From NCBI RefSeq assembly GCF_010550605.1, contig NZ_JAAGNI010000136.1, forward strand, positions 62,001 through 126,000: a DNA stretch of 64,000 bases, given 5' to 3'. The stretch's first letter is position 1. Every line of letters starts with the position of its first letter. This DNA comes from Streptomyces sp. SID9727. Lineage in GTDB: Bacteria > Actinomycetota > Actinomycetes > Streptomycetales > Streptomycetaceae. Under the pieces are notes generated by a model. The model had not been told where the DNA came from, ran no database searches, and saw only the letters and a program-made list of their open reading frames with translations. The translations under genes were made by a program, and so were the position numbers. Positions 1-64,000 of this stretch are shown here, piece by piece.

Positions 1-84
1 GCCGCCCTTGGCCCCGCTCCTCAATCGCCGGAGGGGCTTTCTCGCACCCTAGTGCCGTGCTCGTTTCTGCGCTAAAACCTGCCT

Positions 85-351
85 ATGCGATCAACATCGA
101 GCACGCTCGGGCGTTCTGGACGCCTCAGGTCCCTCGTCACCGTGGCCCTCGTCGGGCTGGCGGCCGCACTCGCCGGGCCCGGACAGGCGGCCCGGGCCGC
201 CGACAACTCCGGAGCCCTCGGCGAGGTCACCGGGTTCCATCTCGACAAGGCCCGCTACATCTTCGACGCCGGGCCCGCCGAGGCCCGGGTCAGCCAACGA
301 GAGCAGCGCGGAGTTACCGCCAGCGCCGTAGAGTTCTTACTCTACGAGTGA
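85..351 (+). pseudogene. N-terminal remnant of a secreted protein
   Basis: An 88-codon ORF starting at ATG 85 begins with a convincing signal peptide: basic N-terminus, hydrophobic core LVTVALVGLAAALAG, then an Ala-X-Ala type cleavage region near residue 39. The next stretch (VTGFHLDKARYIFDAG) loosely recalls the start of secreted glycoside hydrolase N-terminal domains. The frame then runs into unrelated sequence and stops directly before the helicase gene. No good Shine-Dalgarno precedes the ATG. I read it as the 5' stub of a chromosomal or older gene cut at about position 290, which may mark the left edge of the mobile region. The glycosidase link is a guess. Confidence 0.35.
327..346. promoter_or_regulatory. 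8-bp inverted repeat in the helicase leader
   Basis: CGTAGAGT and ACTCTACG form a perfect 8-bp inverted repeat around a TCTT loop, ending 15 bases before the GTG start of the helicase at 362 and next to its GAGGGG ribosome binding site. It could be an operator for autoregulation or a short hairpin that limits translation. No nearby DNA-binding regulator is encoded. Confidence 0.4.
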
Positions 352-361
352 GGGGTGAACG

Positions 362-2962
362 GTGGCATACGCTGCGAAGCCGGACTTCGAACAGAACCTC
401 ACGGATTTCAGATCGGGGAGGTTCACTCAGCTTCGGCCTGGTCAGCTCCAGGTCCTCGCTGCATACGCGGAGCAGCACCTCGACACGCCAGATCTGGCGA
501 TCGAGATGCCCACGGGTGAAGGCAAGACGCTGCTGGCGTTGCTCATCGCCGATCACGCCCTCACCCGCGGGTGGTCAGTGGCCTACCTGGCCGGCACCCG
601 CCAACTCGCCGAGCGGGTCGAAGAGGAAGCCGAAGCGCTAGGACTAGATGTTGTCCGCTTTGCCTCGAAGGACTACGGCGGCGCCAAGCTCGACGACTTC
701 CACCAGGCCCAGGCTGTCGGTGTCATGAACTATTGGGTCTACTTCAACAGCAGGCCCGTTCCACAGCCCGCCGACCTGGTCATCTTTGACGACGCCCATC
801 TCGCAGAGCAACCCCTCAGCGGCTTGCAGACCCTACGCATCCCCGACATACCCGGCCCTGCTCGCCAGCTCTACCAAACAATCTGTGAGCTGGTGGCGGC
901 TCACACCGATGCATACCCCGGACTCAGCGCGATGCTCGACGGCTCCGCCCGACCCGGCACCCCACCCGAGCTGCTGTCCTTCAGCGACTGGGATGCGATC
1001 ACAGGTCCGGCACGCGATGCCATCGAGGCATCGCCTCTCGTCACGGATCGCGAGTTGAGGGACGAGGCGATGTATGTCTGGCCCACAGTCCGCGACCACC
1101 TCACCCGATGCGGCATCCTGATCGGACCCTCCGGCATCGAAATCCGCCCCTACCACCCCCCAACTGCGCTCAATACCCAGTACAGCCGGGCCAAGCAGCG
1201 GATCTACCTGTCGGCCACCCTCGGCTCGATGGACGACCTCCAGCGGCGAGTCGGCGGCGGGCCGGTCACCCGCCTGACTACCGCGTCGCCGCTGCCGTCT
1301 AGCGCGACCGGCGCACGACGTCTGGTGCTCAATCCCAGTGCCGAACCTGCCTTCGCCCAGAACGTCCTTGGCTGGGCTCTCGCCCAAGCCCAGGCGGCCG
1401 GAGGCCGAGCGGCCTGGCTGTGCGCCAGCCACGCCGAGGCGGACACCCTTGAGGAGACCCTCACCGCCAGCGGGCACCATGTCTACCGTCTCCGTCCCGG
1501 AGACGACTCGATGGTTGACACCTGGAGTCGAGTCGCGGCCGGGCACCTGATCACCGCTGGCCGCTACGACGGACTCGACCTCGCTGGCGACCTGTGCAAG
1601 CTGGTCATCATCACCACAGTCCCGCAGGCAAGCAGCGAGTTTGAACGTTTCGTCGTTGCCTATCTCGGCGACGCCAGCTTTATGCGCCACCGGGTCGGCC
1701 AGCGAGTCACCCAGGCCCTGGGCCGTGCCAATCGCGAACCGACCGACCGTTCTCTCTACCTTGGGCTGGACCCCAGCTTCGCCCAGATGCTCGCTGACCC
1801 GGCAGTCCGCAAGTCGATCCCCACGGGCACCGAACCCACCATCCGTGCCTCACTGGAGATCTACGACCGGGGCTGGGATGGCACCCTGCGTGCCTGCACG
1901 ACCTTCTGGCAACCAGCCGCGCAACTGCTGGCAGATGCAGACACCACGGCCCCGGCGGGGCCGCGTCGCAAGGTTCGGCCCGGCCGTAGCGCCAGCGGGA
2001 GCAGCGACGTCTCCAGCGCCGACGCCGAGGTCTCCGCAGCGACCGATCTCTGGCTCGGCGACCACGCGGGAGCGGCCAAGAAAGCGAGTGAAGCAGCCGC
2101 CCAACTTGCTTTGGCTGGAGAAACCGAGCATGCAGCGTTCTGGCGCTATGTGGAGGCCCATGCCCACTTCGACCGTGGACGCCCACAAGATCGGGTCGCC
2201 GCGCGTAGGGCGCTGAAGGACGCCACCGCTGGCGGGCCCCGGACCACTTGGTTCCTCCGCCTGGCTCGCACCGTCGCCGACCTCGAAGGCTCCGAACACA
2301 CCGCTGACGACACCGACCGGTTCTTCCTTGCCTGGGACGAGTGGCGTCGTGAAACCGGTGGTCGGCTGAACCGCATGCTGTCTGACGGACGCGCCTCGCT
2401 CATCGGTAGCCACGATCAGCAATGCGAAGGGTTGACCAGCCTTGCTCGTCTCGTGGGCGCCAGCGGCGAACGCCCACCCAAGTGGGAACAGAGCGCCACT
2501 GACTGCCGCTGGACGTGGTCCACGGTCAAGCGGGCCGAACGTCGCGTCTGGGAAGTCAAAACCGTTCCGAAGGGGGAGCCCCATCCGCTGAACCGCAGTG
2601 ACGTGAACCAGCTGCTCGGTCAGATCGAGGTCGAGACGAGGCGCTCTGCGAAGACCCGCGTCATCGGCTGCCTACTCACCCCGGCGACCGCTACCGAGGA
2701 CGATGCTGCCGAAGCAGCCCACGACAAGATTGTGCTGGTTAACCACGCTGCGGCTGTGCGGCTCTACGACGTGTTGGCCGACCGGCTCCGCAAGTACGAC
2801 GGGCTATGCGGTGATAACGACGCCGAAGCGCGCGGTGACGCGCGTACGAGGATCGAGGCGCTCCTCCCACAAGAAGATGGCTGGCTGGGCAAGCTGCTCG
2901 CTCCCTCTCGTGGGCGACTAATCACCGCAGACGATGTAGGCGCCCTATTCCCGCCGACGTGA
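362..2962 (+). CDS. XPD/DinG-like superfamily 2 helicase with putative C-terminal PD-(D/E)xK nuclease domain
   Basis: This 866-residue protein starts at GTG 362 behind GAGGGGTGAAC. The N-terminal half is a helicase: Q-like region LRPGQ, Walker A MPTGEGKT (about residues 50-57), Walker B/DEAH variant DDAH (near 142), motif III-like LSATL, motif V-like GRYDGLDLAG and motif VI QRVTQALGRANR. The GxDxxG and Q-x6-GRxxR patterns are those of XPD/DinG-type helicases. A helical, TPR-like middle (about 560-650) follows. Near residue 725 the sequence RRVWEVKT followed by a DVNQLLGQIE helix resembles the ExK core of PD-(D/E)xK nucleases. A helicase fused to a nuclease beside a NucS-like protein and a methyltransferase suggests phage or plasmid defence. 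The helicase call is firm; the nuclease and defence role are inference. Confidence 0.8.
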   Translation: MAYAAKPDFEQNLTDFRSGRFTQLRPGQLQVLAAYAEQHLDTPDLAIEMPTGEGKTLLALLIADHALTRGWSVAYLAGTRQLAERVEEEAEALGLDVVRFASKDYGGAKLDDFHQAQAVGVMNYWVYFNSRPVPQPADLVIFDDAHLAEQPLSGLQTLRIPDIPGPARQLYQTICELVAAHTDAYPGLSAMLDGSARPGTPPELLSFSDWDAITGPARDAIEASPLVTDRELRDEAMYVWPTVRDHLTRCGILIGPSGIEIRPYHPPTALNTQYSRAKQRIYLSATLGSMDDLQRRVGGGPVTRLTTASPLPSSATGARRLVLNPSAEPAFAQNVLGWALAQAQAAGGRAAWLCASHAEADTLEETLTASGHHVYRLRPGDDSMVDTWSRVAAGHLITAGRYDGLDLAGDLCKLVIITTVPQASSEFERFVVAYLGDASFMRHRVGQRVTQALGRANREPTDRSLYLGLDPSFAQMLADPAVRKSIPTGTEPTIRASLEIYDRGWDGTLRACTTFWQPAAQLLADADTTAPAGPRRKVRPGRSASGSSDVSSADAEVSAATDLWLGDHAGAAKKASEAAAQLALAGETEHAAFWRYVEAHAHFDRGRPQDRVAARRALKDATAGGPRTTWFLRLARTVADLEGSEHTADDTDRFFLAWDEWRRETGGRLNRMLSDGRASLIGSHDQQCEGLTSLARLVGASGERPPKWEQSATDCRWTWSTVKRAERRVWEVKTVPKGEPHPLNRSDVNQLLGQIEVETRRSAKTRVIGCLLTPATATEDDAAEAAHDKIVLVNHAAAVRLYDVLADRLRKYDGLCGDNDAEARGDARTRIEALLPQEDGWLGKLLAPSRGRLITADDVGALFPPT

Positions 2963-3221
2963 CGGTCCCGCGCTGCTCAGGTGGCTGCATGGTGGTTGGC
3001 CGCCCTGAACGCGTCCAGACTTGATGGCGTTGCCGTCACGGAGAAGCGATCAGAACAAAGTAGAACACTCAGTCACAGTCTTCACCGCCGTCAGCCAGGC
3101 GTTTTCCGCTACTCCTCAGCGTGAAGCCTGACCCCACCAGACGGTCCGGCCAGCTAGAAGTGGAATAACCAGGGCGTTCGCGCGATTGGCTTCCTTGCAG
3201 AGATCGCGGGAGGGGGCGCTG
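2963..3221. other. Intergenic region, nothing recognised
   Basis: About 260 bases between the helicase and the NucS-like gene. I saw no ORF with support, no strong hairpin and no convincing promoter. It separates the two same-strand genes enough that the second probably has its own promoter. Confidence 0.5.
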
Positions 3222-4157
3222 GTGGCCGAGCTAATGATGTTCCGGCAGGACGCGAACGGACGGGACGTCGAGCTGGCCGGCTCGACGGTTGCGCTGGAGG
3301 TGGAGCTGCAGCGGCGGGTCGAGGCCGGCCTGGAGCAGATGCTGGGCGTCCGTTTCCTGGCCTCGGAGTATCCGACCGGGCCTTGGCACCGGGGGCGGAT
3401 CGACACCCTGGGACTCGATGAGAACGGCAGCCCGGTGGTGATCGAGTTCAAGAAGGGCTCGGACAGCGGGGTGATGTCCCAGGCTGTCTCCTACCTGTCC
3501 TGGCTGGAGTCGGCGCACCACGAGTTCGAGGCGCTCGTGCGGAAGGTGCTGGGGGCGGAGGTCGCTGAGTCCGTCGACTGGCGTCGTCCGCGGATGATCT
3601 GCATCGCGGCGGGCTTCTCGCATCACGACCGGGTGGCGGTGCAGAGGTTGCCCGAGCGGATCGACCTAGTGCGCTACCGGATCTTCGACGGTGGCCTGCT
3701 AGGGCTGCTGCTCGTGGACTCCGCGACCGGCTTCCCGAGCGCTGCCTCGTCTCGCCGGGGCCGGGAGCGGGCACCCGTGGCGGACAGCGTGCCGACGGCT
3801 TCGGCGGTCTCTCCGCCTGCGGGCGGAGGAGCGGTGCCGGAGTGCCTGCGGGACCTGTACGCGGAGTTGGACGAGGCGCTCACGGCATGGGGCGAGGTGG
3901 AGGTGGCGTCCCTGCGGCACTACATCGCCTACCGGCGGTTGGTGAACGTAGCGTCGGTGATCTTCCGGCCGAAGCACGAAGCGATCCTGGTGTACCTCAG
4001 ACTCGACCCCGACACGGTCGAGCTGGAGGAGGGCTTCACCCGGGACATGCGCGGTATCGGACACCTCGGGACCGGCGACCTGGAGGTCCGCGTCGTCTCG
4101 GCAGCCGACTTGGAGAAGGCGGCGCCGCTGATCCGGCGGGCGTTCGAGGCGGCTTGA
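3222..4157 (+). CDS. NucS/RecB-like nuclease-fold protein with C-terminal DUF5655 domain
   Basis: I start this at GTG 3222, preceded by GGGAGGGGG, rather than at TTG 3186; ATG 3234 or 3237 is also possible. The N-terminal part contains RIDTLGLDENG followed by VVIEFKKG (about residues 60-80), the D...ExK arrangement of the NucS/endonuclease-like restriction fold. The C-terminal hundred residues (from LRDLYAELDEAL to the end, including the RDMRGIGHLGTGDLEV stretch) match DUF5655, a domain often seen in DNA-modification and defence contexts. Between them lies a Ser/Ala/Gly-rich linker. The protein probably binds or cuts DNA; its substrate is unknown. It lies between the helicase-nuclease and a convergent methyltransferase. 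Confidence 0.75.
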   Translation: MAELMMFRQDANGRDVELAGSTVALEVELQRRVEAGLEQMLGVRFLASEYPTGPWHRGRIDTLGLDENGSPVVIEFKKGSDSGVMSQAVSYLSWLESAHHEFEALVRKVLGAEVAESVDWRRPRMICIAAGFSHHDRVAVQRLPERIDLVRYRIFDGGLLGLLLVDSATGFPSAASSRRGRERAPVADSVPTASAVSPPAGGGAVPECLRDLYAELDEALTAWGEVEVASLRHYIAYRRLVNVASVIFRPKHEAILVYLRLDPDTVELEEGFTRDMRGIGHLGTGDLEVRVVSAADLEKAAPLIRRAFEAA

Positions 4158-4165
4158 CGTAACAG

Positions 4166-4211
4166 GAGGGGCGGCTGGTGCATCGGTTAGTCGACGCTCC
4201 AGCCGCCCCTC
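4166..4211. terminator. Bidirectional terminator hairpin
   Basis: A perfect 13-bp inverted repeat (GAGGGGCGGCTGG at 4166-4178 and its complement at 4199-4211) with a 20-base loop lies just after the stop codon of the NucS-like gene and before the stop of the convergent methyltransferase. Its place between convergent genes fits a terminator that works in both directions. Confidence 0.75.
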
Positions 4212-4256
4212 TGGCGTCTGTGGGCCGCCGGCCCTGGCCTCTCTGCGCTCTCACGC

Positions 4257-5003
4257 TCATGCCTCCGGTCCGGCCAGCTCGAAGTCGTCCTTCGTCAGTT
4301 CGGCTCGCAGCCGCTCCTCGGCGACGTCGGCGTAGTGCGCGGACAGCTCGACGCCTACGAAGTGGCGTCCTTCGCGCAGGGCCGCGACCCCTGTGGAGCC
4401 GCTGCCGGTGAACGGGTCGAGGACGGTGCCGCCCTCGGGGCAGACCTGGACGAGCTGCTGCATGACCTCGACGGGCTTCTGGGTGATGTGAACCCGGCCC
4501 TTGCGGGGCTGGGAGGCGATGTAGTGCCCCGGCAGGTAGAGGTCGCGGGTGTTGTCGAGGGAGCCCTTGACGCCCCAGATGATGAACTCCGAGTCCTGCT
4601 TCGGCCCGCCCTTGCGGGGGCGGCTGGACGGCTTGATCCACGGGATCGTGCCGCTCCAGGTCCATCCCGCCATCTGCAGGGCGTCGGAGGTGGTCGGCTC
4701 CTGTCGCCAGTCGGTGAAGACCATGGCGACCGCGTGCTCGGTCGAGGCCCGGTACGCCTCGGTGAGCAGTTCGGTCAGCCAGGAGCGGTAGGAGCGCTGG
4801 TCGCGGTTCTCGCCGGGGAAGTTGGCGAGGTCGTGTGCCGAGTTGCTCGTGACGTACTTGGCGCGAGCGGTACGGCCGGTTCGGTCGGAGCTGGTGCGGC
4901 CCCCGGAGTTGTACGGCGGATCGGTGATCACCGCCTGGACGCTCTCGTCCGGGAGGGACTTCAGGACGGTCAGGGCGTCGCCTCGGTGCAGCGTGTAGCT
5001 CAT
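4257..5003 (-). CDS. Beta-class DNA N4-cytosine/N6-adenine methyltransferase
   Basis: The 248-residue protein starts at ATG 5003 with AGAGG eight bases upstream; an earlier in-frame start at 5060 lacks support. Catalytic motif IV, TDPPYNSGG, is near residue 30. The AdoMet-binding motif DPFTGSGSTG (motif I) is near residue 200. This motif IV-before-motif I order is the beta class. The target-recognition region between them is rich in W, K and R. It methylates adenine N6 or cytosine N4 in DNA; the recognition site cannot be read from sequence. It may protect the element's DNA, or pair with the helicase/nuclease genes to its left. A copy of the element's shared motif sits upstream on the same strand. 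Confidence 0.88.
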   Translation of the reverse strand: MSYTLHRGDALTVLKSLPDESVQAVITDPPYNSGGRTSSDRTGRTARAKYVTSNSAHDLANFPGENRDQRSYRSWLTELLTEAYRASTEHAVAMVFTDWRQEPTTSDALQMAGWTWSGTIPWIKPSSRPRKGGPKQDSEFIIWGVKGSLDNTRDLYLPGHYIASQPRKGRVHITQKPVEVMQQLVQVCPEGGTVLDPFTGSGSTGVAALREGRHFVGVELSAHYADVAEERLRAELTKDDFELAGPEA

Positions 5004-5107
5004 GGGGAGGGCCTCTATTCGGGCGCGGCGGAGTCTGGACCTGCTCCGGGCAGCGCTCAACGGCGCGCATCCGGTGCGAGGTTGCAGCGGAGGTTAACGG
5101 TGAATTT

Positions 5108-5122
5108 CGGCCGCACCTAACG
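5108..5122 (+). promoter_or_regulatory. Partial inverted copy of the shared motif
   Basis: CGGCCGCACCTAAC on the plus strand faces the copy at 5139-5172, so the region has two divergent copies. One points at the methyltransferase and one at the conjugation operon. The downstream CCGGA part is absent here, so this copy is weaker. Confidence 0.4.
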
Positions 5123-5138
5123 AGGTGGCTCCCTGCTT

Positions 5139-5172
5139 TGAGCCCTCGGATGGCAGTCGTTTGGTGCGGCCG
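5139..5172 (-). promoter_or_regulatory. Shared element motif, copy 1 (upstream of methyltransferase)
   Basis: Read on the minus strand, CGGCCGCACCAAAC runs from 5172 to 5159, and CCGAGGGCTC follows from 5149. This matches, with one base less spacing, copies upstream of the genes at 13682, 49672 and 55172. It lies about 170 bases before the methyltransferase start. Confidence 0.55.
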
Positions 5173-5319
5173 GAATCCCGGTCTACTGTCTCGCCGTGCC
5201 ACCGGGAAGGAGCGTTGCTCCACCCCCGTTGAGCTGTGCTTATCCGTGCTGTCTCGTCCAATCGAGCAGCGTCGAAGGCATGTTGCCCATCTGCCCGCGA
5301 GCGCCGTGAGGAGGCCCAC

Positions 5320-5400
5320 GTGCACTGCCTGAGATTACGAGCGCGGCTGGCTGCCGCGCGTGACCTGAAACCGGCGTCGTGGAGCTACCAACTCCTCTGA
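5320..5400 (+). CDS. Possible leader peptide with rare AGA-TTA codons
   Basis: A 26-codon ORF starts at GTG 5320, five bases after GAGGAGG, a better ribosome binding site than many real genes here. Codons 5-6 are AGA then TTA, two of the rarest codons in Streptomyces; TTA needs the bldA tRNA. The ORF ends 30 bases before a strong hairpin (5431-5473) in the leader of the conjugation operon. This layout would suit translation-coupled control, but no homologue is known to me and it may be chance. Confidence 0.35.
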   Translation: MHCLRLRARLAAARDLKPASWSYQLL

Positions 5401-5430
5401 CCTGGGCCCGCCGAGAGGCGGATGCACATC

Positions 5431-5473
5431 GGCGCGGTGCCGACGGCTTTGCACGAGAAGTCGGCACCGCGCC
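5431..5473 (+). promoter_or_regulatory. Perfect 14-bp hairpin in the conjugation-operon leader
   Basis: GGCGCGGTGCCGAC (5431-5444) and its exact complement (5460-5473) enclose a 15-base loop. The hairpin is about 110 bases before the wall-hydrolase start and just after the leader ORF. There is no T-run, as is normal in Streptomyces. It could be an attenuator, a terminator of upstream transcription or a protein-binding site. Confidence 0.5.
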
Positions 5474-5583
5474 TCCTACGAACACCGAGGAGCCGCTGCG
5501 ATGCAGCATGCCCTGACACACCCGCGCCCCGACCCACCTCCGTCGTCTGGTTCGCACCGCCCTCGTGCTGAACGGCGGCGGCC

Positions 5584-6729
5584 GTGAAGAAGACGACGGG
5601 AGCCCTCGTCGGTCTGTGCGCCACCGGACCACTCCTGCTGGCACTGCCGATTCTCGGCATCGGTGCCGGGACCGCCTCGGCCTCGTGCTCGACCGACGGT
5701 GCACAGGGTGTGGACACCTCCGCCGTCGCCAAGCAGGTGAAGGCCATCTTGGACGGCGGCGACAAGGGCTCGGTCTCCGTGCCGGGCCTGGACGCGCCTG
5801 CCGACCAGGTGCCCAACGCCAAGACGATCCAGGCCACGGGTGTCGCGATGAACATCCCTGCCCGAGGGCAGGTCGTCGCCCTGGCGACCGCGCTGCAGGA
5901 GAGCGGCCTGCGGAACCTGACCTACGGCGATCGCGATTCGTTGGGTCTCTTCCAGCAGCGGCCGTCGATGGGCTGGGGCACGGCCAGCCAGATCCTTGAC
6001 CCGGTGCACGCCTCGACGAAGTTCTACGAGGGGCTCAAGAAGGTCTCCGGGTGGCAGTCCCTCTCTGTTACCCAGGCCGCCCAGGCGGTGCAGAAGTCGG
6101 GCTTCCCCGAGGCGTACGCCAAGTGGGAGCCGCTGGCCACCGCGCTGCAGAAGGCCATCGCGCCCTTGCTGCAGGAGGCCGGCGGTGCATCGCCGAGCCC
6201 GTCGCCGTCCGGTTCTGCCGACACCGGCAGCCCCTCTCCCGATTCCGCGGGGGGTTGTTCGGCGGACGGCGACGGGACGGACTTCGGCACCATCCCGGCG
6301 GGCGCGTTGCCGGACGAGTACAAGATTCCCGCCTCCGCGCCGCCGAAGGTGCAGACGGCGATCCGGTGGGCGCTCGGCCAGCTCGGCACGCCGTATCAGT
6401 GGGGCGGCACGTGCACCGACTCCCACGGCAAGAACCCGATGGGCCGCTGCGACTGCTCCTCCCTGATGCAGGGCGCGTACAAGGCCGCCGGGGTCACCCT
6501 GACGCGGACCACGTACACGCAGGTCAAGGACGGCAAGGCCGTCTCGGTCGATGCCCTCGAGCCGGGCGACCTCCTCTTCACCGAGGGGACGGCCGCCGTA
6601 CCGGAACACGTTGGGATGGCGATCGGCCAGGGCTTGATCGTCCACGCCCCGCACACCGGCGACGTCGTACGGATCACCACCGTCGCGTCCTGGAAATCGC
6701 GGATTCTCGCGGCCCGCCGAGTCGTCTGA
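5584..6729 (+). CDS. Secreted conjugative peptidoglycan hydrolase (lytic-transglycosylase-like plus NlpC/P60)
   Basis: The 381-residue protein starts at GTG 5584 and opens with a signal peptide (KK, then a hydrophobic run ending ASAS near residue 33). The first domain (about 75-190) has ALQESGLRNL and DSLGLFQQRPSMGWG, like VirB1/Slt-type domains of actinobacterial conjugation systems. After a Ser/Pro linker comes an NlpC/P60 domain (about 250-381) with the catalytic Cys in RCDCSSLMQGAY and the His in PEHVGMAIG. It should open the cell wall for the mating apparatus, acting outside the membrane. It heads the rightward transfer operon. The family is often found beside SCO6880/6881-like genes, as here. 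Confidence 0.88.
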   Translation: MKKTTGALVGLCATGPLLLALPILGIGAGTASASCSTDGAQGVDTSAVAKQVKAILDGGDKGSVSVPGLDAPADQVPNAKTIQATGVAMNIPARGQVVALATALQESGLRNLTYGDRDSLGLFQQRPSMGWGTASQILDPVHASTKFYEGLKKVSGWQSLSVTQAAQAVQKSGFPEAYAKWEPLATALQKAIAPLLQEAGGASPSPSPSGSADTGSPSPDSAGGCSADGDGTDFGTIPAGALPDEYKIPASAPPKVQTAIRWALGQLGTPYQWGGTCTDSHGKNPMGRCDCSSLMQGAYKAAGVTLTRTTYTQVKDGKAVSVDALEPGDLLFTEGTAAVPEHVGMAIGQGLIVHAPHTGDVVRITTVASWKSRILAARRVV

Positions 6730-6820
6730 CCGACGCTCCTCCCCCTCCTCGCCTCCCCCCTCGCACCGCTTGTTCGCCCCGCCGGGCTTTGGCGCTGCGC
6801 TCCCTCGAACTGGAGTTCCC

Positions 6821-7129
6821 ATGTATCTCGCTGACCAGGTCATACAGCTCGCCTACGACCCCGGAATCAAGCCGAACGAGGGCGGACTCCCCGGCCTCAA
6901 CGTCCTCAAGCAGGTGATGGGCTCGATCAACCTCTTCGGGCTCATCGCCGTGGTCGGCGCCCTCGCCGTCAGCGCGGGCGTATGGGCCTGGGGCCATCAC
7001 TCGGGCGGTCACCAGGCGGAGGCGAACGGGAAGAAGGGCGTGCTGGTCAGCGCGGGCGCGGCCCTTCTGCTCGGTGCGGCCAACGGCGTGGTGGCCTTCT
7101 TCTCGACGCTCGGGACGCAGGTCCACTGA
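6821..7129 (+). CDS. DUF6112-like small membrane protein (putative VirB2/pilin-type subunit)
   Basis: ATG 6821 is preceded by TGGAG with five bases of spacing. The 102-residue product has two hydrophobic segments (about residues 38-58 and 76-95) around a short polar loop with His and Lys. That is the usual layout of the small membrane protein between the wall hydrolase and VirB8-like gene in Streptomyces transfer clusters (DUF6112). A pilin or channel subunit role is inferred from size, topology and position only. Its stop overlaps the next start (TGATG). Confidence 0.7.
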   Translation: MYLADQVIQLAYDPGIKPNEGGLPGLNVLKQVMGSINLFGLIAVVGALAVSAGVWAWGHHSGGHQAEANGKKGVLVSAGAALLLGAANGVVAFFSTLGTQVH

Positions 7130-7809
7130 TGGCTCAGCACTCCACACACCCCGGCGGCGCATCTCGCGTGCGCCGCCGGGCGCTGCTCGGCACTGCCGTC
7201 CTGGCGGTGCTCGTCGCCCTCGCCGGCCTGGCCGCATACCTCACCCGCGAGAGCCGAAGCCCCTCCGATACTCCTGCGCCACCGTCGAGTTCGCCCACGG
7301 CCTCCTCGTCGTCCGCGGCACCGTCCAGGCCGCACACCCGACCCCGCGCTCTCCCCGTCCCGCCGAAAACCCACGACCCGATCACGTACGGCAAGGCCGC
7401 CGCAGCAGCGCTGTGGTCGTACGACACCCACGCGTACTCGCAGCCCGAGCTGCGCAAGGCGCTGCGCGGCTGGCTGACCACGGAGTCGAAGTACGCCGAT
7501 CCGGCCTCCGTCGACCAGGCGGTCCCCTCGGCCGTGCTGTGGAAGGAGATGGCCGCCAACAAGCAGGCAGCCACCGCCAAGATCAACGAGGGCCACTTCC
7601 CGCACGCCTTCACCCAGGCCCTCCAGGACGACCCCGGGGCGATCACCCAGGCGTACGTCTACGCCGTCACGGTCTCCGGCAAGCAGTCGATTCGCTGGAA
7701 GGGCTCGGCCGCCGGCGGCGCGGAGAGCCGTTCCACCACCCTCGCGGTCCAGTGCCGGCCCAACCACCCCTGCGCTCTGGTCGGCGTCATGCCGTCCGTC
7801 GCTCCCTGA
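7129..7809 (+). CDS. VirB8-like conjugal transfer membrane protein
   Basis: The 226-residue protein starts at ATG 7129, overlapping the previous stop. An Arg-rich cytoplasmic start is followed by one transmembrane helix (about 18-36), a Pro/Ser-rich linker to residue 80, and an extracytoplasmic domain from YGKAAAAALWSYDT onward. One helix plus a compact outer domain is the plan of VirB8/TcpC scaffolds. Two Cys (in QCRPNHPC near the C-terminus) could form a disulphide. The VirB8 assignment rests on topology and gene order. Confidence 0.6.
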   Translation: MAQHSTHPGGASRVRRRALLGTAVLAVLVALAGLAAYLTRESRSPSDTPAPPSSSPTASSSSAAPSRPHTRPRALPVPPKTHDPITYGKAAAAALWSYDTHAYSQPELRKALRGWLTTESKYADPASVDQAVPSAVLWKEMAANKQAATAKINEGHFPHAFTQALQDDPGAITQAYVYAVTVSGKQSIRWKGSAAGGAESRSTTLAVQCRPNHPCALVGVMPSVAP

Positions 7810-7837
7810 CCCTCGCCCCAGAACGGAGGTACGACCC

Positions 7838-9211
7838 ATGGGAGTCTGCGACTTCCCGCTGATGGACAAGGTGTGCGGCGCTGTCGACTTCGCCACCAAC
7901 CCCGCCGGCACCGTCACCGACGGTCTCGGCGCGTGGATCGCGAAGTCGGCGGGTGAGCTGGCGTCCAGCGCGGCCGACCTGGCCGCCAAGGCCGTCAACA
8001 AGACGACGGCGATCGACCTCAACGCGGGATGGTTCCGCGACAACTACGAGCTGCTGCTGCCCATCGGCCTCGCCCTGACCGTCGGCATCTTCTGCATCCA
8101 GCTCATGACCGCGGCCTGGCGCCGAGACGAACGCGCACTCGCCAAGGCGGCGTTCGGCACCATGACCGGAGTCCTGTTCAGCTTCTCCGCCATCGCCTTC
8201 ACCACCGTCGCCATCACCGTGGTCGACGCGCTGTCCGACGGCCTCTTCAAAGCCGCCAACACCTCGATCGACGATGCGATCCGCCGTGTGATCAAGGTCG
8301 ATCAGATGGGGGCCATGTACGGCCTCGGCTGGGGTGTGCCCGCGCTGGTCGCCTTCGGGTGCGCGATCGGCGCCTTCCTCTACTGGGGCGTGATGGTCGC
8401 CCGCAAGGTCGGCGTCCTGATCATGGTCGCGCTCGCCGTGTTCGCCGGGGCGGGCGGCGGCTGGGAGGTCGCCAAGCGGTGGCGGCGCGGCTGGATCGAG
8501 GCCACCGGCACCCTCATCGTCTCCAAGCTCCTGATGACCGTCGTCTTCCTCATCGGCGTCTCCGCCATGGGCAAGACCGACGCCAGCGACGGGATGGCGG
8601 CCCTGTCCGACGCGATGGCCGGCATCGTCGTGATGGTCCTGGTGCTGCTCTGCCCCTACGCGACGTACAAGTTCGTGCACTGGGCCAGCGATGGTGGTGG
8701 TCACGACGACATGCACCGTACCGGCGTCGCCGGCATGGCAGTCGCCGCCGGAGCGGCCAAGACCGTGGGCAGCCTCGCGATGCGGGCCAGCACCGGCACC
8801 CCCGCTCCGCAGGGGCCGAACCAGGTCCCCGGGGCAGGGACCGATGGCGTCGCCTCCGGTATCAACCCCTCGGGCACCAACCTCAGCAAGGAGGGGATCG
8901 ACGCTGGGCCGCCCAAGCAGCAGACCCGCTTCCGGTACGGCGAGGACCCCAACGCCTCCGGCGACAAGGGCCGTGCCCTGATCCAGCGCCCCGGGATCCC
9001 GCCGCTGATCACCCGGCCCGGCGAGGACGAACCGGATGGGTCCGAATCGACTGCCCATGGCGTCTCGGGCGGTTCGGGTCAACTCGCAGCCGCAGCGGCT
9101 CCGCGCGGCAACATGACCTCCATGCCGCCTGCTGGCCCCACGCCGTCGGCCGCCGGTTCTCCGACGCCGAGCAACTGGGTGTATCCCACCCAGCCGCCGT
9201 CGGGTTCCTGA
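7838..9211 (+). CDS. SCO6881-like polytopic membrane protein (VirB6/TrbL-like)
   Basis: The 457-residue protein starts at ATG 7838 with CGGAGG upstream. After an amphipathic start it has about six hydrophobic segments: near residues 68-90, 105-133, 165-187, 190-210, 228-250 and 262-285. A long hydrophilic, Gly/Ser/Pro-rich tail (about 290-457) follows. It sits in the slot held by SCO6881-family proteins, which correspond to the VirB6/TrbL inner-membrane channel. The first Cys-containing stretch (VCDFPLMDKVC) is typical of the family's start. Confidence 0.75.
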   Translation: MGVCDFPLMDKVCGAVDFATNPAGTVTDGLGAWIAKSAGELASSAADLAAKAVNKTTAIDLNAGWFRDNYELLLPIGLALTVGIFCIQLMTAAWRRDERALAKAAFGTMTGVLFSFSAIAFTTVAITVVDALSDGLFKAANTSIDDAIRRVIKVDQMGAMYGLGWGVPALVAFGCAIGAFLYWGVMVARKVGVLIMVALAVFAGAGGGWEVAKRWRRGWIEATGTLIVSKLLMTVVFLIGVSAMGKTDASDGMAALSDAMAGIVVMVLVLLCPYATYKFVHWASDGGGHDDMHRTGVAGMAVAAGAAKTVGSLAMRASTGTPAPQGPNQVPGAGTDGVASGINPSGTNLSKEGIDAGPPKQQTRFRYGEDPNASGDKGRALIQRPGIPPLITRPGEDEPDGSESTAHGVSGGSGQLAAAAAPRGNMTSMPPAGPTPSAAGSPTPSNWVYPTQPPSGS

Positions 9212-9284
9212 CCCACATCCCCGGGGGCGGGCCGCACTCCACGGCCTGCCCCCGCCTCTGCCCGATCAACAGGAAGGTTTCGCC

Positions 9285-9383
9285 ATGACGTCCAGAAGAC
9301 CGCCGCGCGCCCCGTCCTCCGCCCGCTCCCACCGTCTGGAACCACCATGTCCGGCAAGGACCAGTCCTCCACGCCCACCGTGA
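9285..9383 (+). CDS. Possible 32-residue Arg/Pro-rich small ORF
   Basis: ATG 9285 follows AGGAAGG, a better ribosome binding site than the one before the overlapping larger gene at 9347. The product is basic (SRRPPR, RSHR) and Pro-rich with no known domain. It may be a real small protein, or simply a way to feed ribosomes to the overlapping gene. Evidence is limited to the binding site. Confidence 0.25.
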   Translation: MTSRRPPRAPSSARSHRLEPPCPARTSPPRPP

Positions 9384-10813
9384 AGTTTCCCCACCGCAGC
9401 AGGCGCGGCGTCCTGCTCGGCCTGACCGTCCCGCAGTTGGCCGTCGCCGGACTCACCGGCCTTCTCCTTCTCACCGTCATCCTCGCCCGAGGCGTGGTCG
9501 GCGCTCTCCAGCTCATACCGCTGTGGGCGGTCATCGCCCTGCTCGTCTTCGTCCGCCACCGAGGCCGCGCATTGGCCGACTGGGCCCCGATCGTCGTCCG
9601 CTACGCGCTGCGCCGGATGCGAGGCCAGCTCGTCTGGCTCACCCGGCCCTCCCGCCGGCCGACCCGCGAGGGGCTGCTGCACCTTCCCGGCACTGCCGCC
9701 AGCCTGCGCGTGGCCACCGCTCCCGACGGTAAGTACGGCGCCGTCCACAACCCGCACACCGGGACGCTGACCGCGGTGGTCAAGGTCTCCTCCCGCGCCT
9801 ACGCCCTGCTCGACCCGGGCACCCAGCAGGCCAACGTCGGCGGCTGGGGACGCGCGCTGGCGGCCCTCGCCCGTACCGGACAGATCGCCCGCATCCAGGT
9901 GATCGAGCGCACCATCCCCGACTCCGGCGACGCGCTGCGCCGCTACTGGGAAGAGCACGGCCGACCCGACACCCCAATGGCCGGCGCGATCTACAACGAG
10001 CTGATCCAGAGCGCCGGCCCCGCAGCCGCCCCGCACGAGGCGTACGTCGCGGTGTCCTTGGACACCAAGGCGGCCCGTCGGCTGATCAACCAGGCCGGTG
10101 GCGGTCTCACCGGTGCCTTCAGTGTCCTCGCCCAGCTCACCTCCACGTTCGACCAGGCGGCGCGGACCGCCGGTCTCACCCCGACGGGCTGGCTCACAGC
10201 CCGCGAGATCGCCGCCGTGGTGCGCACCTCCTACGACCCGAAGGCGCTGGCGACACTCGACCGCTGGTCCACGGCCGGTCGCCCCGAGGCCGAGCCCGCC
10301 GCTGCCGGCCCCGTCGTGGTCGTCGAAAAGGCGGACCACATCGCCACTGACTCCGCCGTGCACGCCACCTACTGGGTGGAGAACTGGCCGCGCACCGAGA
10401 CGTCGGCCGGGTTCCTGCACCAGCTCCTTTTCACCGGCGGCGTCCGGCGCACGCTGTCGCTCTCCTATGAGCCGAAGAACCTCGACGCCGCCCTGCGCGA
10501 CGTGCAGCGCAAGAAGTCCAGCGTGATCGCCGACGCCGCCGAACGGGCCCGGCGCGGTCAGGTCGACTCCGAGGCGGACTCACTCGAGTACCAGGACATC
10601 AAGTCTCGCGAACGCCAGCTCATCGCCGGGCACGCCGATGTCGCCCTGACCGGTCTGCTGACCGTCTCAGCCGACACCGAGGACGAGCTGCGCACCGCCT
10701 GCGCCGTCGTGGAGACCGCCGCTGTCGGCGCCCAGCTCGATCTCCGGCCGCTGACCTGGCAGCAGGCCGAGGCGTTCGCCGCCGCCGCCCTGCCGCTCGC
10801 GCTCGCTGCCTGA
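9347..10813 (+). CDS. SCO6880-family conjugation protein (PrgI-like membrane part plus VirB4 N-terminal-like domain)
   Basis: The 488-residue protein starts at ATG 9347. Two close hydrophobic helices near residues 25-45 and 47-65 (LTVPQLAVAGLTGLLLL, then LIPLWAVIALLVFV) resemble PrgI. The following 400 residues contain no Walker motif. They match the layout of the VirB4/TraU N-terminal domain, with YVAVSLDTKAARR and the ending LTWQQAEAFAAAALPLA. SCO6880-family proteins are a hallmark of actinobacterial transfer clusters. The ATPase half of VirB4 is encoded separately at 11317, so the pair appears to be a split VirB4. Confidence 0.78.
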   Translation: MSGKDQSSTPTVKFPHRSRRGVLLGLTVPQLAVAGLTGLLLLTVILARGVVGALQLIPLWAVIALLVFVRHRGRALADWAPIVVRYALRRMRGQLVWLTRPSRRPTREGLLHLPGTAASLRVATAPDGKYGAVHNPHTGTLTAVVKVSSRAYALLDPGTQQANVGGWGRALAALARTGQIARIQVIERTIPDSGDALRRYWEEHGRPDTPMAGAIYNELIQSAGPAAAPHEAYVAVSLDTKAARRLINQAGGGLTGAFSVLAQLTSTFDQAARTAGLTPTGWLTAREIAAVVRTSYDPKALATLDRWSTAGRPEAEPAAAGPVVVVEKADHIATDSAVHATYWVENWPRTETSAGFLHQLLFTGGVRRTLSLSYEPKNLDAALRDVQRKKSSVIADAAERARRGQVDSEADSLEYQDIKSRERQLIAGHADVALTGLLTVSADTEDELRTACAVVETAAVGAQLDLRPLTWQQAEAFAAAALPLALAA

Positions 10814-10838
10814 CCCTTCCCTTCGAAGGAGCACCCTC

Positions 10839-11291
10839 ATGTCCCGCACCACCAGCCCGACCGCGCAGGACTTCGTGCCCTTCGCCACCGCCGCACTCGA
10901 CTTCCACCGGGCGCTCAACATCCCGGGCAGCCCGCTGGTCACCACCCGGGCCGAACTGGACGCCCTGCACGCCCACCTCGTCTCGCTGTACGGGCTGCTC
11001 GACGCCCACGCCGGTCGCACCGGGCAGCTCGTGGCGATCGAGGGCGACCAGCTCCGTACCGCCCGCACCCGCATCTGGCAGGCCGCCGAGCACCTCCACG
11101 CCGCCTACCACGCGGCACCCCGCCCGGATTCCGGCGAGGTCCCCGAACCGGAGGCGTGCCAGACCGGCCTTCCAGAGGGCGCACCGGAACTGACCATCTG
11201 CCAGCGCCACCAGCGCACCGCTCATCTCGTGCGGCGGCGCACCACCCCGGCCGACCTGCACGCCCCGTTCACCGGCCTCGTCCGCCGCTGA
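10839..11291 (+). CDS. DUF6238-like protein of the transfer operon
   Basis: A 150-residue soluble protein from ATG 10839 behind GAAGGAG. It is helical and His/Ala-rich (LHAHLVSLYGLLDAHAGRTGQL) with Cys near the end (EACQTG, ICQRHQ). It lies between the PrgI/VirB4-N gene and the VirB4 ATPase with about 25-base gaps, so it is very likely cotranscribed. I recall such proteins as DUF6238; the function is unknown. Confidence 0.65.
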   Translation: MSRTTSPTAQDFVPFATAALDFHRALNIPGSPLVTTRAELDALHAHLVSLYGLLDAHAGRTGQLVAIEGDQLRTARTRIWQAAEHLHAAYHAAPRPDSGEVPEPEACQTGLPEGAPELTICQRHQRTAHLVRRRTTPADLHAPFTGLVRR

Positions 11292-11316
11292 TCCATCCCT
11301 CACCTGGAGAAACGTC

Positions 11317-12822
11317 ATGCCCCGTACCCGCGCCAGTGCCTCCCCCCTGTTCGTGCCCCATAAGACGACACGCGCCGAGCAGCGGGCCGCCCGAGCCGAT
11401 TTCACCGAGGCTCGCCGCCAGGCACGCCTCGCCGGAAGCCCGCCCAAGCACCGCGCCGAGCAGACCCTCGACCCGGATCTGCGGCCCACCTATCCGCTCG
11501 CGGGTCGCCCCGGTCCGGCGTCCGCCCGCGGCGGCAAGCTCGACCTGCCCGCCCACCGGATGACCACCGCGACAGCCAGCGGCGCGTACCCGTTCGTGGC
11601 CGAGGGCGGCCTGGGCGCCGAAGGGGTGTTCATCGGCCGCGATGTGCACGCGGAGGCGGCCTTCTGTTTCGATCCGTTCTCGCTCTACAACAGCGGCCGG
11701 ATCGAAGGCTTCACGAACCCCAACGCAGTTCTGGCCGGGATCATCGGCATGGGCAAGTCGGCGCTGGCGAAGTCGATCGCCACCCGGTCGATCGCCCACG
11801 GCTACCGCGTCTACATCCCCTGCGACCCCAAGGGAGAGTGGACCGGCGTCTCGCAGGCCCTCGGCGGCTACAGCATCGCCCTGGGTCCAGGGCTCCCGGG
11901 CCGGTTGAATCCGCTCGATGCCCCGGCCCGCCCCGCCTCCGTCAGCAAGGAGGACTGGTGCACGGAGGTCCGCAAGCGCCGGCTGCTGCTCCTGGCCGGC
12001 CTCGCCCGTACCGTGCTGAAGCGCGATCTGCTGCCGATGGAACACACCGCTCTCGACCTCGCCTTGGACCTGGTCGTCGCCGATGCCATCGGTCAGGGCA
12101 CGGTGCCGCTGCTCGGCGAGATCGCGCACGTACTCGGCTCCCCCGAACGCCTCGACCAGGCTCTCGGCCACCAGGCCGGACACCTCGGCTCGGCCGCCCA
12201 GGATCTCGCCCACGCCCTGCGACGCCTTGTGCACGGCGACTTGAGCGGCATGTTCGACGCCCCGTCCACGGTGTCGTTTGACCCGACCACACCGATGCTG
12301 TCCATCGACCTCTCCCGTCTCGGCGGCTCCGGCGACGACACAGCGCTGGTGCTCGCGATGACGTGTGCGAGCGCGTGGATGGAGTCAGCCCTGTCCGATC
12401 CCGATGGCGGTCGACGCTGGGTGATCTACGACGAGGCGTGGCGGCTGATGCGGCACGTCGGCCTGCTGGAGCGGATGCAGAGCCAATGGAAGCTCTCACG
12501 GGGGCTGGGCATCGCGAACCTGATGGTGATCCACCGGCTGTCGGACCTGCTCTCGGCGGGCGACGCCGGCTCGCGCGGTCGCGTGCTGGCCGAGGGCCTG
12601 CTCGCCGACTGCTCCACCCGCATCATCTACCGCCAGGAGCCGGACCAGCTCGCTGCCGCCGCATCCCTGCTCGGCCTGACCGGTGTCGAGACCCAGGCAG
12701 TGTCCGCCCTGACCAAGGGCCGGGGCCTGTGGAAGGTCGCCGGTCGCAGCTTCATCACCCAGCACATCCTCCACCCGGCCGAGCGGGAGCTGTTCGACAC
12801 CGACGCCCGCATGGCGGCGTAG
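11317..12822 (+). CDS. VirB4/TraC-type conjugation ATPase
   Basis: The 501-residue protein starts at ATG 11317 behind CTGGAGAAACGTC. Walker A is AGIIGMGKSALAKS (near residues 143-156); Walker B is RRWVIYDEAW (near 365-374). The region between has the AVLAMTCASAWME-type helices and VIHRLSDL expected of VirB4/TraC hexameric ATPases. A basic N-terminal 100 residues is linker-like. It should power assembly of the transfer channel at the membrane. It lacks the VirB4 N-terminal domain, which the 9347 gene supplies. Confidence 0.85.
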   Translation: MPRTRASASPLFVPHKTTRAEQRAARADFTEARRQARLAGSPPKHRAEQTLDPDLRPTYPLAGRPGPASARGGKLDLPAHRMTTATASGAYPFVAEGGLGAEGVFIGRDVHAEAAFCFDPFSLYNSGRIEGFTNPNAVLAGIIGMGKSALAKSIATRSIAHGYRVYIPCDPKGEWTGVSQALGGYSIALGPGLPGRLNPLDAPARPASVSKEDWCTEVRKRRLLLLAGLARTVLKRDLLPMEHTALDLALDLVVADAIGQGTVPLLGEIAHVLGSPERLDQALGHQAGHLGSAAQDLAHALRRLVHGDLSGMFDAPSTVSFDPTTPMLSIDLSRLGGSGDDTALVLAMTCASAWMESALSDPDGGRRWVIYDEAWRLMRHVGLLERMQSQWKLSRGLGIANLMVIHRLSDLLSAGDAGSRGRVLAEGLLADCSTRIIYRQEPDQLAAAASLLGLTGVETQAVSALTKGRGLWKVAGRSFITQHILHPAERELFDTDARMAA

Positions 12823-12854
12823 CCCAACGCCCAGCTCAGCAAAAGGGATCGATC

Positions 12855-13553
12855 ATGTCTGCTACTTCTACTTCTCCTTTCTCCGATGATGACCAGCCGC
12901 CGCAGGTCGCAGAGCCCTTGGCGTGGCGACGGCACCTCCCGGCACTGGCCTCGGCCGCCGCCGGCATCAACGAGGCGTCCGACGCGTGGGATGCAGTCTC
13001 GGGCTCCCTCTGCGACGCGGACGGCTGGCCGCTGGACGACAAGGTCTACGGGGACGGGAAGGTCAAGCGGGACGCCGACGCGTGGAAGCACGCCGAGGTG
13101 TTCCTCGACCACGGACCCGAAGTGCTGGCCGGGGTCCGCGCCGCCGCCGACGGCCCCGACTACGTCGAGGGGCCGATCAGTGACGACCTCCGTCGGCTGC
13201 GCGGGATCGACACCACCCTTCTCCGGGCGGAGGAGCTGCGGCACGAGTGGGACGGCGTCATGGCGCTCATGGACGGTTCACAACCGAGCGTGCTCCACCT
13301 CTACCAGGAGCGCGCCGAGGAGCACCGCAACACCGAAGGCTGGCACTACGCACACGAACTGTCCTATCAGGGACCGGCGTTGGTGCGTATAGGCGAACTC
13401 CTCGCTCACCGGGCGGACACCGAACGGCCGGCGCAGACCGAACGGGCGCGCGTCGCCCTGACCCGGTCCCCTCACAACACCCCTGCTGCGTCACCCGCCT
13501 CTCCCTCAGTCCCCCCGGCGCCGCATCCGCCGGCTCCAGGTCAGTCGCGGTGA
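12855..13553 (+). CDS. Element-specific protein of unknown function
   Basis: A 232-residue acidic protein from ATG 12855 (AAAGGG upstream). The first 180 residues are helical and polar, with LPALASAAAGINEASDAWD and VEGPISDDLRRLRGID. The last 50 are Pro/Ala/Ser/Arg-rich with RARVALTRSPHN and end in SR. This tail type recurs in many proteins of the element. I do not recognise the family. It is the last gene of the first tight run after the VirB4 ATPase. Confidence 0.6.
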   Translation: MSATSTSPFSDDDQPPQVAEPLAWRRHLPALASAAAGINEASDAWDAVSGSLCDADGWPLDDKVYGDGKVKRDADAWKHAEVFLDHGPEVLAGVRAAADGPDYVEGPISDDLRRLRGIDTTLLRAEELRHEWDGVMALMDGSQPSVLHLYQERAEEHRNTEGWHYAHELSYQGPALVRIGELLAHRADTERPAQTERARVALTRSPHNTPAASPASPSVPPAPHPPAPGQSR

Positions 13554-13570
13554 TCCCTAGCGCGCAGTCA

Positions 13571-13604
13571 CGGCCGCACCAAAACGCCCGATCACCGGAT
13601 CCTC
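13571..13604 (+). promoter_or_regulatory. Shared element motif, copy 2
   Basis: CGGCCGCACCAAAAC at 13571 is followed 24 bases from its start by CCGGATCCTC at 13595. It lies in a 128-base gap about 110 bases before the gene at 13682. The same two blocks with the same 24-base offset recur at 49583 and 55100. Confidence 0.6.
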
Positions 13605-13681
13605 ATGGATCACCGCACTCCCCCAGCCCACACTCCCGGCGGCTCACACCGTCCGGCGGGGCGTTCGCAACGGAGAACTCC

Positions 13682-14236
13682 ATGCACCGCGACGGCCCGC
13701 CCCCGCCCTCCGCATCCGATCCGCGGCACCTTCAGGCCGCCCTCTGTTCCATGCTCGGGCAGCGCGGCCTGGAGTGCACCGTCGAGTACGGCCTCAACGA
13801 CTACATCGTCCACGCCGAGCTTCCCGACGGTAGTTCGCTGATCATCTCGCCCCCACAGGAGCCGCACCCCGAGTCCTCGGAAAGCTGGATGGTCACCCGC
13901 CACCGATCCGTCGAGCCTGCCGTCTACGAAGTGATCTACGACTCCGAGCCGAACGGTCCGCATGCACGCCACGGCGGCAGCGTGCCGGATCTCCTCGCCG
14001 CCGTCGACGCCCGCCTGGACCAGCTTGGCGTACCGCCACGCCAGGAGCAGGAACGATCCGGCAAGGAGCGCGCCGCCAACGTGCTCCCACCCGGCTCCGC
14101 TCCATCCCGGGCGCGTGTCGCTCTCACCCCTTCACCGTCGATCGGCCAGCGCGTGCCCCCGACCGGTCCGCCGACGGAGTCTTCCGCGCGGGCCGCACCG
14201 TCGCCGGCTCGTCCCTCATCCGCTCCCCGACTCTGA
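13682..14236 (+). CDS. Element-specific protein with disordered Arg-rich tail
   Basis: A 184-residue protein from ATG 13682 with CGGAGAACTCC upstream. The first 115 residues look like a small folded domain (RGLECTVEYGLNDYIVHAEL, then VYEVIYDSEP and VDARLDQLG). The remaining third is a disordered Pro/Ser/Ala/Arg tail with SRARVALTPSPS, ending APRL. No family is recognised. A copy of the shared motif upstream suggests it starts its own transcription unit. Confidence 0.6.
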   Translation: MHRDGPPPPSASDPRHLQAALCSMLGQRGLECTVEYGLNDYIVHAELPDGSSLIISPPQEPHPESSESWMVTRHRSVEPAVYEVIYDSEPNGPHARHGGSVPDLLAAVDARLDQLGVPPRQEQERSGKERAANVLPPGSAPSRARVALTPSPSIGQRVPPTGPPTESSARAAPSPARPSSAPRL

Positions 14237-14246
14237 CCGACCGCGA

Positions 14247-14374
14247 CCCAGGAGTCCTCCGTGCACCACACCACCAGAACTGATCCGCCCGTCGCCCGCA
14301 CCTGTAACCGCCCAGGAGTCCTCCGTGCACCGCACCACCAGAACTGATCCGCCCGTCGCCCGCACCTGCAACCG
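14247..14374 (+). repeat. 64-bp tandem duplication
   Basis: Two nearly identical 64-base units (14247-14310 and 14311-14374) lie head to tail, differing at only a few positions such as CACCACAC versus CACCGCAC. Each holds GGAGTCCTCC followed at once by GTG, so a ribosome binding site-like block and start codon are duplicated. The first GTG opens only a 28-codon frame. It lies 24 bases before the gene at 14398. Confidence 0.85.
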
Positions 14375-14397
14375 CACCCGCCTCGGATGGATCTCCC

Positions 14398-15162
14398 ATG
14401 CCCAGCCACTACGATGTGCTGCCCGACCTGGCCTTCGGCCACCACCCTGTCCACGGCATCGTCGCCGCGAACCCGAAGAACCTCGCGGCCAGCTCCTGGA
14501 TGCTAAGGGGATTCGACTTCCATCCCGTTGCCGACCAGGCGACGTTGTACGCGCTGGCCGACCAAAACCGTGACGGTCACGGCCGTACGAGGCGGGCCAT
14601 CGAGCTGCTGCGCAAGGCCGGCTACCAGGTCGATGTGGACGCCGCGCTTGACCCTGCACTGGCGCCCGACACGGCACAGGTACGCGACCGCGGTCCGCTC
14701 GGTGAACCAGACGTCGCCTTCGCCGATCACCCGCAGCTCGGCATCATCGCAGCCCTCGACGACCGTGTCTCCGCCCTTAGCGCGCTCGCGCTGGTGGAGG
14801 ACGGCTGGCGGCACAACTCGAGCCTGGACGTCTACACGCTCCCCGCGACCACCGATCGCGTCGAGGCGCTGGGGAAAGTCGCCGACGCCACGGTGGCCCT
14901 GCACCGTTCGGGGCTCCAAGTCGCAGTGCAGCCCCGTCTCGCTCAAGAGGTGACGGCCCGGACCCGCTCTGTTGCGACGCCGGCCGCCGATAGGGAGCGC
15001 GGCCATGGTCCCGCTCGCGCGTCTCCGTTGAGCGCCGCCGCGCTCGCCGCCAGCCCAGCCCGCGCCCGTATCCCGGGCAGGGCGCCGGTCCCCGCCTCCG
15101 CCGTCACCACAGCAGCGGTCCGGCCGGTTGACCCCCGCATCGCGTACTCCCGCGACCGCTGA
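14398..15162 (+). CDS. Protein with two tandem copies of an element-specific domain
   Basis: The 254-residue product from ATG 14398 contains two related blocks. The first has HPVHGIVAAN...GFDF...LYALAD...IELLRKAGYQVDVD. The second has HPQLGIIAAL...EDGW...VYTLPA...VALHRSGLQVAVQ. A single related block is in the gene at 49672, beyond the insert (VVAKGATDD...RHRLP...MLRAARYDVTL). A Pro/Ala/Arg-rich tail follows from about residue 185 and ends RDR. The family is unknown to me. The small alpha/beta repeat could be a DNA- or protein-binding fold. Confidence 0.6.
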   Translation: MPSHYDVLPDLAFGHHPVHGIVAANPKNLAASSWMLRGFDFHPVADQATLYALADQNRDGHGRTRRAIELLRKAGYQVDVDAALDPALAPDTAQVRDRGPLGEPDVAFADHPQLGIIAALDDRVSALSALALVEDGWRHNSSLDVYTLPATTDRVEALGKVADATVALHRSGLQVAVQPRLAQEVTARTRSVATPAADRERGHGPARASPLSAAALAASPARARIPGRAPVPASAVTTAAVRPVDPRIAYSRDR

Positions 15163-15187
15163 TCCAACTCTCCAAGAAGGCCCTTGC

Positions 15188-15253
15188 ATGGCCGTTGTTG
15201 GTACAGCACGCTATTCGGAACTGCGGAGTGCCCCACACCAGGGTCGGTGGTAG
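15188..15253 (+). pseudogene. 5' stub of an element gene interrupted by the insert
   Basis: ATG 15188 follows AAGAAGG, 25 bases after the previous stop, exactly where the next operon gene should begin. The frame stops after 21 codons and the next sequence is an unrelated broken gene. I read this as the first codons of an element gene cut by the accessory insert; its C-terminus may be the short frame ending at 49513. Confidence 0.4.
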
Positions 15254-15640
15254 CAGGGACTCAGGCCGGATACCTCGCCGGCGCAGGACTGATGTCGCGT
15301 CCCGACGATGTGTAGGCCATCCGCTTTTCTGTAGGCATGTGCGCTGGCGTCGGCGATAGTTGTAGGCAGTCCGATCCGGTTCGACCGCGTCGAACACGTC
15401 GGCGGACAGGGTGATGTCCGCGGTCGGCAGGAACGCCTCCAGCTGCTCCATGGTGTGCGGGCCGATGATGCCCGAGGTGACACCGGGGTGGTTGATGACG
15501 AAGGCGACGGCCAGTTCGATCAGCGTGTGCCCGGCCTTCTCGGCCAAGACGGCGAGTTGCTCGACGGCGTCGAGTTTGCGCCGGCTGGCATGGGTGCTCA
15601 TGTCGAAGCGGGCCTGGGGGCGGGCGGCCGTAGCCGGGCC
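15254..15640 (-). pseudogene. Aldo/keto reductase C-terminal fragment
   Basis: On the minus strand from about 15630, the stretch RKLDAVEQLAVLAEKAG, then AVAFVINHPGVTSGIIGP and ADITLSADVFDAV, is the C-terminal quarter of an aldo/keto reductase (YhdN/Tas type). The barrel, NADPH site and catalytic Tyr/Lys are missing, and the normal C-terminus changes to unrelated residues after AVEPDRTAYN. It is a remnant at the left junction of the insert, with no expected activity. Confidence 0.75.
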
Positions 15641-15746
15641 CTACGCCTCCGTGCGCCAGGAGTACGTCCTGCCAGCCCTGCTCAACATGCACGCACTATT
15701 GCGGGTGCTGGACGAGAAAATGTCAGACGACGGCCCGGACGCCTGA
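15627..15746 (+). pseudogene. C-terminal fragment of an unidentified protein
   Basis: The plus-strand frame reading AGPYASVRQEYVLPALLNMH and ending DEKMSDDGPDA before TGA 15744-15746 looks like a natural C-terminus. It has no credible start or N-terminus. It abuts the reductase fragment at about 15630, so two gene ends were joined there. I cannot name its family. Confidence 0.35.
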
Positions 15747-16056
15747 CCCGCCTGATGCACCCGTTCGTACGTAGCGCTCGCTCCCCCCGCGGGGCGGCCG
15801 GGTCGGGTTCGCGATGGCCGCCTTCGTGGCCGAGGTTCTCGCCCACGAAGGCGTCATCGTTGCCGTCGCGACCCGGGCAATGGTCTGCTTTGGTCTGCCT
15901 ATCCCCATGCCCGGGCGCACGAAGACCAGGTGGCCAGCAAGATGCGGACGTGTGGTGGCGCACATACGTCGCGTCAAACGAGGCGGCAAGGCAGAAGCAG
16001 TCGGGAGGCGCAGCCCTGGCCTGGGGGCCGTCTCTGCTTCCAGGCGGCCGAGCGGG
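15747..16056. other. Degenerate spacer, no gene supported
   Basis: About 310 bases between the broken genes at the insert's left edge and the monooxygenase. Frames are open only because of high GC. Short local repeats such as CGCCTTCGTGGCC and CGCCCACGAAGGCG form an imperfect inverted repeat near 15821-15855. I saw no intact IS or promoter. Confidence 0.4.
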
Positions 16057-17193
16057 TCAGTGGACTGCCAGGGAACCCATTGGCTGGTGCCGGGCGCCGC
16101 GGTTGAGGTTCCGGTCGAACCACTGGGTCTGGGACAGGCGCCCGAGCGTGCGGGCGCGGGTTCCGAGCAATGGGCTCGGGCAGTGGCCGAGCACGAAGCC
16201 GTAGTAGTAGGACCAGCGTTGCACATGGTCCGTGATGGCCTTCTGTCGTCGCTCCCATTCGGGCAGCACGGTGGTGATGTCCTTGTTCTGTTCCGCGAGG
16301 GCGGCGAGGGCCATCGCGTTGATGAAGGCGGTGTTCGCGGCCTGTCCAAGGTTGGGCGGCATGGCGTGGGCGGCGTCGCCGAGGACAGCAGCATGGCCGG
16401 CGCTCCAGCGTCGGCAGCGGACGTTGACGAGGCGGTCCCACCGGCCGTCTTCGGCGAAGCGGTGCACGAGGTCGGCGACAGCAGGGAAGTCCGCGGCCCA
16501 TAGATCGCGGTCGACGGGGAGTCGTCCGGCGCGGTCGTCCCCGACCGGGGCGCTGAGGAAGATGTAGTCCTGCTCGTCGGTGCAGGGGTTGAACAGCAGG
16601 CGCCGTGCTCCGTGCCAGTACTCGATGATCGTGTCGTCGGGTTGGTCGTCGGAGCGGTCGATGAGCATGCGGATGCCGGCCTGACTGCCGAAGTCCATCC
16701 ATGCGGTGCAGAAGATCGATTCGCGCAGGCGGGAGTACGCGCCGTCTGCGGCGACGACCAGGTCGGCGCGGCTCGTTTTGCCGTTGGCGTACTCGATTCG
16801 GCCGTCCGCGGACATTCCGGTGACCAGTGAGGACGTGACGATGTCGACGCCGTAGTACTCCGCGCGGGCGATCAGAGCGGCGTAGAGGTCGGCCCGGGGT
16901 GGCAGGAGCATGCGGTCGCCGGGGCCGGTGTAGCGCGACATCAGCGGCTTGCCGCGGTGGTCTGCGATGCGCCATTCGCGGATGGTGCGTGCCCGCTTGG
17001 TGGCCTGGTCGAAGGCCCCGAGGGTCTCGAGCGTTTGCAGGCCGCTTTCCCAGAGCCAGATTCCGGCGCCGTACATGCGCAGTTCGTCGTTGCGCTCGTG
17101 CAGCCGTACGTGCCAGCCGAGTTGGGCGAGCCGGGTGGCCAGGGTGAGACCGGCCAGGCCGGCTCCTGCTATTTCTGCGGTTCGCGGTGCCAT
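16057..17193 (-). CDS. FAD-dependent aromatic-ring monooxygenase, MHPCO-like
   Basis: The 378-residue flavoprotein starts at ATG 17193 with GGAGG seven bases upstream. It has the GAGLAGL dinucleotide motif (residues 9-15), the DG motif VVAADGAYS near 155 and the GD motif VLGDAAHAMPPNLGQ near 285: class A flavin monooxygenase. From memory, the N-terminal stretch (GWHVRLHE, ELRMYGAGIWLW) and overall length closely resemble 2-methyl-3-hydroxypyridine-5-carboxylate oxygenase, which hydroxylates and opens a pyridine ring without a separate dioxygenase. It is the last gene of a leftward catabolic operon. The substrate is unproven; any hydroxylated N-heteroaromatic or phenol is possible. Confidence 0.82.
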   Translation of the reverse strand: MAPRTAEIAGAGLAGLTLATRLAQLGWHVRLHERNDELRMYGAGIWLWESGLQTLETLGAFDQATKRARTIREWRIADHRGKPLMSRYTGPGDRMLLPPRADLYAALIARAEYYGVDIVTSSLVTGMSADGRIEYANGKTSRADLVVAADGAYSRLRESIFCTAWMDFGSQAGIRMLIDRSDDQPDDTIIEYWHGARRLLFNPCTDEQDYIFLSAPVGDDRAGRLPVDRDLWAADFPAVADLVHRFAEDGRWDRLVNVRCRRWSAGHAAVLGDAAHAMPPNLGQAANTAFINAMALAALAEQNKDITTVLPEWERRQKAITDHVQRWSYYYGFVLGHCPSPLLGTRARTLGRLSQTQWFDRNLNRGARHQPMGSLAVH

Positions 17194-17447
17194 CCGTAGA
17201 CCTCCAAGATGCGTTGGAAAGTGCCTGGATCGGGGTGGAGCCGTCAGAGTGCGGTGTTGAGTACGGCACAGGCGCGGGGGCGGCCGTGCCGGGGCGGAGC
17301 TGTCAACGGTTGCGTCTGGTCTGGGACGTTGTGCGGTGTGCTGCGAGGTGTCGAGCGAAGGTTGGGGGGTGGCCGGCCGCCGGGTTGACCCGGCGGCCGG
17401 GCGGTGAAGCGTCGGGGTCCGGCCCCGACCGCTGGAAGTGCGGTGCG

Positions 17448-18875
17448 CTATTCGGCGGCGGCCGCGACCTCGTGCTCGCGCTTTTGCAGGTCCGAGACGA
17501 GGTCCTCGCGCTGCTCGGTGCTCCAGTCGAGTTGGGTGACCGGGCGTTCGCCGCCCTCGAAGGCGCGCTCGTAGGACATGACCTCGAAGCCGTAGTCGTG
17601 CGGCAGGTAGTTGTTGCGCAGGAAACGGGTGCGGATGTCGTCGGGGAAGGTCTGCAGTTCGCCGGCGAGGACGACATGCGTGATCTTGCCCGGCGTGTAG
17701 AGCAGCTTGAGGTTCACGCTGGGGTCGCCGTCGACGACGATCAGGTCGGCGAGCTTGCCGACGGCGACCTCGCCGACCTCGCCCTCCAGGCCGACCATGG
17801 GGGCGTTGTTGAGCGTGCCGGCGCGGATGGCCTCCAGGGGCGTCATCCCGGCGTATTCCACGAGGAGTTCGAGTTCGCGGGCGTGGAACTCGCCGTAGGG
17901 GACGACGGCGAAGCCGCTGTCGGTGCCCATGCCGAACTTGACGCCGGCCGCATGGGCCCGGTGCAGCGAGTCCATGGTCTTCTCGTTCATGCGCTTGGTC
18001 GCCTCGGCGATGCTGGGGCGGATCCCGGACAGGTGGGAGAACTCGACGATGTGGTGCATGAACAGCAGGGTCGGGATCAGCGGGATCTGGGATTGGGCGA
18101 GCTTGTCGATCACCTCGTCCGTCATCATGTTGCCGTGCATGATGTGGTCGAAGCCCGCGTCGACGGCCGCGCCGACCTCGTCCGAGCCCCGGGCGTGGAT
18201 GGTGATGCGCCGGTTGAAGCGGTGTGCGGTGTCGGCGCACAGCTTCATCTCGTCGTTGCTGAATGCCTGGAATTCGCCGAACGGGCTGTCCGCCAGTTTG
18301 ATCAGGTCGACGCCGTTCTTCACCTGGTGGCGGATCTCGGAGACCATCTCGTCCGCGGTGTTGGTCAGCCGTCCGGTGCTGGCCTCCGGGTTGCCGGTGG
18401 TGTCCGGGAACCAGTCGGTGAGGCCGTTGCTCGTGGTCAGGTACCGGCCGGCGGTCGTCATGCGGGGGCCGTGCACGAGCCCCTGCCGGATGCCTTCGCG
18501 CAGGCCGACGCCGATGTAGAAGGAGCCGCCGGGCTGCGAGATGCTGGTCACCCCGGCGTGCAGCACCTTTTCGATGTTGGCCGCGGCGATCAGGGTGCGC
18601 AGCTCGGCCGGGGTGTACATGCTGATTTCTTCTTCGGTGCGCGCCAGCCCGTAGGTCATGTGACAGTGCGCGTCGATCAGTCCGGGCATGACGGTTTTGC
18701 CGCGGGCGTCGATGCGCTGCAGTGTGACACCGCGGGGTATGTCGGTTTCTGCGTCGACGCTGCCGAACTTGACGATCCGGTCGCCTTCGGCGAGGACGTC
18801 ACAGGTGCGCAGAATGGTGGAGCCATCGCCGGTGATGACGTCCCCGCCTTCGATCAACATCCACTGCTTCGCCAT
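17448..18875 (-). CDS. Amidohydrolase, imidazolonepropionase-like
   Basis: The 475-residue protein starts at ATG 18875, with AGGAG upstream. Metal-binding motifs are in order: DAHCHMTYG (near residue 70), the Lys in VDLIKLADS (near 190), His in TIHARGS and HIMHGN (near 225-245), and the Asp in GMGTDSG (near 315). The composite beta-sandwich (residues 1-60 and 380-430, with ADLIVVDGDP) is standard for the family. It should hydrolyse an amide or cyclic amide. In this operon it could act on a ring-opened nitrogen intermediate. Confidence 0.85.
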   Translation of the reverse strand: MAKQWMLIEGGDVITGDGSTILRTCDVLAEGDRIVKFGSVDAETDIPRGVTLQRIDARGKTVMPGLIDAHCHMTYGLARTEEEISMYTPAELRTLIAAANIEKVLHAGVTSISQPGGSFYIGVGLREGIRQGLVHGPRMTTAGRYLTTSNGLTDWFPDTTGNPEASTGRLTNTADEMVSEIRHQVKNGVDLIKLADSPFGEFQAFSNDEMKLCADTAHRFNRRITIHARGSDEVGAAVDAGFDHIMHGNMMTDEVIDKLAQSQIPLIPTLLFMHHIVEFSHLSGIRPSIAEATKRMNEKTMDSLHRAHAAGVKFGMGTDSGFAVVPYGEFHARELELLVEYAGMTPLEAIRAGTLNNAPMVGLEGEVGEVAVGKLADLIVVDGDPSVNLKLLYTPGKITHVVLAGELQTFPDDIRTRFLRNNYLPHDYGFEVMSYERAFEGGERPVTQLDWSTEQREDLVSDLQKREHEVAAAAE

Positions 18876-19058
18876 TGTCCAACTCCTGCTCTTTGCCGTT
18901 TTCCGCCGGGGCCTCCGTGGTGCGGGGGTCTCGGGCTTGCGGTTTTGCTGGTCGCTTCGAACGCACCGGGCGTACAGGTGGGGCGGGTCCGCGGGCGGGC
19001 GGTGCCGACTGCTTGGGGAGAAGCGTGGGCGCCGCCCGCTCGCGGTGGGCCGCTGGGT

Positions 19059-19463
19059 TTAGCCGATGGCGAGTGCTTCGATCTCCACGCTGAACTGCTC
19101 TTCGACGAGGCCGGAGACGAGGACGAGGGTGTTGGGCGGGTATTCGCCGTTGGGGTAGATCTCGGCGAAGACTTCCCGGCGGGCGTCCATGAACTCGGGG
19201 ATGGAGGCGCGGTCGACGATGAAGGTGTTGAAGCGCAGTACGTCGGCGAAGGTAAGGCCGATGCCGTTGAGGACGGTCTGCACGTTGGCGAAGGACTGCT
19301 TGGTCTGGGCGTAGATGCTGCCGTCGCCGGGCAGGGAGCCGTCCGGCAGTCCTCCCAGCTGGCCGGCGATCGAGTGCACGGTTCCGGTCCCGCTCGAGGC
19401 CGGCGAGTAGGCGCCGTACAGCTTGCCGAGGTCGGGGATGTGCGGGGTGAACTTCACGGACAT
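19059..19463 (-). CDS. RidA/YjgF-family protein lacking the catalytic arginine
   Basis: A 134-residue protein from ATG 19463. Family features include SIAGQLGG, NVQTVLNGIGLTFADVLRFN and the C-terminal strand VEIEALA. The position normally holding the Arg of true imine deaminases (PARxxV near residue 105-110) reads YPPNTLVLV here. It therefore belongs to the Rid groups without that Arg, several of which sit in catabolic operons. It may act as an enamine/imine handler or unknown hydrolase. It lies between the hydrolase and amidohydrolase genes on the same strand. Confidence 0.8.
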   Translation of the reverse strand: MSVKFTPHIPDLGKLYGAYSPASSGTGTVHSIAGQLGGLPDGSLPGDGSIYAQTKQSFANVQTVLNGIGLTFADVLRFNTFIVDRASIPEFMDARREVFAEIYPNGEYPPNTLVLVSGLVEEQFSVEIEALAIG

Positions 19464-19542
19464 GGGGTGCTCCCGTTCAGAGGATGGGGTTGTTCGGTGG
19501 GGTGTGGCTGGTCGCTGGCGAGCCTGGGTGGGCTGTGGGCGT

Positions 19543-20406
19543 TCAGAAGGTGCGTTCGCGGCCGTGCCGGGTGGCGGTGTCGGCGAAGATCCAGTTGAGG
19601 GCGTCGATGAAGGCGGCCGGCCGCTCCCAGTAGGGGGCGTGGCCGGTGTCGCGGATCCAGGCCATGGGCAGGTCGGGCAGGCGGTCCATGCTGGCGCGCC
19701 CGGTCTCGGCGGAGACGATGGTGTCCTCGCTGCCCCAGATCATTCCGACGGGTGCCCCCTGGTCGGCGAGGCGCTGGGCGTCGGCTGCGATGAGGTGGTC
19801 GTTGATGGGGCCTTCGAAGTGGCGGCCGATGGCGTCGAAGGAGGCGTCGGCGCCGGCGGAGTTGTTGATCCTAGATTCCTCCAGGGCCCAGGCGTCGGTG
19901 ACCCGCGCGCTGTCGTGGATGAGGGCGGTGAGCTTGCGTCGGCAGTCCTCGACGCCGCGCTGCTTGAGGATGACCTGGCTGATGTTGGCGCCCTCCTTCT
20001 CGTCGAGCGGGACGACGCCGAGGGTTCCCACCATGGCCAGGCGGTGCACCGGGGTGGTGAAGTTGCGTGCCATGTAGCCGCCGATCTGGCCGCCGAGGGA
20101 TGTTCCGATGACGGTCAGCCGCGAGTGGGCGTACTGGGCGGCGACCTTGCTGGCGATGTCGGCGCAGTAGGGGACGGTGAAGGGGAGGGAGCCCTTGTCG
20201 GCGAAGCCGTGGCCGGGCAGGTCCAGTGCGAGGACGCGGTAGCCCTGGGCGGCCAGGGGCTCGAGCAGGGGGGTGAACCGGTCGGCCCGTGAGCCGACGC
20301 CGTGGATGCACAGGACGAGGTCGCTGCCCGATCCTGCGTCCAGGACGCGGGTCTGCACACTTTTGCCGTCCGCCTCGACGTGGACGGGGTATTGCCTGAT
20401 GGTCAC
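19543..20406 (-). CDS. Alpha/beta hydrolase of the catabolic operon
   Basis: The 287-residue protein starts at GTG 20406, overlapping the stop of the FAH gene by four bases (GTGA), so the two are translationally coupled. The oxyanion region is HGVGSRADRF (near residue 35), the nucleophile elbow GTSLGGQ (near 101), the acid is in WGSEDTI (near 228) and the His in GHAPYWERP (near 258). This is the meta-cleavage hydrolase/AAMS-hydrolase type of fold. It likely cleaves a C-C or C-N bond of a ring-opened product. Confidence 0.85.
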   Translation of the reverse strand: MTIRQYPVHVEADGKSVQTRVLDAGSGSDLVLCIHGVGSRADRFTPLLEPLAAQGYRVLALDLPGHGFADKGSLPFTVPYCADIASKVAAQYAHSRLTVIGTSLGGQIGGYMARNFTTPVHRLAMVGTLGVVPLDEKEGANISQVILKQRGVEDCRRKLTALIHDSARVTDAWALEESRINNSAGADASFDAIGRHFEGPINDHLIAADAQRLADQGAPVGMIWGSEDTIVSAETGRASMDRLPDLPMAWIRDTGHAPYWERPAAFIDALNWIFADTATRHGRERTF

Positions 20407-21320
20407 TGGGTGGCTCCTCCTGTGGGGGTGTGTGCCGGGGTGGGGTGGGCGATGGTGTTGCGCAGGGCTCCCAGGCCGCTGGCCTTGATGACGACTTCGT
20501 CGCCGGGCTGGAGGTAGCGCGGGGGGTTGAAACCGATGCCGACGCCCTGGGGGGTACCGGTGGCGATCACGTCGCCCGGCTGCAGGGTGATTCCGGCGGA
20601 GAGGGTCTCGATGATGGCCGGGATGTCGAAGATCAGACGGGAGGTGTCGGAGTCCTGGCGGAGTTCGTCGTTGACGAACGTCTGCAGTGTGATCTTGTCG
20701 GGGTCGACTTCGTCGGCCGTGGTCACCCAGGGGCCCATCGGGCAGAAGGTGTCCAGGGACTTGCCCAGGAACCACTGTTTGTGGTCGCGCTGCATGTCCC
20801 GGGCGGTGACGTCGTTGATGAGGGTGTAGCCCCAGACGTAGTCGAGGGCGTCGGCCCGCGGGATGCGGTAGCCGGGCTTGGAGATCACGATGCCGATCTC
20901 GCCCTCGTAGTCGAGGGCTGAGGTGATGTCCGTGTGCGGGTCGATCTCCTGGCCGGGGCCGATGACGGAATGGGCCGGCTTGGTGAAGATGACGGGTTTG
21001 TCGGGCACCTCGGCGACGCCGGCGGAGTGCGTGGCGTCGAAGCCGCTGCGGGCGAACTCGGCGGCGTGGTCGGCGTAGTTGCGGCCGACGCAGAAGATGT
21101 TGCGGTCCGGCACGAGGGGGGCCAGCGGCTTCCAGCCGGGAGGTCCCGGGCGGGTGGCCAGCCGGGCGAGTTCGTCGCCCGAGAGTCCGACGAGTTCCTG
21201 GAGGCGGGTGTAGGGCCGCTGGTTCTTCTCGTCCCACACGATGCGGGGCTCGGCGCCCTGTTCGTCCAGTACGCACAGAACCGGCCCGTAGTTCTCCGTT
21301 TGTGAGCGCGCGAAGCGCAT
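20403..21320 (-). CDS. Fumarylacetoacetate hydrolase (FAH)-family protein
   Basis: The 305-residue protein starts at ATG 21320 behind GGAGG. After an N-terminal domain ending near residue 75, the FAH fold shows CVGRNYADHAAE, the metal-binding DYEGEIGIVI (ExE near 140), GYTLINDVTARD, and the C-terminal GDVIATGTPQGVG. The family covers hydrolases, hydratases, isomerases and decarboxylases acting on oxo-acids. It is the first gene of the operon and faces the FadR-type regulator across a region with a clear promoter. Confidence 0.88.
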   Translation of the reverse strand: MRFARSQTENYGPVLCVLDEQGAEPRIVWDEKNQRPYTRLQELVGLSGDELARLATRPGPPGWKPLAPLVPDRNIFCVGRNYADHAAEFARSGFDATHSAGVAEVPDKPVIFTKPAHSVIGPGQEIDPHTDITSALDYEGEIGIVISKPGYRIPRADALDYVWGYTLINDVTARDMQRDHKQWFLGKSLDTFCPMGPWVTTADEVDPDKITLQTFVNDELRQDSDTSRLIFDIPAIIETLSAGITLQPGDVIATGTPQGVGIGFNPPRYLQPGDEVVIKASGLGALRNTIAHPTPAHTPTGGATQ

Positions 21321-21340
21321 TGATCCTCCGGTTGCGCGAA

Positions 21341-21380
21341 ACCAATGTGAACCTTCGGCTCACCATAGGTATCGATTGGT
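21341..21380. promoter_or_regulatory. Putative FadR-type operator over the promoter
   Basis: GTGAACC-TTC-GGCTCAC (21347-21363) is an inverted repeat with one mismatch that touches the -10 of the operon promoter. It is nested inside an outer ACCAAT (21341) and ATTGGT (21375) pair. The divergent GntR/FadR regulator next door is the obvious ligand. Confidence 0.45.
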
Positions 21381-21390
21381 TGGCCGTCAA
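21362..21390 (-). promoter_or_regulatory. Sigma-HrdB-type promoter of the catabolic operon
   Basis: On the minus strand, TTGACG (21390-21385) and TATGGT (21367-21362) are separated by exactly 17 bases, a good vegetative promoter about 40 bases before the FAH start codon. Confidence 0.6.
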
Positions 21391-21683
21391 CGGTTGCGCA
21401 GCAGCCCCCTTCCGTCGCCCGGCACGGGGCAGGCCCCCCGCCCGCCGCCCTGAGCGGCAGCCTGCGAGCAGCGGTTTTCCGGCACCCGGCCAGCAGGCGG
21501 GGCACCGTCGCCGGCGACGGTGGAACTGCGGTCGACCGGGTTGCCCATCGACCGGTCGGCGCTGCGGCGGAGGGGAGCGTCGGCGGCTGGAACGCGCCTC
21601 CTGCAGGGGGCGCTCGGGCCGGGATGTCGCGCGCTGGCCTGGGGCTCGCCTGCTAGGCTCCTGGGCTCAGGAGGAGGGGCTGC

Positions 21684-22430
21684 ATGCCGGTCCTCCAGCA
21701 GAAGCAGACGGTGGCGGCCGCGATGGGTCGCATTGGTTGTTCCGGGGAGGTGGCAGGGGTGCAGGCAGTGGGGCCCGCGGCGGTGGTCCGTGCGCACATC
21801 TCGCAGGTGATCAGCGAGGAGAAGCTTGCCCCTGGCGCCCAGCTGCCCACGGAGCGCGACCTCGCCGCGTCGACCGGAGCCAGTCGAGCGGTGGTCCGGT
21901 CTGTGCTGAAGTCCCTGGCGGACGAGGGTGTGGTCGTGCGGCACGTGGGGCGCGGCACCTTCGTCGCGCCCGGCACGGAGGCCGAGCCGGCCGCGCAGGC
22001 GGGCGCGCCCAGTCCGGTCAACATCATGCAGGCGCGTCTGGTGCTCGAGCCGGAGTTCCTGCCCACCGCCGTCATTTCCGCCACGGAGCAGGACCTGCGG
22101 GAGATGCGGCGCTGTCACCAGGAGGGCGAGCAGGCCGCCAGCTCCGCGGAGTTCGAGCACTGGGACACGCTCCTGCACCACAGCTTCGCCGTCGCGACCC
22201 ACAATCCGTTGATCGTGGAGACGAGCCGGCTGCTCATCGACAGCCGGCACCAGCCGGTGTGGGGCCGGCTCAAGCAGCGCACCTACAGTCCCGGCCTGCA
22301 GCAGAACTACTGCAAGGAGCACGAGGCCATCGTCAGGGCGATCGAGGAGCGAGACCCCGACGAGGCCCGGCTGCGCATGCGCGCCCACCTGCAGCACGTC
22401 TCGCGCGAGCTGTTCGGCCACAGCCTGTGA
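21684..22430 (+). CDS. GntR/FadR-family transcriptional regulator
   Basis: The 248-residue protein starts at ATG 21684 with AGGAGGAGGGG upstream. The winged helix-turn-helix (about 32-95) has LPTERDLAASTGASRAVVRSVLKSLADEGVV and the wing GRGTFVAPG. The C-terminal FCD domain contains the expected metal/ligand residues: Asp in HWDTLLHH, His in LHHSFAV, and KEHEAIVRAIEERD. It probably represses the divergent FAH operon and the downstream permease until a carboxylate intermediate binds. Confidence 0.88.
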   Translation: MPVLQQKQTVAAAMGRIGCSGEVAGVQAVGPAAVVRAHISQVISEEKLAPGAQLPTERDLAASTGASRAVVRSVLKSLADEGVVVRHVGRGTFVAPGTEAEPAAQAGAPSPVNIMQARLVLEPEFLPTAVISATEQDLREMRRCHQEGEQAASSAEFEHWDTLLHHSFAVATHNPLIVETSRLLIDSRHQPVWGRLKQRTYSPGLQQNYCKEHEAIVRAIEERDPDEARLRMRAHLQHVSRELFGHSL

Positions 22431-22797
22431 CCGGCCCGCGCCGCTGACGCCCCCACGTCGCTGATTCACCGCCAGATCCTGCGCCCGTGCGCCGCCGCAT
22501 GCCTGCCCGTCGGCGGAAGCGGCGACGCGTCCGGCCCGGCCGCCGGGCCGCGCAAGCAGGGCGGCGGTGCCGCGCGGGCTTTTCCTCACCGGATGGTCGA
22601 CAGGCCCGGGGGGCCGGTGTACCGTCTCGCCCCAACAACCAATGGTCCTCACTGGTCTAAATAGGTTCGCCAGTGGGCGGCCTCCCGGCGGCCCCGCGGC
22701 CGCCGCGGCTCTCGGGCGTACGGCACCCGCCCAGTTCGGCGCTCCTTCCTGCTTCGAGCGCATCCGGTTGAGGTTTTGGAACCCAGCGAGGACACAC
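22431..22797. other. Leader region of the NCS1 permease
   Basis: A 367-base gap. Near 22636-22660 lies AACCAATGGTCCTCACTGGTC, where TGGTC appears twice about one helical turn apart and CCAAT repeats a motif seen at the FAH promoter; TAAATAGG follows. It probably contains the permease promoter and a second regulator site. No ORF is supported. Confidence 0.4.
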
Positions 22798-24417
22798 ATG
22801 AGCAACCCCTCTTTCGAGGTCTCCTTCCACGATGACCCGGCGGTGCTGAAGGCTGCCGCCACCGACGATTTCTCGGGGCATGTGGTGCCCCGCAGCTGGC
22901 GCAGCTCGCGCGGCTCGCTGTCCATGGCGTGGCTGTCGGTGTTCAGCGCCATGTTCTGGCTGGTCTTCCCGCAGACCCTGGCGCTTGCGGTCGGGGTGCG
23001 CGACACCCTGATCGGCATGGTGCTGGCGGCGGTCGTCATCTCCGTCGCGGCCGCCATCGTGGTGCCCTACGCGGCCCGGACCGGGACGAGTCTGGCGATG
23101 TTCAGCCGCCGGCTGATGGGTTACTGGGGTGGCGCGCTGGTCAGCCTGCTGGTGGCGGTGACCGCCCTGTACTACTGCGCGTTCGAGACGTCGATCATCT
23201 CGATCGCGTTCCACGAGTACGTCGGCACGCTGCCGCTGCCGGTCTGGTACTTGCTCGCGGTCGCCGTCGCGGTCGCGCTCGCCTTCGGCGGCGTAAGGGT
23301 GTGGCTGGACAAGTTCAACGCCTGGCTGCTGCCGGTCTACGTCGTCGGCATCGTGGCCGCCGTGGTGTGGGCCGTCGCCGAGTTCGGTTACGACTCCGCC
23401 TGGATCTCCTACATGCCCGCCCGCCCGGTCACCACTGTGGGGCCGGGCTGGGTGCTGTCCTTCAGCGGCTACCTCAGCCAGCTCGTCTTCATCATGTATC
23501 TGTGGGACTTCGCCCGGATGTCCCGTACGCAGCACGCGACGTATCACGCGCGGGTCACCTTCGGCCTGCCGTTCTGGCTGGTCACGTTCGTGCTCAACGG
23601 CCTGGCCGGGCTGTTCCTGGCGCAGACGATCGACATCCGCGGGGCGTTCTCGGAGACCTCGGCGGTCTTCGCGCTGATCTCGCTGATGGGGTTCGCCGGG
23701 GTGCTGCTCGTGTGGGTCACCCAGAGCCGGATCAATACGACCAACTTCTATGTGGCGTCGCTGAATCTGCAGGCGTTCGGCAGCCGTGCGCTGCGCTGGT
23801 TCAGGCCGCGCTATGTCTGGGCGGCGGTCGCGGGCGTGCTGGTCTACGTCCTGATGCTGGCGGACGTGATCGGTTTCCTGCTGACCGCGCTCAACTACCA
23901 GACCGTGTTCGTGGCCGCGTGGGTGGCCATCGCGTGCGTGCACATCGTGCGCTCGCGCACCGCGCCGTCGTCGGCGGCGGCGGATGAGTTCCGGCCCGGC
24001 CGCCTCACGCTGCTCAACCCCGCCGGCCTCACGTCGTGGCTGTGCTCGGCCGCGGTCGGCGTCCTGCTGCTGGCCTTCGCCGGAGACTTCGGTGCCACCT
24101 GGGCGATCATCATCGTCCTCCCCCTCGCCGCCGCCCTGTACGCGCTGCTGGATCGGTGGCAGCCGGTGGGCAGGGCCGTCCTGGTCCGCCCGGGCGACCT
24201 GCGTGAGGAGGTCGAGGACGCGTGGGCGGCCCGCATCAAGTGCGCACGCTGCGCGCAGAGTTACGTCGCCTACGAGATGGACCGCGACCCCGCCAATGAG
24301 GACCGTGCCATCTGCTCGCTGTGCGGTGACACGGCGCCCGGCTTCTACCGGGCCGCCGCGCGCGAGGCGCGCGAGGCGCAGGCCGGGCCGGAGCGCAGCC
24401 CGGAGGCGGCGGCTTAG
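22798..24417 (+). CDS. NCS1-family permease with a C-terminal zinc-ribbon-like tail
   Basis: The 539-residue protein starts at ATG 22798 with GCGAGGA upstream. Twelve hydrophobic segments run from about residue 40 to 460, with family marks such as FSGYLSQLVFIMYLWDFARM and ALNYQTVFVAAWV. NCS1 proteins take up nucleobases, hydantoins and related heterocycles in symport. After the last helix there is a polar extension with CARC (near 482) and CSLC (near 507), two CxxC pairs like a zinc ribbon. I do not know this tail as standard for the family. The permease likely imports the substrate of the adjacent catabolic genes. Confidence 0.85.
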   Translation: MSNPSFEVSFHDDPAVLKAAATDDFSGHVVPRSWRSSRGSLSMAWLSVFSAMFWLVFPQTLALAVGVRDTLIGMVLAAVVISVAAAIVVPYAARTGTSLAMFSRRLMGYWGGALVSLLVAVTALYYCAFETSIISIAFHEYVGTLPLPVWYLLAVAVAVALAFGGVRVWLDKFNAWLLPVYVVGIVAAVVWAVAEFGYDSAWISYMPARPVTTVGPGWVLSFSGYLSQLVFIMYLWDFARMSRTQHATYHARVTFGLPFWLVTFVLNGLAGLFLAQTIDIRGAFSETSAVFALISLMGFAGVLLVWVTQSRINTTNFYVASLNLQAFGSRALRWFRPRYVWAAVAGVLVYVLMLADVIGFLLTALNYQTVFVAAWVAIACVHIVRSRTAPSSAAADEFRPGRLTLLNPAGLTSWLCSAAVGVLLLAFAGDFGATWAIIIVLPLAAALYALLDRWQPVGRAVLVRPGDLREEVEDAWAARIKCARCAQSYVAYEMDRDPANEDRAICSLCGDTAPGFYRAAAREAREAQAGPERSPEAAA

Positions 24418-24496
24418 CATCGCTGGTCGCATCGGGGCAGTTGCTCCTTTCCGGTGTCGTGGTGCCGGCCTGCGGATCGTGCGCGTGCGGCTGGGG

Positions 24497-25744
24497 TCAG
24501 TGCGGGCTGTGCTCGCGGGCGCGGGAGGCGTCGGCGGCCAGATCCTGCTCGGGTGTGATCTCGTGGCCGGGGCGGGGGCGGCGCGTGCGGGTGAGCGCGG
24601 CCACCAGTGCGCTCGAGGCGAGCGTGAGCGCGGCAATGGCGAGGATGGCCGGAGCCAGGGCGGTGGTGCCGTGGGCGCCGATGACGGCCCCCAGAACGAC
24701 GGGGGCCAGGGCCATGCCGATCATGGAGGCGGCGATGACGTAGGCGAACCGGTTGCCGTGGGCGTGGCCGGTGGTCGCCATCCAGGTCAGGCCGTTGGGG
24801 AAGATGGGGCCGATGAAGAAGCCGGTCAGCAGGTAGGCCCAGGCGGTCATCGAGCCGTGCAGGGCGAGGGCGGACGCGCCGGTCATGCCGATGCAGCTGG
24901 CCACCACGAGGGGGGCCAGGCCGACGCGCCGGTGCAGGGCGGCCGCGACGAACCGGCCGGCGACCATGGCCAGCCAGAAGCCGGACGTGGCCAGCGCGGC
25001 GCCGGATGCGGTGAAGCCTTGGTCGGCCAGGACGGTGGGTTCCCAGTTGCCGATTCCGGACTGGGCGCCGAAGTGCGTGACGTACAGGGCGAGGAAGCCG
25101 AAGGCGACGGCCACGCCGAGGCCCCGGCGGCGCGGGCTGTGGTGGGTGTGCTGCCCGGCCTTGGGGACCAGCTCGTGCGGGCCCGGCGAGGGAGCCACGC
25201 CCTTGAGGGTGGCCGCGCCGATCAGGCCCATCACGGCGATCACGGCGAAGACGATGCGGTACTGGGCGGCCCCGACCGCGGCGATCAGCGCGGGGGCGGC
25301 GGCTGTGCCCAGGCCGAAGCAGGCGTGCGCGATGTTGACCAGGGCCGGGCCGCGGGCGCCGGTGCCGACGATGAGCAGTTGCGTGATCAGGACGTCGCAG
25401 CCGCCCAGTCCCACACCGGTGATGACGGCGCCCGCCAGGATCAGGGGCCAGGTGGGTGCGGCGGCGACGATCACCGCGCCGGCGGCGACCAGGCCCATCG
25501 AGGCGGCCAGGGCGGTCCGGTTGCCGCGGCGGCGCATGAGGGGCTGGCTGAGCAGGATGCCGACGACCGCGCCGATGGACTGCATGGCCAGCCCGGCGCC
25601 GGCGGCGGTGTCGTTGATGCCGTGCTGGTCCTTGAATGCGGGGATGGACGGCCCGTAGGCCGCCGTCAGGGCGCCGATCGCGGTCATTGCGATGAGGCAC
25701 CCCGCGATGGCGTTGCGCTTGAACAGTGACGTCGTGGCTACCAC
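24497..25744 (-). CDS. MFS transporter
   Basis: A 415-residue protein from ATG 25744 with GGAGG upstream. Twelve hydrophobic segments, a central basic loop (HHSPRRRG), LMRRRGNRTAL after helix 2 (motif A-like) and FIGPIFPNGLTWMA in the C-terminal half indicate the major facilitator superfamily. Its substrate is unknown. It is transcribed away from the GntR gene at 25886. A role as exporter or metabolite carrier for the neighbouring pathway is possible. Confidence 0.82.
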   Translation of the reverse strand: MVATTSLFKRNAIAGCLIAMTAIGALTAAYGPSIPAFKDQHGINDTAAGAGLAMQSIGAVVGILLSQPLMRRRGNRTALAASMGLVAAGAVIVAAAPTWPLILAGAVITGVGLGGCDVLITQLLIVGTGARGPALVNIAHACFGLGTAAAPALIAAVGAAQYRIVFAVIAVMGLIGAATLKGVAPSPGPHELVPKAGQHTHHSPRRRGLGVAVAFGFLALYVTHFGAQSGIGNWEPTVLADQGFTASGAALATSGFWLAMVAGRFVAAALHRRVGLAPLVVASCIGMTGASALALHGSMTAWAYLLTGFFIGPIFPNGLTWMATTGHAHGNRFAYVIAASMIGMALAPVVLGAVIGAHGTTALAPAILAIAALTLASSALVAALTRTRRPRPGHEITPEQDLAADASRAREHSPH

Positions 25745-25772
25745 GGAACCTCCTCCTAAGAGCTAAAGAGTA

Positions 25773-25822
25773 AAAGAGCAACCCTATTGTGCAGCGCGAG
25801 TAGACTAAAGGGCAACCCAATC
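25773..25822. promoter_or_regulatory. Paired direct repeats between MFS and GntR genes
   Basis: AAAGAGCAACCCTATT (25773-25788) and AAAGGGCAACCCAATC (25807-25822) are near-identical direct repeats 34 bases apart in the divergent gap. They are likely operator sites for the adjacent GntR regulator. Confidence 0.5.
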
Positions 25823-25885
25823 CGGTGGGGAACGACAGATCCGCCTCACAACGACACGCGGATGCGACGCGAAGGACAGACGCAC

Positions 25886-26587
25886 ATGACGCACGCCAGC
25901 GAGGCGCCCAAGCGCTCGGCCCTGGTCGGCCAGCTGATCGACATCTTGCAGCGCAACATCCAGGCCGGCCGGTGGCCGGTGGGCGCGAAACTGCCCACGG
26001 AGGCGGAGCTGTCCACCGAGTACGGCGTCAGCAGGATCACCTTCCGGCAGGCCGTCCAGGCGCTGGTGCACGTCGGGGTGCTGGAGACCGTCCAGGGCAG
26101 CGGCACCTTCGTGCGCGCCACCACCGAACTCGACGCCGTGCTGACCCGCTACGTCGGCGGCGAGGACCTGACCACGGTGCTGGAGGTCCGGCTGGCCATC
26201 GAGAGCGAGGCCACCGCACTGGCGGCCGTGCGAGCCGCACCCGGCGACATCGCCGTGCTGGAGGAGATCATCGCGGCCTCGCGGGCGGCGCTGGCCCGCC
26301 AGGACGGCGAGGAGCTGACCCAGCTGTCCACCCGGTTCCACCGCACGATCGTGCAGGCGGCCGGCAACACCATCCTGGCCCACTTTTACCAGGCCATCCA
26401 CGACGGGGCGGAGCGCTCGGTACGCGAGACGACCGCGCCGGAGGACTTCGGCGCCTTCGTCGACCAGCACGCGGCCATCGTCGAGGCCATCCAGGAACGC
26501 AACAGCGGGCGCGCCCAGCAACTGGCCCGCGCCCACCTCGCTCCCCTGGTCTTGGCAGCGCCGACACAGCCCGGCCGCCCGCAGTGA
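25886..26587 (+). CDS. GntR/FadR-family transcriptional regulator
   Basis: The 233-residue protein starts at ATG 25886 behind GAAGGA. The N-terminal wHTH has LPTEAELSTEYGVSRITFRQAVQALVHVGVLE and the wing GSGTFVRA. The FCD domain follows (EVRLAIESEATALAAVRA, RFHRTIVQAAGN, DQHAAIVEAIQERN), with the Asp/His pattern of metal-assisted ligand binding. It probably controls itself and the divergent MFS gene through the paired repeats between them. Confidence 0.87.
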   Translation: MTHASEAPKRSALVGQLIDILQRNIQAGRWPVGAKLPTEAELSTEYGVSRITFRQAVQALVHVGVLETVQGSGTFVRATTELDAVLTRYVGGEDLTTVLEVRLAIESEATALAAVRAAPGDIAVLEEIIAASRAALARQDGEELTQLSTRFHRTIVQAAGNTILAHFYQAIHDGAERSVRETTAPEDFGAFVDQHAAIVEAIQERNSGRAQQLARAHLAPLVLAAPTQPGRPQ

Positions 26588-26683
26588 GCCGACGCCCCGC
26601 AGGCTGCCGTACCGCGGGCTGCCGGGCGGGCGGCACGGCCCTGCCGTATCGCGGCCGCGGTGCCCGGCGCTCCTCTCACGCCG

Positions 26684-28774
26684 TCAGGTCCTGCTCCGGA
26701 TGAGCAGATAGAGGAAGTAGGGGGCGCCGATCAAGGCGGTGGTGATGCCCGCACCGAGCTGACCGGGGGCGATGACCCAGCGTCCGACCAGGTCGGCCAG
26801 GGCGACCAGGCAGGCCCCCAGCAGGATCGCGGTCGGGATGACCCGCAGGTGCCGGCGCCCGACCAGGGCGCGTGCCGCGTGCGGTGCGACGAGCCCGACG
26901 AAGACGATGGTGCCGGCCGCGGCGACGGCGACCGCGCTCAGCAGCGCTGCCACCGCCAGCAGGGCCAGGCGCTGACGCGTCAGGCGCACGCCCAGCAAGC
27001 GGGGGGTGTCCTGGTCGAGCGCGATCAGGTCGATCGAGGAGTGAACGCACAGCGCGAACACCGCCCCGACACCGAGCATGACCGCGACGGGCAGGGTGTC
27101 GGCCAGGGTGCGGCCGTAGGTCGACCCCGACAGCCAGGTCAGCGCCTTGACCGCGTTGGCCGGGTCGGTCAGCGTGATGACCAGACCCACCAGCGCCCCG
27201 GTCACGGTGCTGGTACCCATGCCGACCAGGACCAGCCGGTTCTCGGCGAAGCCGCTGCGCGCGGTGAGGCCGAAGACCAGGAGGGCGGCGGCCACCGCCC
27301 CGGCGAAGGCGGCGCCGGACAGCGCCCATCCGCCGGCCGCGGGCAGGACCGTCAGGAGGGAGACGGCTCCCAGGGACGCGCCGCCGGAGATGCCCAGGAC
27401 ACCGGGTTCGGCGAGCGGGTTGCGGGTGGCGGCCTGCACCAGGGTGCCGGACAGCGCCAGCGCCGCCCCGGCCAGCAGGGCTGCCAGCACCCGCGGGATG
27501 CGGGTGTTCAGGATGAACGTGATGCCCGACGGGGCCTGGTGGCGGGCGAAGTTGACGACGTCGCCGCCCAGCAGGGTGGCGTCGCCCAGCAGGACGGCCG
27601 CCGCGGTGATGGCCACGAGGGCGGCCAGGGTGCCCGCGGTGATCACGGCGAACCTGCGGCGGCTGACCAGGCGCAGCCGTTCGGTGCTGGTGGTCGAGCG
27701 CAGGGTGTTGCGCCGCGACAGCGCCACGGCAATCAGCGCGGCGCCGCCGATCAGGCTGGTGATGGTGCCGGTGGGCACGGTGACGGCGGTGTCGGCGGGC
27801 AGCAGGGCGCGCAGTGCCACATCCGAGCCGAGCACGAGAGCCGCGCCGGTCAGCCCGGCCACGGGGATGCCCAGCCGGGCCTTGACCAGCGACGTACTGG
27901 TGCGGGCCAGGAACCGGACCACGGCCGGGGCGCCCAGCCCTACGAAGCCGATGGGTCCGGCCAGGGTGACGGAGACCGCGGCCAGCAGGCAGGCCAGTGC
28001 CACCACCAGGATGCGGGTGCTGGTGACGGGGACACCGACCGCTCTGGCCGCGTCGTCCCCCAGCGCCAGGGCATCGAGCCGGTGCGCCAGCGCGATGAGA
28101 CCGATCAGGCCGATCAGGGCCAGCGGCAGCGTCTGGCTCAGCCCGGGGAAGCCGTCCTGGCTGATGCTGCCCTGCCCCCACTGGTACAGGCCCTGGGCCT
28201 GTTTGGGGTAGAAGAGCAGCAGCGCGTAGATGACCGATCCCAGGCCCATCGCGAGCGCGCTGCCGGCCAGGACCAGCCGTACCGGTGATGCGCGGCGTCC
28301 GGCGAGGGCGAGGACGAGGACGGCGGCGGCGAGGCCGCCGGCCAGGCCCACGGCCGTGGAGGCGATGAACGGCAGCGACAGGCCGGTGATCGTGGTGAGC
28401 GCGACCGCCAGGTAGGCGCCGTTGGAGACGGCCAGGGTGTCCGGGGAGACCAGGACGTTGCGGCTGACCCGCTGCAGGGCCGCGCCGGCCGCGCCGAGGC
28501 AGAAGCCGACCAGGATCCCGGCCAGCGCCCTGGGCAGGCGGGAGTTGAAGACGACGGAGGTGACGGTGCGGCCGGTGTCACCGGTGAGGGCGTCCCACAC
28601 CTGGGCGGCGCCGACGTCGGCGGTGCCCTGGCACATGTTGATGACGGCCAGCGCGGCGACCACACCGGTCAGGGTGGTGACAAGGACCGGGGCCGGGGCC
28701 GCACGGAGGCGAGAGCGGGCCGGGGCGGAGGCGGCCGCAGGGGCCTCGGCCCGCTTGGCCGTCTGCACGCTCAT
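26684..28774 (-). CDS. Fused FecCD-type siderophore ABC permease
   Basis: I start this at ATG 28774, which overlaps the stop of the binding-protein gene (ATGA). The 696-residue protein has two homologous halves. In each, helix-rich sequence ends in a coupling region (GFVGLGAPAVVRFLAR in the first, VFVGLVAPHAARALVGRRH in the second), as in FhuB. LPRALAGILVG and IPRVLAALLAGAAL mark the start of each half. It forms the whole membrane channel for a ferric-siderophore importer, with the ATPase and lipoprotein encoded just upstream. Confidence 0.9.
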   Translation of the reverse strand: MSVQTAKRAEAPAAASAPARSRLRAAPAPVLVTTLTGVVAALAVINMCQGTADVGAAQVWDALTGDTGRTVTSVVFNSRLPRALAGILVGFCLGAAGAALQRVSRNVLVSPDTLAVSNGAYLAVALTTITGLSLPFIASTAVGLAGGLAAAVLVLALAGRRASPVRLVLAGSALAMGLGSVIYALLLFYPKQAQGLYQWGQGSISQDGFPGLSQTLPLALIGLIGLIALAHRLDALALGDDAARAVGVPVTSTRILVVALACLLAAVSVTLAGPIGFVGLGAPAVVRFLARTSTSLVKARLGIPVAGLTGAALVLGSDVALRALLPADTAVTVPTGTITSLIGGAALIAVALSRRNTLRSTTSTERLRLVSRRRFAVITAGTLAALVAITAAAVLLGDATLLGGDVVNFARHQAPSGITFILNTRIPRVLAALLAGAALALSGTLVQAATRNPLAEPGVLGISGGASLGAVSLLTVLPAAGGWALSGAAFAGAVAAALLVFGLTARSGFAENRLVLVGMGTSTVTGALVGLVITLTDPANAVKALTWLSGSTYGRTLADTLPVAVMLGVGAVFALCVHSSIDLIALDQDTPRLLGVRLTRQRLALLAVAALLSAVAVAAAGTIVFVGLVAPHAARALVGRRHLRVIPTAILLGACLVALADLVGRWVIAPGQLGAGITTALIGAPYFLYLLIRSRT

Positions 28775-29745
28775 GCGGTCAGTGCCTGGGCGACCGCCTG
28801 GGCGTAGCGGCCCATCGAGCGGGGGCCACCGAACTGCCAGATGGTGTCGTCCAGTCGGTGCACCTTGTCGTGCTTGACGAAGGGCATGGACTTCCACAGC
28901 GCGTTGTGGGTCATCTGCTGCTTGAACAGGTCGTTTTCCTTGCCCGCCCAGGGGATGTAGAGGAAGGGGACGTCGCCGAGCCGGGTGAGGGCCTCGACGT
29001 CGGTGGTGACCAGTCCGCTGTTCTCCTTCGGCTTCAGCGCCCAGGCGCTCTTGAGCCCGATCAGCTCGTTCATGGCGCCGACCTGGGAGCCGCTGGTGAA
29101 GGCGCGGATGCTGATCTGGTTGGAGGTCTTGTAGCCGTCGGCGTTGGCCACCTTGGTGCCCTGCAGGCCGGCGTCGGCGATGGCCTGGCGGCTTTTGGCG
29201 ACCTTGGCGTGGAAGTCCTTCTTCGCCTTGGTCGCCTGCTCAGCGGTTCCGGTGGCCTTCGCCAGCTGGTCGAGGTTGGTCATCATGCGGCCGACCTGGT
29301 CGCTGCGATCGCCGTCCTGGAGCACCAGGACCGGGGCGATGGCGCGCATCTGCTTGACGGCCGCGCTGGACAGGGTCTGGGTGGCGACGATGAGGTCGGG
29401 AGACAGGCGGGCGATGGTGTCCATGCTCGGCTCGCCGCGGGTGCCGATGTCGGCGGGCTTGGTCCGCAGCGGCGCGGAGTGGTTCCACCGGGTGTAGCCC
29501 TTGATGTCGGAGATGCCCACGGGGTTGATGCCGAGCGTCACCAGGTCCTCGACCGGCATCCACTCGGTGGCGATGACCTTGGTTGCGGGGTGGTCGAGGG
29601 TGATGCGGTGCCCGGTGGCGTCGGTCAGCGTGACCTTGCTGCCCTGCCGGCCGGCGGCGTCGGTGGTGGGCTGGGTGGTGCCGCAGCCGGACAGCAGCAG
29701 GGCCGAGGCGAGGGCGGCCGCGCCCAGGGTGAGGATCTTGTTCAT
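28771..29745 (-). CDS. Ferric-siderophore-binding lipoprotein
   Basis: The 324-residue protein starts at ATG 29745, overlapping the ATPase stop. The lipobox LLSGC puts the lipidated Cys at residue 21. The periplasmic-binding fold of class III shows VTLTDATGHRITL, then LSPDLIVATQTLSS, IAPVLVLQ and the C-terminal WQFGGPRSMGRYAQAV. It captures a ferric siderophore outside the membrane and hands it to the fused permease. Confidence 0.9.
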   Translation of the reverse strand: MNKILTLGAAALASALLLSGCGTTQPTTDAAGRQGSKVTLTDATGHRITLDHPATKVIATEWMPVEDLVTLGINPVGISDIKGYTRWNHSAPLRTKPADIGTRGEPSMDTIARLSPDLIVATQTLSSAAVKQMRAIAPVLVLQDGDRSDQVGRMMTNLDQLAKATGTAEQATKAKKDFHAKVAKSRQAIADAGLQGTKVANADGYKTSNQISIRAFTSGSQVGAMNELIGLKSAWALKPKENSGLVTTDVEALTRLGDVPFLYIPWAGKENDLFKQQMTHNALWKSMPFVKHDKVHRLDDTIWQFGGPRSMGRYAQAVAQALTA

Positions 29746-30611
29746 CGGGTGGTGTCGGCCCTTTCGTGGCGCAGGTGGTGGCGGCCGACGGCGCGGGTAC
29801 GCAGGCGGCCGGTGAGCGGGTCGGTGGAGGTTTCGATGCGGATGCCGTAGACCTCGGTCAGCTGCTGGGAGGTCAGCACGGTGTGCGGGGGGCCGGTGGC
29901 GCGCAGGCGGCCGTCGCACAGCAGCGCGATCTCGTCGGCGACGGCGGCCGCCTGGTCCAGGTCGTGCAGGACGACGCCGACGCTGATGTTGTGCTCGTCG
30001 GCCAGCTCCCGGACGCAGTCCAGGAGTTGGACCTGGTAGCGCAGGTCGAGATAGGTGGTGGGTTCGTCCAGCAGGAGCACGTCGGTGTCCTGCGCCAGGC
30101 AGGAGGCCAGCCATACGCGTTGCAGCTGGCCACCGGAGAGCTGGTCGGCGGCCCGGTCGGCGAGGTCGGCGATACCGGTGAGTTCCAGGGCCCGCTGCAC
30201 GGCGTGGGCCGCCTGCGCATCGCGCCCGCCCAAGGGTCCCCGGTAGGGATGGCGTCCGAGCTCGACGACGCTGCGCACGTCCAGGCCGGAGGGGACGGGC
30301 CGCATCTGCGGCATCAAAGCCACCTGCCGGGCGAAGGCGCGCGGGGGCAGGGCGAGGGCGTCGGCGGGCCGGCCGTGTGCCGGGGTGAGGGTGATGCGGG
30401 CCCCTGCGTGTACGGGCTCCAGGCGGGCCAGGGCCCGCAGCAGGGTGGACTTGCCGCTGCCGTTGGGGCCGACCAGCGCGGTGACCTTCCCCGGCCACAG
30501 GGTCAGAGCGGCCTGGTGCAACACCTTGCGCCGGTCGTAGGACACGCGCATGTGCTCGGCGTGCATCGCGGTGCCGGCTCGGCGATGCGGTGCTGGGTGG
30601 TCGTGTGTCAT
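29742..30611 (-). CDS. Siderophore ABC transporter ATPase
   Basis: The 289-residue ATPase starts at ATG 30611, with an internal ATG 15 codons later also possible. Walker A GPNGSGKST is at residues 48-56, the signature is LSGGQLQRVW (near 160), Walker B is DVLLLDEPTTYLD and the switch His is in VVLHDLDQAA. The YLDLRYQVQLLD stretch is typical of FecE/FhuC-type proteins. It overlaps the binding-protein gene by four bases, so ATPase, binding protein and permease are translationally coupled. Confidence 0.93.
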   Translation of the reverse strand: MTHDHPAPHRRAGTAMHAEHMRVSYDRRKVLHQAALTLWPGKVTALVGPNGSGKSTLLRALARLEPVHAGARITLTPAHGRPADALALPPRAFARQVALMPQMRPVPSGLDVRSVVELGRHPYRGPLGGRDAQAAHAVQRALELTGIADLADRAADQLSGGQLQRVWLASCLAQDTDVLLLDEPTTYLDLRYQVQLLDCVRELADEHNISVGVVLHDLDQAAAVADEIALLCDGRLRATGPPHTVLTSQQLTEVYGIRIETSTDPLTGRLRTRAVGRHHLRHERADTTR

Positions 30612-30717
30612 GGAGGACTGCCTCGTGTACTCGAAGGCCCCGTGTCACGGCGGCGTTGGGCAGGCGGAAAGACCCCGGGGCGCTTGAGGTTGAGGCACCG
30701 GCGGGTGAGGTGGGGTG

Positions 30718-32049
30718 CTAGTCGGTGGCGGGCTGGAGGGCGCCGGTGCAGGGCGGGGCGGGGGTGGTGTAGTTCCAGAACGCGCGCACGGTGAGGGCGG
30801 CGGCGACGACCAGGACGAGGCACGCCAGGGCCGCGCCGGACCAGGCGAGGGTCAGGCCGGCGCCAGAGGCCATGGCGCCGGCCCGCAGATCTCCCAGGCG
30901 CGGGCCGCCCGCGACGACCACGGTGAACACGCCCTGCATCCGGCCGCGCATCTCATCGGGGGCGTAGGTCTGCAGCATGGTCTGCCGGTAGACGGCGCTG
31001 ACCAGATCGGCGGCGCCGGCACACATCAGCAGAGCGACCGCGATCCACAGGGTGCGGGTCAGGCCGGCCGCGGCGACGGCGAGCGCCCATACGGCCACCG
31101 CACCGGTCAGCGCCACGCCCTGGCGGCGGACCTTGCCGATCCAGCCGCTGAAGACGGCGGCGGCGATGGCCCCGATGGCGATGGCGGAGTAGAGCAGGCC
31201 GGCCCCGCCGTGGAAGCGGGTGGCGGCGGCCTCGGGGAACAAGGCGGTCGGCATGGCCAGCACCATCGCCGCGATGTCCAGGGCGAAGGACATCCACAGC
31301 ACCGGATGGGAGGCGATGAAGCGCAGCCCCTCCCACACCATGCGCACCCCGCTGCTCGTGGAGATGTCTTGCTGCACTGTGATCGGGGGAAGCCGGACGG
31401 CGGCGTAGAGCAGGGCGGCGAACAGCAGCGCGTCCAGGCCGTAGCAGACGGCGTAGCCGTGCGGCAGCGCCACCAGCGCACCGGCGATGAGCGGGCCCGC
31501 GACCTGGCCCAGGTTTCCGGCGGTCTGACTGAGGGTGTTGGCAGCCGAGACGAGTTCGCCGGGCACCACCCGCGGGATGATGGCCCCGCGCGCCGCGGAG
31601 GACACCGCGAACGCCGCGCTCTGCGCGGCGACGAGCACCAGCAGCAGCCCCACGGAGCCCGTCTCCAGCAGGGCCTGCGCGAACAGGCCGACCGTGACCA
31701 GCCAGGTCATGGCGGACGCGGCGAGGTACAGGCGGCGCCGGTCGACGCGGTCGGCGACGGCACCGCCGTACAGGCCGAAGATCACCAGCGGGACCAGGCC
31801 CACCAGGCCGGTCAGACCGACGTAGAGGGAGGAGCGCGTGAGGTGGTACACCTCCAGCGGCACCGCGACGGTCGTGATCGCGGTCCCGATGTAGGACAGG
31901 CCCTGTCCCGCCAGCAAACGGCGGTAGGCGGGCACGGCCAGCGGGCGGGTGTCCATGGCCGCACCGAAGACCTTCCTGGCCACGCGGTGCGGCGCGGGAC
32001 CGGAGTGGTCCCGTATGTCGGCCGGGCGCGTGGGTGTTGCTTTGCTCAT
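30718..32049 (-). CDS. EntS-like MFS transporter (siderophore exporter)
   Basis: The 443-residue protein starts at ATG 32049, just downstream of an iron box. It has about twelve hydrophobic segments and family marks: PAYRRLLAGQGLSYIGTA, YGGAVADRVDRRRLYL (motif A), RGAIIPRVVPGELVSAAN, and MRGRMQGVFTVVVAGGPRLGDL. These are the marks of the EntS/MFS_3 group, which often exports siderophores. It is the first gene of the operon that continues into the ABC importer 106 bases on. Confidence 0.85.
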   Translation of the reverse strand: MSKATPTRPADIRDHSGPAPHRVARKVFGAAMDTRPLAVPAYRRLLAGQGLSYIGTAITTVAVPLEVYHLTRSSLYVGLTGLVGLVPLVIFGLYGGAVADRVDRRRLYLAASAMTWLVTVGLFAQALLETGSVGLLLVLVAAQSAAFAVSSAARGAIIPRVVPGELVSAANTLSQTAGNLGQVAGPLIAGALVALPHGYAVCYGLDALLFAALLYAAVRLPPITVQQDISTSSGVRMVWEGLRFIASHPVLWMSFALDIAAMVLAMPTALFPEAAATRFHGGAGLLYSAIAIGAIAAAVFSGWIGKVRRQGVALTGAVAVWALAVAAAGLTRTLWIAVALLMCAGAADLVSAVYRQTMLQTYAPDEMRGRMQGVFTVVVAGGPRLGDLRAGAMASGAGLTLAWSGAALACLVLVVAAALTVRAFWNYTTPAPPCTGALQPATD

Positions 32050-32072
32050 GAGCACACCCTGCCAACCAGCAT

Positions 32073-32091
32073 TAAGGTTAGGCTTCCCTAA
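32073..32091 (-). promoter_or_regulatory. Iron box (DmdR/IdeR operator)
   Basis: The 19-base imperfect palindrome TAAGGTTAGGCTTCCCTAA matches the DtxR/IdeR/DmdR consensus (TTAGGTTAGGCTAACCTAA) at most positions. It lies 24 bases before the MFS start codon, where it would block transcription of the siderophore operon when iron is plentiful. Confidence 0.82.
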
Positions 32092-32210
32092 ACTGGCCGT
32101 CCGGTGTCGAAAAACCGCCACCGGCTACGCCCGCCACGCGCGGACGGTGGCCGGATGCGCCCCGAGCACCGCGCGGCAGCGGGTGGCGGTTCCCGGTAAA
32201 GTGCGAGCAG

Positions 32211-32996
32211 ATGTCTTCAAACAGCCACCCGGTTCCGGCGGAAGCCAGCAGCACGTGGGACCACCACCCCGCTGGCCACACCATCGAACGGCACCGGCAC
32301 CTCTTCCACCAGCTGATCTACGTCAGCTCCGGTGTCTTCGCGGTCCGCACCCAGGAGGCGGCCTGGGTGATCTCCAGCGCCCGCGCCATGTGGGTGCCCG
32401 CCGGCACCTGGCACCAGCACCGGGTGTACGGCTCCAGCCGCGTCCACACCTTCGGCTTCGCCACCGACGACCCGCCACTGCCCGGTGACGTACCCACCAT
32501 GGTCTTTGTCGGCCCGTTCTTGCGGGAACTCCTCATCGCCTGCAGCGAGCCCGGCCTGCCCCTGGAGGAGGCCGGCCGCATCCAGGCCGTCATCCGCGAC
32601 CGGCTGCGCCGCTCCCACATCCAGCCGCTCGTCCTGCCCGCCCCGCAGGATGCCCGGCTCGCCCAGGCCTGCGCGCTGGCCGAGGACGATCTGACCCAGC
32701 CGCGGACGGTGACCTGGCTGGCCCGGCACTGCGGCGCCAGCGAGCGCACCCTCACGCGTCTGTTCCGCACCGAGTTCGGCATGACCTACCCCCAGTGGCG
32801 CACCACCGTCCGCGTCTTCCACGCCATGATCAAACTCGCCGAGGGGGCCACCGTCACCGAGGCGGGCCAGGACTGCGGCTGGGCCACCACCAGCGCGTTC
32901 GTCAACGCCTTCACCCGCACCGCGGGACAGACCCCCGGCGCCTACCGGACCACGATGCGCGCGGCGGACCGCGCGGCCGCCGCCCCGCCCAGCTGA
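32211..32996 (+). CDS. AraC-family regulator, siderophore locus copy 1
   Basis: The 261-residue protein from ATG 32211 has an N-terminal cupin (HRHLFHQLIYVSSGVFAV, MWVPAGTWHQHRV). The C-terminal double helix-turn-helix (from about 160) has VTWLARHCGASERTLTRLFRTEFG and VTEAGQDCGWATTSAFVNAF. It faces the MFS gene across the iron box and probably activates the siderophore operon on sensing a siderophore or related ligand. A closely similar paralogue is at 35406. Confidence 0.88.
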   Translation: MSSNSHPVPAEASSTWDHHPAGHTIERHRHLFHQLIYVSSGVFAVRTQEAAWVISSARAMWVPAGTWHQHRVYGSSRVHTFGFATDDPPLPGDVPTMVFVGPFLRELLIACSEPGLPLEEAGRIQAVIRDRLRRSHIQPLVLPAPQDARLAQACALAEDDLTQPRTVTWLARHCGASERTLTRLFRTEFGMTYPQWRTTVRVFHAMIKLAEGATVTEAGQDCGWATTSAFVNAFTRTAGQTPGAYRTTMRAADRAAAAPPS

Positions 32997-33014
32997 TCCC
33001 CGGCTGACCGGCGC

Positions 33015-33031
33015 TGCCGCGTGTCGCGGCA
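33015..33031. terminator. Hairpin between convergent AraC and SIP genes
   Basis: TGCCGCG-TGT-CGCGGCA is a perfect 7-bp stem with a 3-base loop in the 67-base gap between two convergent genes, fitting a terminator. Confidence 0.55.
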
Positions 33032-33063
33032 CCCGTGATCGCCAGCCCCTCGCGGGCGGGTGG

Positions 33064-33837
33064 CTAGTGCTCGGTGGCGTTCCAGTAGCCGAGGGCTACG
33101 CAGTTGTTCTTGTCGAGGCCGCAGGTGCGCAAATACTTCTTCACGGCGCGCACCTGCCCGGCTTCGGCGGCCACCCACTGGTAGGACGCCGGGGCAGGGG
33201 GCGGCAGCGCGGCGAGGCCGTCCAGCAGGCGGCTGTCGGCCACCCCGTTGCCCGAGCCGACGAGCGGAAGAAGTTCCAGGCGGGGGTGGTCCGGCAGGTA
33301 CTCGAGATCGCTGGGGTCCAGTACCTCGGCCAGCGCTGTCACGCGGATGTGCGGCGCGGTCGCCGCGAGGATGCGGGCCAGCGCCGGCAGCCCAGCTAGG
33401 TCGGCGAGCAGGTAGTAGTGGTCCGTCGCCGCCCCGGGCGGGCGGTGCCAGCAGCGCGGTCCGGCCATCAGCAGCCGCCACCCCGGCTGCGCGGCGTCGA
33501 ACCACTCGATCGCGGGCCCGGCTCCGTGCCGGGCGACATCGATCGCCATGACGCGTGTGTCGGGGTCGAAGGAGCGGACGGTGAAGTTGCGCCGGCCCAT
33601 GCTGCGGTTGTCCTCGATCACCTCCCAGCCGCCGTGCGCGTGGGGCGCGTGAGAGGGGCGGGTGTCGAGCAGGTGGCCTTCCTCGGCGAAGTACAGGCCG
33701 ACCGACTCATCGCCGGGTGTGGCGGGCGCGTAGCCGTAGCCGGGGCGGTCTGCCGTGATGGCGAACTCGACCCGGAAGATGCCCTTGGTGAGCTCTGCCT
33801 TGCTGAGGAAGGTGCCTACGAACCTGTCCCAGGCCAT
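33064..33837 (-). CDS. Siderophore-interacting protein (FAD-dependent ferric-siderophore reductase)
   Basis: The 257-residue protein starts at ATG 33837. The N-terminal FAD-binding domain has RNFTVRSFDP (flavin motif RxxTxR, near 93) and DVARHGAGPAIEWF. The C-terminal SIP domain has YYLLADLAGLPALARIL and a reductase-like ending, YQWVAAEAGQVRAVKKYL, then the C-terminal GYWNATEH. It should release iron from imported ferric siderophores in the cytoplasm using NAD(P)H. It fits beside the import operon. Confidence 0.9.
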   Translation of the reverse strand: MAWDRFVGTFLSKAELTKGIFRVEFAITADRPGYGYAPATPGDESVGLYFAEEGHLLDTRPSHAPHAHGGWEVIEDNRSMGRRNFTVRSFDPDTRVMAIDVARHGAGPAIEWFDAAQPGWRLLMAGPRCWHRPPGAATDHYYLLADLAGLPALARILAATAPHIRVTALAEVLDPSDLEYLPDHPRLELLPLVGSGNGVADSRLLDGLAALPPPAPASYQWVAAEAGQVRAVKKYLRTCGLDKNNCVALGYWNATEH

Positions 33838-33948
33838 GGTGTATCTCTCCGAGCTGTGCTGCGGCCGGACGTTGCCGTCCGACGCGTGGTCGTTCTAGGT
33901 CAACGGTCCGTTACGGGGGTGCGTCCCGGCGTGCGGGGCGGCGTGTTA

Positions 33949-33964
33949 CCCCGGTGTGCCGGGG
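33949..33964. terminator. Short hairpin after the CynX-like MFS gene
   Basis: CCCCGG-TGTG-CCGGGG forms a 6-bp stem about 30 bases past the end of the leftward MFS gene at 33996. A simple terminator is likely. Confidence 0.45.
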
Positions 33965-33995
33965 GGCACTGTGTCCCGCGCGGGGCCGGCGCTTG

Positions 33996-35294
33996 TCAGG
34001 AGGTGCCGGCTACGCCGTGCTGTGCTGCCGGCTCGGGCGCCGTGGGCAGGTCGTCGTCGATGAACCGGGGGCGTGAGGCGGCGATGCCGCTCACGACGGT
34101 GAGGCCGACCAGGACGAAGAGGAGTACCAGGGAGCCAGTCCATCCCCCGGTCCACGCGTTGAGCAGGCCGAACAGGATGGGGCCGGCACCGGCGAACAGG
34201 TAGCCGATGCCCTGCACCACCCCGGAGGTGGCCGCGGTGGTCTCCGGTGTCCGGGCGCGCATCCCGATGAAAGCCAGGCTCAGCGAGAACAGTCCGTTGC
34301 CGATCCCGAACAGGATCATCCACAGCCAGGTCCCGGACGTCGGCGCCAGCGCCAGTCCGGCCAGGGACGCGGTGAAGCAGCACCCGAGGACGATGACGAC
34401 CAGCCGGTAGTGGCGCGGATTGATGCGGGCGATGATCACCGAGACCGGCATGCTGACTCCGGCGAGGACGGCGACCATCGTGCCGGCGACGTGGCTGGCG
34501 ATCCCGAGGTCGCTCAGGTATAGGGCGAACCAGCCGAAGGCGATGTAGGCCAGGGCGGACAGCGATGCGAAGAAGAGGGTGAGGGCCAGCACGGTCCTGC
34601 TCTTGATCAGGTCACGCAGCGCCGGGCGGGTACCGGATGCCTTCGGGGCGGCCGCCGCGGCGGTGGCGGTGCGCTGCGGTCGGGCCAGGATCCACGGGAT
34701 CGCGGCCACCACCGGCAGCACAGCCCAGGCCGCCAGGCCCCAGCGCCAGGTGGAGAAGAAGCTCGCGATCGGCTCCGTCAGTCCGGCCGAGGCCATAGTG
34801 CCCAGGCTCAGGGCGACGACGTAGACGGACGTCTTGGGGCCGACACGGTCGGGGAAGTGCGTCTTCACCAGCGACGGCAGCAGTACGTTGGCCACTGCGG
34901 CGCCGGCGAGCGCCAGCGTCGACAGCACGAGGAAGACGGCGAAGCTCGACGTCACCGCCCGCGACAGCAGGCCGATCACCGACACCGCCAGGGCGATGAG
35001 CAGCGACCGGTGCAGTCCCAGTTTGCGGGCCAGGACCGGCACGGCGATCCCGGCGGCGGCGAAGCACAGCACGGGCAGCGTCGTGAGGAAACTGATGCCG
35101 GTAGTGCCGGCGGACAGCGCGTCCTGGATGTCGCCGAGCACGGCGCCGACGCTGGCCACCGCGCTGCGCAGTCCGAAGCCGGTCAGGAACAGAGCGAGGG
35201 TGAGCATCACGGTGTGCGGGTGTCGGGCGGGGCGCCCGGGCGTCTGCGACAGGCCGGGCCCCGGCGGGGACACCGGGTGAATGTTCTTCTTCAT
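33996..35294 (-). CDS. CynX/NimT-like MFS transporter
   Basis: The 432-residue protein starts at ATG 35294. It has twelve hydrophobic segments, ALFLTGFGLRSAVASVGAVL in helix 1, VLLPSLVKTHFPDRVG in the mid N-half and VQGIGYLFAGAGPILFGLL near the end, as in CynX/NimT-type carriers. The substrate is unknown. Like the first MFS gene it is divergent from an AraC regulator, which makes the two pairs look like repeated modules. Confidence 0.82.
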   Translation of the reverse strand: MKKNIHPVSPPGPGLSQTPGRPARHPHTVMLTLALFLTGFGLRSAVASVGAVLGDIQDALSAGTTGISFLTTLPVLCFAAAGIAVPVLARKLGLHRSLLIALAVSVIGLLSRAVTSSFAVFLVLSTLALAGAAVANVLLPSLVKTHFPDRVGPKTSVYVVALSLGTMASAGLTEPIASFFSTWRWGLAAWAVLPVVAAIPWILARPQRTATAAAAAPKASGTRPALRDLIKSRTVLALTLFFASLSALAYIAFGWFALYLSDLGIASHVAGTMVAVLAGVSMPVSVIIARINPRHYRLVVIVLGCCFTASLAGLALAPTSGTWLWMILFGIGNGLFSLSLAFIGMRARTPETTAATSGVVQGIGYLFAGAGPILFGLLNAWTGGWTGSLVLLFVLVGLTVVSGIAASRPRFIDDDLPTAPEPAAQHGVAGTS

Positions 35295-35405
35295 ACCTGC
35301 GAGCCTGGCAGTCGCACCCCCGCGAAAACTTCTGCTGTTCGGTCACCAAGTATCGAAATTCTGCCAGGGCGGTTACGGTGGCCCGGACCGATGGGAGGGC
35401 TGCCG

Positions 35406-36203
35406 GTGACAGCCGTGAAAGGCGGGCCGCATCCGCACACCGATGCGCTGCCGCCGCAGCCGCACCGCCCGCACGTCGGCGCGCGCACGGAACGCTACCC
35501 CGCCGGCATCCACATCGCGCTGCACTGGCACGACGAGTACCAGCTCATCTACGTGAGCTCGGGCCTGATGGCCATCCACACCGCGCGCGGCACCTGGGTC
35601 GCCTCACCGGGCCGGGCGCTGATCATCCCCGCCGGGATCGAGCACGAGCACCGCACCTACGGCGACACCCTGCTGCACCTGTTCACCTCCGACGGGCCCG
35701 GACTGCTGGACCGCGGAGCCAGGGCACCGGAGGTCATCGCCGTCGACGCGCTGGTGCATGAGGTGCTGAAGGCCGTCACCGACGAGAGCCTGCCCGCCGA
35801 GGAGACCGACAACCTGCGGCGCGTGCTCTTCGACCGGATACGCCGGACCCCGGTCACCGGACTGCGGTTGCCCGCGCCCCGCGACCCCCGCCTGCGCGCC
35901 GCGTGTGAACTGGTCCAGGCGAACCTGGAGCAGGCGTACTCGCTGCCGCAGCTGGCCCGGCTGACCCACGCCAGCGAACGGACCCTGGCCCGGCTGTTCA
36001 AGTCCGAGTTCGGCCAGACCTACCCGCAATGGCGCACCCACGCCCGGCTGTTCCACGCCATGACCCGGCTCGCCGAAGGAGGCTCGGTGAGCCAGGTGGC
36101 CCTCGAGTGCGGCTGGTCGACCTCCAGTGCCTTCATCGACTCCTTCCGCCGCGTCATGGGACAGACCCCGGGCTCCTTCCGGGAACCCGTCAACCAGCTG
36201 TAG
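35406..36203 (+). CDS. AraC-family regulator, siderophore locus copy 2
   Basis: I prefer GTG 35406, six bases after GGAGGG, to ATG 35391. The 265-residue protein has an N-terminal cupin (LHWHDEYQLIYVSSGLMAI, LIIPAGIEHEHRTYG) and a C-terminal HTH pair (LARLTHASERTLARLFKSEFG, VALECGWSTSSAFIDSF). It is clearly paralogous to the regulator at 32211 (shared QLIYVSSG, SERTL.RLF..EFG.TYPQWRT). It probably controls the divergent CynX-like MFS gene. Confidence 0.87.
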   Translation: MTAVKGGPHPHTDALPPQPHRPHVGARTERYPAGIHIALHWHDEYQLIYVSSGLMAIHTARGTWVASPGRALIIPAGIEHEHRTYGDTLLHLFTSDGPGLLDRGARAPEVIAVDALVHEVLKAVTDESLPAEETDNLRRVLFDRIRRTPVTGLRLPAPRDPRLRAACELVQANLEQAYSLPQLARLTHASERTLARLFKSEFGQTYPQWRTHARLFHAMTRLAEGGSVSQVALECGWSTSSAFIDSFRRVMGQTPGSFREPVNQL

Positions 36204-36275
36204 GCGCCGCGCTTCCGGGTCACGGGAACGGGGCCGGGTTCGAGGCGTGCAGGTGGCTGCGCGATCATCTGGACG

Positions 36276-36779
36276 GTGACCTCTATGACCCCGGCCGGGC
36301 CCGCCGCTGCTGGAAGCAACCGGATCAAGGTGTGGTACCGGTTTGTGCCGCGTGACGGCTGGCTTCCCTATGACACTGAGGGGCTGTGGGCCACGCGACT
36401 GAGCGGTGATACGGCCAAGGTGGAGAACGCCCCGTTCTTGCAGGACGGGGTGGCCGAGGGCGAGATCGTGCGGTTCGTGGCGGACACCGACGGGGTCCAC
36501 TGGGCGAAGGAGCGGGTCGAGGCGTCGGACAACTGCACCATCCGCATCCTGCCCGTCCCCTCCGGCCCGCTGGGGCGCAGCGCTCAGGCTGTGCACGAGC
36601 GGCTGGCGCCGTTCGGCCTGGGCGGTGAGGTCTTCAGTGAGGAGTTCCCGTTGGTCGCTTACACCGTGCCGGCCGATGCGGACCTCGGTGGGATCAAGGC
36701 ATTGCTCGCCCGCGGCCAGGCGGACGGGTGGTGGCACTTCGAGACCGGCTGTGTCACCGATGCCTGGCGCGACGCGTAG
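36276..36779 (+). CDS. DUF4265-like protein
   Basis: A 167-residue protein starting at GTG 36276 or ATG 36285. It shows IKVWYRFVPRDGWLPYDTEGLWATRL, VENAPFLQDGVAEGEIVRF and CTIRILPVP, the usual layout of DUF4265, a small family often linked to defence or toxin neighbourhoods but of unknown role. It stands alone between the AraC gene and a 550-base gap. Confidence 0.65.
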   Translation: MTSMTPAGPAAAGSNRIKVWYRFVPRDGWLPYDTEGLWATRLSGDTAKVENAPFLQDGVAEGEIVRFVADTDGVHWAKERVEASDNCTIRILPVPSGPLGRSAQAVHERLAPFGLGGEVFSEEFPLVAYTVPADADLGGIKALLARGQADGWWHFETGCVTDAWRDA

Positions 36780-37332
36780 GTGAGCTGCCGGCGCCTGCTG
36801 CACTGCGGCGCCGTCAGTATGCGAGGCAGGTGGACGTGGAGGTGCTCGACTTCGACAGCGCGTCCGCGTTCGCGAAGTGCTCGGGCACAGAGTTCGCGGA
36901 GGCCGGGCTGCGCATAACGACTCTGTGAACGCGGGGAGTTGGGGGCGTCGAAGGTAAGGTTGCCGTAGGCAGCGGCCAGGGTGCGGAGCCGATCGCGGGC
37001 GTCGGTCCCCCGCCGTCACACGGCACAGCCCGCCACATCTGCCCCACGGACGCCGCCGCCTCGATGACGATCCCCGGCCACCGGGCGTGGGCACAAGATC
37101 GGCAGAGTGCTCCCCCGCGGCCGCCTGCTTCACCTGTCGGTGCACGCCGTGGCAGCGCGCCGCGGGCACCGCCACGGCGTGCACCGACAGAGCCGGCCGC
37201 CGCCCGGGATACCCGACTGATGGCCTGGGGTGGATGGCCGCCGTGCAGCGCCTTGCGGCGTCGTACGCGGCCACGCCGCCCGGACACAGGCCCATCTGGC
37301 CACGCCCGGTGGCTTCCAGCCGGCGCCGCGGG
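36780..37332. other. Long intergenic region with gene remnant and inverted repeat
   Basis: This 553-base stretch holds a start-less open fragment near 36804-36928 (VEVLDFDSASAFAKC, then EFAEAGLRITTL before TGA), probably the end of a lost gene. It also holds a perfect 20-bp inverted repeat at 37134-37190. I saw no intact gene. Confidence 0.45.
37134..37190. repeat. Perfect 20-bp inverted repeat
   Basis: Positions 37134-37153 (CTGTCGGTGCACGCCGTGGC) and 37171-37190 are exact reverse complements around a 17-base GC-rich loop. It could be a strong terminator for the oxidoreductase gene that ends at 37333, or the scar of a mobile element. Confidence 0.7.
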
Positions 37333-39642
37333 TCACCCCGCCCGAACAGCCGCCCGCACTCGTGCCGGCTCCAGGCGTACGACGACGCCTTTGGAGGTGG
37401 GGGTGTTGCTGACGTCAGCAACGCTGTCGAGCGGGACCAGGACGTTGGTCTCCGGATAGTAGGCGGCGGCGGAACCGGGAGGGGTGGGGTAGGCGACCAC
37501 GCGAAAGCCCGGGGCGCGGCGCTCCACGCCGTCGCGCCAGACGCTGACGAGGTCGACCTCGGCACGGTCCGCAAGCCCCAGATCCTGCAGATCGGCGGCG
37601 TTCACCAGGACGACCCGGCGGCCGTTGTGAATGCCGCGGTAGCGGTCGTTCATGGCGTACGGAATGGTGTTCCACTGGTCGTGCGAGCGCAGCGTCTGCA
37701 GGATGAGGTGCCCTGCGGGTGCCTTAAGCATCTCGAAGGCGTTGGAGGTGAAGACGGCCTTGCCGCTCGGGGTCGGGAAGCACCGTTCGTTGACTGGGTT
37801 AGGCAGCCGGAAGCCGCCGGGGCGTGCCACCCGGGTGTTGAAGTCCTCAAAGCCCTCGACCACCCGGGCGATGCGGTCCCGGATCGTGCCGTAGTCGGCC
37901 TCAAAGTCCTCCCACGTGATGGGGGGTTGGGCGCCGAGGGTGCGGCGGGCCAGGCGACAGATGATGGCGACCTCGCTGAGCAGGTGCGCGGAGGCCGGGG
38001 CGAGGCGGCCGCGGGAGGCGTGCACCTCGCTCATGGAGTCCTCAACGGTGACGAACTGCTCGCCGCCGGCCTGGATGTCGAGGTCGCTGCGGCCCAGGGT
38101 GGGCAGGATCAGCGCGATCTCGCCGCAGACGGTGTGGGAGCGGTTGAGTTTGGTCGAGATGTGAGCGGTGAGCCGGCAGCGCCGCATGGCCTCTTCGGTG
38201 AGGTCGCTGTCAGGGGTGGCACGGACGAAGTTGCCGGCCACGCCGAGGAACACCTTGGCGTGCCCGTCGCGCATGGCGCGGATGGAATCCACCGCGTCCA
38301 GGCCGTGGTGGGCGGGCGGGGTGAAGGCGAACTCCCGCCCGAGGGCGTCTTGGAACGCCTGCGGCATCCGCTCCCAGATGCCCATGGTGCGGTCGCCCTG
38401 CACGTTGCTGTGCCCGCGCACCGGGCACACGCCCGCTCCGGGCCGGCCGATGTTGCCGCGCAGCAGCAGGAAGTTGACGACCTCGCGGATGGTCGGCACG
38501 CCGTGCTTGTGCTGGGTCAGGCCCATGGCCCAGCACACGATGATCTTCTTACTCTTCAGCACGCGCTGGTGGACGTCTTCGATCTCCGCGCGGGTCAGGC
38601 CGGTGGCGTCCAGGACCTCGGGCCACGCCACTGTTCGGGTGTGCTGGGCGAAGGCGTCGAAGCCGGTGGTGTGGGTGTCGATGAAGGTGTGGTCAAGGAC
38701 CGTGCCCGGGGCCTGGTCCTCGGCCTGCAGGAGCAGCAGGTTCAGTGCCTGGAACAGGGCGAGGTCGCCGCCGGGGCGGATCTGCAGGAACTGGTCGGCG
38801 ATCGCGGTTCCGCGCCCGATCACCCCGCGGGGCTTTTGCGGGTGCTTGAACCGCAGCAGTCCGGCCTCCGGCAGCGGGTTGACCGCGACCACCTGGCCGC
38901 CGTTGCGCTTGGTCTGCTCCAGCGAGGACAGCATCCGCGGATGATTGGTCCCGGGGTTTTGTCCCACGACGAAGACCAGGTCGGCGTCGTGGATGTCCTG
39001 CAGACTCACGCTGCCCTTGCCGATGCCGAGCGTCTCATTCAAAGCGGCGCCGCTGGATTCGTGGCACAGGTTGGAGCAGTCCGGCAGGTTGTTCGTGCCG
39101 AAAGCCCGGGCGAACAGCTGCAGGAGGAACGCCGCCTCGTTGTTGAGCCGGCCCGAGGTGTAGAAGAGGGCCTCGTCCGGGGAGTGCAGGGCGCGCAGTT
39201 CGTCGGCGAGCAGGTCCAGCGCCTCGTCCCAGCCGATCGGTTCGTAGTGGTCGGCCCCGGGCCGTTTGACCATGGGTTCGGTGAGCCGGCCCTGCTGGTT
39301 GAGCCAGTAGTCGGATTTGCCCGCCAGTTCGGAGATGGGGTGTTGGCGAAAGAAGTCGGCGGTGATGCGGGCGGAGGTCGCCTCGTCGTTGATGTGCTTG
39401 GCGCCGTTCTCGCAGTATTCGTTGCGGTGGCGCTGGTTGGGTGCGGGCTCGGGCCAGGCGCATCCCGGGCAGTCGAAGCCCTTGGTCTGGTTGATGTTCA
39501 GCAGCGTCAGCGCGGTGCGCCGCGGCGAGGTCTGCTGCAGCGAGTACTGGATCGCGTGCGCGACCCCGGGCACGCCGGTCGCCCACGTCTTGGGCGGGGT
39601 GACGGAAAGACGCTCCTCGCCCGGGTCTTCGCTCGCGCTCAT
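37333..39642 (-). CDS. FdhF/YdeP-family molybdopterin oxidoreductase
   Basis: The 769-residue protein starts at ATG 39642. FDCPGCAWPEP near residue 55 provides the CxxC seen in YdeP-type enzymes, which keep only part of the FeS ligand set of formate dehydrogenase. The molybdopterin domains follow with IGWDEALDLLADELR, SNLCHESSGAALNETLG, DLVFVVGQNPGTNHPRML and GNIGRPGAGVCPVRGHSNVQGDRTMG. The C-terminal Mo-dinucleotide-binding domain has RSHDQWNTIPYAMNDRYRGI. The substrate is uncertain: formate-like, or an acid-resistance redox role. It is divergent from a LysR gene, a common arrangement. Confidence 0.88.
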   Translation of the reverse strand: MSASEDPGEERLSVTPPKTWATGVPGVAHAIQYSLQQTSPRRTALTLLNINQTKGFDCPGCAWPEPAPNQRHRNEYCENGAKHINDEATSARITADFFRQHPISELAGKSDYWLNQQGRLTEPMVKRPGADHYEPIGWDEALDLLADELRALHSPDEALFYTSGRLNNEAAFLLQLFARAFGTNNLPDCSNLCHESSGAALNETLGIGKGSVSLQDIHDADLVFVVGQNPGTNHPRMLSSLEQTKRNGGQVVAVNPLPEAGLLRFKHPQKPRGVIGRGTAIADQFLQIRPGGDLALFQALNLLLLQAEDQAPGTVLDHTFIDTHTTGFDAFAQHTRTVAWPEVLDATGLTRAEIEDVHQRVLKSKKIIVCWAMGLTQHKHGVPTIREVVNFLLLRGNIGRPGAGVCPVRGHSNVQGDRTMGIWERMPQAFQDALGREFAFTPPAHHGLDAVDSIRAMRDGHAKVFLGVAGNFVRATPDSDLTEEAMRRCRLTAHISTKLNRSHTVCGEIALILPTLGRSDLDIQAGGEQFVTVEDSMSEVHASRGRLAPASAHLLSEVAIICRLARRTLGAQPPITWEDFEADYGTIRDRIARVVEGFEDFNTRVARPGGFRLPNPVNERCFPTPSGKAVFTSNAFEMLKAPAGHLILQTLRSHDQWNTIPYAMNDRYRGIHNGRRVVLVNAADLQDLGLADRAEVDLVSVWRDGVERRAPGFRVVAYPTPPGSAAAYYPETNVLVPLDSVADVSNTPTSKGVVVRLEPARVRAAVRAG

Positions 39643-39725
39643 TGATCGGACCGCCTTCTTCACCGCTCGTGGATGCTGGCCGACAGCGGGGACACCGAGG
39701 AAGGTCAGCGGCCCCGAGCATGGTC

Positions 39726-39743
39726 TGCGGGGCGTGCCCCGCA
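39726..39743. promoter_or_regulatory. 18-bp palindrome upstream of YdeP-type gene and LysR
   Basis: TGCGGGGC-GT-GCCCCGCA is a perfect palindrome with a two-base centre, in the 279-base divergent gap between the oxidoreductase and LysR genes. It is a candidate operator. Confidence 0.45.
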
Positions 39744-39921
39744 TGCACTGTGGCCGCGTGGTCCAACCGTGGTCAAAGCAGTCGTTTCGATCGCACGACA
39801 AGCGCCGCCTATCACGCGAGGCCACCCGGCCCGTGGAACCGGGAAGAGCCGGTGGCCTGGCATCTGTCGGGCCGACAGTGTCGACTGGCGTGGTGCGAGC
39901 GGTGTGCAGTAGACCCGTCCT

Positions 39922-40839
39922 GTGCTGCTACGCCAACTCGAATACCTCGTCGCCCTGGCCCGCGAGGGCCACTTCGCCCGTGCCGCCGACGCCTGCTACG
40001 TCTCCCAGCCGGCCCTGTCCGAAGGGCTGCGCAAACTCGAGGACGAGTTGCGCGTCCCCCTCGTCCACCGCGGGCGCAAGTACGAAGGGCTCACCCCCGA
40101 AGGAGAGCGCATCCTGCTCTGGGCGCAGCGGATGCTCGCCGACCGCGACGCCCTGGAAAGCGAGGTCACAGCCCTGCGCCACGGACTCAGCGGACGGCTG
40201 CGCATCGGCTCGGTACCCACCGCCTCGACGGTCGTCTCCCTGCTCACCGAACCGTTTTGCACCCAGCACCCGCTGACGACCGTCCAGGTACTGACCGACC
40301 TGCGCGCGACGGAAATCCTCGACAAACTGCAGAGCTACGAGATCGACGCCGGCATCACCTACCTCGGCCACACCATTCCCGAGCGGTTCGAGTGCGTACC
40401 TCTGTACCGCGAGCGCTACGTCCTGCTGATCCAGCCGCCCTCCGGCGCCGGACGGCTCAGCGAGATCACCTGGGCCGAGGCGGCGCAGCAGCCCCTTTGC
40501 CTGCTCGATCCGGTCATGCAGGGACGCAAAGTACTGGACACCGTCTTCCAGGAGATCGGCGCACCGGTCCGGCCGCGCGTGGAGACCGATTCGATCGCCT
40601 CCATGTTCGCTCACGTCCGAACCGGCCGGTGGGCCAGCGTGGTACCGCATTCCTGGCTGCACGTATTCGGCGTGCCCGCCGGGATGCAGGCCGTCCCCCT
40701 GGTGAGCCCGACCCGCGCGGTGCCCATGGGACTCGTGGTCGCCAAACGGGATCCCGCACCGGTCATGACCCGCGCCCTCGTGGACATCGCCCGCCGTGCC
40801 GGTATGGATGCAGTTCTCACGCAGGTGCCCGGCCGCTGA
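39922..40839 (+). CDS. LysR-family regulator
   Basis: The 305-residue protein starts at GTG 39922. The N-terminal HTH is complete: LRQLEYLVALAREGHFARAADACYVSQPALSEGLRKLEDEL, cut by family rules at about residue 60. The periplasmic-binding-like effector domain (about 90-295) includes GRLRIGSVPT and AGITYLGHTIPERFECVPLY. It probably controls the divergent YdeP-type gene. Confidence 0.9.
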   Translation: MLLRQLEYLVALAREGHFARAADACYVSQPALSEGLRKLEDELRVPLVHRGRKYEGLTPEGERILLWAQRMLADRDALESEVTALRHGLSGRLRIGSVPTASTVVSLLTEPFCTQHPLTTVQVLTDLRATEILDKLQSYEIDAGITYLGHTIPERFECVPLYRERYVLLIQPPSGAGRLSEITWAEAAQQPLCLLDPVMQGRKVLDTVFQEIGAPVRPRVETDSIASMFAHVRTGRWASVVPHSWLHVFGVPAGMQAVPLVSPTRAVPMGLVVAKRDPAPVMTRALVDIARRAGMDAVLTQVPGR

Positions 40840-40951
40840 CCGGCATGAACCGGAGGCCCGGAGAGTCGGCCAGGAGGACAACTGCCCGGTATCGCAGCCG
40901 GGCCTGGCGCTTCAGGGCGTGCCGCCGCCGAGCAATTGGCCCCGCAGGGGT

Positions 40952-40977
40952 GGGCGGCCTCTGCCTGAAGGCCGCCC
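40952..40977 (+). terminator. Terminator after LysR
   Basis: GGGCGGCCT (40952-40960) pairs with AGGCCGCCC (40969-40977) across an 8-base loop, about 110 bases past the LysR stop. Confidence 0.6.
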
Positions 40978-41061
40978 GCCTAGAGTGTGTACGGCGACGA
41001 CCCGCCCCTGCCTCTTCGAGGCGGCGTAGGGACAGGTCGTGGCAGGGTGTCTGACCTGTGC

Positions 41062-41193
41062 TCAGGCGAGCGTGGTGAGGACGTCAACCGGGCTGATCAG
41101 GGTGTCTCGGATGGGTGAGCGGCTTTCGACGAGGGCGATGAGCTCTTCGGTGTCCTTGAGTGCCTGGACGTCGAAGTCGTTGATGACGGACAT
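41062..41193 (-). CDS. Possible 43-residue small protein
   Basis: ATG 41193 opens a 43-codon acidic ORF containing FDVQALKDTEELIALVESRS and ending VLTTLA, 140 bases after the SDR gene on the same strand. There is no Shine-Dalgarno (an A-run and CCCACCC precede it), and no domain is recognised. It might be a small regulatory or precursor peptide, or not be translated. Confidence 0.3.
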   Translation of the reverse strand: MSVINDFDVQALKDTEELIALVESRSPIRDTLISPVDVLTTLA

Positions 41194-41333
41194 GGGTGGG
41201 GTTTTTTCGTAAACGCGTAGAGGGTGCACCGTTGCGCCGTGCCTGAGACGGGGCCGGTGCCGTACCCATCGGCTGGAGTGCACGCGGCCGGCCTTCCGGG
41301 CCACGAGGACGTCTGTGCACCAGACGGTGTGGG

Positions 41334-42116
41334 TCAGTTGCGTCCGGCCATGACACCGCCGTCGATGTCCCAGATCGCACCGGTGACCCAGGTGGTCTGG
41401 TCGGACAGGAGGAAGGCGACGGTGGCGGCGACGTCGTCGGTGGTACCGGTGCGGCCGATCGGGTGGAAGGAGTCGAAGCCGTCCATCGTGGAGTCCATCT
41501 CCGACTTGGGGATGAACTCTTCGTAGATCGGGGTGCGCACGACGGCGGGGGCGACGGCGTTGGCGCGGATGCCGTACGGGGCGAGCTCCATCGCGAGGTG
41601 CTGGGTCAGGGAATGCAGTGCGGCCTTGGCCATCGAGTACGCCGAGGAGGGGGTGGCGGCGATGGCCTGGTGGGCCCACATGGAGCCGATGTTCACGATT
41701 GCGCCCTTCGTGCCGCGCTCGATCATGTTGGCGGTAACGGTCTGGGTGAGGAAGAAGAAGGCGCGGTTGAGGTCCTGGTAGCGGTCGTAGTCTGCGGCCG
41801 TGTGCTCCAGGAACGGCTTGGGGGCGAAGACGCCGGCAGCGTTGACCAGCAGGGTGGCGTCGGCGTGCTCCTTGGTGAGGACGGTGCGCAGGCGGTCGAC
41901 GGCCGCGGGGTCGGAGAGGTCGGCGGCCAGGCCGACGACCTGCCCGCGGGCGGACAGAGCAGTCACGGCTTCATCGGCGCTGGGCTGGGTGCGGCCGGTG
42001 ACGACGGCGGTGCCGCCGGCGTCGAGGACCTGGGCCGCGATGGCCTGGCCCATGCCGCTGGTGCCGCCGATGACGATGACCTTCTGGCCGGTGAAGTCGA
42101 GGGTGGTGCTGGACAT
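41334..42116 (-). CDS. Short-chain dehydrogenase/reductase
   Basis: The 260-residue protein starts at ATG 42116. The nucleotide motif is [10 protein letters not shown] (near residues 15-24), NAAG is near 90, the catalytic Ser is in IVNIGSMW and the YxxxK in [10 protein letters not shown] (near 158-166). [11 protein letters not shown] near the end is the standard C-terminal mark. It oxidises or reduces an alcohol/carbonyl with NAD(P). It lies in a leftward cluster with CMD, DinB and ABM-like genes that LysR at 44706 probably controls. Confidence 0.9.
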
Positions 42117-42232
42117 GTGGTGCTCCTGTAGCAGGTAGTGCCGTGAAGGGGGGTGAGGGTGGTCAGGGGGCAGTGGCAGACTCGGTAGCCGCGGTGCTCG
42201 GTCGGGCTCACGGCCTCCCGCGCACGGGGGTG

Positions 42233-42760
42233 TCAGATGGCCAGCGCCACCAGGAAGCGCGAGACCATGTTGTAGGCCGCGACAGTGGCGACCGCTTCGA
42301 CCGTCTGGGCTTCACCGAACAGACGCTTGACCTCGTCGATGACGTCGGCATCGACCTCGACCTGTCGGGTGGACTGATCGGTCAGCGCGAGCAGGGCGAG
42401 CTCTTTTTTGTTGAAGATGCCGCTGTCCGCGGCATCTCCCTTGAGGGCTTCGCACTTGTCTTCCGTGCCGCCTGCCTGCAGATAGGCCGGGTAGTGGACG
42501 CCCCACTCGAATTCGGCGCGGTTGAGCACGGCCACGCGCAGCATGATCAGTTCGCGGTATTCCAGTGCCAGGTCGAACTCGGCGCGGACCCGACCCAGCA
42601 GCCCGTTCCATCCTGTGGCAAGCGGGAAGCTCTTCAGCAGGACACGGTCGATGCCGATCAGCTCACCGCCCGGCCTGCGCGCTTGCATTCCCGCGAGCAG
42701 TTCGGGCGGGGGCGCGGGGAGGCTGTCGTCCTGCCAGGGGGTGACACGCACATCACTCAC
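42233..42760 (-). CDS. Carboxymuconolactone decarboxylase (CMD)-family protein
   Basis: The 175-residue protein starts at GTG 42760 with AAGGAG six bases upstream. The AhpD-like helical core shows [32 protein letters not shown] and [10 protein letters not shown]. The CxxC of AhpD peroxidase partners is absent, so it is closer to the decarboxylase/unknown branch. Its role is unclear; it may handle a lactone, peroxide or carbonyl in this redox cluster. Confidence 0.8.
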
Positions 42761-42855
42761 GTTGTGCTCCTTGACTGGGCACCGGCCCGCGTTGAGATCG
42801 GGTCGTTGCCGGTGGTGAATTGCTGCTGGCTTCGCCAGAACAGAGGTGCAGGCGG

Positions 42856-43389
42856 TCAGACGTGGGGGTCGCAGACCAGGTAGCCGTCGATGCGGCTGAG
42901 CCAATCCGAGGCCGGGTCGGGCGGCAGCGTGCGGCCGAGGTGGTCGGCACGGACCTCGCTGATCCACTGGTCGTGCTGGTACTCGTGATTGATGAGCGCG
43001 AGCAGCAGGTGGCCTGCGACGACGGTCAGCTGGGTCGGGGCGCCGACCCGGCCGGCGGCGATGTCACCGATGCGGGCGTGGACACGTTCGGCGACGGTGT
43101 CGCGGAACGTGGTGAGCCGTTCGACGGTGGGCAGCGCGCCGCGGAACTTCTCCGGGTTCGCCGAGTCCATGAGCCCGTCGAGTTCCGGGTCCGGGCTGGG
43201 CTCGGCCGCGGTGAGGTTGCGGATCATGAAGTGGGCGACATGAGCCTGGTGACCCAGGTGCCAGCCGATCGCGCTGGAGTCCTCTTGCGGGCGCCAGGTC
43301 ACCTCGTGTGGGCTGAGGTCTTTCCACAGCTCGTCGGTGTAGACGCGGGCGCGGTCGTATTCGCGCAGCAGCGCCGTGAGCTCGTGCAC
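42856..43389 (-). CDS. DinB-family (DinB_2) putative metal-dependent enzyme
   Basis: A 177-residue protein from ATG 43389. The four-helix DinB fold shows the metal ligands: His in IGWHLGHQAHVAHF (near 43-50) and in INHEYQHDQWI (near 134-140). Members include mycothiol- or bacillithiol-dependent S-transferases, so a thiol-transfer detoxification role is plausible for an actinomycete but unproven. The next gene starts only nine bases away on the upstream side. Confidence 0.8.
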   Translation of the reverse strand: MHELTALLREYDRARVYTDELWKDLSPHEVTWRPQEDSSAIGWHLGHQAHVAHFMIRNLTAAEPSPDPELDGLMDSANPEKFRGALPTVERLTTFRDTVAERVHARIGDIAAGRVGAPTQLTVVAGHLLLALINHEYQHDQWISEVRADHLGRTLPPDPASDWLSRIDGYLVCDPHV

Positions 43390-43398
43390 GACCGGGCC

Positions 43399-43680
43399 TC
43401 AGACGGTGTCGTAGACGCGCACGTCGGGGTCGGCCTTCAGCAGCGGGGACAGGCCGCCGACGACGTCACGGGTGAACAGCTCGCTGGTCAGGTACGTCTT
43501 GGCGTCGGCCACGCTCCGGAAGCCGTGGAGGACCTGGACGTCCTCGTCGCGGACGAGGAGCTCCTTGCTGAGGGCGCCGGGGGCGGTGTCGAGGAACGGC
43601 TGCTTGTACTTCTCGTACACGCCCGCGGCTGCGGGGCGGTGGGCCGGGTCCACCTGCAGTGTGATCTGAAGATACGCCAT
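43399..43680 (-). CDS. ABM-like ferredoxin-fold small protein
   Basis: The 93-residue protein starts at ATG 43680. AYLQITLQVDP, VYEKYKQPFLD and LLVRDEDVQVLHGFRSVADAKTYL fit the dimeric alpha+beta barrel of antibiotic-biosynthesis-monooxygenase-like proteins. These may be cofactor-free monooxygenases or simple binding proteins. It leads the leftward operon of four genes and has a LysR box about 115 bases upstream. Confidence 0.65.
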   Translation of the reverse strand: MAYLQITLQVDPAHRPAAAGVYEKYKQPFLDTAPGALSKELLVRDEDVQVLHGFRSVADAKTYLTSELFTRDVVGGLSPLLKADPDVRVYDTV

Positions 43681-43793
43681 GGTTATGCCTCACTCGATTG
43701 ACAGGGAGGGGGCGGTGCGGTGAGTCCCGCAACCTGCCTGCCACGTTAGGCATCCCCAGCAAGGTCCGGTAGGGGACCACACTGAATCAAGGT

Positions 43794-43809
43794 ATAAGCG
43801 TCGCGTATG
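43794..43809. promoter_or_regulatory. LysR box 1 (ATAA-N8-TATG)
   Basis: ATAA-N8-TATG, containing the T-N11-A core of LysR operators, lies between the LysR gene and the ABM-like operon. The same spaced pattern recurs at 44785-44800. Confidence 0.5.
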
Positions 43810-43812
43810 GCC

Positions 43813-44706
43813 CTAGTGGCGGGTGGCCGCGAGGCTGTCGGCGAGACGGAGCAGGTCCGGGGCGAGCGGGGAGTCGGTGCTCCAGACCGCTTCGAAGGAG
43901 ATCTGCACCTCGCGGCCCTCGTCGTGCAGGGGGCGGTGGCAGACGTCGGGCGAGGTGAGCTTGGAGCGGGGAACCAACGCCGAGCCCAAGCCGAGTTTCG
44001 TCCAGTCCTCCAGGACCCGGTAGCTGGCGGCCTCACCCGGATAGGTGTTCAGGGGCATCTCGTGCGCCTGGAAGAGTCGCGTGGTGAAGGTGGTCAGGCC
44101 GCAGGTGTCGGGGACGAGGATGAACTGCTCCTTGCCGGCCTCCGTGAGTTCGACGGGGGTCGCCTCCGCCGCGTCGGGAGTGACGACGACGATCGGCTCG
44201 ACGTCGATGACCCGGTGCTCGAAGCGGGGCATCGCGGCCACGGCCGGGATCAGGATGATGTCGAGCTGGCCAGCCAGCAGGCATTCCCGCAGCTCCTGCA
44301 TGTTCGCCTCGCGCAGCACGAGGTCCCGGGGCGCGGGAAGGCCCTGGACCATGCTGAACGCCCTGGCGACCAGGTGCGATCCGATCAGCGGGGAGAGCCC
44401 CATGCGGATCTTCTGCTCACCGGATTCGTTCAGGCGTCGGGCCTCCGCTCCGATGGCATCGAGCGCTGTCAGGGCACGCTCGATCAGCGGCAGGATCCGG
44501 ATGCCGAACGCGGTCTGCGTCACACCGCGCGGCGACCGCTCGAACAGCTTGCCGCCCAGGCGTTCCTCCAGCTTGGCGATCCCGTTCGACAGCGCGGGCT
44601 GCGTGACCCCGTACGCGCGTGCGGCGGCACTGAACGACTTGGTCTCCGCCACCGCCTGCGCATAGCGGAGCCCCTCAAGATTCAGACGGTCTGTTGCCAT
44701 AGCCAC
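43813..44706 (-). CDS. LysR-family regulator of the redox cluster
   Basis: The 297-residue protein starts at ATG 44706. The HTH has LRYAQAVAETKSFSAAARAYGVTQPALSNGIAKLEERLGGKLFERS. The effector domain includes IRMGLSPLIGSHLVARAF and LDIILIPAVAAMPRFEHRVI, as in OxyR-like/LysR substrate-binding folds. Matching ATAA-N8-TATG boxes flank the gene, one before the leftward operon and one before the divergent zinc ADH, so it likely controls both. Confidence 0.9.
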   Translation of the reverse strand: MAMATDRLNLEGLRYAQAVAETKSFSAAARAYGVTQPALSNGIAKLEERLGGKLFERSPRGVTQTAFGIRILPLIERALTALDAIGAEARRLNESGEQKIRMGLSPLIGSHLVARAFSMVQGLPAPRDLVLREANMQELRECLLAGQLDIILIPAVAAMPRFEHRVIDVEPIVVVTPDAAEATPVELTEAGKEQFILVPDTCGLTTFTTRLFQAHEMPLNTYPGEAASYRVLEDWTKLGLGSALVPRSKLTSPDVCHRPLHDEGREVQISFEAVWSTDSPLAPDLLRLADSLAATRH

Positions 44707-44784
44707 GGCTTATCGTTCCATTCACTGATGTCCCCTACCGGGCGGCATTTCCTCTGCCTACGGTGGGGCTCCTACTCATTCAGC

Positions 44785-44800
44785 ATAAACAGCAGCTATG
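44785..44800. promoter_or_regulatory. LysR box 2 (ATAA-N8-TATG)
   Basis: ATAA-N8-TATG ends 29 bases before the zinc ADH start. It shares architecture with the box at 43794 and contains T-N11-A. Confidence 0.5.
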
Positions 44801-44828
44801 AGCATCGCTGTTCGGAACGGAAGGCACC

Positions 44829-45857
44829 ATGTCGGACAGCGCCGTGACCATGGTCGTTACCGAGCCCCGCGGACCCCTGCACCCCATGGGGGCCGAGACG
44901 GTCCCGCCTCCCGCCGGGTGGGTCCGCGTGTCGGTGGTGGCCAGCGGCGTGTGCAACGCCGACATCGGAACGGCCGCCGCCACCGGCGAGGACACCGTCT
45001 TCCCCGTCACCCCCGGCCACGAGGTCGCCGGTGTCATCGCCGAGACCGGTGACCAGGTCGAGGGCTGGGCGGCCGGCGACCGGGTGGCGGTCGGCTGGTT
45101 CGGCGGAAGCTGCGGCCACTGCGTGTACTGCCGGTCGGGCGACGTCGTCCACTGCGCCGAACGCAAGATCCCCGGCCTGTCTTACCCGGGCGGCTGGGCG
45201 CAGAGCATCACCGTGCCCGCCGACGCTCTCGCCCGCATCCCCGACAGCTTCGACCTCGTCGACGCCGCCCCCTTCGGCTGCGCCGGAGTGACGACCTTCA
45301 ACGCGATCCGCAAGGCCGGTATCCGCGCCGGAGGACGGGTCGCCGTCTTCGGCGTCGGCGGCCTGGGCCACCTCGCCGTCCAGTTCGCTGTGAAGCTCGG
45401 CTACGAGACCGTCGCTATCACCCGCGGCCGTGACCGCGAGCACCTCGTCCGTGAGCTCGGTGCCCGCCACTACGTCAACAGCGACGCCCACGCGCCCGGA
45501 GCCGTCCTGAAGGAGTTCGGCGGCGCCGACCTCATCGTCTACACCGCCTCCTCCACCGCCCCCGTGGATGAACTACTCACCGGGCTGCGCACGCATGGGC
45601 AGCTCACCCTCGTCGGCGTCGACGCGGGATCCGTCACCGTCCCGGCGGCCCGGCTGGTCATGAACGGTCATACCCTCACCGGGCACCTGACCGGGAGCCC
45701 GCGCGAGACGGAAGAAGCCATGGCCTTCGCCGTCACCACGGGTGTCCGGTCGATGATCGAGCAGATGCCGCTGAAGAAGGCCGACGACGCCGTCACCCGG
45801 CTGCGCTCCGGCGCTCCCCGCTTCCGCATCGTCCTGGAAACCTCCGACGGCGAGTAG
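44829..45857 (+). CDS. Zinc-dependent alcohol dehydrogenase (MDR family)
   Basis: The 342-residue protein starts at ATG 44829 with CGGAAGG upstream. The catalytic zinc site is visible as SGVCNADIG (near residue 40) and PGHEVAGV (near 64). The structural zinc site has four Cys in SCGHCVYCRSGDVVHC (near 95-110), and the cofactor motif is FGVGGLGHLAV (near 172). It oxidises an alcohol or reduces an aldehyde. It follows the LysR box and lies divergent from LysR. Confidence 0.92.
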   Translation: MSDSAVTMVVTEPRGPLHPMGAETVPPPAGWVRVSVVASGVCNADIGTAAATGEDTVFPVTPGHEVAGVIAETGDQVEGWAAGDRVAVGWFGGSCGHCVYCRSGDVVHCAERKIPGLSYPGGWAQSITVPADALARIPDSFDLVDAAPFGCAGVTTFNAIRKAGIRAGGRVAVFGVGGLGHLAVQFAVKLGYETVAITRGRDREHLVRELGARHYVNSDAHAPGAVLKEFGGADLIVYTASSTAPVDELLTGLRTHGQLTLVGVDAGSVTVPAARLVMNGHTLTGHLTGSPRETEEAMAFAVTTGVRSMIEQMPLKKADDAVTRLRSGAPRFRIVLETSDGE

Positions 45858-45979
45858 CGGGCCCCCTCGCCACGCCGCGCGCCCCGGCCACGCGGCGGGC
45901 GGTACTCCACCCTGTCTTCCACCCGATGCCGCGACCACCGACGACTACGGGGGTTCAGCCTGCTCAGAATGGAGCCACA

Positions 45980-47086
45980 ATGTCCCACCAGGAAGCCCAC
46001 GACGTCATCGTGATCGGCGCCGGCGCCTCCGGACTCGCCTCAGCCGACGCTCTGCACACCGCCAGCCGCGACGTCGTTGTCCTGGAGGCCCGCGACCGCG
46101 TCGGCGGACGCCTGCTCTCCACCCCTGTCGAGTACCCGGGGCGGGCGCTCGACTTGGGAGCCACCTGGTTCTGGGACGGCGAGGATCGCGTACGGAACCT
46201 GGCTGCCCGCAGCGGCCTCGCCATCTTCGAGCAGCACCTCGCCGGCGACACGATGCTCCAGGAGGCGACCGGCATCCGCCGCCTCACCGGCAACCTGATC
46301 GGCGCCCCCTCCCGCCGCTTCGCCACCGGGGCACAGAGCATCGCCGCCACCCTCGCCGCCGCGCTGCCCACCGAAGCTCTTCGGCTGGACACGCCCGTCA
46401 CCGCCATCCACCCGGCCGGTCAGGGCGGCCTCGACGTGCTCACCCCGGCCGGCACCCTTCATGCCAGGCACGTCGTCCTGGCCGTCCCTCCGGCCCTGGC
46501 CCTGGAGCGCATCGACTTCCACGATGCCCTCCCCGCCGACCTCGTGCACCTGGCCCGGGCCACCCCCGTGTGGATGGGTGCTGCCGTCAAGGTCGTTGCC
46601 CACTACCCGGACGCGTTCTGGCGCCAGGAGGGGCTCGCAGGTGCGGCGTTCAGCAGGACCGGCCCGCTCCAGGAGATCCACGACATGTCCGGGCCCGACG
46701 GCAAGCCCGCCGCGTTGTTCGGCTTCGCCCACGCACGCACCGTCCGCCCCGGCTTCGAGCAGGACGCCATCACTCAGCTCGCCCGGCTCTTCGGCCCGCC
46801 CGCCGGAGCCCCGGTGGCCCTGCATGTGCAGAACTGGAGCACCGAGCGGTGGACCGCCCCGTCGACCGTGCAGCGCCTCGCCGACTACTCACTCTTCAGC
46901 CATCGTCTCTACCAGCGCCCGGCCCTCGACGGTCGGCTGCACTGGGCGACGACCGAGACGGCTACCAGCCATGCCGGGCACATCGAAGGCGCCCTCGCCT
47001 CCGGAGAACGCGCGGCGCGTGCCATCCTCGCCGCGTCCGCCGACGTGAAAGGGACCACCCAGTACGTCACAGCCCCCAGCAGATAG
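45980..47086 (+). CDS. Flavin-containing amine oxidase-like protein
   Basis: The 368-residue protein starts at ATG 45980 behind GGAG. VIVIGAGASGLASAD and VVLEARDRVGGR (residues 9-45) are the FAD motif of the amine oxidase family, and the C-terminal HAGHIEGALASGERAARAI is its closing motif. It is shorter than typical monoamine oxidases (about 450), so the substrate domain is reduced. It probably oxidises an amine or related C-H bond; the substrate is unknown. Confidence 0.85.
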   Translation: MSHQEAHDVIVIGAGASGLASADALHTASRDVVVLEARDRVGGRLLSTPVEYPGRALDLGATWFWDGEDRVRNLAARSGLAIFEQHLAGDTMLQEATGIRRLTGNLIGAPSRRFATGAQSIAATLAAALPTEALRLDTPVTAIHPAGQGGLDVLTPAGTLHARHVVLAVPPALALERIDFHDALPADLVHLARATPVWMGAAVKVVAHYPDAFWRQEGLAGAAFSRTGPLQEIHDMSGPDGKPAALFGFAHARTVRPGFEQDAITQLARLFGPPAGAPVALHVQNWSTERWTAPSTVQRLADYSLFSHRLYQRPALDGRLHWATTETATSHAGHIEGALASGERAARAILAASADVKGTTQYVTAPSR

Positions 47087-47168
47087 GCCACCGGCCTGAC
47101 GCCGTACGAAACCGCGCCCGGCCGCAAGCTCCCGTCCGGGGCCGGCGGGCTCACACATGAGGAGAGAG

Positions 47169-48434
47169 ATGACCAACGCCGCACCCGCCGCAACGCCGGG
47201 ACTCATATCCGATCCCGTCCACGCCCAGCGGCGGATCCTGCGCGTCCTGGTCGCCTCCCAAATCCTCAGCGGCGCGGGGCTCGCCGCCGGCGTCACCGTC
47301 GGCGCCCTCCTCGCCCAGGACATGCTCGGCACCACCAGCCTCGCCGGACTGCCCAGCGCCCTGTTCACCGCCGGCTCCGCCCTCACCGCCGTCACCGTCG
47401 GCCGCATCTCCCAAGCCCGCGGCCGCCGCCCCGGGCTCGCCGCCGGCTACCTCACCGGCGCCGCCGGCTCTGCTGGCGTCATCACCGCCGCCGTCCTCGA
47501 CAATCCCGTCCTGCTGTTCCTCGCCCTGTTCGTCTACGGCGCCGGCACCGCCACCAACCTCCAGGCCCGCTACGCCGGAGCCGACCTCGCCCCACCCGGA
47601 CACCGCGCCCGCGCGGTGTCCACCGTCCTGGTCGCCACCACCCTCGGCGGCGTCGCCGGACCCAACCTCGCCGCCCCCGCAGGCACCCTCGCCGAATCCC
47701 TCGGCATACCCCACCTCGCCGGACTCTTCGTCATCTCCGGCGCCGCCTACGCACTGGCCGCCCTCGTCCTCGCCCTCTGGCTGCGCCCCGACCCGCTGCT
47801 CCTGGCCCGAACCGTCGCCCAGGACAAGGAATCCGACCTTGCAGCCAACCCGGCCGCCGCCGATACCGCCGACACCAGCGAGAGCCGCGGAGGCGTCACC
47901 CTCGGTGCGCTCGTCATGATCCTCACCCAGCTCGTCATGGTCGCGATCATGACGATGACACCGGTCCACATGCACGACCACGGCCACTCCACCGCCGCAT
48001 CCGGCCTCGTCATCGGCATCCACATCGGCGCCATGTACCTGCCCTCACCCCTCACCGGCTGGCTCGTCGACCGCTACGGCCGCATGAAGATCGCCGCCGC
48101 ATCGGGTGCCACCCTGCTGGCCGCCGGCATCCTCGCCGCCGCCGCGCCCAGCGGCTCCGTCGCGCTCCTCGCGCTCGCCCTGGCCCTGCTCGGCCTCGGC
48201 TGGAACTTCGGGCTCGTATCCGGCACCTCGATCATCACCGACACCGTGCCACTTGCAACCCGGGCCAAGACCCAGGGACTGGTCGACGTCTCCATCGCCA
48301 TCGCCGGCGCCACCGGCGGCATGGCCTCCGGCATCATGGTCGCCGCCACCAGCTACCCCACCCTCGCGCTGACCGGCGGCATCCTCTCCCTCGCCCTCCT
48401 GCCCGCCGTCGCCGCCACCGCCTACCACCGATGA
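47169..48434 (+). CDS. MFS transporter
   Basis: I choose ATG 47169, preceded by GAGGAGAGAG, over ATG 47157. The 421-residue product has about twelve hydrophobic segments, with LVDRYGRMKIAAASGA (motif A-like) in the second half and GLGWNFGLVSGTSIITDTVPLATRAKTQG typical of a drug/metabolite exporter subgroup. It overlaps the next gene by four bases (ATGA), so a TetR gene was translationally coupled to it. Confidence 0.82.
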   Translation: MTNAAPAATPGLISDPVHAQRRILRVLVASQILSGAGLAAGVTVGALLAQDMLGTTSLAGLPSALFTAGSALTAVTVGRISQARGRRPGLAAGYLTGAAGSAGVITAAVLDNPVLLFLALFVYGAGTATNLQARYAGADLAPPGHRARAVSTVLVATTLGGVAGPNLAAPAGTLAESLGIPHLAGLFVISGAAYALAALVLALWLRPDPLLLARTVAQDKESDLAANPAAADTADTSESRGGVTLGALVMILTQLVMVAIMTMTPVHMHDHGHSTAASGLVIGIHIGAMYLPSPLTGWLVDRYGRMKIAAASGATLLAAGILAAAAPSGSVALLALALALLGLGWNFGLVSGTSIITDTVPLATRAKTQGLVDVSIAIAGATGGMASGIMVAATSYPTLALTGGILSLALLPAVAATAYHR

Positions 48435-49107
48435 ACCCTGACATCCCCGCGCCGGACATAACCGTCGAGGGCACCGGGCTGCTCTGTGTCGCCCTCCTGC
48501 TCCGCCTGCGCAAAGAGATCGACGCCGCCGCGCCCGGCACCGTCGTGGGTCACCCTGATCGAGGAAGGCGGCTACGAGGCGTTCACCATCGCCGCCCTGT
48601 GCGAGAAGGCCCAGGTGCCGCCCCGTGCACTGTATGACCGCACCTCCAGCAAGGACGCCCTCTTCCTCGCCGTCTACGAACACGGCATCGCCCGCATCGC
48701 CGCCGGCCATCGCGTCCTGACGGCGCCGGACCCCTGGCGCAATCTGGCGACCGACCAGCTGATTACGGCGGTGGTCACGGAGCTCACCGCCCTGTTCCGC
48801 CAGCATGCCGCGTTCCTCAAACCCGTCGTGCTGCTCTCCGGCGCCCATCCCGAGGTCCTCCGCCGCGGCCGTGCTCACGTCCAGGCCCACGGCGACGCCT
48901 TCACCGCCCGACTGCTCACCATCCGACCACATCCCCCACCCGGACCCGGAAGCCGCCGTACGGCAGTACTTCGCCACGGTCTTCTCCGCCTGCGTCGTTC
49001 CGCGCACCGCACACGGCCCCGACTTCGCCACCGAACCCGTGGACCACGACGCCTTCACCACCTACCTCGCCCTGAGCGTCACCCGCACCCTCTTAGCCGA
49101 CTCCTGA
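48431..49107 (+). pseudogene. TetR-family regulator, frameshifted
   Basis: The TetR helix-turn-helix is clear: VTLIEEGGYEAFTIAALCEK, then AQVPPRALYDRTSSKDALFLAVYEH. The frame changes twice. One shift lies near 48540, between a start region and the HTH. The other is at CC 48923-48924, after which the true C-terminus (DHIPHPDPEAAVRQYFATVF, ending LADS at 49107) is one frame over. Removing one C there rejoins it. It would have controlled the MFS gene. Either it is inactivated or the sequence has indel errors. Confidence 0.7.
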
Positions 49108-49141
49108 AGCCTCCGACTGGCGACAAACTGGCATCGGGGAC

Positions 49142-49430
49142 GTGACCACAGCGGACTCCTCTCCATCAGCATGCCGGTTCCTTCACCGTAGGCGGCTCCC
49201 TGCAGACCTCGACCTGCCCCCCTACCGCTCCATGGACAAGAGTGCCGAGGGCGCTCCGATGGGCCACAAGTTCCTCGGCGTCGTCGAGGAGACCGGCTCG
49301 CAGGTCCGCGGCCTCAAGCGCGGCGACTTCGTCGTCTCGCCGTTCGCGTTCGCCGATAACACCTGCGCGATCTGCCGCGACGGCTTCCACACCGCCTGCC
49401 CAAACGGCGGCTGGTACGGCGTAGACCAGA
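49142..49430 (+). pseudogene. Zinc ADH N-terminal fragment at the right junction
   Basis: From about 49210 the frame reads MDKSAEGAPMGHKFLGVVEE and DFVVSPFAFADNTCAICRDG, then HTACPNGGWYG: the GroES-like domain of a threonine dehydrogenase-type zinc ADH. The N-terminal catalytic Cys region and the whole cofactor domain are missing. It stops matching at about 49430, where element sequence resumes. It is a scar at the right end of the insert. Confidence 0.75.
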
Positions 49431-49513
49431 GGTCGTCCGAGCCCGAGGACCTCACCGAACTGCTCCGAGCCGCCACCGGGGCCGACCGGCCGACAGAGAA
49501 TCCCTTCTTCTGA
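49431..49513 (+). pseudogene. 3' stub of an element gene
   Basis: The last 27 codons of the junction frame (EDLTELLRAATGADRPTE, then NPFF and stop) have a natural-looking C-terminus unlike the ADH fragment before it. It may be the other end of the gene whose start is at 15188. This is inference from position only. Confidence 0.3.
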
Positions 49514-49520
49514 CCGCCCA

Positions 49521-49544
49521 GGTGCCCTGCTGCGGCGGGGCACC
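49521..49544 (+). terminator. Hairpin after the right junction
   Basis: GGTGCCC (49521-49527) pairs with GGGCACC (49538-49544) across a 10-base loop, just after the stop at 49513. It probably ends the upstream transcription unit. Confidence 0.5.
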
Positions 49545-49582
49545 CGGCTGATCGCCACCGTGCGGTCTCTACCAGCGATTCT

Positions 49583-49616
49583 CGGCCGGACCAAACCCCG
49601 GATTTGCCGGACGCTC
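49583..49616 (+). promoter_or_regulatory. Shared element motif, copy 3
   Basis: CGGCCGGACCAAACC at 49583 with CCGGACGCTC at 49607, the same 24-base offset as the other copies. It is 89 bases before the gene at 49672. Confidence 0.6.
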
Positions 49617-49671
49617 TGCCCACTGGCCCACCTCCAACGGGTCCTTCGCTCTCTCTGCCCCGGAGAATTCC

Positions 49672-50397
49672 GTGCCTACCTCGATCACCATCACGTCCGA
49701 GTTCAGCGGCAGCGTCGTTGCCAAGGGCGCTACCGATGACCTCTCCGCACAGCTCCTCCGCCACGCCGGTTTCAAGCAGATCGACGACTGGCATGGCCGA
49801 CGCCATCGCCTTCCCACCACCACTCCGCTCGCCGAGCAGGTCGCCATCGCCACCCATGCGGCCGAGATGCTTCGAGCCGCTCGCTATGACGTCACCCTTC
49901 CGCCCTCTCTCGACACCGCCCGGATGAGCCCTCCGGTGCATGCCCTCGGGTCCTACGCCGCAGGAGCCGAACTTCTCGGCATCACGGACCAGATCCGTGC
50001 GGCCGAAGACGGGGCCAGCCTTCAGCGCGCAGTTGACCACCTCCTTCACTCCGAGCACGGTGCTCTGGAGCGGCTCCGGGAGGCCCTGGAAGCGGCTGGA
50101 GAACAGGTCAACGACTTGGACGACGACGCGTATGCGCTCGCTGACCGGTTCGGCTTCGCCTCGGAGTTCGTCAGCTCAGCCCAGTCTGAACTTGTCGATT
50201 CCGAGGCCGAACTACGCCGCGTCGGCACCGCTTCGACGAGTTACGCCGCAGCACGGACCGTCCGTGATCACCGTGGTGCCGCTCTGGCCACTTCTCCTGC
50301 GGCGGACCAGGCCAAGGTCTCCTCGGCGTCCAGTTCCCAGCCGGCGCCTTTGAGCACCACGGGTCACCCGCCGCGCGCCTCAACCCCCCAACGGTGA
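49672..50397 (+). CDS. Element-specific protein sharing a domain with the 14398 gene
   Basis: The 241-residue protein starts at GTG 49672 behind CGGAGA. Residues 1-80 (SVVAKGATDDLSAQLLRHAG, then EMLRAARYDVTLPPSL) align with each repeat of the 14398 product. A helical middle includes LGITDQIRAAEDGASLQRAV and LERLREALEAAGEQVNDLDD. The last 50 residues are a disordered tail with AAARTVRDHRG, ending TPQR. Function is unknown. It starts a run that continues into the coupling-protein genes. Confidence 0.6.
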   Translation: MPTSITITSEFSGSVVAKGATDDLSAQLLRHAGFKQIDDWHGRRHRLPTTTPLAEQVAIATHAAEMLRAARYDVTLPPSLDTARMSPPVHALGSYAAGAELLGITDQIRAAEDGASLQRAVDHLLHSEHGALERLREALEAAGEQVNDLDDDAYALADRFGFASEFVSSAQSELVDSEAELRRVGTASTSYAAARTVRDHRGAALATSPAADQAKVSSASSSQPAPLSTTGHPPRASTPQR

Positions 50398-50600
50398 CCC
50401 CGGCCGCGCTCTTCGCCGTCGGCAACCAGTACGTCGCGCCGCCCACGCTCGACTCACCACCGCAGCGCCTCCTCCGCGCCTCATCCTGCCGGCCGGCCCC
50501 GCTGAAACGTTCCGCTTCGGCCTTGCAGGAGGACCCCCATGTGCTGCACGAGAGCCGAGCGCGCCCCGCCCCCGCCCGCTCGCACACCTAAGGAACCGCC

Positions 50601-51041
50601 GTGCCATCCCAGCGCACCAGCGCGCCCTCGACCACCACTGGGTCGGACGCGCTCCTCTACCTCCTGTTCGGCATCCTCGGCGCCGCCATGGCTTTCGCCT
50701 CCCTCGCCTGGCTGACCGGAAATCTCACCAACACCGCTGTCGGGAATGGGACATGGGCCCCCTTCCGCGCCACGGACGCGCTGCTGCACCCGGAGGTGCT
50801 GTGGCCGACCTTGAGCACCAACATGCTGATGGTCGGTGCCCGCGTCGTCCCCGGCCTGTTCACCGTGGCCCTGATCCTCACCGCTGCGGTGCTGTGGATG
50901 CGCTGGCGTGCCGGGTCCAAGTCCGGCCTCGCCCGCAAAGCGGACCTGGCGCCGCTGCTGGACAAGGAGATCGTCGACAAAGCGAAGAGCCTGCGCCCGA
51001 GCCTGAGCGGCCGGGAGAGTAAAAGAGGTCCTGCCCGCTGA
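50601..51041 (+). CDS. Membrane (N-terminal) part of VirD4-type coupling protein
   Basis: GTG 50601 opens a 146-residue product with two transmembrane helices (about 19-40 and 78-100) and a basic end containing KAKSLRPSLSGRESKR. In related elements this region continues directly into the ATPase domain in one protein. Here the frame ends at 51041. The ATPase frame begins one base over, at AAA-AGA (51021-51026). If not a sequencing error, the membrane anchor and ATPase are made either as separate chains or through +1 frameshifting. Confidence 0.7.
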   Translation: MPSQRTSAPSTTTGSDALLYLLFGILGAAMAFASLAWLTGNLTNTAVGNGTWAPFRATDALLHPEVLWPTLSTNMLMVGARVVPGLFTVALILTAAVLWMRWRAGSKSGLARKADLAPLLDKEIVDKAKSLRPSLSGRESKRGPAR

Positions 51042-52389
51042 CCGCGGCATCCTGCTCGGCACCCTGGATCCCAGTCGTGCGGAGGTCCGCGCGTCCTGGG
51101 AGGACGTGATCGTCGCGATCATGGCCCCGCGTTCCGGCAAGACGTCCGGGCTGGCGATACCCGCGATCCTCTCGGCACCGGGTCCAGTCCTGCTCACCAG
51201 TAACAAGGCCGCGAACGACGCCTTCACCACAACGGTGGACGCCCGCGCCGAGGTCGGCACGATCTGGACCCTCGATCCTCAGCAGATCGCCCACCACCCG
51301 CGCGAGATGTGGTGGGACATCCTCGCTGACGCCCGCGATCTCGCCGGGGCGAAGAGGTTGGCGCGGCACTTCGTCACCGCGAGTGTGGACGAGTCCAGCG
51401 GCTCCGACTTCTGGTCGACCGCCGCGAGTAACACCCTCGGCGCCCTCTTCCTCGCCGCCGCGTCCCACCGACGGCCGATCACCGATGTCCTGGCCTGGCT
51501 CGCGATGCCGGCCGACCGCACCCCAGTGGACCTGCTCACCGACGCCGGCCATCATGCCGTCGCCGCCCAGCTCCAGGGCACCGTCTCCGGCGCGACCGAA
51601 ACCCGCGACGGAATCTATGAGACCGCGAGGCAGTACGCGAGCTGCCTGCTCGACCCGGACGTCGCCGCCTGGGTCACCCCGAACGATGACCTCCCCGAGT
51701 TCCAGCCGTTCGCCTTCGCCACGTCCCGCGACACCCTGTACCTGCTGAGCAAGGACGGCGGCGGCAGTGCGTCCGCGATCATCGCGGCGGCGGCCGACGC
51801 CGTGATGCGCGCGGCAGTGATCGTCGCCGAGCGCTCCGGCGGACGGCTCGACCCGCCCGCCCTGTGTGTCCTCGACGAGGCGGCGAACGTGTGCCGCATC
51901 AGCGACCTCCCCGACCTGTACTCGCACCTGGGCAGCCGGGGCGTCATCCCGATGACGATTCTGCAGTCCTACCGTCAGGGCCAGCGGTGCTGGGGCGAGG
52001 CGGGTATGGACGCCCTGTACTCCGCCGCCACCATCAAGATCATCGGATCGGGCATCGACGACGCGGACTTCGCAGACCGGCTCAGCCGTCAGGTGGGCGA
52101 CCACGACGTCCAGACCACCTCGGTGTCGACGAGCGAGGGCGGCAAGTCCACTTCGGTGAGCATGCGCACCGAGCGGATCCTGCCGCCGGACGCCATCCGC
52201 GCCCTGCCCAAGGGCAAGGTGCTGCTGCTGGCCACCGGCATCCGGGTCGCCATGCTCAACCTCAAGCCCTGGTACAAGGAGCCCTCCGCCAAGGTGGTCG
52301 GCCCGGCTTCCGCTCGCGCCACGAAGGCGATCACCGAGCGTGCCCTCGCGAAGAGCATCGGCCAGGATGATCTTGGGCTGTCGGCATGA
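51006..52389 (+). CDS. VirD4/TraG-type conjugative coupling ATPase
   Basis: The frame is open from 51007. The first ATG is 51106, but homology-like sequence starts earlier (ADRGILLGTLDPSRAEVRAS), with GTG 51091 possible; this supports a lost join with the preceding frame. Walker A is APRSGKTSGLAIPAIL, Walker B LCVLDEAANVCRI; GSRGVIPMTILQSYRQG and the PPDAIRALPKGKVLLLATG ending are typical of actinobacterial VirD4 proteins. It would select DNA and protein substrates and deliver them to the transfer channel. The next gene overlaps its stop by four bases. Confidence 0.85.
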
Positions 52390-52616
52390 GCGCGCCCACA
52401 CCACAGCAGGGGCGGTTGGCCCACGCCCCGGTCGTTCTGCGCGGTGGCCGGTGGTGGCTTGACGGCGGGGCCGGCTCGATCCCCGCCTCCGACCCTGCCT
52501 TCACCGCCGCCCTGGACGACTTCGCCCTGTCGATGGCCGCTGCCGACCGGGCAGTCGCCAACCTCCATATCCGGCAAGACGAGACGCCCTCCGTTGATCC
52601 CGGCGGCATGCGGTGA
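52386..52616 (+). CDS. Small protein coupled to VirD4
   Basis: ATG 52386 overlaps the VirD4 stop and its own stop overlaps the next GTG, so translation of all three is linked. The 76-residue product contains HAPVVLRGGRWWLDGGAGSI, then LDDFALSMAAADRAVANLHI. No family is recognised. Its position suggests a helper of the coupling protein or of the DnaB-N-like protein that follows. Confidence 0.6.
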   Translation: MSAPTPQQGRLAHAPVVLRGGRWWLDGGAGSIPASDPAFTAALDDFALSMAAADRAVANLHIRQDETPSVDPGGMR

Positions 52617-53785
52617 ACCCGCTGATGAGTGCCGAGCAGGCGGTCCTCGGAGCCGTGCTCCTCGCCCCCGAGCAGCTCACGCACCTGGAGTGGCTCGCTG
52701 CGGGCCACTTCTATCGGCCCGTCCATCAGGCGCTGTTCGACGCTCTCCGCAAGCTGCGCGACGACGGACACCCCGCGCTCTCGGCCGACGGTCCGTTGCC
52801 GCTGTCGTGGGTGACCGACGCGGTCGGGGAGGCCGGACAGCACGTGCGCGGGCTGACCGCGGCGTACGCCCACACCCTGATCCAGGCGTGTCCCCGAACC
52901 GAGCACGCCCCGGTGTACGGCCGCATGGTGCTGGAGGGGGCGATTCACCGGACCGTCGCCCAGCATGCGATCCGTCTTCACCAGGCGGCTCGGGCCGATG
53001 CCGTCCAGGGCGAGGTCGAGGGAGCGTTGCGTACGGCGGACGCCTTGGCCGGCGTACTCACCGATCTTGCGCGTCGCTGGGGAACCGACCCTCGACCGGT
53101 CCCACCCACCGCTGGGCCCTCCGCCGCCACGGACACCCTGCCTCCCGCACAGAGCGGCCAGGTCGCCGAAGACGAGCGGTTCCTCCTGGCCGTACTCGCC
53201 GAACAGCCGGGGGCCATGGGCGAGGTGGTGGCCTGGCTGCGACCGGGAGACTTCGCCGACCCGGCCCACGGGCAGCTCTACCGGTGCCTGGGCGCGCTGC
53301 ACCACCGGGGTGAACCCATCGACCGGATCACCCTGCTCTGGGAGGCCCAGCGACGCGGTCTGCTGGCCGACGGCACTGTGTCGAGCGAGCAGCTGGCTTC
53401 GGTGTGCGAAGGCATGGTCCCCGGCAGCGCTGACTGGTTCGGGCAGCGGGTGATGCGCTCCTCCGTGACCCGCACCGCCGCCGCCTCGGCGCGAGCTATC
53501 CGGACCCTGGCCCAGGACGAGGTTCTGGGGCCCGGTCGGCTGATCAACCACGCCCTGCATGCGCTCGATCCTCTCGACGAGGTCCGCACCCGCTGGGTTA
53601 CCGCGAACGGCGGTCCGGTTCCGAAGGCCACGGCACCCGCTGCGCCGGCGGGCGATCCGCCGCCCGACCGAGTCAAGGCCGCCCGCGCCCGCAGCACACC
53701 CCGCCCAGCCGCGTCACCCTCAGCCCCGGCCAGCCGCCTCCCCACGCTTTCAGCACGCCGACCACCCTCGCGCGGCCACCCGTGA
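52613..53785 (+). CDS. Protein with two DnaB N-terminal-like domains and no ATPase
   Basis: The 390-residue protein starts at GTG 52613. Residues 5-150 (SAEQAVLGAVLLAPEQL, AGHFYRPVHQALFDALRKL) match the helicase-loader-binding N-terminal domain of DnaB. A second copy is at about 180-320 (EDERFLLAVLAEQPGAM, PGDFADPAHGQLYRCLGAL, HRGEPIDRITLLWEAQRRGLL). The RecA-type motor of DnaB is absent, with no Walker motif. A tail with DRVKAARARSTPRP follows. It might bind host DnaB or primase at replication of the transferred strand. Confidence 0.75.
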   Translation: MNPLMSAEQAVLGAVLLAPEQLTHLEWLAAGHFYRPVHQALFDALRKLRDDGHPALSADGPLPLSWVTDAVGEAGQHVRGLTAAYAHTLIQACPRTEHAPVYGRMVLEGAIHRTVAQHAIRLHQAARADAVQGEVEGALRTADALAGVLTDLARRWGTDPRPVPPTAGPSAATDTLPPAQSGQVAEDERFLLAVLAEQPGAMGEVVAWLRPGDFADPAHGQLYRCLGALHHRGEPIDRITLLWEAQRRGLLADGTVSSEQLASVCEGMVPGSADWFGQRVMRSSVTRTAAASARAIRTLAQDEVLGPGRLINHALHALDPLDEVRTRWVTANGGPVPKATAPAAPAGDPPPDRVKAARARSTPRPAASPSAPASRLPTLSARRPPSRGHP

Positions 53786-55078
53786 GACGCCCTCCCACCA
53801 GCCCACTTCTGCCCCTGGAACTCGCCTTGACCTACCCCGTCTCCACAGCCGCGCCGTACCTACGCGCCTTGGACCCGAGCCCCGCCGCCCCGTTGCGCTC
53901 TCCGTTGATCGGGTCTCTCTGCTCGGGGTACGGCGGCCTCGACCTGGGCGTGCAGGCCGCTCTCGGCGGCACCCTGGCCTGGCACGCCGAGGTCGACCCG
54001 AACGCCTCACGCATCCTGGCCCGCCACTGGCCCGGCGTCCCCAACCTGGGCGATATCACCGCCGTCGACTGGTCCACCGCCCGTCGGGTGTGCGTCCTGA
54101 CGGCCGGTTTCCCCTGTCAAAGACGTCTCCGTCGCCGGCCGCCGGGCCGGACTCAACGCCCAGACCCGCTCCGGGCTCTGGCTGCATGTCGCCCGTGCGG
54201 TCGAGGCCCTCCGACCCTGCCTGGTTGTGATCGAGAATGTGCGCGGCCTCCTCACCTCCCCCGCCGGTTCCCCTGGCGACGTGGAACTCTGTCCGTGGTG
54301 TCTGGGAGACACCGCAGGTCAGCCTCCTCTGCGGGCACTCGGTGCCGTACTCGGATCCCTGGCCGACCTCGGGTACGACGCGAAGTGGCTCGTGCTTCGC
54401 GCCTCCGACGTCGGGGCCCCGCACCGCCGCGAGCGGACCTTCCTCGCCGCATGGCCCGCCGGGCACCCTGCTGAAGACGCCGACCAGCAACATCGGGAAG
54501 AACGGCGGCTCGCAGCATCCGTCGAAGCGGAAGAGCGGCGGGCACGGTCCGAACCTGGCCGACGAGGTCGAGTGGCTGCTGCTGCCGACCCCGAAGGCGT
54601 CGGACGGGATGAAGGGCTCGCCGAACCAGCCGCACAGCAATGGCGACATGACCCTGCCCAGCGCGGCGGCGTCTCTGGTGCCCACGCCGAGGGCCAGCGA
54701 CACGGGCGCCCCGGGCCGCCGCCCCGGGAAGGGATGGCGACCTCCTTTGTCGGCGGTGGTCCTGCCCCTCTGGGCGGAGGAGACGCCGGAGGCAGGGGCG
54801 CGGACCAGCGATGGGGAGCGTACGGATCCGCCATCACCCGATGGGAGAGGCTCACCCGTCCTGCTCCGGCTCCCACGGACGCGGCCGGACGGCTCCGCTC
54901 GGACTTCGTGGAGTGGATGCAGGGCCTCGACGCCGGCTGGGTCACCGCGACTCCGGGGCTCGGCCGTCCCGCGCAGCTCACCGCACTCGGCAACGGCGTC
55001 GTCCCGCAACAGGCCGCGCTTGCCTTGCAGTTGCTGGCACCGCCCTCCCCCCGCTGTCACCGCTGCGCCAGCCGATAG
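53782..55078 (+). pseudogene. C5-cytosine DNA methyltransferase with frameshifts
   Basis: GTG 53782 overlaps the previous stop; TTG 53827 is an alternative. Motif I (GSLCSGYGGLDLGV) and motif IV start (TAGFPCQ) are intact. An extra A at 54119-54121 then breaks the frame; without it the text reads on as DVSVAGRRAGLNAQTRSGLW and reaches motif VI (IENVRGL) and motif VIII (HRRERTF). A second extra base at GGG 54461-54463 precedes the frame with LLKTPTSNIG and NLADEVEWLLLPTPKASDG. A third shift near 54790-54820 returns to the frame with motif X (LTALGNGVVPQQAALAL). Domain order is that of a normal m5C methylase. As given it is inactive unless the shifts are errors. Confidence 0.8.
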
Positions 55079-55099
55079 CGCTCCACTACCGCGCTCTTC

Positions 55100-55133
55100 C
55101 GGCCGGACCAAACCGCAGATTCTCCGGATCCTC
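55100..55133 (+). promoter_or_regulatory. Shared element motif, copy 4
   Basis: CGGCCGGACCAAACC at 55100 with CCGGATCCTC at 55124, again at a 24-base offset, 72 bases before the DUF4913 gene start. Confidence 0.6.
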
Positions 55134-55171
55134 TCGGGCATGTCGCCGTCTCACAGATGGAGCACACCCTC

Positions 55172-55771
55172 ATGGCCGACACCAGCCCGACCGCCCCCGG
55201 CCCCGAGCCGTACCGCGTCCCGGACGCAGACCTCGACGACCTCGCCAGCACCCTCGCCAAGACCATGGCCGAGGTCAGGCAGCACGGCGTCATCCTCGAC
55301 CGCCTCGGCTCCGAACCCGAATTCACCGGCAGCCAGCCAATGAACGGTGTTCCGGAGATCGAGGCGGCCGACAGCGAGCAGGCCGACGGCCCCGCCTCGG
55401 TGTTCATCCTCGCTCTGGGCGGCGAGGCGTACGCCGTCGAACTCGCCGCCCTCAGCGACTGGGTGAACTACCTCTTTCTGCCGGTGTACGGCCGGGAGAT
55501 CAGCACGAGCCGTCCCTGGTGCGCGCACTGGTATGAACACCCCGAGGCCGTCGCGCGGCTGCACGCGCTCTGGCTCGCCTGGCAGCAGTTCACCGACACG
55601 GAGGCCGGCCTGTCCGGCCCGTCGACCTGGCACCGCGACCACCTGGACCAGACTCTGGCGCACCTGCGTGCGCCCGACGGACCCTTCGCGGCCTGCACGA
55701 CCAGCGCAACGCGACCCAACCACCGTGTGCTGGCCACCCCGGCGCCCGAGCAGTCGGGCGTGGCGGCGTGA
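55172..55771 (+). CDS. DUF4913 protein
   Basis: I use ATG 55172, eight bases after GGAG. The 199-residue product has an acidic N-terminal half and the DUF4913 core at about 90-185: LSDWVNYLFLPVYGREI, then RPWCAHWYEHPEAVARLHALWLAWQ and TWHRDHLDQTLAHLRAPDGPF. DUF4913 occurs mostly on actinobacterial plasmids and conjugative elements; its function is unknown. The stop overlaps the next start. Confidence 0.82.
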   Translation: MADTSPTAPGPEPYRVPDADLDDLASTLAKTMAEVRQHGVILDRLGSEPEFTGSQPMNGVPEIEAADSEQADGPASVFILALGGEAYAVELAALSDWVNYLFLPVYGREISTSRPWCAHWYEHPEAVARLHALWLAWQQFTDTEAGLSGPSTWHRDHLDQTLAHLRAPDGPFAACTTSATRPNHRVLATPAPEQSGVAA

Positions 55772-56547
55772 ACAACGTCCTCGACTTCGACCTCGACGAT
55801 CTCGCGCCGGTCGACGACGACTCCGAAGAGGCGATGGAGGCCCTCTGGTCTGGCGACTTGACGGTGCTGTCCCAGCACCACACCAAGCCCAACGGTTCAC
55901 ACAGCTTCGTCCTCGCCCACGACCGATCGGTCACCTGGGGGATACCCGGCGAGCCACAGCTCGTTGCGATCGCTGTCGCTCGGGATCTGCGGCAGTCCAC
56001 GTTCACCTTCGAGACGAGTCACCACGCCACGGCGTCCTTCGCCCAGAACTGGCTGGCAGAACGCGGCTGCCCGCTCGACCGGATCGCCCTGCGCGGTGGC
56101 GACTACATCGAGCCCGCCGACGACCTCACCGTCCAGGTGGAACAGCAGATCCAGAAGTCGGGCACCCGTTACGAGGTCCTCGACACCTACACCTCCGACG
56201 ACCGTCCCAGCGAGGCGTGGACACTCGTCAACGACGCCCAGGCCACCCAGGCACCGGTTCGCCTCTTCTTCGAGGAGTGGAACCACGATGCCGGCACGTA
56301 CACGATGCGCGAGGGCGCCTTCCCCGACGTCGGCGTCGCCCAGACCTGGCTGGACGAGCGCAGCGAACCGCTGCCCGAGCCTCCGGAGTACAGCGACCAC
56401 AACGGTGCTGTCGTCCGGGCCCGCATCGCCCGTATCGCCCTCTCCCGGTCCGCCGGTACCTCTCCGACACCGCAGACCGGTCTCGACGCGCCCCGCGCGA
56501 CCGCGGCGGTGCCGGTTCAGCGCGCGGCCCAGGGGAGGCTGCTGTGA
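55768..56547 (+). CDS. Element-specific protein of unknown function
   Basis: GTG 55768 overlaps the previous stop; 259 residues. Two similar stretches can be seen: VARDLRQSTFTFETSHHATA with SFAQNWLAERGCPL, and LFFEEWNHDAGTYTMREGAF with GVAQTWLDERSEPL, suggesting an internal duplication. The tail is Ala/Pro/Arg-rich (IALSRSAGTSPTPQ, ending GRLL). I do not know the family. It is cotranslated with a RelE-like gene. Confidence 0.6.
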   Translation: MNNVLDFDLDDLAPVDDDSEEAMEALWSGDLTVLSQHHTKPNGSHSFVLAHDRSVTWGIPGEPQLVAIAVARDLRQSTFTFETSHHATASFAQNWLAERGCPLDRIALRGGDYIEPADDLTVQVEQQIQKSGTRYEVLDTYTSDDRPSEAWTLVNDAQATQAPVRLFFEEWNHDAGTYTMREGAFPDVGVAQTWLDERSEPLPEPPEYSDHNGAVVRARIARIALSRSAGTSPTPQTGLDAPRATAAVPVQRAAQGRLL

Positions 56548-57020
56548 GCCGCGCCCGCTTCGCCTTCGCCGCGCACCCTGACGCCATCACCGACCTGCGC
56601 GAACTCCCCGCTGGAATTCGTGATTTGGCCTTGCTGGAGCTGCAGAACCTGGTCCACGGAAGCGACGACTGCTTGCCCTTGAAGGGCCGACTCGCCGGCT
56701 TCCACAAGGTGTACGTCGACCCGGAGGTCGCCTACCGGCTGGTCATCCAGTTCCGTCAGGCCCCACCGACCTCGACTCACAAGCGCGAGATCTACCTCGT
56801 AGCCGCTGGCAGCCGGAAGGACTACGCGGTCTACCGCACGGCCCACCTGCGGACCGGCCCCCAGCAAGAGGTCGGCCCGGCCTCCGCCACGGAGGCCCGC
56901 GTGCAGGCCGCCCGGTCCCGCTCGACGCTCACCGCCGAACGGCCGACAGCAGGCCGCGCGACTACCCCGTCAACAGCGCCGCCCTCGGCCACTGCCCCTC
57001 GAAAGGCCGCCCAGCGATGA
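56544..57020 (+). CDS. RelE/ParE-like protein with disordered tail
   Basis: GTG 56544 (AGGGGAGG upstream, GTGA overlap). The first 95 residues (ALLELQNLVHGSDDCLPLKG, KVYVDPEVAYRLVIQFR, EIYLVAAGSRKDYAVYRTA) have the small basic alpha/beta layout of RelE/ParE toxins, including the RLVIQF strand and the closing GSRKDYAVYRTA. No antitoxin partner is obvious next door. A 60-residue tail with ARVQAARSRSTLTAE, ending AAQR, is unusual for a toxin. Function may have shifted to a structural or mRNA-binding role. Confidence 0.55.
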   Translation: MSRARFAFAAHPDAITDLRELPAGIRDLALLELQNLVHGSDDCLPLKGRLAGFHKVYVDPEVAYRLVIQFRQAPPTSTHKREIYLVAAGSRKDYAVYRTAHLRTGPQQEVGPASATEARVQAARSRSTLTAERPTAGRATTPSTAPPSATAPRKAAQR

Positions 57021-57682
57021 CCAACGACCGAACTGCGCTCATCCGTTCAGAGTTGGCGGATCTCCTCACCGAGGCCGCTCAGAACGTCGGCGGCATCCCT
57101 GCCGCCGAGTACCCGACGGCTGCCGCCCGCTCCTACCTGCATCCCGTCTTGGGGCCGCTGGCCGCTGGGCCCCGTGTGATCACCGGGCTGAACGACCGGT
57201 TCGAGGGCTTCCTGGCCGCCGAGCCACGCCCCGCTGGTTCGGCGGGCCTGTTCGCTCTGGCCTCATACGCCTCCGCGCTGGGGTGGCTCACCGAGTCGTT
57301 CGCCGAACTGACCTCCTCGGTCGACGAGATCTGTAACCACGTGGGCATCCCCACGGAGCCCTGCGCACCGATCGTCGCCCCGACCGGCGGAACCGAGCGG
57401 AACGACGAGTTCGACTTCGCTTTCAGTGCGCTTGAGTTGGAGGCGGTTCGGAATGCAGCCGAGGCCGCCGGCCTCGCGCCGGCCGACTACGTCGAGGTTC
57501 TCTCCTTGTCGCTGCTCGCCGCCGCCCGGATCACCGACGCCTGCATGGAGATCTCCAGCGGCCTGCTCGATGACGCTGATCTCCTCCGCGAAGCGAGCGA
57601 CCGCCCGCGGCTCGGCGACGACCCCGGGAGCCTGCCCGCTTTGGTCCGCTCCCTGCTCGACCGGATGGAGGCGACGGAGTGA
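57017..57682 (+). CDS. Helical element-specific protein
   Basis: ATG 57017 overlaps the previous stop. The 221-residue acidic product is largely helical, with LFALASYASALGWLTESFAEL and EVLSLSLLAAARITDACMEI. It has no known motif and, unlike its neighbours, lacks the Arg-rich tail. The stop overlaps the next GTG. Unknown function. Confidence 0.6.
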   Translation: MTNDRTALIRSELADLLTEAAQNVGGIPAAEYPTAAARSYLHPVLGPLAAGPRVITGLNDRFEGFLAAEPRPAGSAGLFALASYASALGWLTESFAELTSSVDEICNHVGIPTEPCAPIVAPTGGTERNDEFDFAFSALELEAVRNAAEAAGLAPADYVEVLSLSLLAAARITDACMEISSGLLDDADLLREASDRPRLGDDPGSLPALVRSLLDRMEATE

Positions 57683-58506
57683 ACCCGTACGACGCAGACA
57701 CACACCCTGGGCCTTATCTCGTCGTCGAAGTGCTCGGTGTCGGGGACGTCAGCGTGCCCGCTCTCGCGCCTGGCCCGGGGGAACCGCTGCACCAGGCCGC
57801 TACGCGTGTCATCGAAGCCGCGGCGGCGTTGGACGAGCGACACGAGAGCGTGCTCGTCGCGGTCCGGCGGTCGCAGCGGCTGCTCGAAGGTGCTGGTCGC
57901 GGTGAAGTCGGCCGCGCCCAGGTGTCGTACGCGCTGCTGCGGACCGCACTCCCCGAACTCGGAGACGTTCTGGCGCAGCAAGACCGGGCGTACAGCCAGC
58001 TCGTCGAGTCCCTGTCCGCCTACCGCCGGCTTCCTTCCTCGCCCGAGGCTGCACAACGCGCGACCAACAAGGGCCACGGGCAGGGCCAGAAGACGAGGCC
58101 CGACCGGAACGACGACTGGGCCGTCGCCGGGGAGCGCGGGCTGGTAGCCCTTGAAGCCGTTGCGACCGGGGGCGTTCGCTTTCGTCGCAACGCGATTGGC
58201 GAGGACCCTTTCATCTCGCGGGAGAAGGCCCATCGGCGGGACCCGGCGGTCTTCCCACAGACCGTGCAGCGGCTGGTCGCCGACGGGCTACTGCATCAGG
58301 ACGCCACCGAGAACGTGTACCGGCCCGGCCAGCTCCTCTCGCTCACTTCGCAAGGGGAAGCCGCCTTGCGTGCTGGTCGCGCGACGACCTCACGGGTGTC
58401 CGCCGCCCTTGGCCGCACCACCACGCAGACCACGTCAGGCACGCTCGCCGACTCGGTCGCCGCGCCCGCCGCCAGGACCTCCCTCGCGGCCCCCCGCTCA
58501 CGCTGA
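57679..58506 (+). CDS. Putative winged-helix protein of the element
   Basis: GTG 57679 with a GTGA overlap; 275 residues. The N-terminal half is helical (LHQAATRVIEAAAALDER). The C-terminal part has DPAVFPQTVQRLVADGLLHQD and RPGQLLSLTSQGEAALRAG, like a MarR/PadR winged helix ending. A tail with AAPAARTSLAAPRSR follows. It may regulate the element's genes through the shared motif, but nothing proves this. Confidence 0.5.
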   Translation: MNPYDADTHPGPYLVVEVLGVGDVSVPALAPGPGEPLHQAATRVIEAAAALDERHESVLVAVRRSQRLLEGAGRGEVGRAQVSYALLRTALPELGDVLAQQDRAYSQLVESLSAYRRLPSSPEAAQRATNKGHGQGQKTRPDRNDDWAVAGERGLVALEAVATGGVRFRRNAIGEDPFISREKAHRRDPAVFPQTVQRLVADGLLHQDATENVYRPGQLLSLTSQGEAALRAGRATTSRVSAALGRTTTQTTSGTLADSVAAPAARTSLAAPRSR

Positions 58507-58528
58507 CCTCATCCCGAAAAGGACCACC

Positions 58529-59378
58529 ATGCCTACCCCCGGCCTGCCTCCCACCTTCTCCTTCGCTTCCATCGACGCCCAGCGCGTCGAGGAGGCTCTC
58601 ACCCGGATCGGACCCAAGTGGACCGCCTGGACCGCGATGACCCTGGCCCAGGTGAACGGCCCCATGCGCGTCCGCGATGTTGCTGCCCGGCTCCCCTTCG
58701 TCAGCGAGCAGTTCGTCGGCAAACGGCTGGCCACGATGCACGCCGACGGACTGGTGGTCCGTGGCTACGACCGACGGGCGGCGCCGTACCGGCTCAGCGG
58801 ACTCGGCACGTCACTGGCCCCCGTGCTCCGCACGGTGTCGGACTGGTCCCGTACCCACGTGACACAGGAGCCGAAGGCCGAAGCCGAGCGTGTCGAGGAC
58901 GCGCTGCGCCGCCTGCATCATCGGCACTCAACTGCCGTGATTCAGGCCCTCGACTCGGCTGACGGCCAGATGCGGTTCGTTCACATCGCCGAGGCGGCCG
59001 GTCTGGACTACGGCCTCGCACGCCAGCGACTTGTCCGGCTTCAGGCCGATGGCCTGGTCACGCGGACGGGCTCCCGGCACGGAGACCCTTACGTGCTCAC
59101 CGATGCCGGCCAGGCGTTGGGGGCCGTCTGCGCGTGTCGAGCACTGGAGCCAGCCCTTCGCGCTGCGAGGTGGAACAGCGGCACCTCGTCCGACAGCAGC
59201 AGCCACGCGCACCCACGTCGGCATTCCGCTGGGGGCGGGAGCCGACAGCGCCCGGATCGCGGCGGCTCTACGACGGAGCGCCGCCGCGTCGAACGTCATG
59301 TTCAGCCACGCGCCTCAGCCGGAACCGCGGGTGCCGGCGGCCGTGACCGCTCAGTCGGCGCCGGGCCGGGGCCGGTGA
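58529..59378 (+). pseudogene. Tandem winged-helix (HxlR-like) regulator, frameshifted
   Basis: ATG 58529 follows AAAAGGA. Two winged-helix repeats are visible. The first is WTAMTLAQVNGPMRVRDVAA, then FVGKRLATMHADGLVVR. The second is STAVIQALDSADGQMRFVHI, then LARQRLVRLQADGLVTRTG. After LTDAGQALG the frame is probably broken in the G-run 59119-59123: with one G fewer, the text reads PSARVEHWSQPFALRGG and ends in a tail closing GRGR at 59378. It is a good candidate for the element's regulator if intact. Confidence 0.65.
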
Positions 59379-59493
59379 CGGGGGTGAGAACTAGAGGCCA
59401 CTCGCCGCCACTACGGCATCCGCGTGCGCTCCGGCGGCTCCCGCCGCTGCATACGCGGATCCGTTCTCCTCCTTCGCTTCCGGAGACTCGACC

Positions 59494-60444
59494 ATGTACG
59501 CCCCTGATGACCCGACCCGGTACCAAGAGGTACTGGTCAGGCCCATGTATCTGGCTGGTTCCAACGGGACCGGCGAGGCTGGCTTCGCGCCCGTCACCCA
59601 CTGGCCCCATCAGTACCTCGATGAGGGCCCCTGCCAGCTCCTCGTAACCTCTCCCGACCAACGGATTCGGATCGGCTGGTTCGGCGACGACTTCGAACTG
59701 TGGAAGATCAGCGCAGCCGAGGACGCCTTCTCGGCACCTCGCTGGACGGCGACGTTCAACCACGTCACCCCGGCCGAGATGGTCGCCGGCCTCACCGCCG
59801 CACTGGTCCAGGACTACGACGAAGCCATCGCTTCCGATACCCTCGGCCGCTTCTTGACAGGGCCAACCGTCCCTTGGAGGGACACCGTCGGGCCGCTGAC
59901 CGATGCCGGCTGGAACCTTGACGGAGCTGCTGAACTCGGCACCGTCGAGATCATCGCTCCTGACGACCAAGCGGGCATCCTTATCGATCGGCGCGGCTAC
60001 GGCTCCGACCGCACGACCGTTGAGCTGTGGGCTGGCCCGCCGGGCTGGGGCACTCGTACCGAAGCGACGTTCACGGCCCGCGCCCCGTCCCACTTGATCG
60101 CCGCAACCGCCGCTGTGATGGCGAAGTCGACCCCCGTGGTCCGCGAACGCCACCAAGTCGACCGGCGTATGCAGCACCTGGTCACGATGACCCCTGTCGC
60201 TTCGGTCACGTCGATCCCGGAGGCTCAGGTCTCGCGCGCTCCGACTCCGCTGGACGTACGCCGCACCGCGGTCACCCAGGCCGTACACCGTGCCGCGCGG
60301 GCACCACGCACAGCAGCCGACCTCCGGGTGATGGCCGCGCAGAGCCGCTCCACGGGGGCGGCGCAGAAACGGACGGGACACCCCGTGCCTGCGACCTCTG
60401 CCCGGCTGCCGGCCAGCTCGCCGACGCCCCGGCGCGGACGCTGA
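59494..60444 (+). CDS. DUF317 protein, two domains
   Basis: ATG 59494 has CGGAGACTCGACC upstream. The 316-residue product holds two DUF317-like blocks: about 20-105 (RIRIGWFGDDFELWKI, PAEMVAGLTAALVQD) and about 120-210 (VEIIAPDDQAGILIDRRG, APSHLIAATAAVMAK). DUF317 is a family almost confined to Streptomyces and its plasmids, with unknown role. The last 80 residues form the basic tail (ADLRVMAAQSRST, ending RRGR). Confidence 0.78.
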   Translation: MYAPDDPTRYQEVLVRPMYLAGSNGTGEAGFAPVTHWPHQYLDEGPCQLLVTSPDQRIRIGWFGDDFELWKISAAEDAFSAPRWTATFNHVTPAEMVAGLTAALVQDYDEAIASDTLGRFLTGPTVPWRDTVGPLTDAGWNLDGAAELGTVEIIAPDDQAGILIDRRGYGSDRTTVELWAGPPGWGTRTEATFTARAPSHLIAATAAVMAKSTPVVRERHQVDRRMQHLVTMTPVASVTSIPEAQVSRAPTPLDVRRTAVTQAVHRAARAPRTAADLRVMAAQSRSTGAAQKRTGHPVPATSARLPASSPTPRRGR

Positions 60445-60501
60445 CTCCTGCCCAAAGCCGCACTCCACTCGCGACCGTCCCCGCCCAACAGGAGTTCCAA
60501 C

Positions 60502-60975
60502 ATGCTCGACCAGGCCACGGCCATGATCGAGAACGCCTGGGGCCAGCCCATCGAAGCTCTTGAGGTCGTAGGGGTCCGCCGCCCCAGCGAGGACCCGCTC
60601 CTGCGCTGCGCCATGCACACCCGCGCGGCCCTGGCCATCACAGACAACGCGGTAACCGTTCACCAGGACCGTCTTCACGCCCTGTCCCGGCATGGGTACG
60701 TGCCTGACTTCTACGAACTCGACCGGATCACCGAAACGGCGGTCAGCCTCCGCGTCGCCCACGCGGAAAGCCGTGCGTACCTCCAGGCGATCCGACGTGT
60801 GGTGGAGGCTCGGGAGGCCGCCGCGCCCGAGGTTGAGGCACCGGCGGTTCGGCTGGCACAGGCCGCTGTCGCCCGCTCCGCGCAGACGCCGCACGCCCCG
60901 GGGGCCACGCCCGATCCATCCTCTCCGGCGGCCGTCGTCGGGCCGTCGGCGCCCACAGCGGGGCCCCGACGTTGA
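60502..60975 (+). CDS. Element-specific helical protein
   Basis: ATG 60502 follows CAGGAGTTCCAAC. The 157-residue protein is helical for its first 100 residues (RAALAITDNAVTVHQDRLHAL, SLRVAHAESRAYLQAIRRV) and then has an Ala/Pro-rich tail with AAVARSAQTPHAPG, ending GPRR. No family is recognised. Confidence 0.55.
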   Translation: MLDQATAMIENAWGQPIEALEVVGVRRPSEDPLLRCAMHTRAALAITDNAVTVHQDRLHALSRHGYVPDFYELDRITETAVSLRVAHAESRAYLQAIRRVVEAREAAAPEVEAPAVRLAQAAVARSAQTPHAPGATPDPSSPAAVVGPSAPTAGPRR

Positions 60976-60979
60976 ACGC

Positions 60980-61243
60980 TTAGCTCCGATTTTCGTCGTG
61001 GTGGTCCTCTTCGTCCCGGGGGCCCACCGCGCGGGCCAGCTCCTCCATCGTCAGCTCCATTCGCCGGCCTTCGGCGACCCGATGCTCCACCATCTCCTCG
61101 TCCGGCCAGTGGTCGGGCTGTGCGCCGACTTCCCACTGGCCGTCGGCAACCATCGCGATGTCGCCCACGGTCCAGGGCCGTCCGGCGGCGCGGATCTTGC
61201 GTTCCAGCCCGGCGCCGTCCCAGTGTCTGCTCGCCTCGGCCAT
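60980..61243 (-). CDS. Small leftward protein of unknown function
   Basis: ATG 61243 has GGGGGAG five bases upstream, a strong ribosome binding site. The 87-residue product is acidic at the end (DEEDHHDENRS) and contains RPWTVGDIAMVADGQWEVGA and MELTMEELARAVG. It is the only leftward gene in this part and converges on the gene ending at 60975. Unknown family. Confidence 0.55.
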   Translation of the reverse strand: MAEASRHWDGAGLERKIRAAGRPWTVGDIAMVADGQWEVGAQPDHWPDEEMVEHRVAEGRRMELTMEELARAVGPRDEEDHHDENRS

Positions 61244-61461
61244 CCCCTGCTCCCCCTTCACCGTCGTGTGGTCCGTCGCCGCAACCCAGGTAGGACAACT
61301 GCGGACGCCGATCCATTTCCGTCCCGCCAACGCTTGCTGGTGGCCTCCAGTTCGCCCACGGCAGACGGCATCTGCGGAGAAACGACTACGCACTTCGGCA
61401 TGCCGCATGCCAACGTACGGGTGTTGGGAAAGCCGCAGGTCAACGAAGGGATCGTCCAACC

Positions 61462-61809
61462 GTGAACGCCTCTGCCACCCTCCTGCCCGCCGTCGTCCAC
61501 CCCGCCGTGGAAGACCTCCACTGGCTCTCTTCCGACCACTGCGCCGCTCCAGTGCTCGACCTCCTGGACGGTCTCGGCTGGGCGATCACCGAGACCCCGG
61601 AGGCCAACATCCACATGACCAGCCCGGACGGCGGCGTCTACGTCGGCTGGCTTCCCGAAGACCCCTCCGCCTGGGCGCGCGAGATCGTATGGCGCGTCCA
61701 GGTACTGCCCGCCGACGGCGAGGTGTGGGTCCAGGAGTTCGGTGTCCATACCCCTTCCGAGGCCGTCGCCGGATTCCTCGCCGCCCTCGTCACCCACTCC
61801 TCGCGCTGA
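61462..61809 (+). CDS. DUF317 protein, single domain
   Basis: GTG 61462 with GAAGGG upstream. The 115-residue product is one DUF317 unit: VLDLLDGLGWAITETPEANI, DGGVYVGWLPEDPSAWAREI and TPSEAVAGFLAALVTHSS. It is a compact relative of the two-domain protein at 59494. Unknown function. Confidence 0.72.
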   Translation: MNASATLLPAVVHPAVEDLHWLSSDHCAAPVLDLLDGLGWAITETPEANIHMTSPDGGVYVGWLPEDPSAWAREIVWRVQVLPADGEVWVQEFGVHTPSEAVAGFLAALVTHSSR

Positions 61810-61897
61810 CCACCGGACCGCGGGCGGGCCGACGGCGGCCCGTCCCGTGCACCGCGCTAGTTCCGGCCCCGTCCCCCCACTGCCCTTGGAGTTTCTC

Positions 61898-62110
61898 TTG
61901 CCTCAGTATCTGACCGTCGGCCACCTGCTCCGCCAGCTCCAGGAACTCAACCCCAACCTGCCTGTCCGTCTCGCCATCAACCCCGACTTCCCCTTCGCCC
62001 ACTTCGTCGGAGCCGAAGTCGTCGTCCGCGACGGCAGGGCGTACATCGCCGACGACGGCCAGGAGGACTACCTCCCGGTGGGGGCGCGCGACGCCCTCAC
62101 CTGGGCTTGA
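61898..62110 (+). CDS. Small conserved-type protein (TTG start)
   Basis: I start this at TTG 61898, behind TTGGAGTTTCTC, giving 70 residues: YLTVGHLLRQLQELNPNLPV and IADDGQEDYLPVGARDALTWA bracket a small alpha/beta fold. No known family. Its stop overlaps the next frame. Confidence 0.55.
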   Translation: MPQYLTVGHLLRQLQELNPNLPVRLAINPDFPFAHFVGAEVVVRDGRAYIADDGQEDYLPVGARDALTWA

Positions 62111-62514
62111 TCGTCCCTACCACCACGGAGGCTTCCATCACGTCCCTCTCGCGCCCCGCGCTGCACGATGTCGCCGCGCGCCCCATGCCGTACGGCGTGC
62201 ACAGCGCGCTTCTCCAGCGCATCTCCGCCCGCCCCGACGGCCCCCTCGACATCACCTGGCTCGCTGCCGAGACCCCCCAACTTCCCCTCGGGCGCATCCG
62301 ACTGCGCTGGGAGCCCGCCTCGCGCAGCGGCTGGGACGTCACGACGTACCTGGGGCTGACCACGGCCGAGGTGCTCCTCGGTTCCTGGCCCGGCGCCCCG
62401 GACGACTGGCCGCGCCTAGTTCGGCCGACCCTGTACGAGGTGACCGGCCTGTGCGCCGCCCTCTCTTTCACGACCGACGCCCTCGACCTCTCTAACCGAC
62501 TGGCCGAAGTCTGA
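62107..62514 (+). CDS. Element-specific protein with an odd start
   Basis: The frame opens at TTG 62107, overlapping the previous stop. A strong GGAGG (near 62127) sits six bases before an ATC at 62137, where an ATG would be expected. So either TTG 62107 is used or the real start codon has mutated. The 100-plus residue body reads LDITWLAAETPQLPLGRIRL and SRSGWDVTTYLGLTTAEVLL, reminiscent of DUF317-like or DUF6907-type plasmid proteins. Function unknown. Confidence 0.5.
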   Translation: MIVPTTTEASITSLSRPALHDVAARPMPYGVHSALLQRISARPDGPLDITWLAAETPQLPLGRIRLRWEPASRSGWDVTTYLGLTTAEVLLGSWPGAPDDWPRLVRPTLYEVTGLCAALSFTTDALDLSNRLAEV

Positions 62515-62739
62515 TCGAGAGCTGCAGGCCACCCCAAGCCGTTCTGGCGACGGGGCTGGCTCCTGGTCCCGATCAGCATGGTCAGCGGGAAACCTGGCAG
62601 GGCGAGACATGCTCCCAGCCCGAGGGCCACCGGTCCTTGTGCATCGCCAGGTCCCGGCGCGGGCCGGGCACAGGCGCGTTCTCATTCATCCGCAGTTCTT
62701 CGAAAAGCACTTGGTGTTCGCAGCGGGCGCGGTGAGCCC
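62515..62739. other. Spacer, nothing recognised
   Basis: About 225 bases between the last element gene and the leftward gene ending at 62740. No supported ORF or strong hairpin was found. Confidence 0.4.
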
Positions 62740-63249
62740 TCACGACCGCCCCACCCACGCCTGGTGCTCGGCGGCGACGTGCAGCTGCTCGCGGAGGCGG
62801 CCACGCAGGACGCCGACGCGAGTTCGGCCCTCCAGTACCTGCAATCCGCTGCTCACCGGGGCCAAGAGGCCCCGGTCGATGAGGAGCGGCGGGCGCAACC
62901 ACGTCCCGTGATTTTCCCAGTGCCTGCCGACTTCCGGGGCTCGCACTGCGACCCAATGCACCGGGTTCTTGGCGAAGTGTTCGATCAGTCCGACTTCGCT
63001 CTCACCGGTCGGCATGGTGTGGAAGTCCGCGGACGGGATCGTCTCCAGCGTCCAGGTGATCGCGGTCAGATCGAGGTTTCCGTAGTCGTCCGCGAAGGTG
63101 CCGTTGTCGCCATGGTCGAACAGGAAGTCCCTCAGCACGGCGTCCGGCCACCGCAGTGCGGTCAATGCCGGGTCGGATCGGAAGCGTTCGAAGCTGAGGC
63201 CGCCGTCCTGACGGCGCTCCATCAGCGAGCTGAGGTCTTTGAGGTTCAT
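62740..63249 (-). CDS. Unknown protein with a ParB-like C-terminal pattern
   Basis: The 169-residue protein starts at ATG 63249. An N-terminal helix and LRDFLFDHGDNGTFADDYGN are followed by HWVAVRAPEVGRHWENHG. The C-terminal stretch PPLLIDRGLLAP, then LQVLEGRTRVGVLRGRL, is reminiscent of the ParB/sulfiredoxin nuclease fold (position to hold, then a G-R-R turn), but this is a weak resemblance. It is divergent from the CD-NTase-like gene. The start codon is very close to GAGG, so translation may be leaderless. Confidence 0.5.
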   Translation of the reverse strand: MNLKDLSSLMERRQDGGLSFERFRSDPALTALRWPDAVLRDFLFDHGDNGTFADDYGNLDLTAITWTLETIPSADFHTMPTGESEVGLIEHFAKNPVHWVAVRAPEVGRHWENHGTWLRPPLLIDRGLLAPVSSGLQVLEGRTRVGVLRGRLREQLHVAAEHQAWVGRS

Positions 63250-63254
63250 ACCTC

Positions 63255-63271
63255 AGATCTACCGGAGATCT
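63255..63271. promoter_or_regulatory. AGATCT-ACCGG-AGATCT repeat
   Basis: Two copies of the palindrome AGATCT separated by ACCGG lie just upstream of the leftward start at 63249. They could be an operator or part of its promoter. Confidence 0.4.
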
Positions 63272-63574
63272 CCGACCGTGTTCCCCCCCCTGGCCGCGGT
63301 CTCCTGACACTGCGAGCGTCGGGGCGATGAGAGGGGTGACTTCAAAGAGCCGGGCCCCGGGGAAGTGGTGGGCTGACTCCCCGGGGCTCGTGGCGTGCTG
63401 AACGGTGGCACGTCGGTTCTCGGGGGCGTCTGGCTCTGTCGCTACCCGGCAACAGAGCCGGTCGTCCGGTCGGTGAGCCATCTGACGCCGTCGGCGTCGG
63501 TCGTCCAGCGTCGCTGTCAGTGCCCGCTCGTACGCTATTGCAAGGCGCAGGCGCGCCGGAGCCTGGAGGCGTTC
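63272..63574. other. Divergent gap before the CD-NTase-like gene
   Basis: About 300 bases including a run of eight C near 63285. No ORF is supported. It should hold the promoter of the nucleotidyltransferase gene. Confidence 0.4.
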
Positions 63575-64000
63575 GTGGCAAGGCAGTTGACGTATGAACA
63601 GCGGATCGCTTTGATCAACAAATGGAAGAACCCCCCGGGTGCTTCCGAACAGCTCCGGCTGGAGCGCGCCGAGCGCATGGTGAAACAGGCAGTGCTCCGG
63701 CACGAACCGTTCCAGGGACTCGACATCACGGTCGCGTCGAAGGGCTCGTACCCCAACAACACCAACGTCCGCGGTGACAGCGACGTCGACATCATGGTGA
63801 AGCTCAATGACCCCATCCATACGGAGGGGCTGGCGGCTTGGTGGTTTGGACAGCCAGCCAGGTACGCGGGGCCGTGGACCCGGCAGAGGCTCCGCCAGGA
63901 GGCCGAGGACGCGCTCACCAACCACTTCGGTTGGGTGGACACGGACCACAACCTCGCCGTGTACGTTCCGGAGGTTGTGGGCAGCCGTCCCAGCATCGAC
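63575..64000 (+). CDS. CD-NTase-like nucleotidyltransferase, N-terminal part (cut by window edge)
   Basis: GTG 63575 follows GGAGG by five bases; 142 codons are present and the gene runs off the window. The catalytic nucleotidyltransferase signature is clear: VASKGSYPNNTNV, then GDSDVDIMV, i.e. GS followed by a D-x-D pair, as in polymerase-beta-like enzymes. The GSY-x-NN-T spacing and DSDVD form resemble CD-NTases of CBASS defence. The upstream helix with RLERAERMVKQAV is also typical. If so, it makes a cyclic nucleotide signal on phage infection. The effector gene would lie to the right, beyond the window. Confidence 0.7.
   Translation, partial: MARQLTYEQRIALINKWKNPPGASEQLRLERAERMVKQAVLRHEPFQGLDITVASKGSYPNNTNVRGDSDVDIMVKLNDPIHTEGLAAWWFGQPARYAGPWTRQRLRQEAEDALTNHFGWVDTDHNLAVYVPEVVGSRPSID

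Follow-up and report, generated by a model that had tools for sequence, protein, structure and literature searches.

The window analysed here, a stretch of 64,000 nucleotides from Streptomyces sp. SID9727 (contig NZ_JAAGNI010000136.1), carries at positions 16057-24417 the catabolic gene set proposed in a first-pass annotation, and all the genes named there (monooxygenase, hydrolase, FAH, amidohydrolase, Rid and NCS1 permease) were found in place. Five of them lie on the minus strand and encode, in order of transcription, a fumarylacetoacetate-hydrolase (FAH) family protein (20403..21320, 305 aa; Pfam FAA_hydrolase, 243 bits), an alpha/beta hydrolase (19543..20406, 287 aa), a Rid-family protein (19059..19463, 134 aa), an amidohydrolase-superfamily protein (17448..18875, 475 aa; Amidohydro_1, 127 bits) and an FAD-dependent group A monooxygenase (16057..17193, 378 aa; Pfam FAD_binding_3, 68 bits). 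The FAH and alpha/beta hydrolase genes overlap by 4 bp, and GGAGG is found just 5' of the ATG of both the FAH and the monooxygenase genes. A promoter-like TTGACG-17-TATGGT (21362..21390, minus strand) precedes the FAH start by about 40 nt, a single occurrence against a mean of 0.3 in shuffled sequences, which is not evidence of function. The plus strand encodes a GntR/FadR-type regulator with an FCD domain (21684..22430, 248 aa; FCD and GntR), divergent from the enzyme operon, and an NCS1-type permease (22798..24417, 539 aa). With a Pfam score of 24.0 bits, barely over the cut-off of 23.5, the permease is a weak family match; among the matches listed, it is 42-46% identical to plasmid homologues (20 of 27), some of which are annotated as cytosine or allantoin permeases. 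Its C-terminal tail, as judged by eye, is Cys-rich and zinc-ribbon-like.

The cluster is contained in a 37.7-kb variable block flanked by conjugation genes common to an S. angustmyceticus plasmid. Its host replicon appears to be a large plasmid-like element in a soil Streptomyces, and horizontal acquisition is suspected, as it is for the kpi locus of Arthrobacter sp. IN13. This latter locus serves the catabolism of 4-hydroxypyridine: KpiA only hydroxylates this compound, without opening the ring, which is cleaved with O2 by KpiC, an amidohydrolase-fold protein of 475 aa (PMC7356986). Hydroxylation was shown with NMR and ring cleavage by a +32 Da product that appeared in extracts, while for deformylation the product of both extracts together fits 3-formylpyruvate; transport and the final step (step 6) are proposals, the product of KpiC was never obtained in pure form, nor KpiD in active form (PMC7356986).

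Set against kpi by its published description, the window cluster resembles it in gene set, size and context. In both loci a monooxygenase (KpiA-like, 378 aa in the window and 374 in kpi), an amidohydrolase (KpiC-like, 475 and 475), an alpha/beta hydrolase (KpiB-like, 287 and 295), a FAH protein (KpiD-like, 305 and 288), an NCS1 permease (KpiP-like, 539 and 533) and a FadR-type regulator (KpiR1-like, 248 and 224) are clustered. The differences include the host genus, a Rid-family gene in the window where kpi lists none, and, unlike in kpi, the lack of a recognisable transposase between the genes. The AraC regulator of kpi (KpiR2) has no adjacent counterpart, the AraC-type gene at 32211-32996 lying 7.8 kb past the permease, but since regulators vary this was not treated as defining. 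By analogy, the pathway type thus appears to be already known, closely matching the one described a single time, in Arthrobacter, and the earlier suggestion that the route was perhaps not described before was wrong in this respect (PMC7356986). On the other hand, the view of the locus as a compact catabolic set for an N-heteroaromatic of pyridine type, with an NCS1 uptake gene, is supported, and we consider it likely that it represents a kpi-type operon whose substrate is 4-hydroxypyridine or a closely related 4-pyridone.

Nine other genomes with the same monooxygenase clade, two of them strains of one species, served for comparison. In the flanks examined, all nine have a homologue of the amidohydrolase, that of G640 being partial, and in seven the alpha/beta hydrolase, Rid and FAH proteins have homologues too; because of this co-occurrence the grouping of the catabolic genes is not due to chance. 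Of the window-clade loci read, none but the window itself has the NCS1 transporter of kpi, seven of the nine others carrying Rbs-type ABC genes instead (by eye; one SBP by family scan). The amidohydrolase of the proteobacterial relatives is only 31-37% identical to the window protein. A plasmid of Rhodococcus rhodochrous encodes a closer amidohydrolase (52.5%) along with alpha/beta hydrolase, Rid and FAH relatives (36-39%), and there these genes sit with an unrelated HpaB-type hydroxylase; amidohydrolase, hydrolase and FAH relatives are likewise found together with HpaB in Geodermatophilus ruber. Since the hydroxylase is exchangeable while the amidohydrolase is constant, this swap points to the amidohydrolase as the ring opener. 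Amidohydrolase matches in G1447 and G1466 (37% identical) were set aside, since the stretches read around them contain none of the remaining kpi-like genes. The nearest outside group has an amidohydrolase of 548 aa with Amidohydro_3 as best match, which was not taken as KpiC evidence.

The monooxygenase had been likened to MHPCO, the Mesorhizobium loti enzyme of vitamin B6 breakdown, and a one-step opening of the pyridine ring had been proposed on these grounds. MHPCO is by far its best solved relative (204 bits, 36% identity; the next best scores 75 bits) and ranks first among the fold neighbours of its structure model (pLDDT 77), and at the superfamily level this lead holds. The window enzyme falls outside the MHPCO clade in the tree, where MHPCO clusters, at 100/100, with four genomes from the same genus as the window. 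AU tests, on groups named after a first tree, did not reject the monooxygenase as a sister of MHPCO (p 0.062) and rejected its joining with Moq/AqdB (p 0.0002); a second tree was built on 30 of the 35 rows, five out-group rows having been removed because of their long branches. The window enzyme retains MHPCO Arg211 and Tyr223 as R198 and Y210, with Phe at the Arg position in Moq/AqdB, and has Trp at the positions of MHPCO Tyr82 (W74) and Tyr54. Tyr223 and Tyr82 of MHPCO are assigned to substrate deprotonation (PMC6180312). An explanation in which the monooxygenase opens a 3-hydroxypyridine in the manner of MHPCO, the other enzymes processing the ring-opened amide, could draw on this relatedness, on the kept residues and on the unrejected sister relation, as well as on a member of the nearest outside group on the R. 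rhodochrous BX2 plasmid located near an annotated succinate-semialdehyde dehydrogenase gene, succinic semialdehyde being an end product of the MHPCO route (PMC3538738). It is nonetheless improbable, given the separate clade and the Trp at the Tyr82 position, the replacement of the monooxygenase elsewhere by an HpaB-type hydroxylase with the rest of the module kept, and the activity of KpiA in the matching kpi set as a hydroxylase; KnmB1, 45% identical to MHPCO, is also described as a pyridine hydroxylase (PMC9838390). Furthermore, the cluster has no partner resembling the E-2AMS hydrolase that accompanies MHPCO: the alpha/beta hydrolase, formerly compared to the enzyme following MHPCO, matches best a 2-hydroxy-6-oxononadienedioate hydrolase (70.2 bits) and E-2AMS hydrolase with 30.6 bits over residues 17-123 only. 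Membership in MHPCO was therefore rejected from tree, residues and partner hydrolase, though the enzyme may be a sister of MHPCO, and the monooxygenase is predicted to be a 3-hydroxylase of a 4-pyridone.

No gene of the classical ring-cleaving dioxygenase families was recognised in the cluster, and to this extent the initial statement that it lacks a dioxygenase stands; but given the kpi match, in which KpiC cleaves the ring with O2, the missing enzyme is probably a disguised dioxygenase, the amidohydrolase itself. The metal site of the amidohydrolase superfamily consists of HxH, Lys, His, His and Asp, and all six residues are present in the window protein (H70, H72, K193, H227, H247 and D319), the Asp being replaced by Glu in 4 of the 12 aligned rows. 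As these ligands are intact and most of its best solved relatives bear hydrolase names, its sequence gives no sign of a dioxygenase. The structure model had a mean pLDDT of 64, with low values for much of residues 71-167 and 413-475; this was too poor for an assessment of the metal site, and the fold neighbours of the model alone were used. Enamidase is the nearest relative of confirmed function for KpiC (28%; PMC7356986), and its weak and partial match to the window protein (E 4.2e-5, residues 10-78) could mean that both amidohydrolases belong to different subfamilies. It could accordingly be argued from the intact site and its hydrolase relatives that the protein simply hydrolyses a lactam or N-acyl intermediate and that ring cleavage falls to an enzyme encoded elsewhere, for example the single LigB-family protein of the genome. 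We regard this as unlikely too: the LigB gene resides on another contig (C65), unlinked to the cluster, and ring-cleaving activity is reported for KpiC, the counterpart by family and length (PMC7356986). A different substrate handled with the same logic, i.e. a substituted 4-pyridone or another ortho-hydroxylatable N-heteroaromatic, overlaps with the kpi-type reading and is a lesser yet appreciable possibility. Varied entry substrates are suggested by the Rieske oxygenases in the flanks examined of 4 of the 9 relatives; Rieske alpha/beta pairs occur in two Mycobacteriaceae genomes (G271 and G588), an AndAc-like pair in Pusillimonas sp. T2 and a VanA-type plus another in G640. W46/W74 also set the window-clade pocket apart from that of the nearest outside group. 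Conversely, no Rieske alpha subunit (PF00848) was found in a search of the own genome, which covered LigB and PF00848, and among the loci read only the window and the 4-hydroxypyridine cluster have the NCS1 gene in common. A literature listing of Pusillimonas sp. T2 in a nicotine context offered no tie to the cluster, and homarine was absent among the matches listed in the literature search; both clues were set aside.

Separate ring-cleaving dioxygenases do adjoin some non-MHPCO relatives of the monooxygenase, which favours the kpi-type reading. These include MeqE on pAL1 and AqdC1 in R. erythropolis BG43, both annotated dioxygenases placed beside related enzymes for 4-oxo N-heteroaromatics that form another clade, which we take to be the 4-oxoquinaldine and 2-heptyl-4-quinolone 3-monooxygenases (Moq and AqdB1); LigB in G625 (Pfam) and G681 (by eye); and dioxygenases in Variovorax SRS16. 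None was seen next to several other relatives, namely those in BX2, A. crystallopoietes, Prescottella, Terrarubrum (a VOC protein only) and Novosphingobium (a Rieske pair). The PydA/PydB route for 3,4-dihydroxypyridine in mimosine breakdown by Rhizobium TAL1145, as outlined in PMC7356986, shares the intermediate and the hydrolase logic proposed here but relies on PydA, a LigB-family dioxygenase of which none was recognised in the window cluster.

In the kpi-type pathway, the pyridone would be taken up by the NCS1 permease and hydroxylated ortho to the ring oxygen by the FAD monooxygenase to 3,4-dihydroxypyridine, which the amidohydrolase-fold protein, predicted to be a KpiC-like ring-cleaving dioxygenase, would convert as an O2-dependent extradiol enzyme to 3-(N-formyl)-formiminopyruvate. 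The alpha/beta hydrolase, a predicted KpiB-like N-deformylase, would then remove formate, and the FAH protein would act as a KpiD-like 3-formylpyruvate hydrolase, with the FadR-type regulator controlling the whole set. Between these two reactions we predict, as our own proposal, that the Rid protein would speed enamine hydrolysis to 3-formylpyruvate and ammonia, and the Rid gene would thereby close a gap in the kpi scheme. All steps are inferred for this Streptomyces, and each of the five enzyme genes is given one. Asn111 of the Rid protein aligns with the Arg of PARS in HI0719 and 3vcz, the RidA arginine being absent; this site presumably corresponds to Arg105 of RidA, the arginine for the substrate carboxylate. 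Five of the 7 Rid rows retain the PPNT motif, which the Rid of the R. rhodochrous plasmid lacks. The Rut pyrimidine pathway also pairs a Rid protein with an alpha/beta hydrolase, and was discarded with RutC and RutD models far under cut-off (21.6 and 22 bits). We count against the kpi-type reading the intact metal site and weak enamidase match of the amidohydrolase, the differences from kpi in the Rid and AraC genes, the lack of the RidA arginine, the low amidohydrolase identity in proteobacterial relatives, the unrejected MHPCO sister relation together with the rejected Moq/AqdB grouping, and the several monooxygenase relatives lacking a separate ring-cleaving dioxygenase alongside.

More tentatively, and with rather less confidence than in the kpi-type assignment, it is tempting to speculate that the genes for the amidohydrolase, alpha/beta hydrolase, Rid and FAH proteins make up a mobile module for ring cleavage. 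In it, an amidohydrolase-fold oxygenase overlooked by annotation would replace the classical extradiol dioxygenases and Rid would be a dedicated enamine hydrolase; across Actinomycetota and Proteobacteria, the module would be combined with different hydroxylases (group A FAD, HpaB-type, perhaps Rieske) and with different transporters (NCS1, ABC). The hydroxylase swap offers a simple test for which enzyme opens the ring. If these readings are true, the Rid gene would provide the catalyst for the step that the kpi work left open, ring-cleaving oxygenases would hide among amidohydrolases annotated as imidazolonepropionase-like or Xaa-Pro-dipeptidase-like, and searches for aromatic degradation limited to classical dioxygenases would miss ring cleavers of the amidohydrolase type.

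The first-pass annotation's gene list for the catabolic set at 16057-24417 was borne out in full. The minus strand carries genes for FAH (20403-21320), an alpha/beta hydrolase overlapping it by 4 bp (19543-20406), a Rid-family protein (19059-19463), an amidohydrolase (17448-18875) and an FAD monooxygenase (16057-17193); opposite them, on the plus strand, are a regulator of GntR/FCD type (21684-22430) and a permease of NCS1 type (22798-24417). The closest known system is the kpi locus for 4-hydroxypyridine catabolism of Arthrobacter sp. IN13. As given in excerpts of PMC7356986, KpiA (374 aa) converts 4-hydroxypyridine to 3,4-dihydroxypyridine; KpiC (475 aa, Amidohydrolase_1) incorporates two oxygen atoms, from which ring opening was inferred; KpiB (295 aa, alpha/beta hydrolase) yields a product fitting 3-formylpyruvate; formate and pyruvate are the proposed products of KpiD (288 aa, FAH), which was never obtained as an active protein; and KpiP (533 aa, NCS1-like) and KpiR1 (FadR) complete the locus. 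All six kpi families are present in the window at close lengths, the difference being the Rid gene. Its authors left open how the enamine is hydrolysed, and a Rid protein suits the role of its predicted catalyst; in the alignment, the window protein is without the RidA arginine. Among the open-licence papers listed (30 of 352 and 12 of 32), PMC7356986 alone deals with a gene set of this kind.

The proposed kpi-type assignment is one of gene set, lengths and context, because the metal site of the window amidohydrolase aligns as an ordinary hydrolase type, its closest solved relatives mostly carry hydrolase names, and enamidase, according to PMC7356986 the closest protein to KpiC whose function is established, gives a weak, partial match. 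For the ring-cleaving activity of a KpiC-type protein, the basis is one paper using cell-free extracts (PMC7356986). The conserved metal-site Asp (D319 in the window) is replaced by Glu in 4 of 12 related amidohydrolases (L013 2811-4169, L018 4489-5847, L023 9720-11126, L024 9167-10558). The last, from an Acetobacteraceae MAG, adjoins an AndAc-like Rieske alpha subunit, with a beta subunit, transport genes resembling NitT/ThiY and a kinase resembling ThiM recognised by eye (the whole at L024 9167-12326 and 19006-19833).

The monooxygenase had been likened to MHPCO of vitamin B6 breakdown, and the likeness stands in so far as MHPCO is its top solved relative by a wide margin (204 bits, against 75 for tropone monooxygenase, 71.5 for HpxO and 53 for 6-hydroxynicotinate 3-monooxygenase) and the first structural match of its predicted model; identity is only 35.6%, however, and in a 35-row tree it falls outside the MHPCO clade. 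Its own clade (11 rows, 100/100) takes in genes from Geodermatophilus, Modestobacter, Mycobacteriaceae and Proteobacteria; MHPCO is placed separately (100/100), together with genes (59-60%) from four further genomes in the genus of the window. The nearest outside group consists of three plasmid genes (95/94 in the first tree; 90/89, not starred, in the second). With groups defined only after the first tree had been seen, topology tests did not reject joining the window clade to MHPCO (p 0.062) and rejected joining it to the Moq/AqdB group (p 0.0002). The aligned protein keeps the MHPCO Tyr223 and Arg211 positions and has Trp at those of Tyr82 and Tyr54, Arg211 and Tyr54 being pocket residues of MHPCO. 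Tyr223 and Tyr82 were taken from an excerpt of PMC6180312, and KnmB1, at 45% identity to MHPCO, is a pyridine hydroxylase according to an excerpt of PMC9838390. On family membership alone, therefore, the enzyme could be a ring opener or a hydroxylase. Elsewhere in the genus, a close MHPCO relative (L044, around 9444-12048, genome G183) adjoins ABC transport genes and, by eye, a class II aldolase-type decarboxylase lookalike; that locus possibly serves vitamin B6 breakdown.

All nine other genomes of the window clade have an amidohydrolase homologue in the flanks of the monooxygenase gene, that of G640 being partial, and in seven of the nine the flanks include homologues of the alpha/beta hydrolase, Rid and FAH genes. 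Of the two that lack a linked FAH, G590 carries a 60% FAH elsewhere, on a separate contig. Rbs-type ABC transport genes replace the NCS1 permease in 7/9 (by eye, one SBP scanned, G586 unclear), none being recognised by eye on the 17-kb contig of G590. The Rhodococcus rhodochrous BX2 plasmid combines an HpaB-type monooxygenase with amidohydrolase (52.5%), alpha/beta hydrolase, Rid and FAH genes (36-39%). The second set of Geodermatophilus ruber is similar, with a flavin reductase nearby and no recognised Rid gene. Across these sets the hydroxylase varies and the amidohydrolase is constant, as expected of a KpiC-type ring opener. Some monooxygenase relatives adjoin separate ring-cleaving enzymes (MeqE, AqdC1, LigB in G625 by Pfam and G681 by eye, dioxygenases in Variovorax); none is annotated beside those of BX2, Terrarubrum, A. 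crystallopoietes, Novosphingobium and Prescottella. Rieske oxygenases flank four of the nine relatives (G271, G588, G589, G640), and therefore substrates may differ among them; a PF00848 scan of the window genome was negative.

A promoter-like site lies ~40 nt upstream of FAH (one found; shuffles mean 0.3), and FAH and the monooxygenase gene are both preceded by GGAGG. Spotted by eye, afterwards, CGCAACCGTTGACNGC has only two exact copies in the window, on the minus strand upstream of the monooxygenase (17299-17314) and of FAH (21383-21398), other copies having 3 mismatches; the pair is perhaps a common promoter or operator, a shared 13-base word arising in 5/200 shuffles and 1/196 random pairs. 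The permease ends in a zinc-ribbon-like CxxC...CxxC tail (24241-24324, by eye) without a Pfam match. Directly left of the cluster is the C-terminal part of an aldo-keto reductase (15104-15601); to its right are an MFS transporter gene and, divergent from it, a GntR regulator of FCD type (both within 24497-26587) and, farther on, an AraC-type regulator (32211-32996).

Homologues of the monooxygenase are rare: they occur in 7/199 genomes of a genus sample (1e-40), the window's own alone belonging to its clade, in 2/396 of a phylum sample (1e-75), and in 4/250, 1/299 and 3/301 genomes around three relatives, centre genomes included. The host assembly measures 7.66 Mb. The flanking plasmid-type DNA matched 20 and 13 records, every one Streptomyces, from which the host was taken to be of that genus, and aligns with the S. 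angustmyceticus plasmid p1 at 3161-12828 (2 pieces, 84%) and 50485-62518 (3 pieces, 81%). These blocks carry conjugation-type genes (SCO6880 family, ATP-binding protein, NlpC/P60 peptidase, TraG/TraD coupling protein, DnaB-like). An SDR (41334-42116) and a flavin amine oxidase (45926-47086) lie between the blocks, at 41334-47086. The gap separating the blocks is ~8.8 kb in p1 and ~37.7 kb in the window, where it contains the cluster; judged by this comparison, the 37.7-kb stretch is probably a variable cargo block relative to p1, and the cluster therefore looks like cargo of a conjugative plasmid or element.
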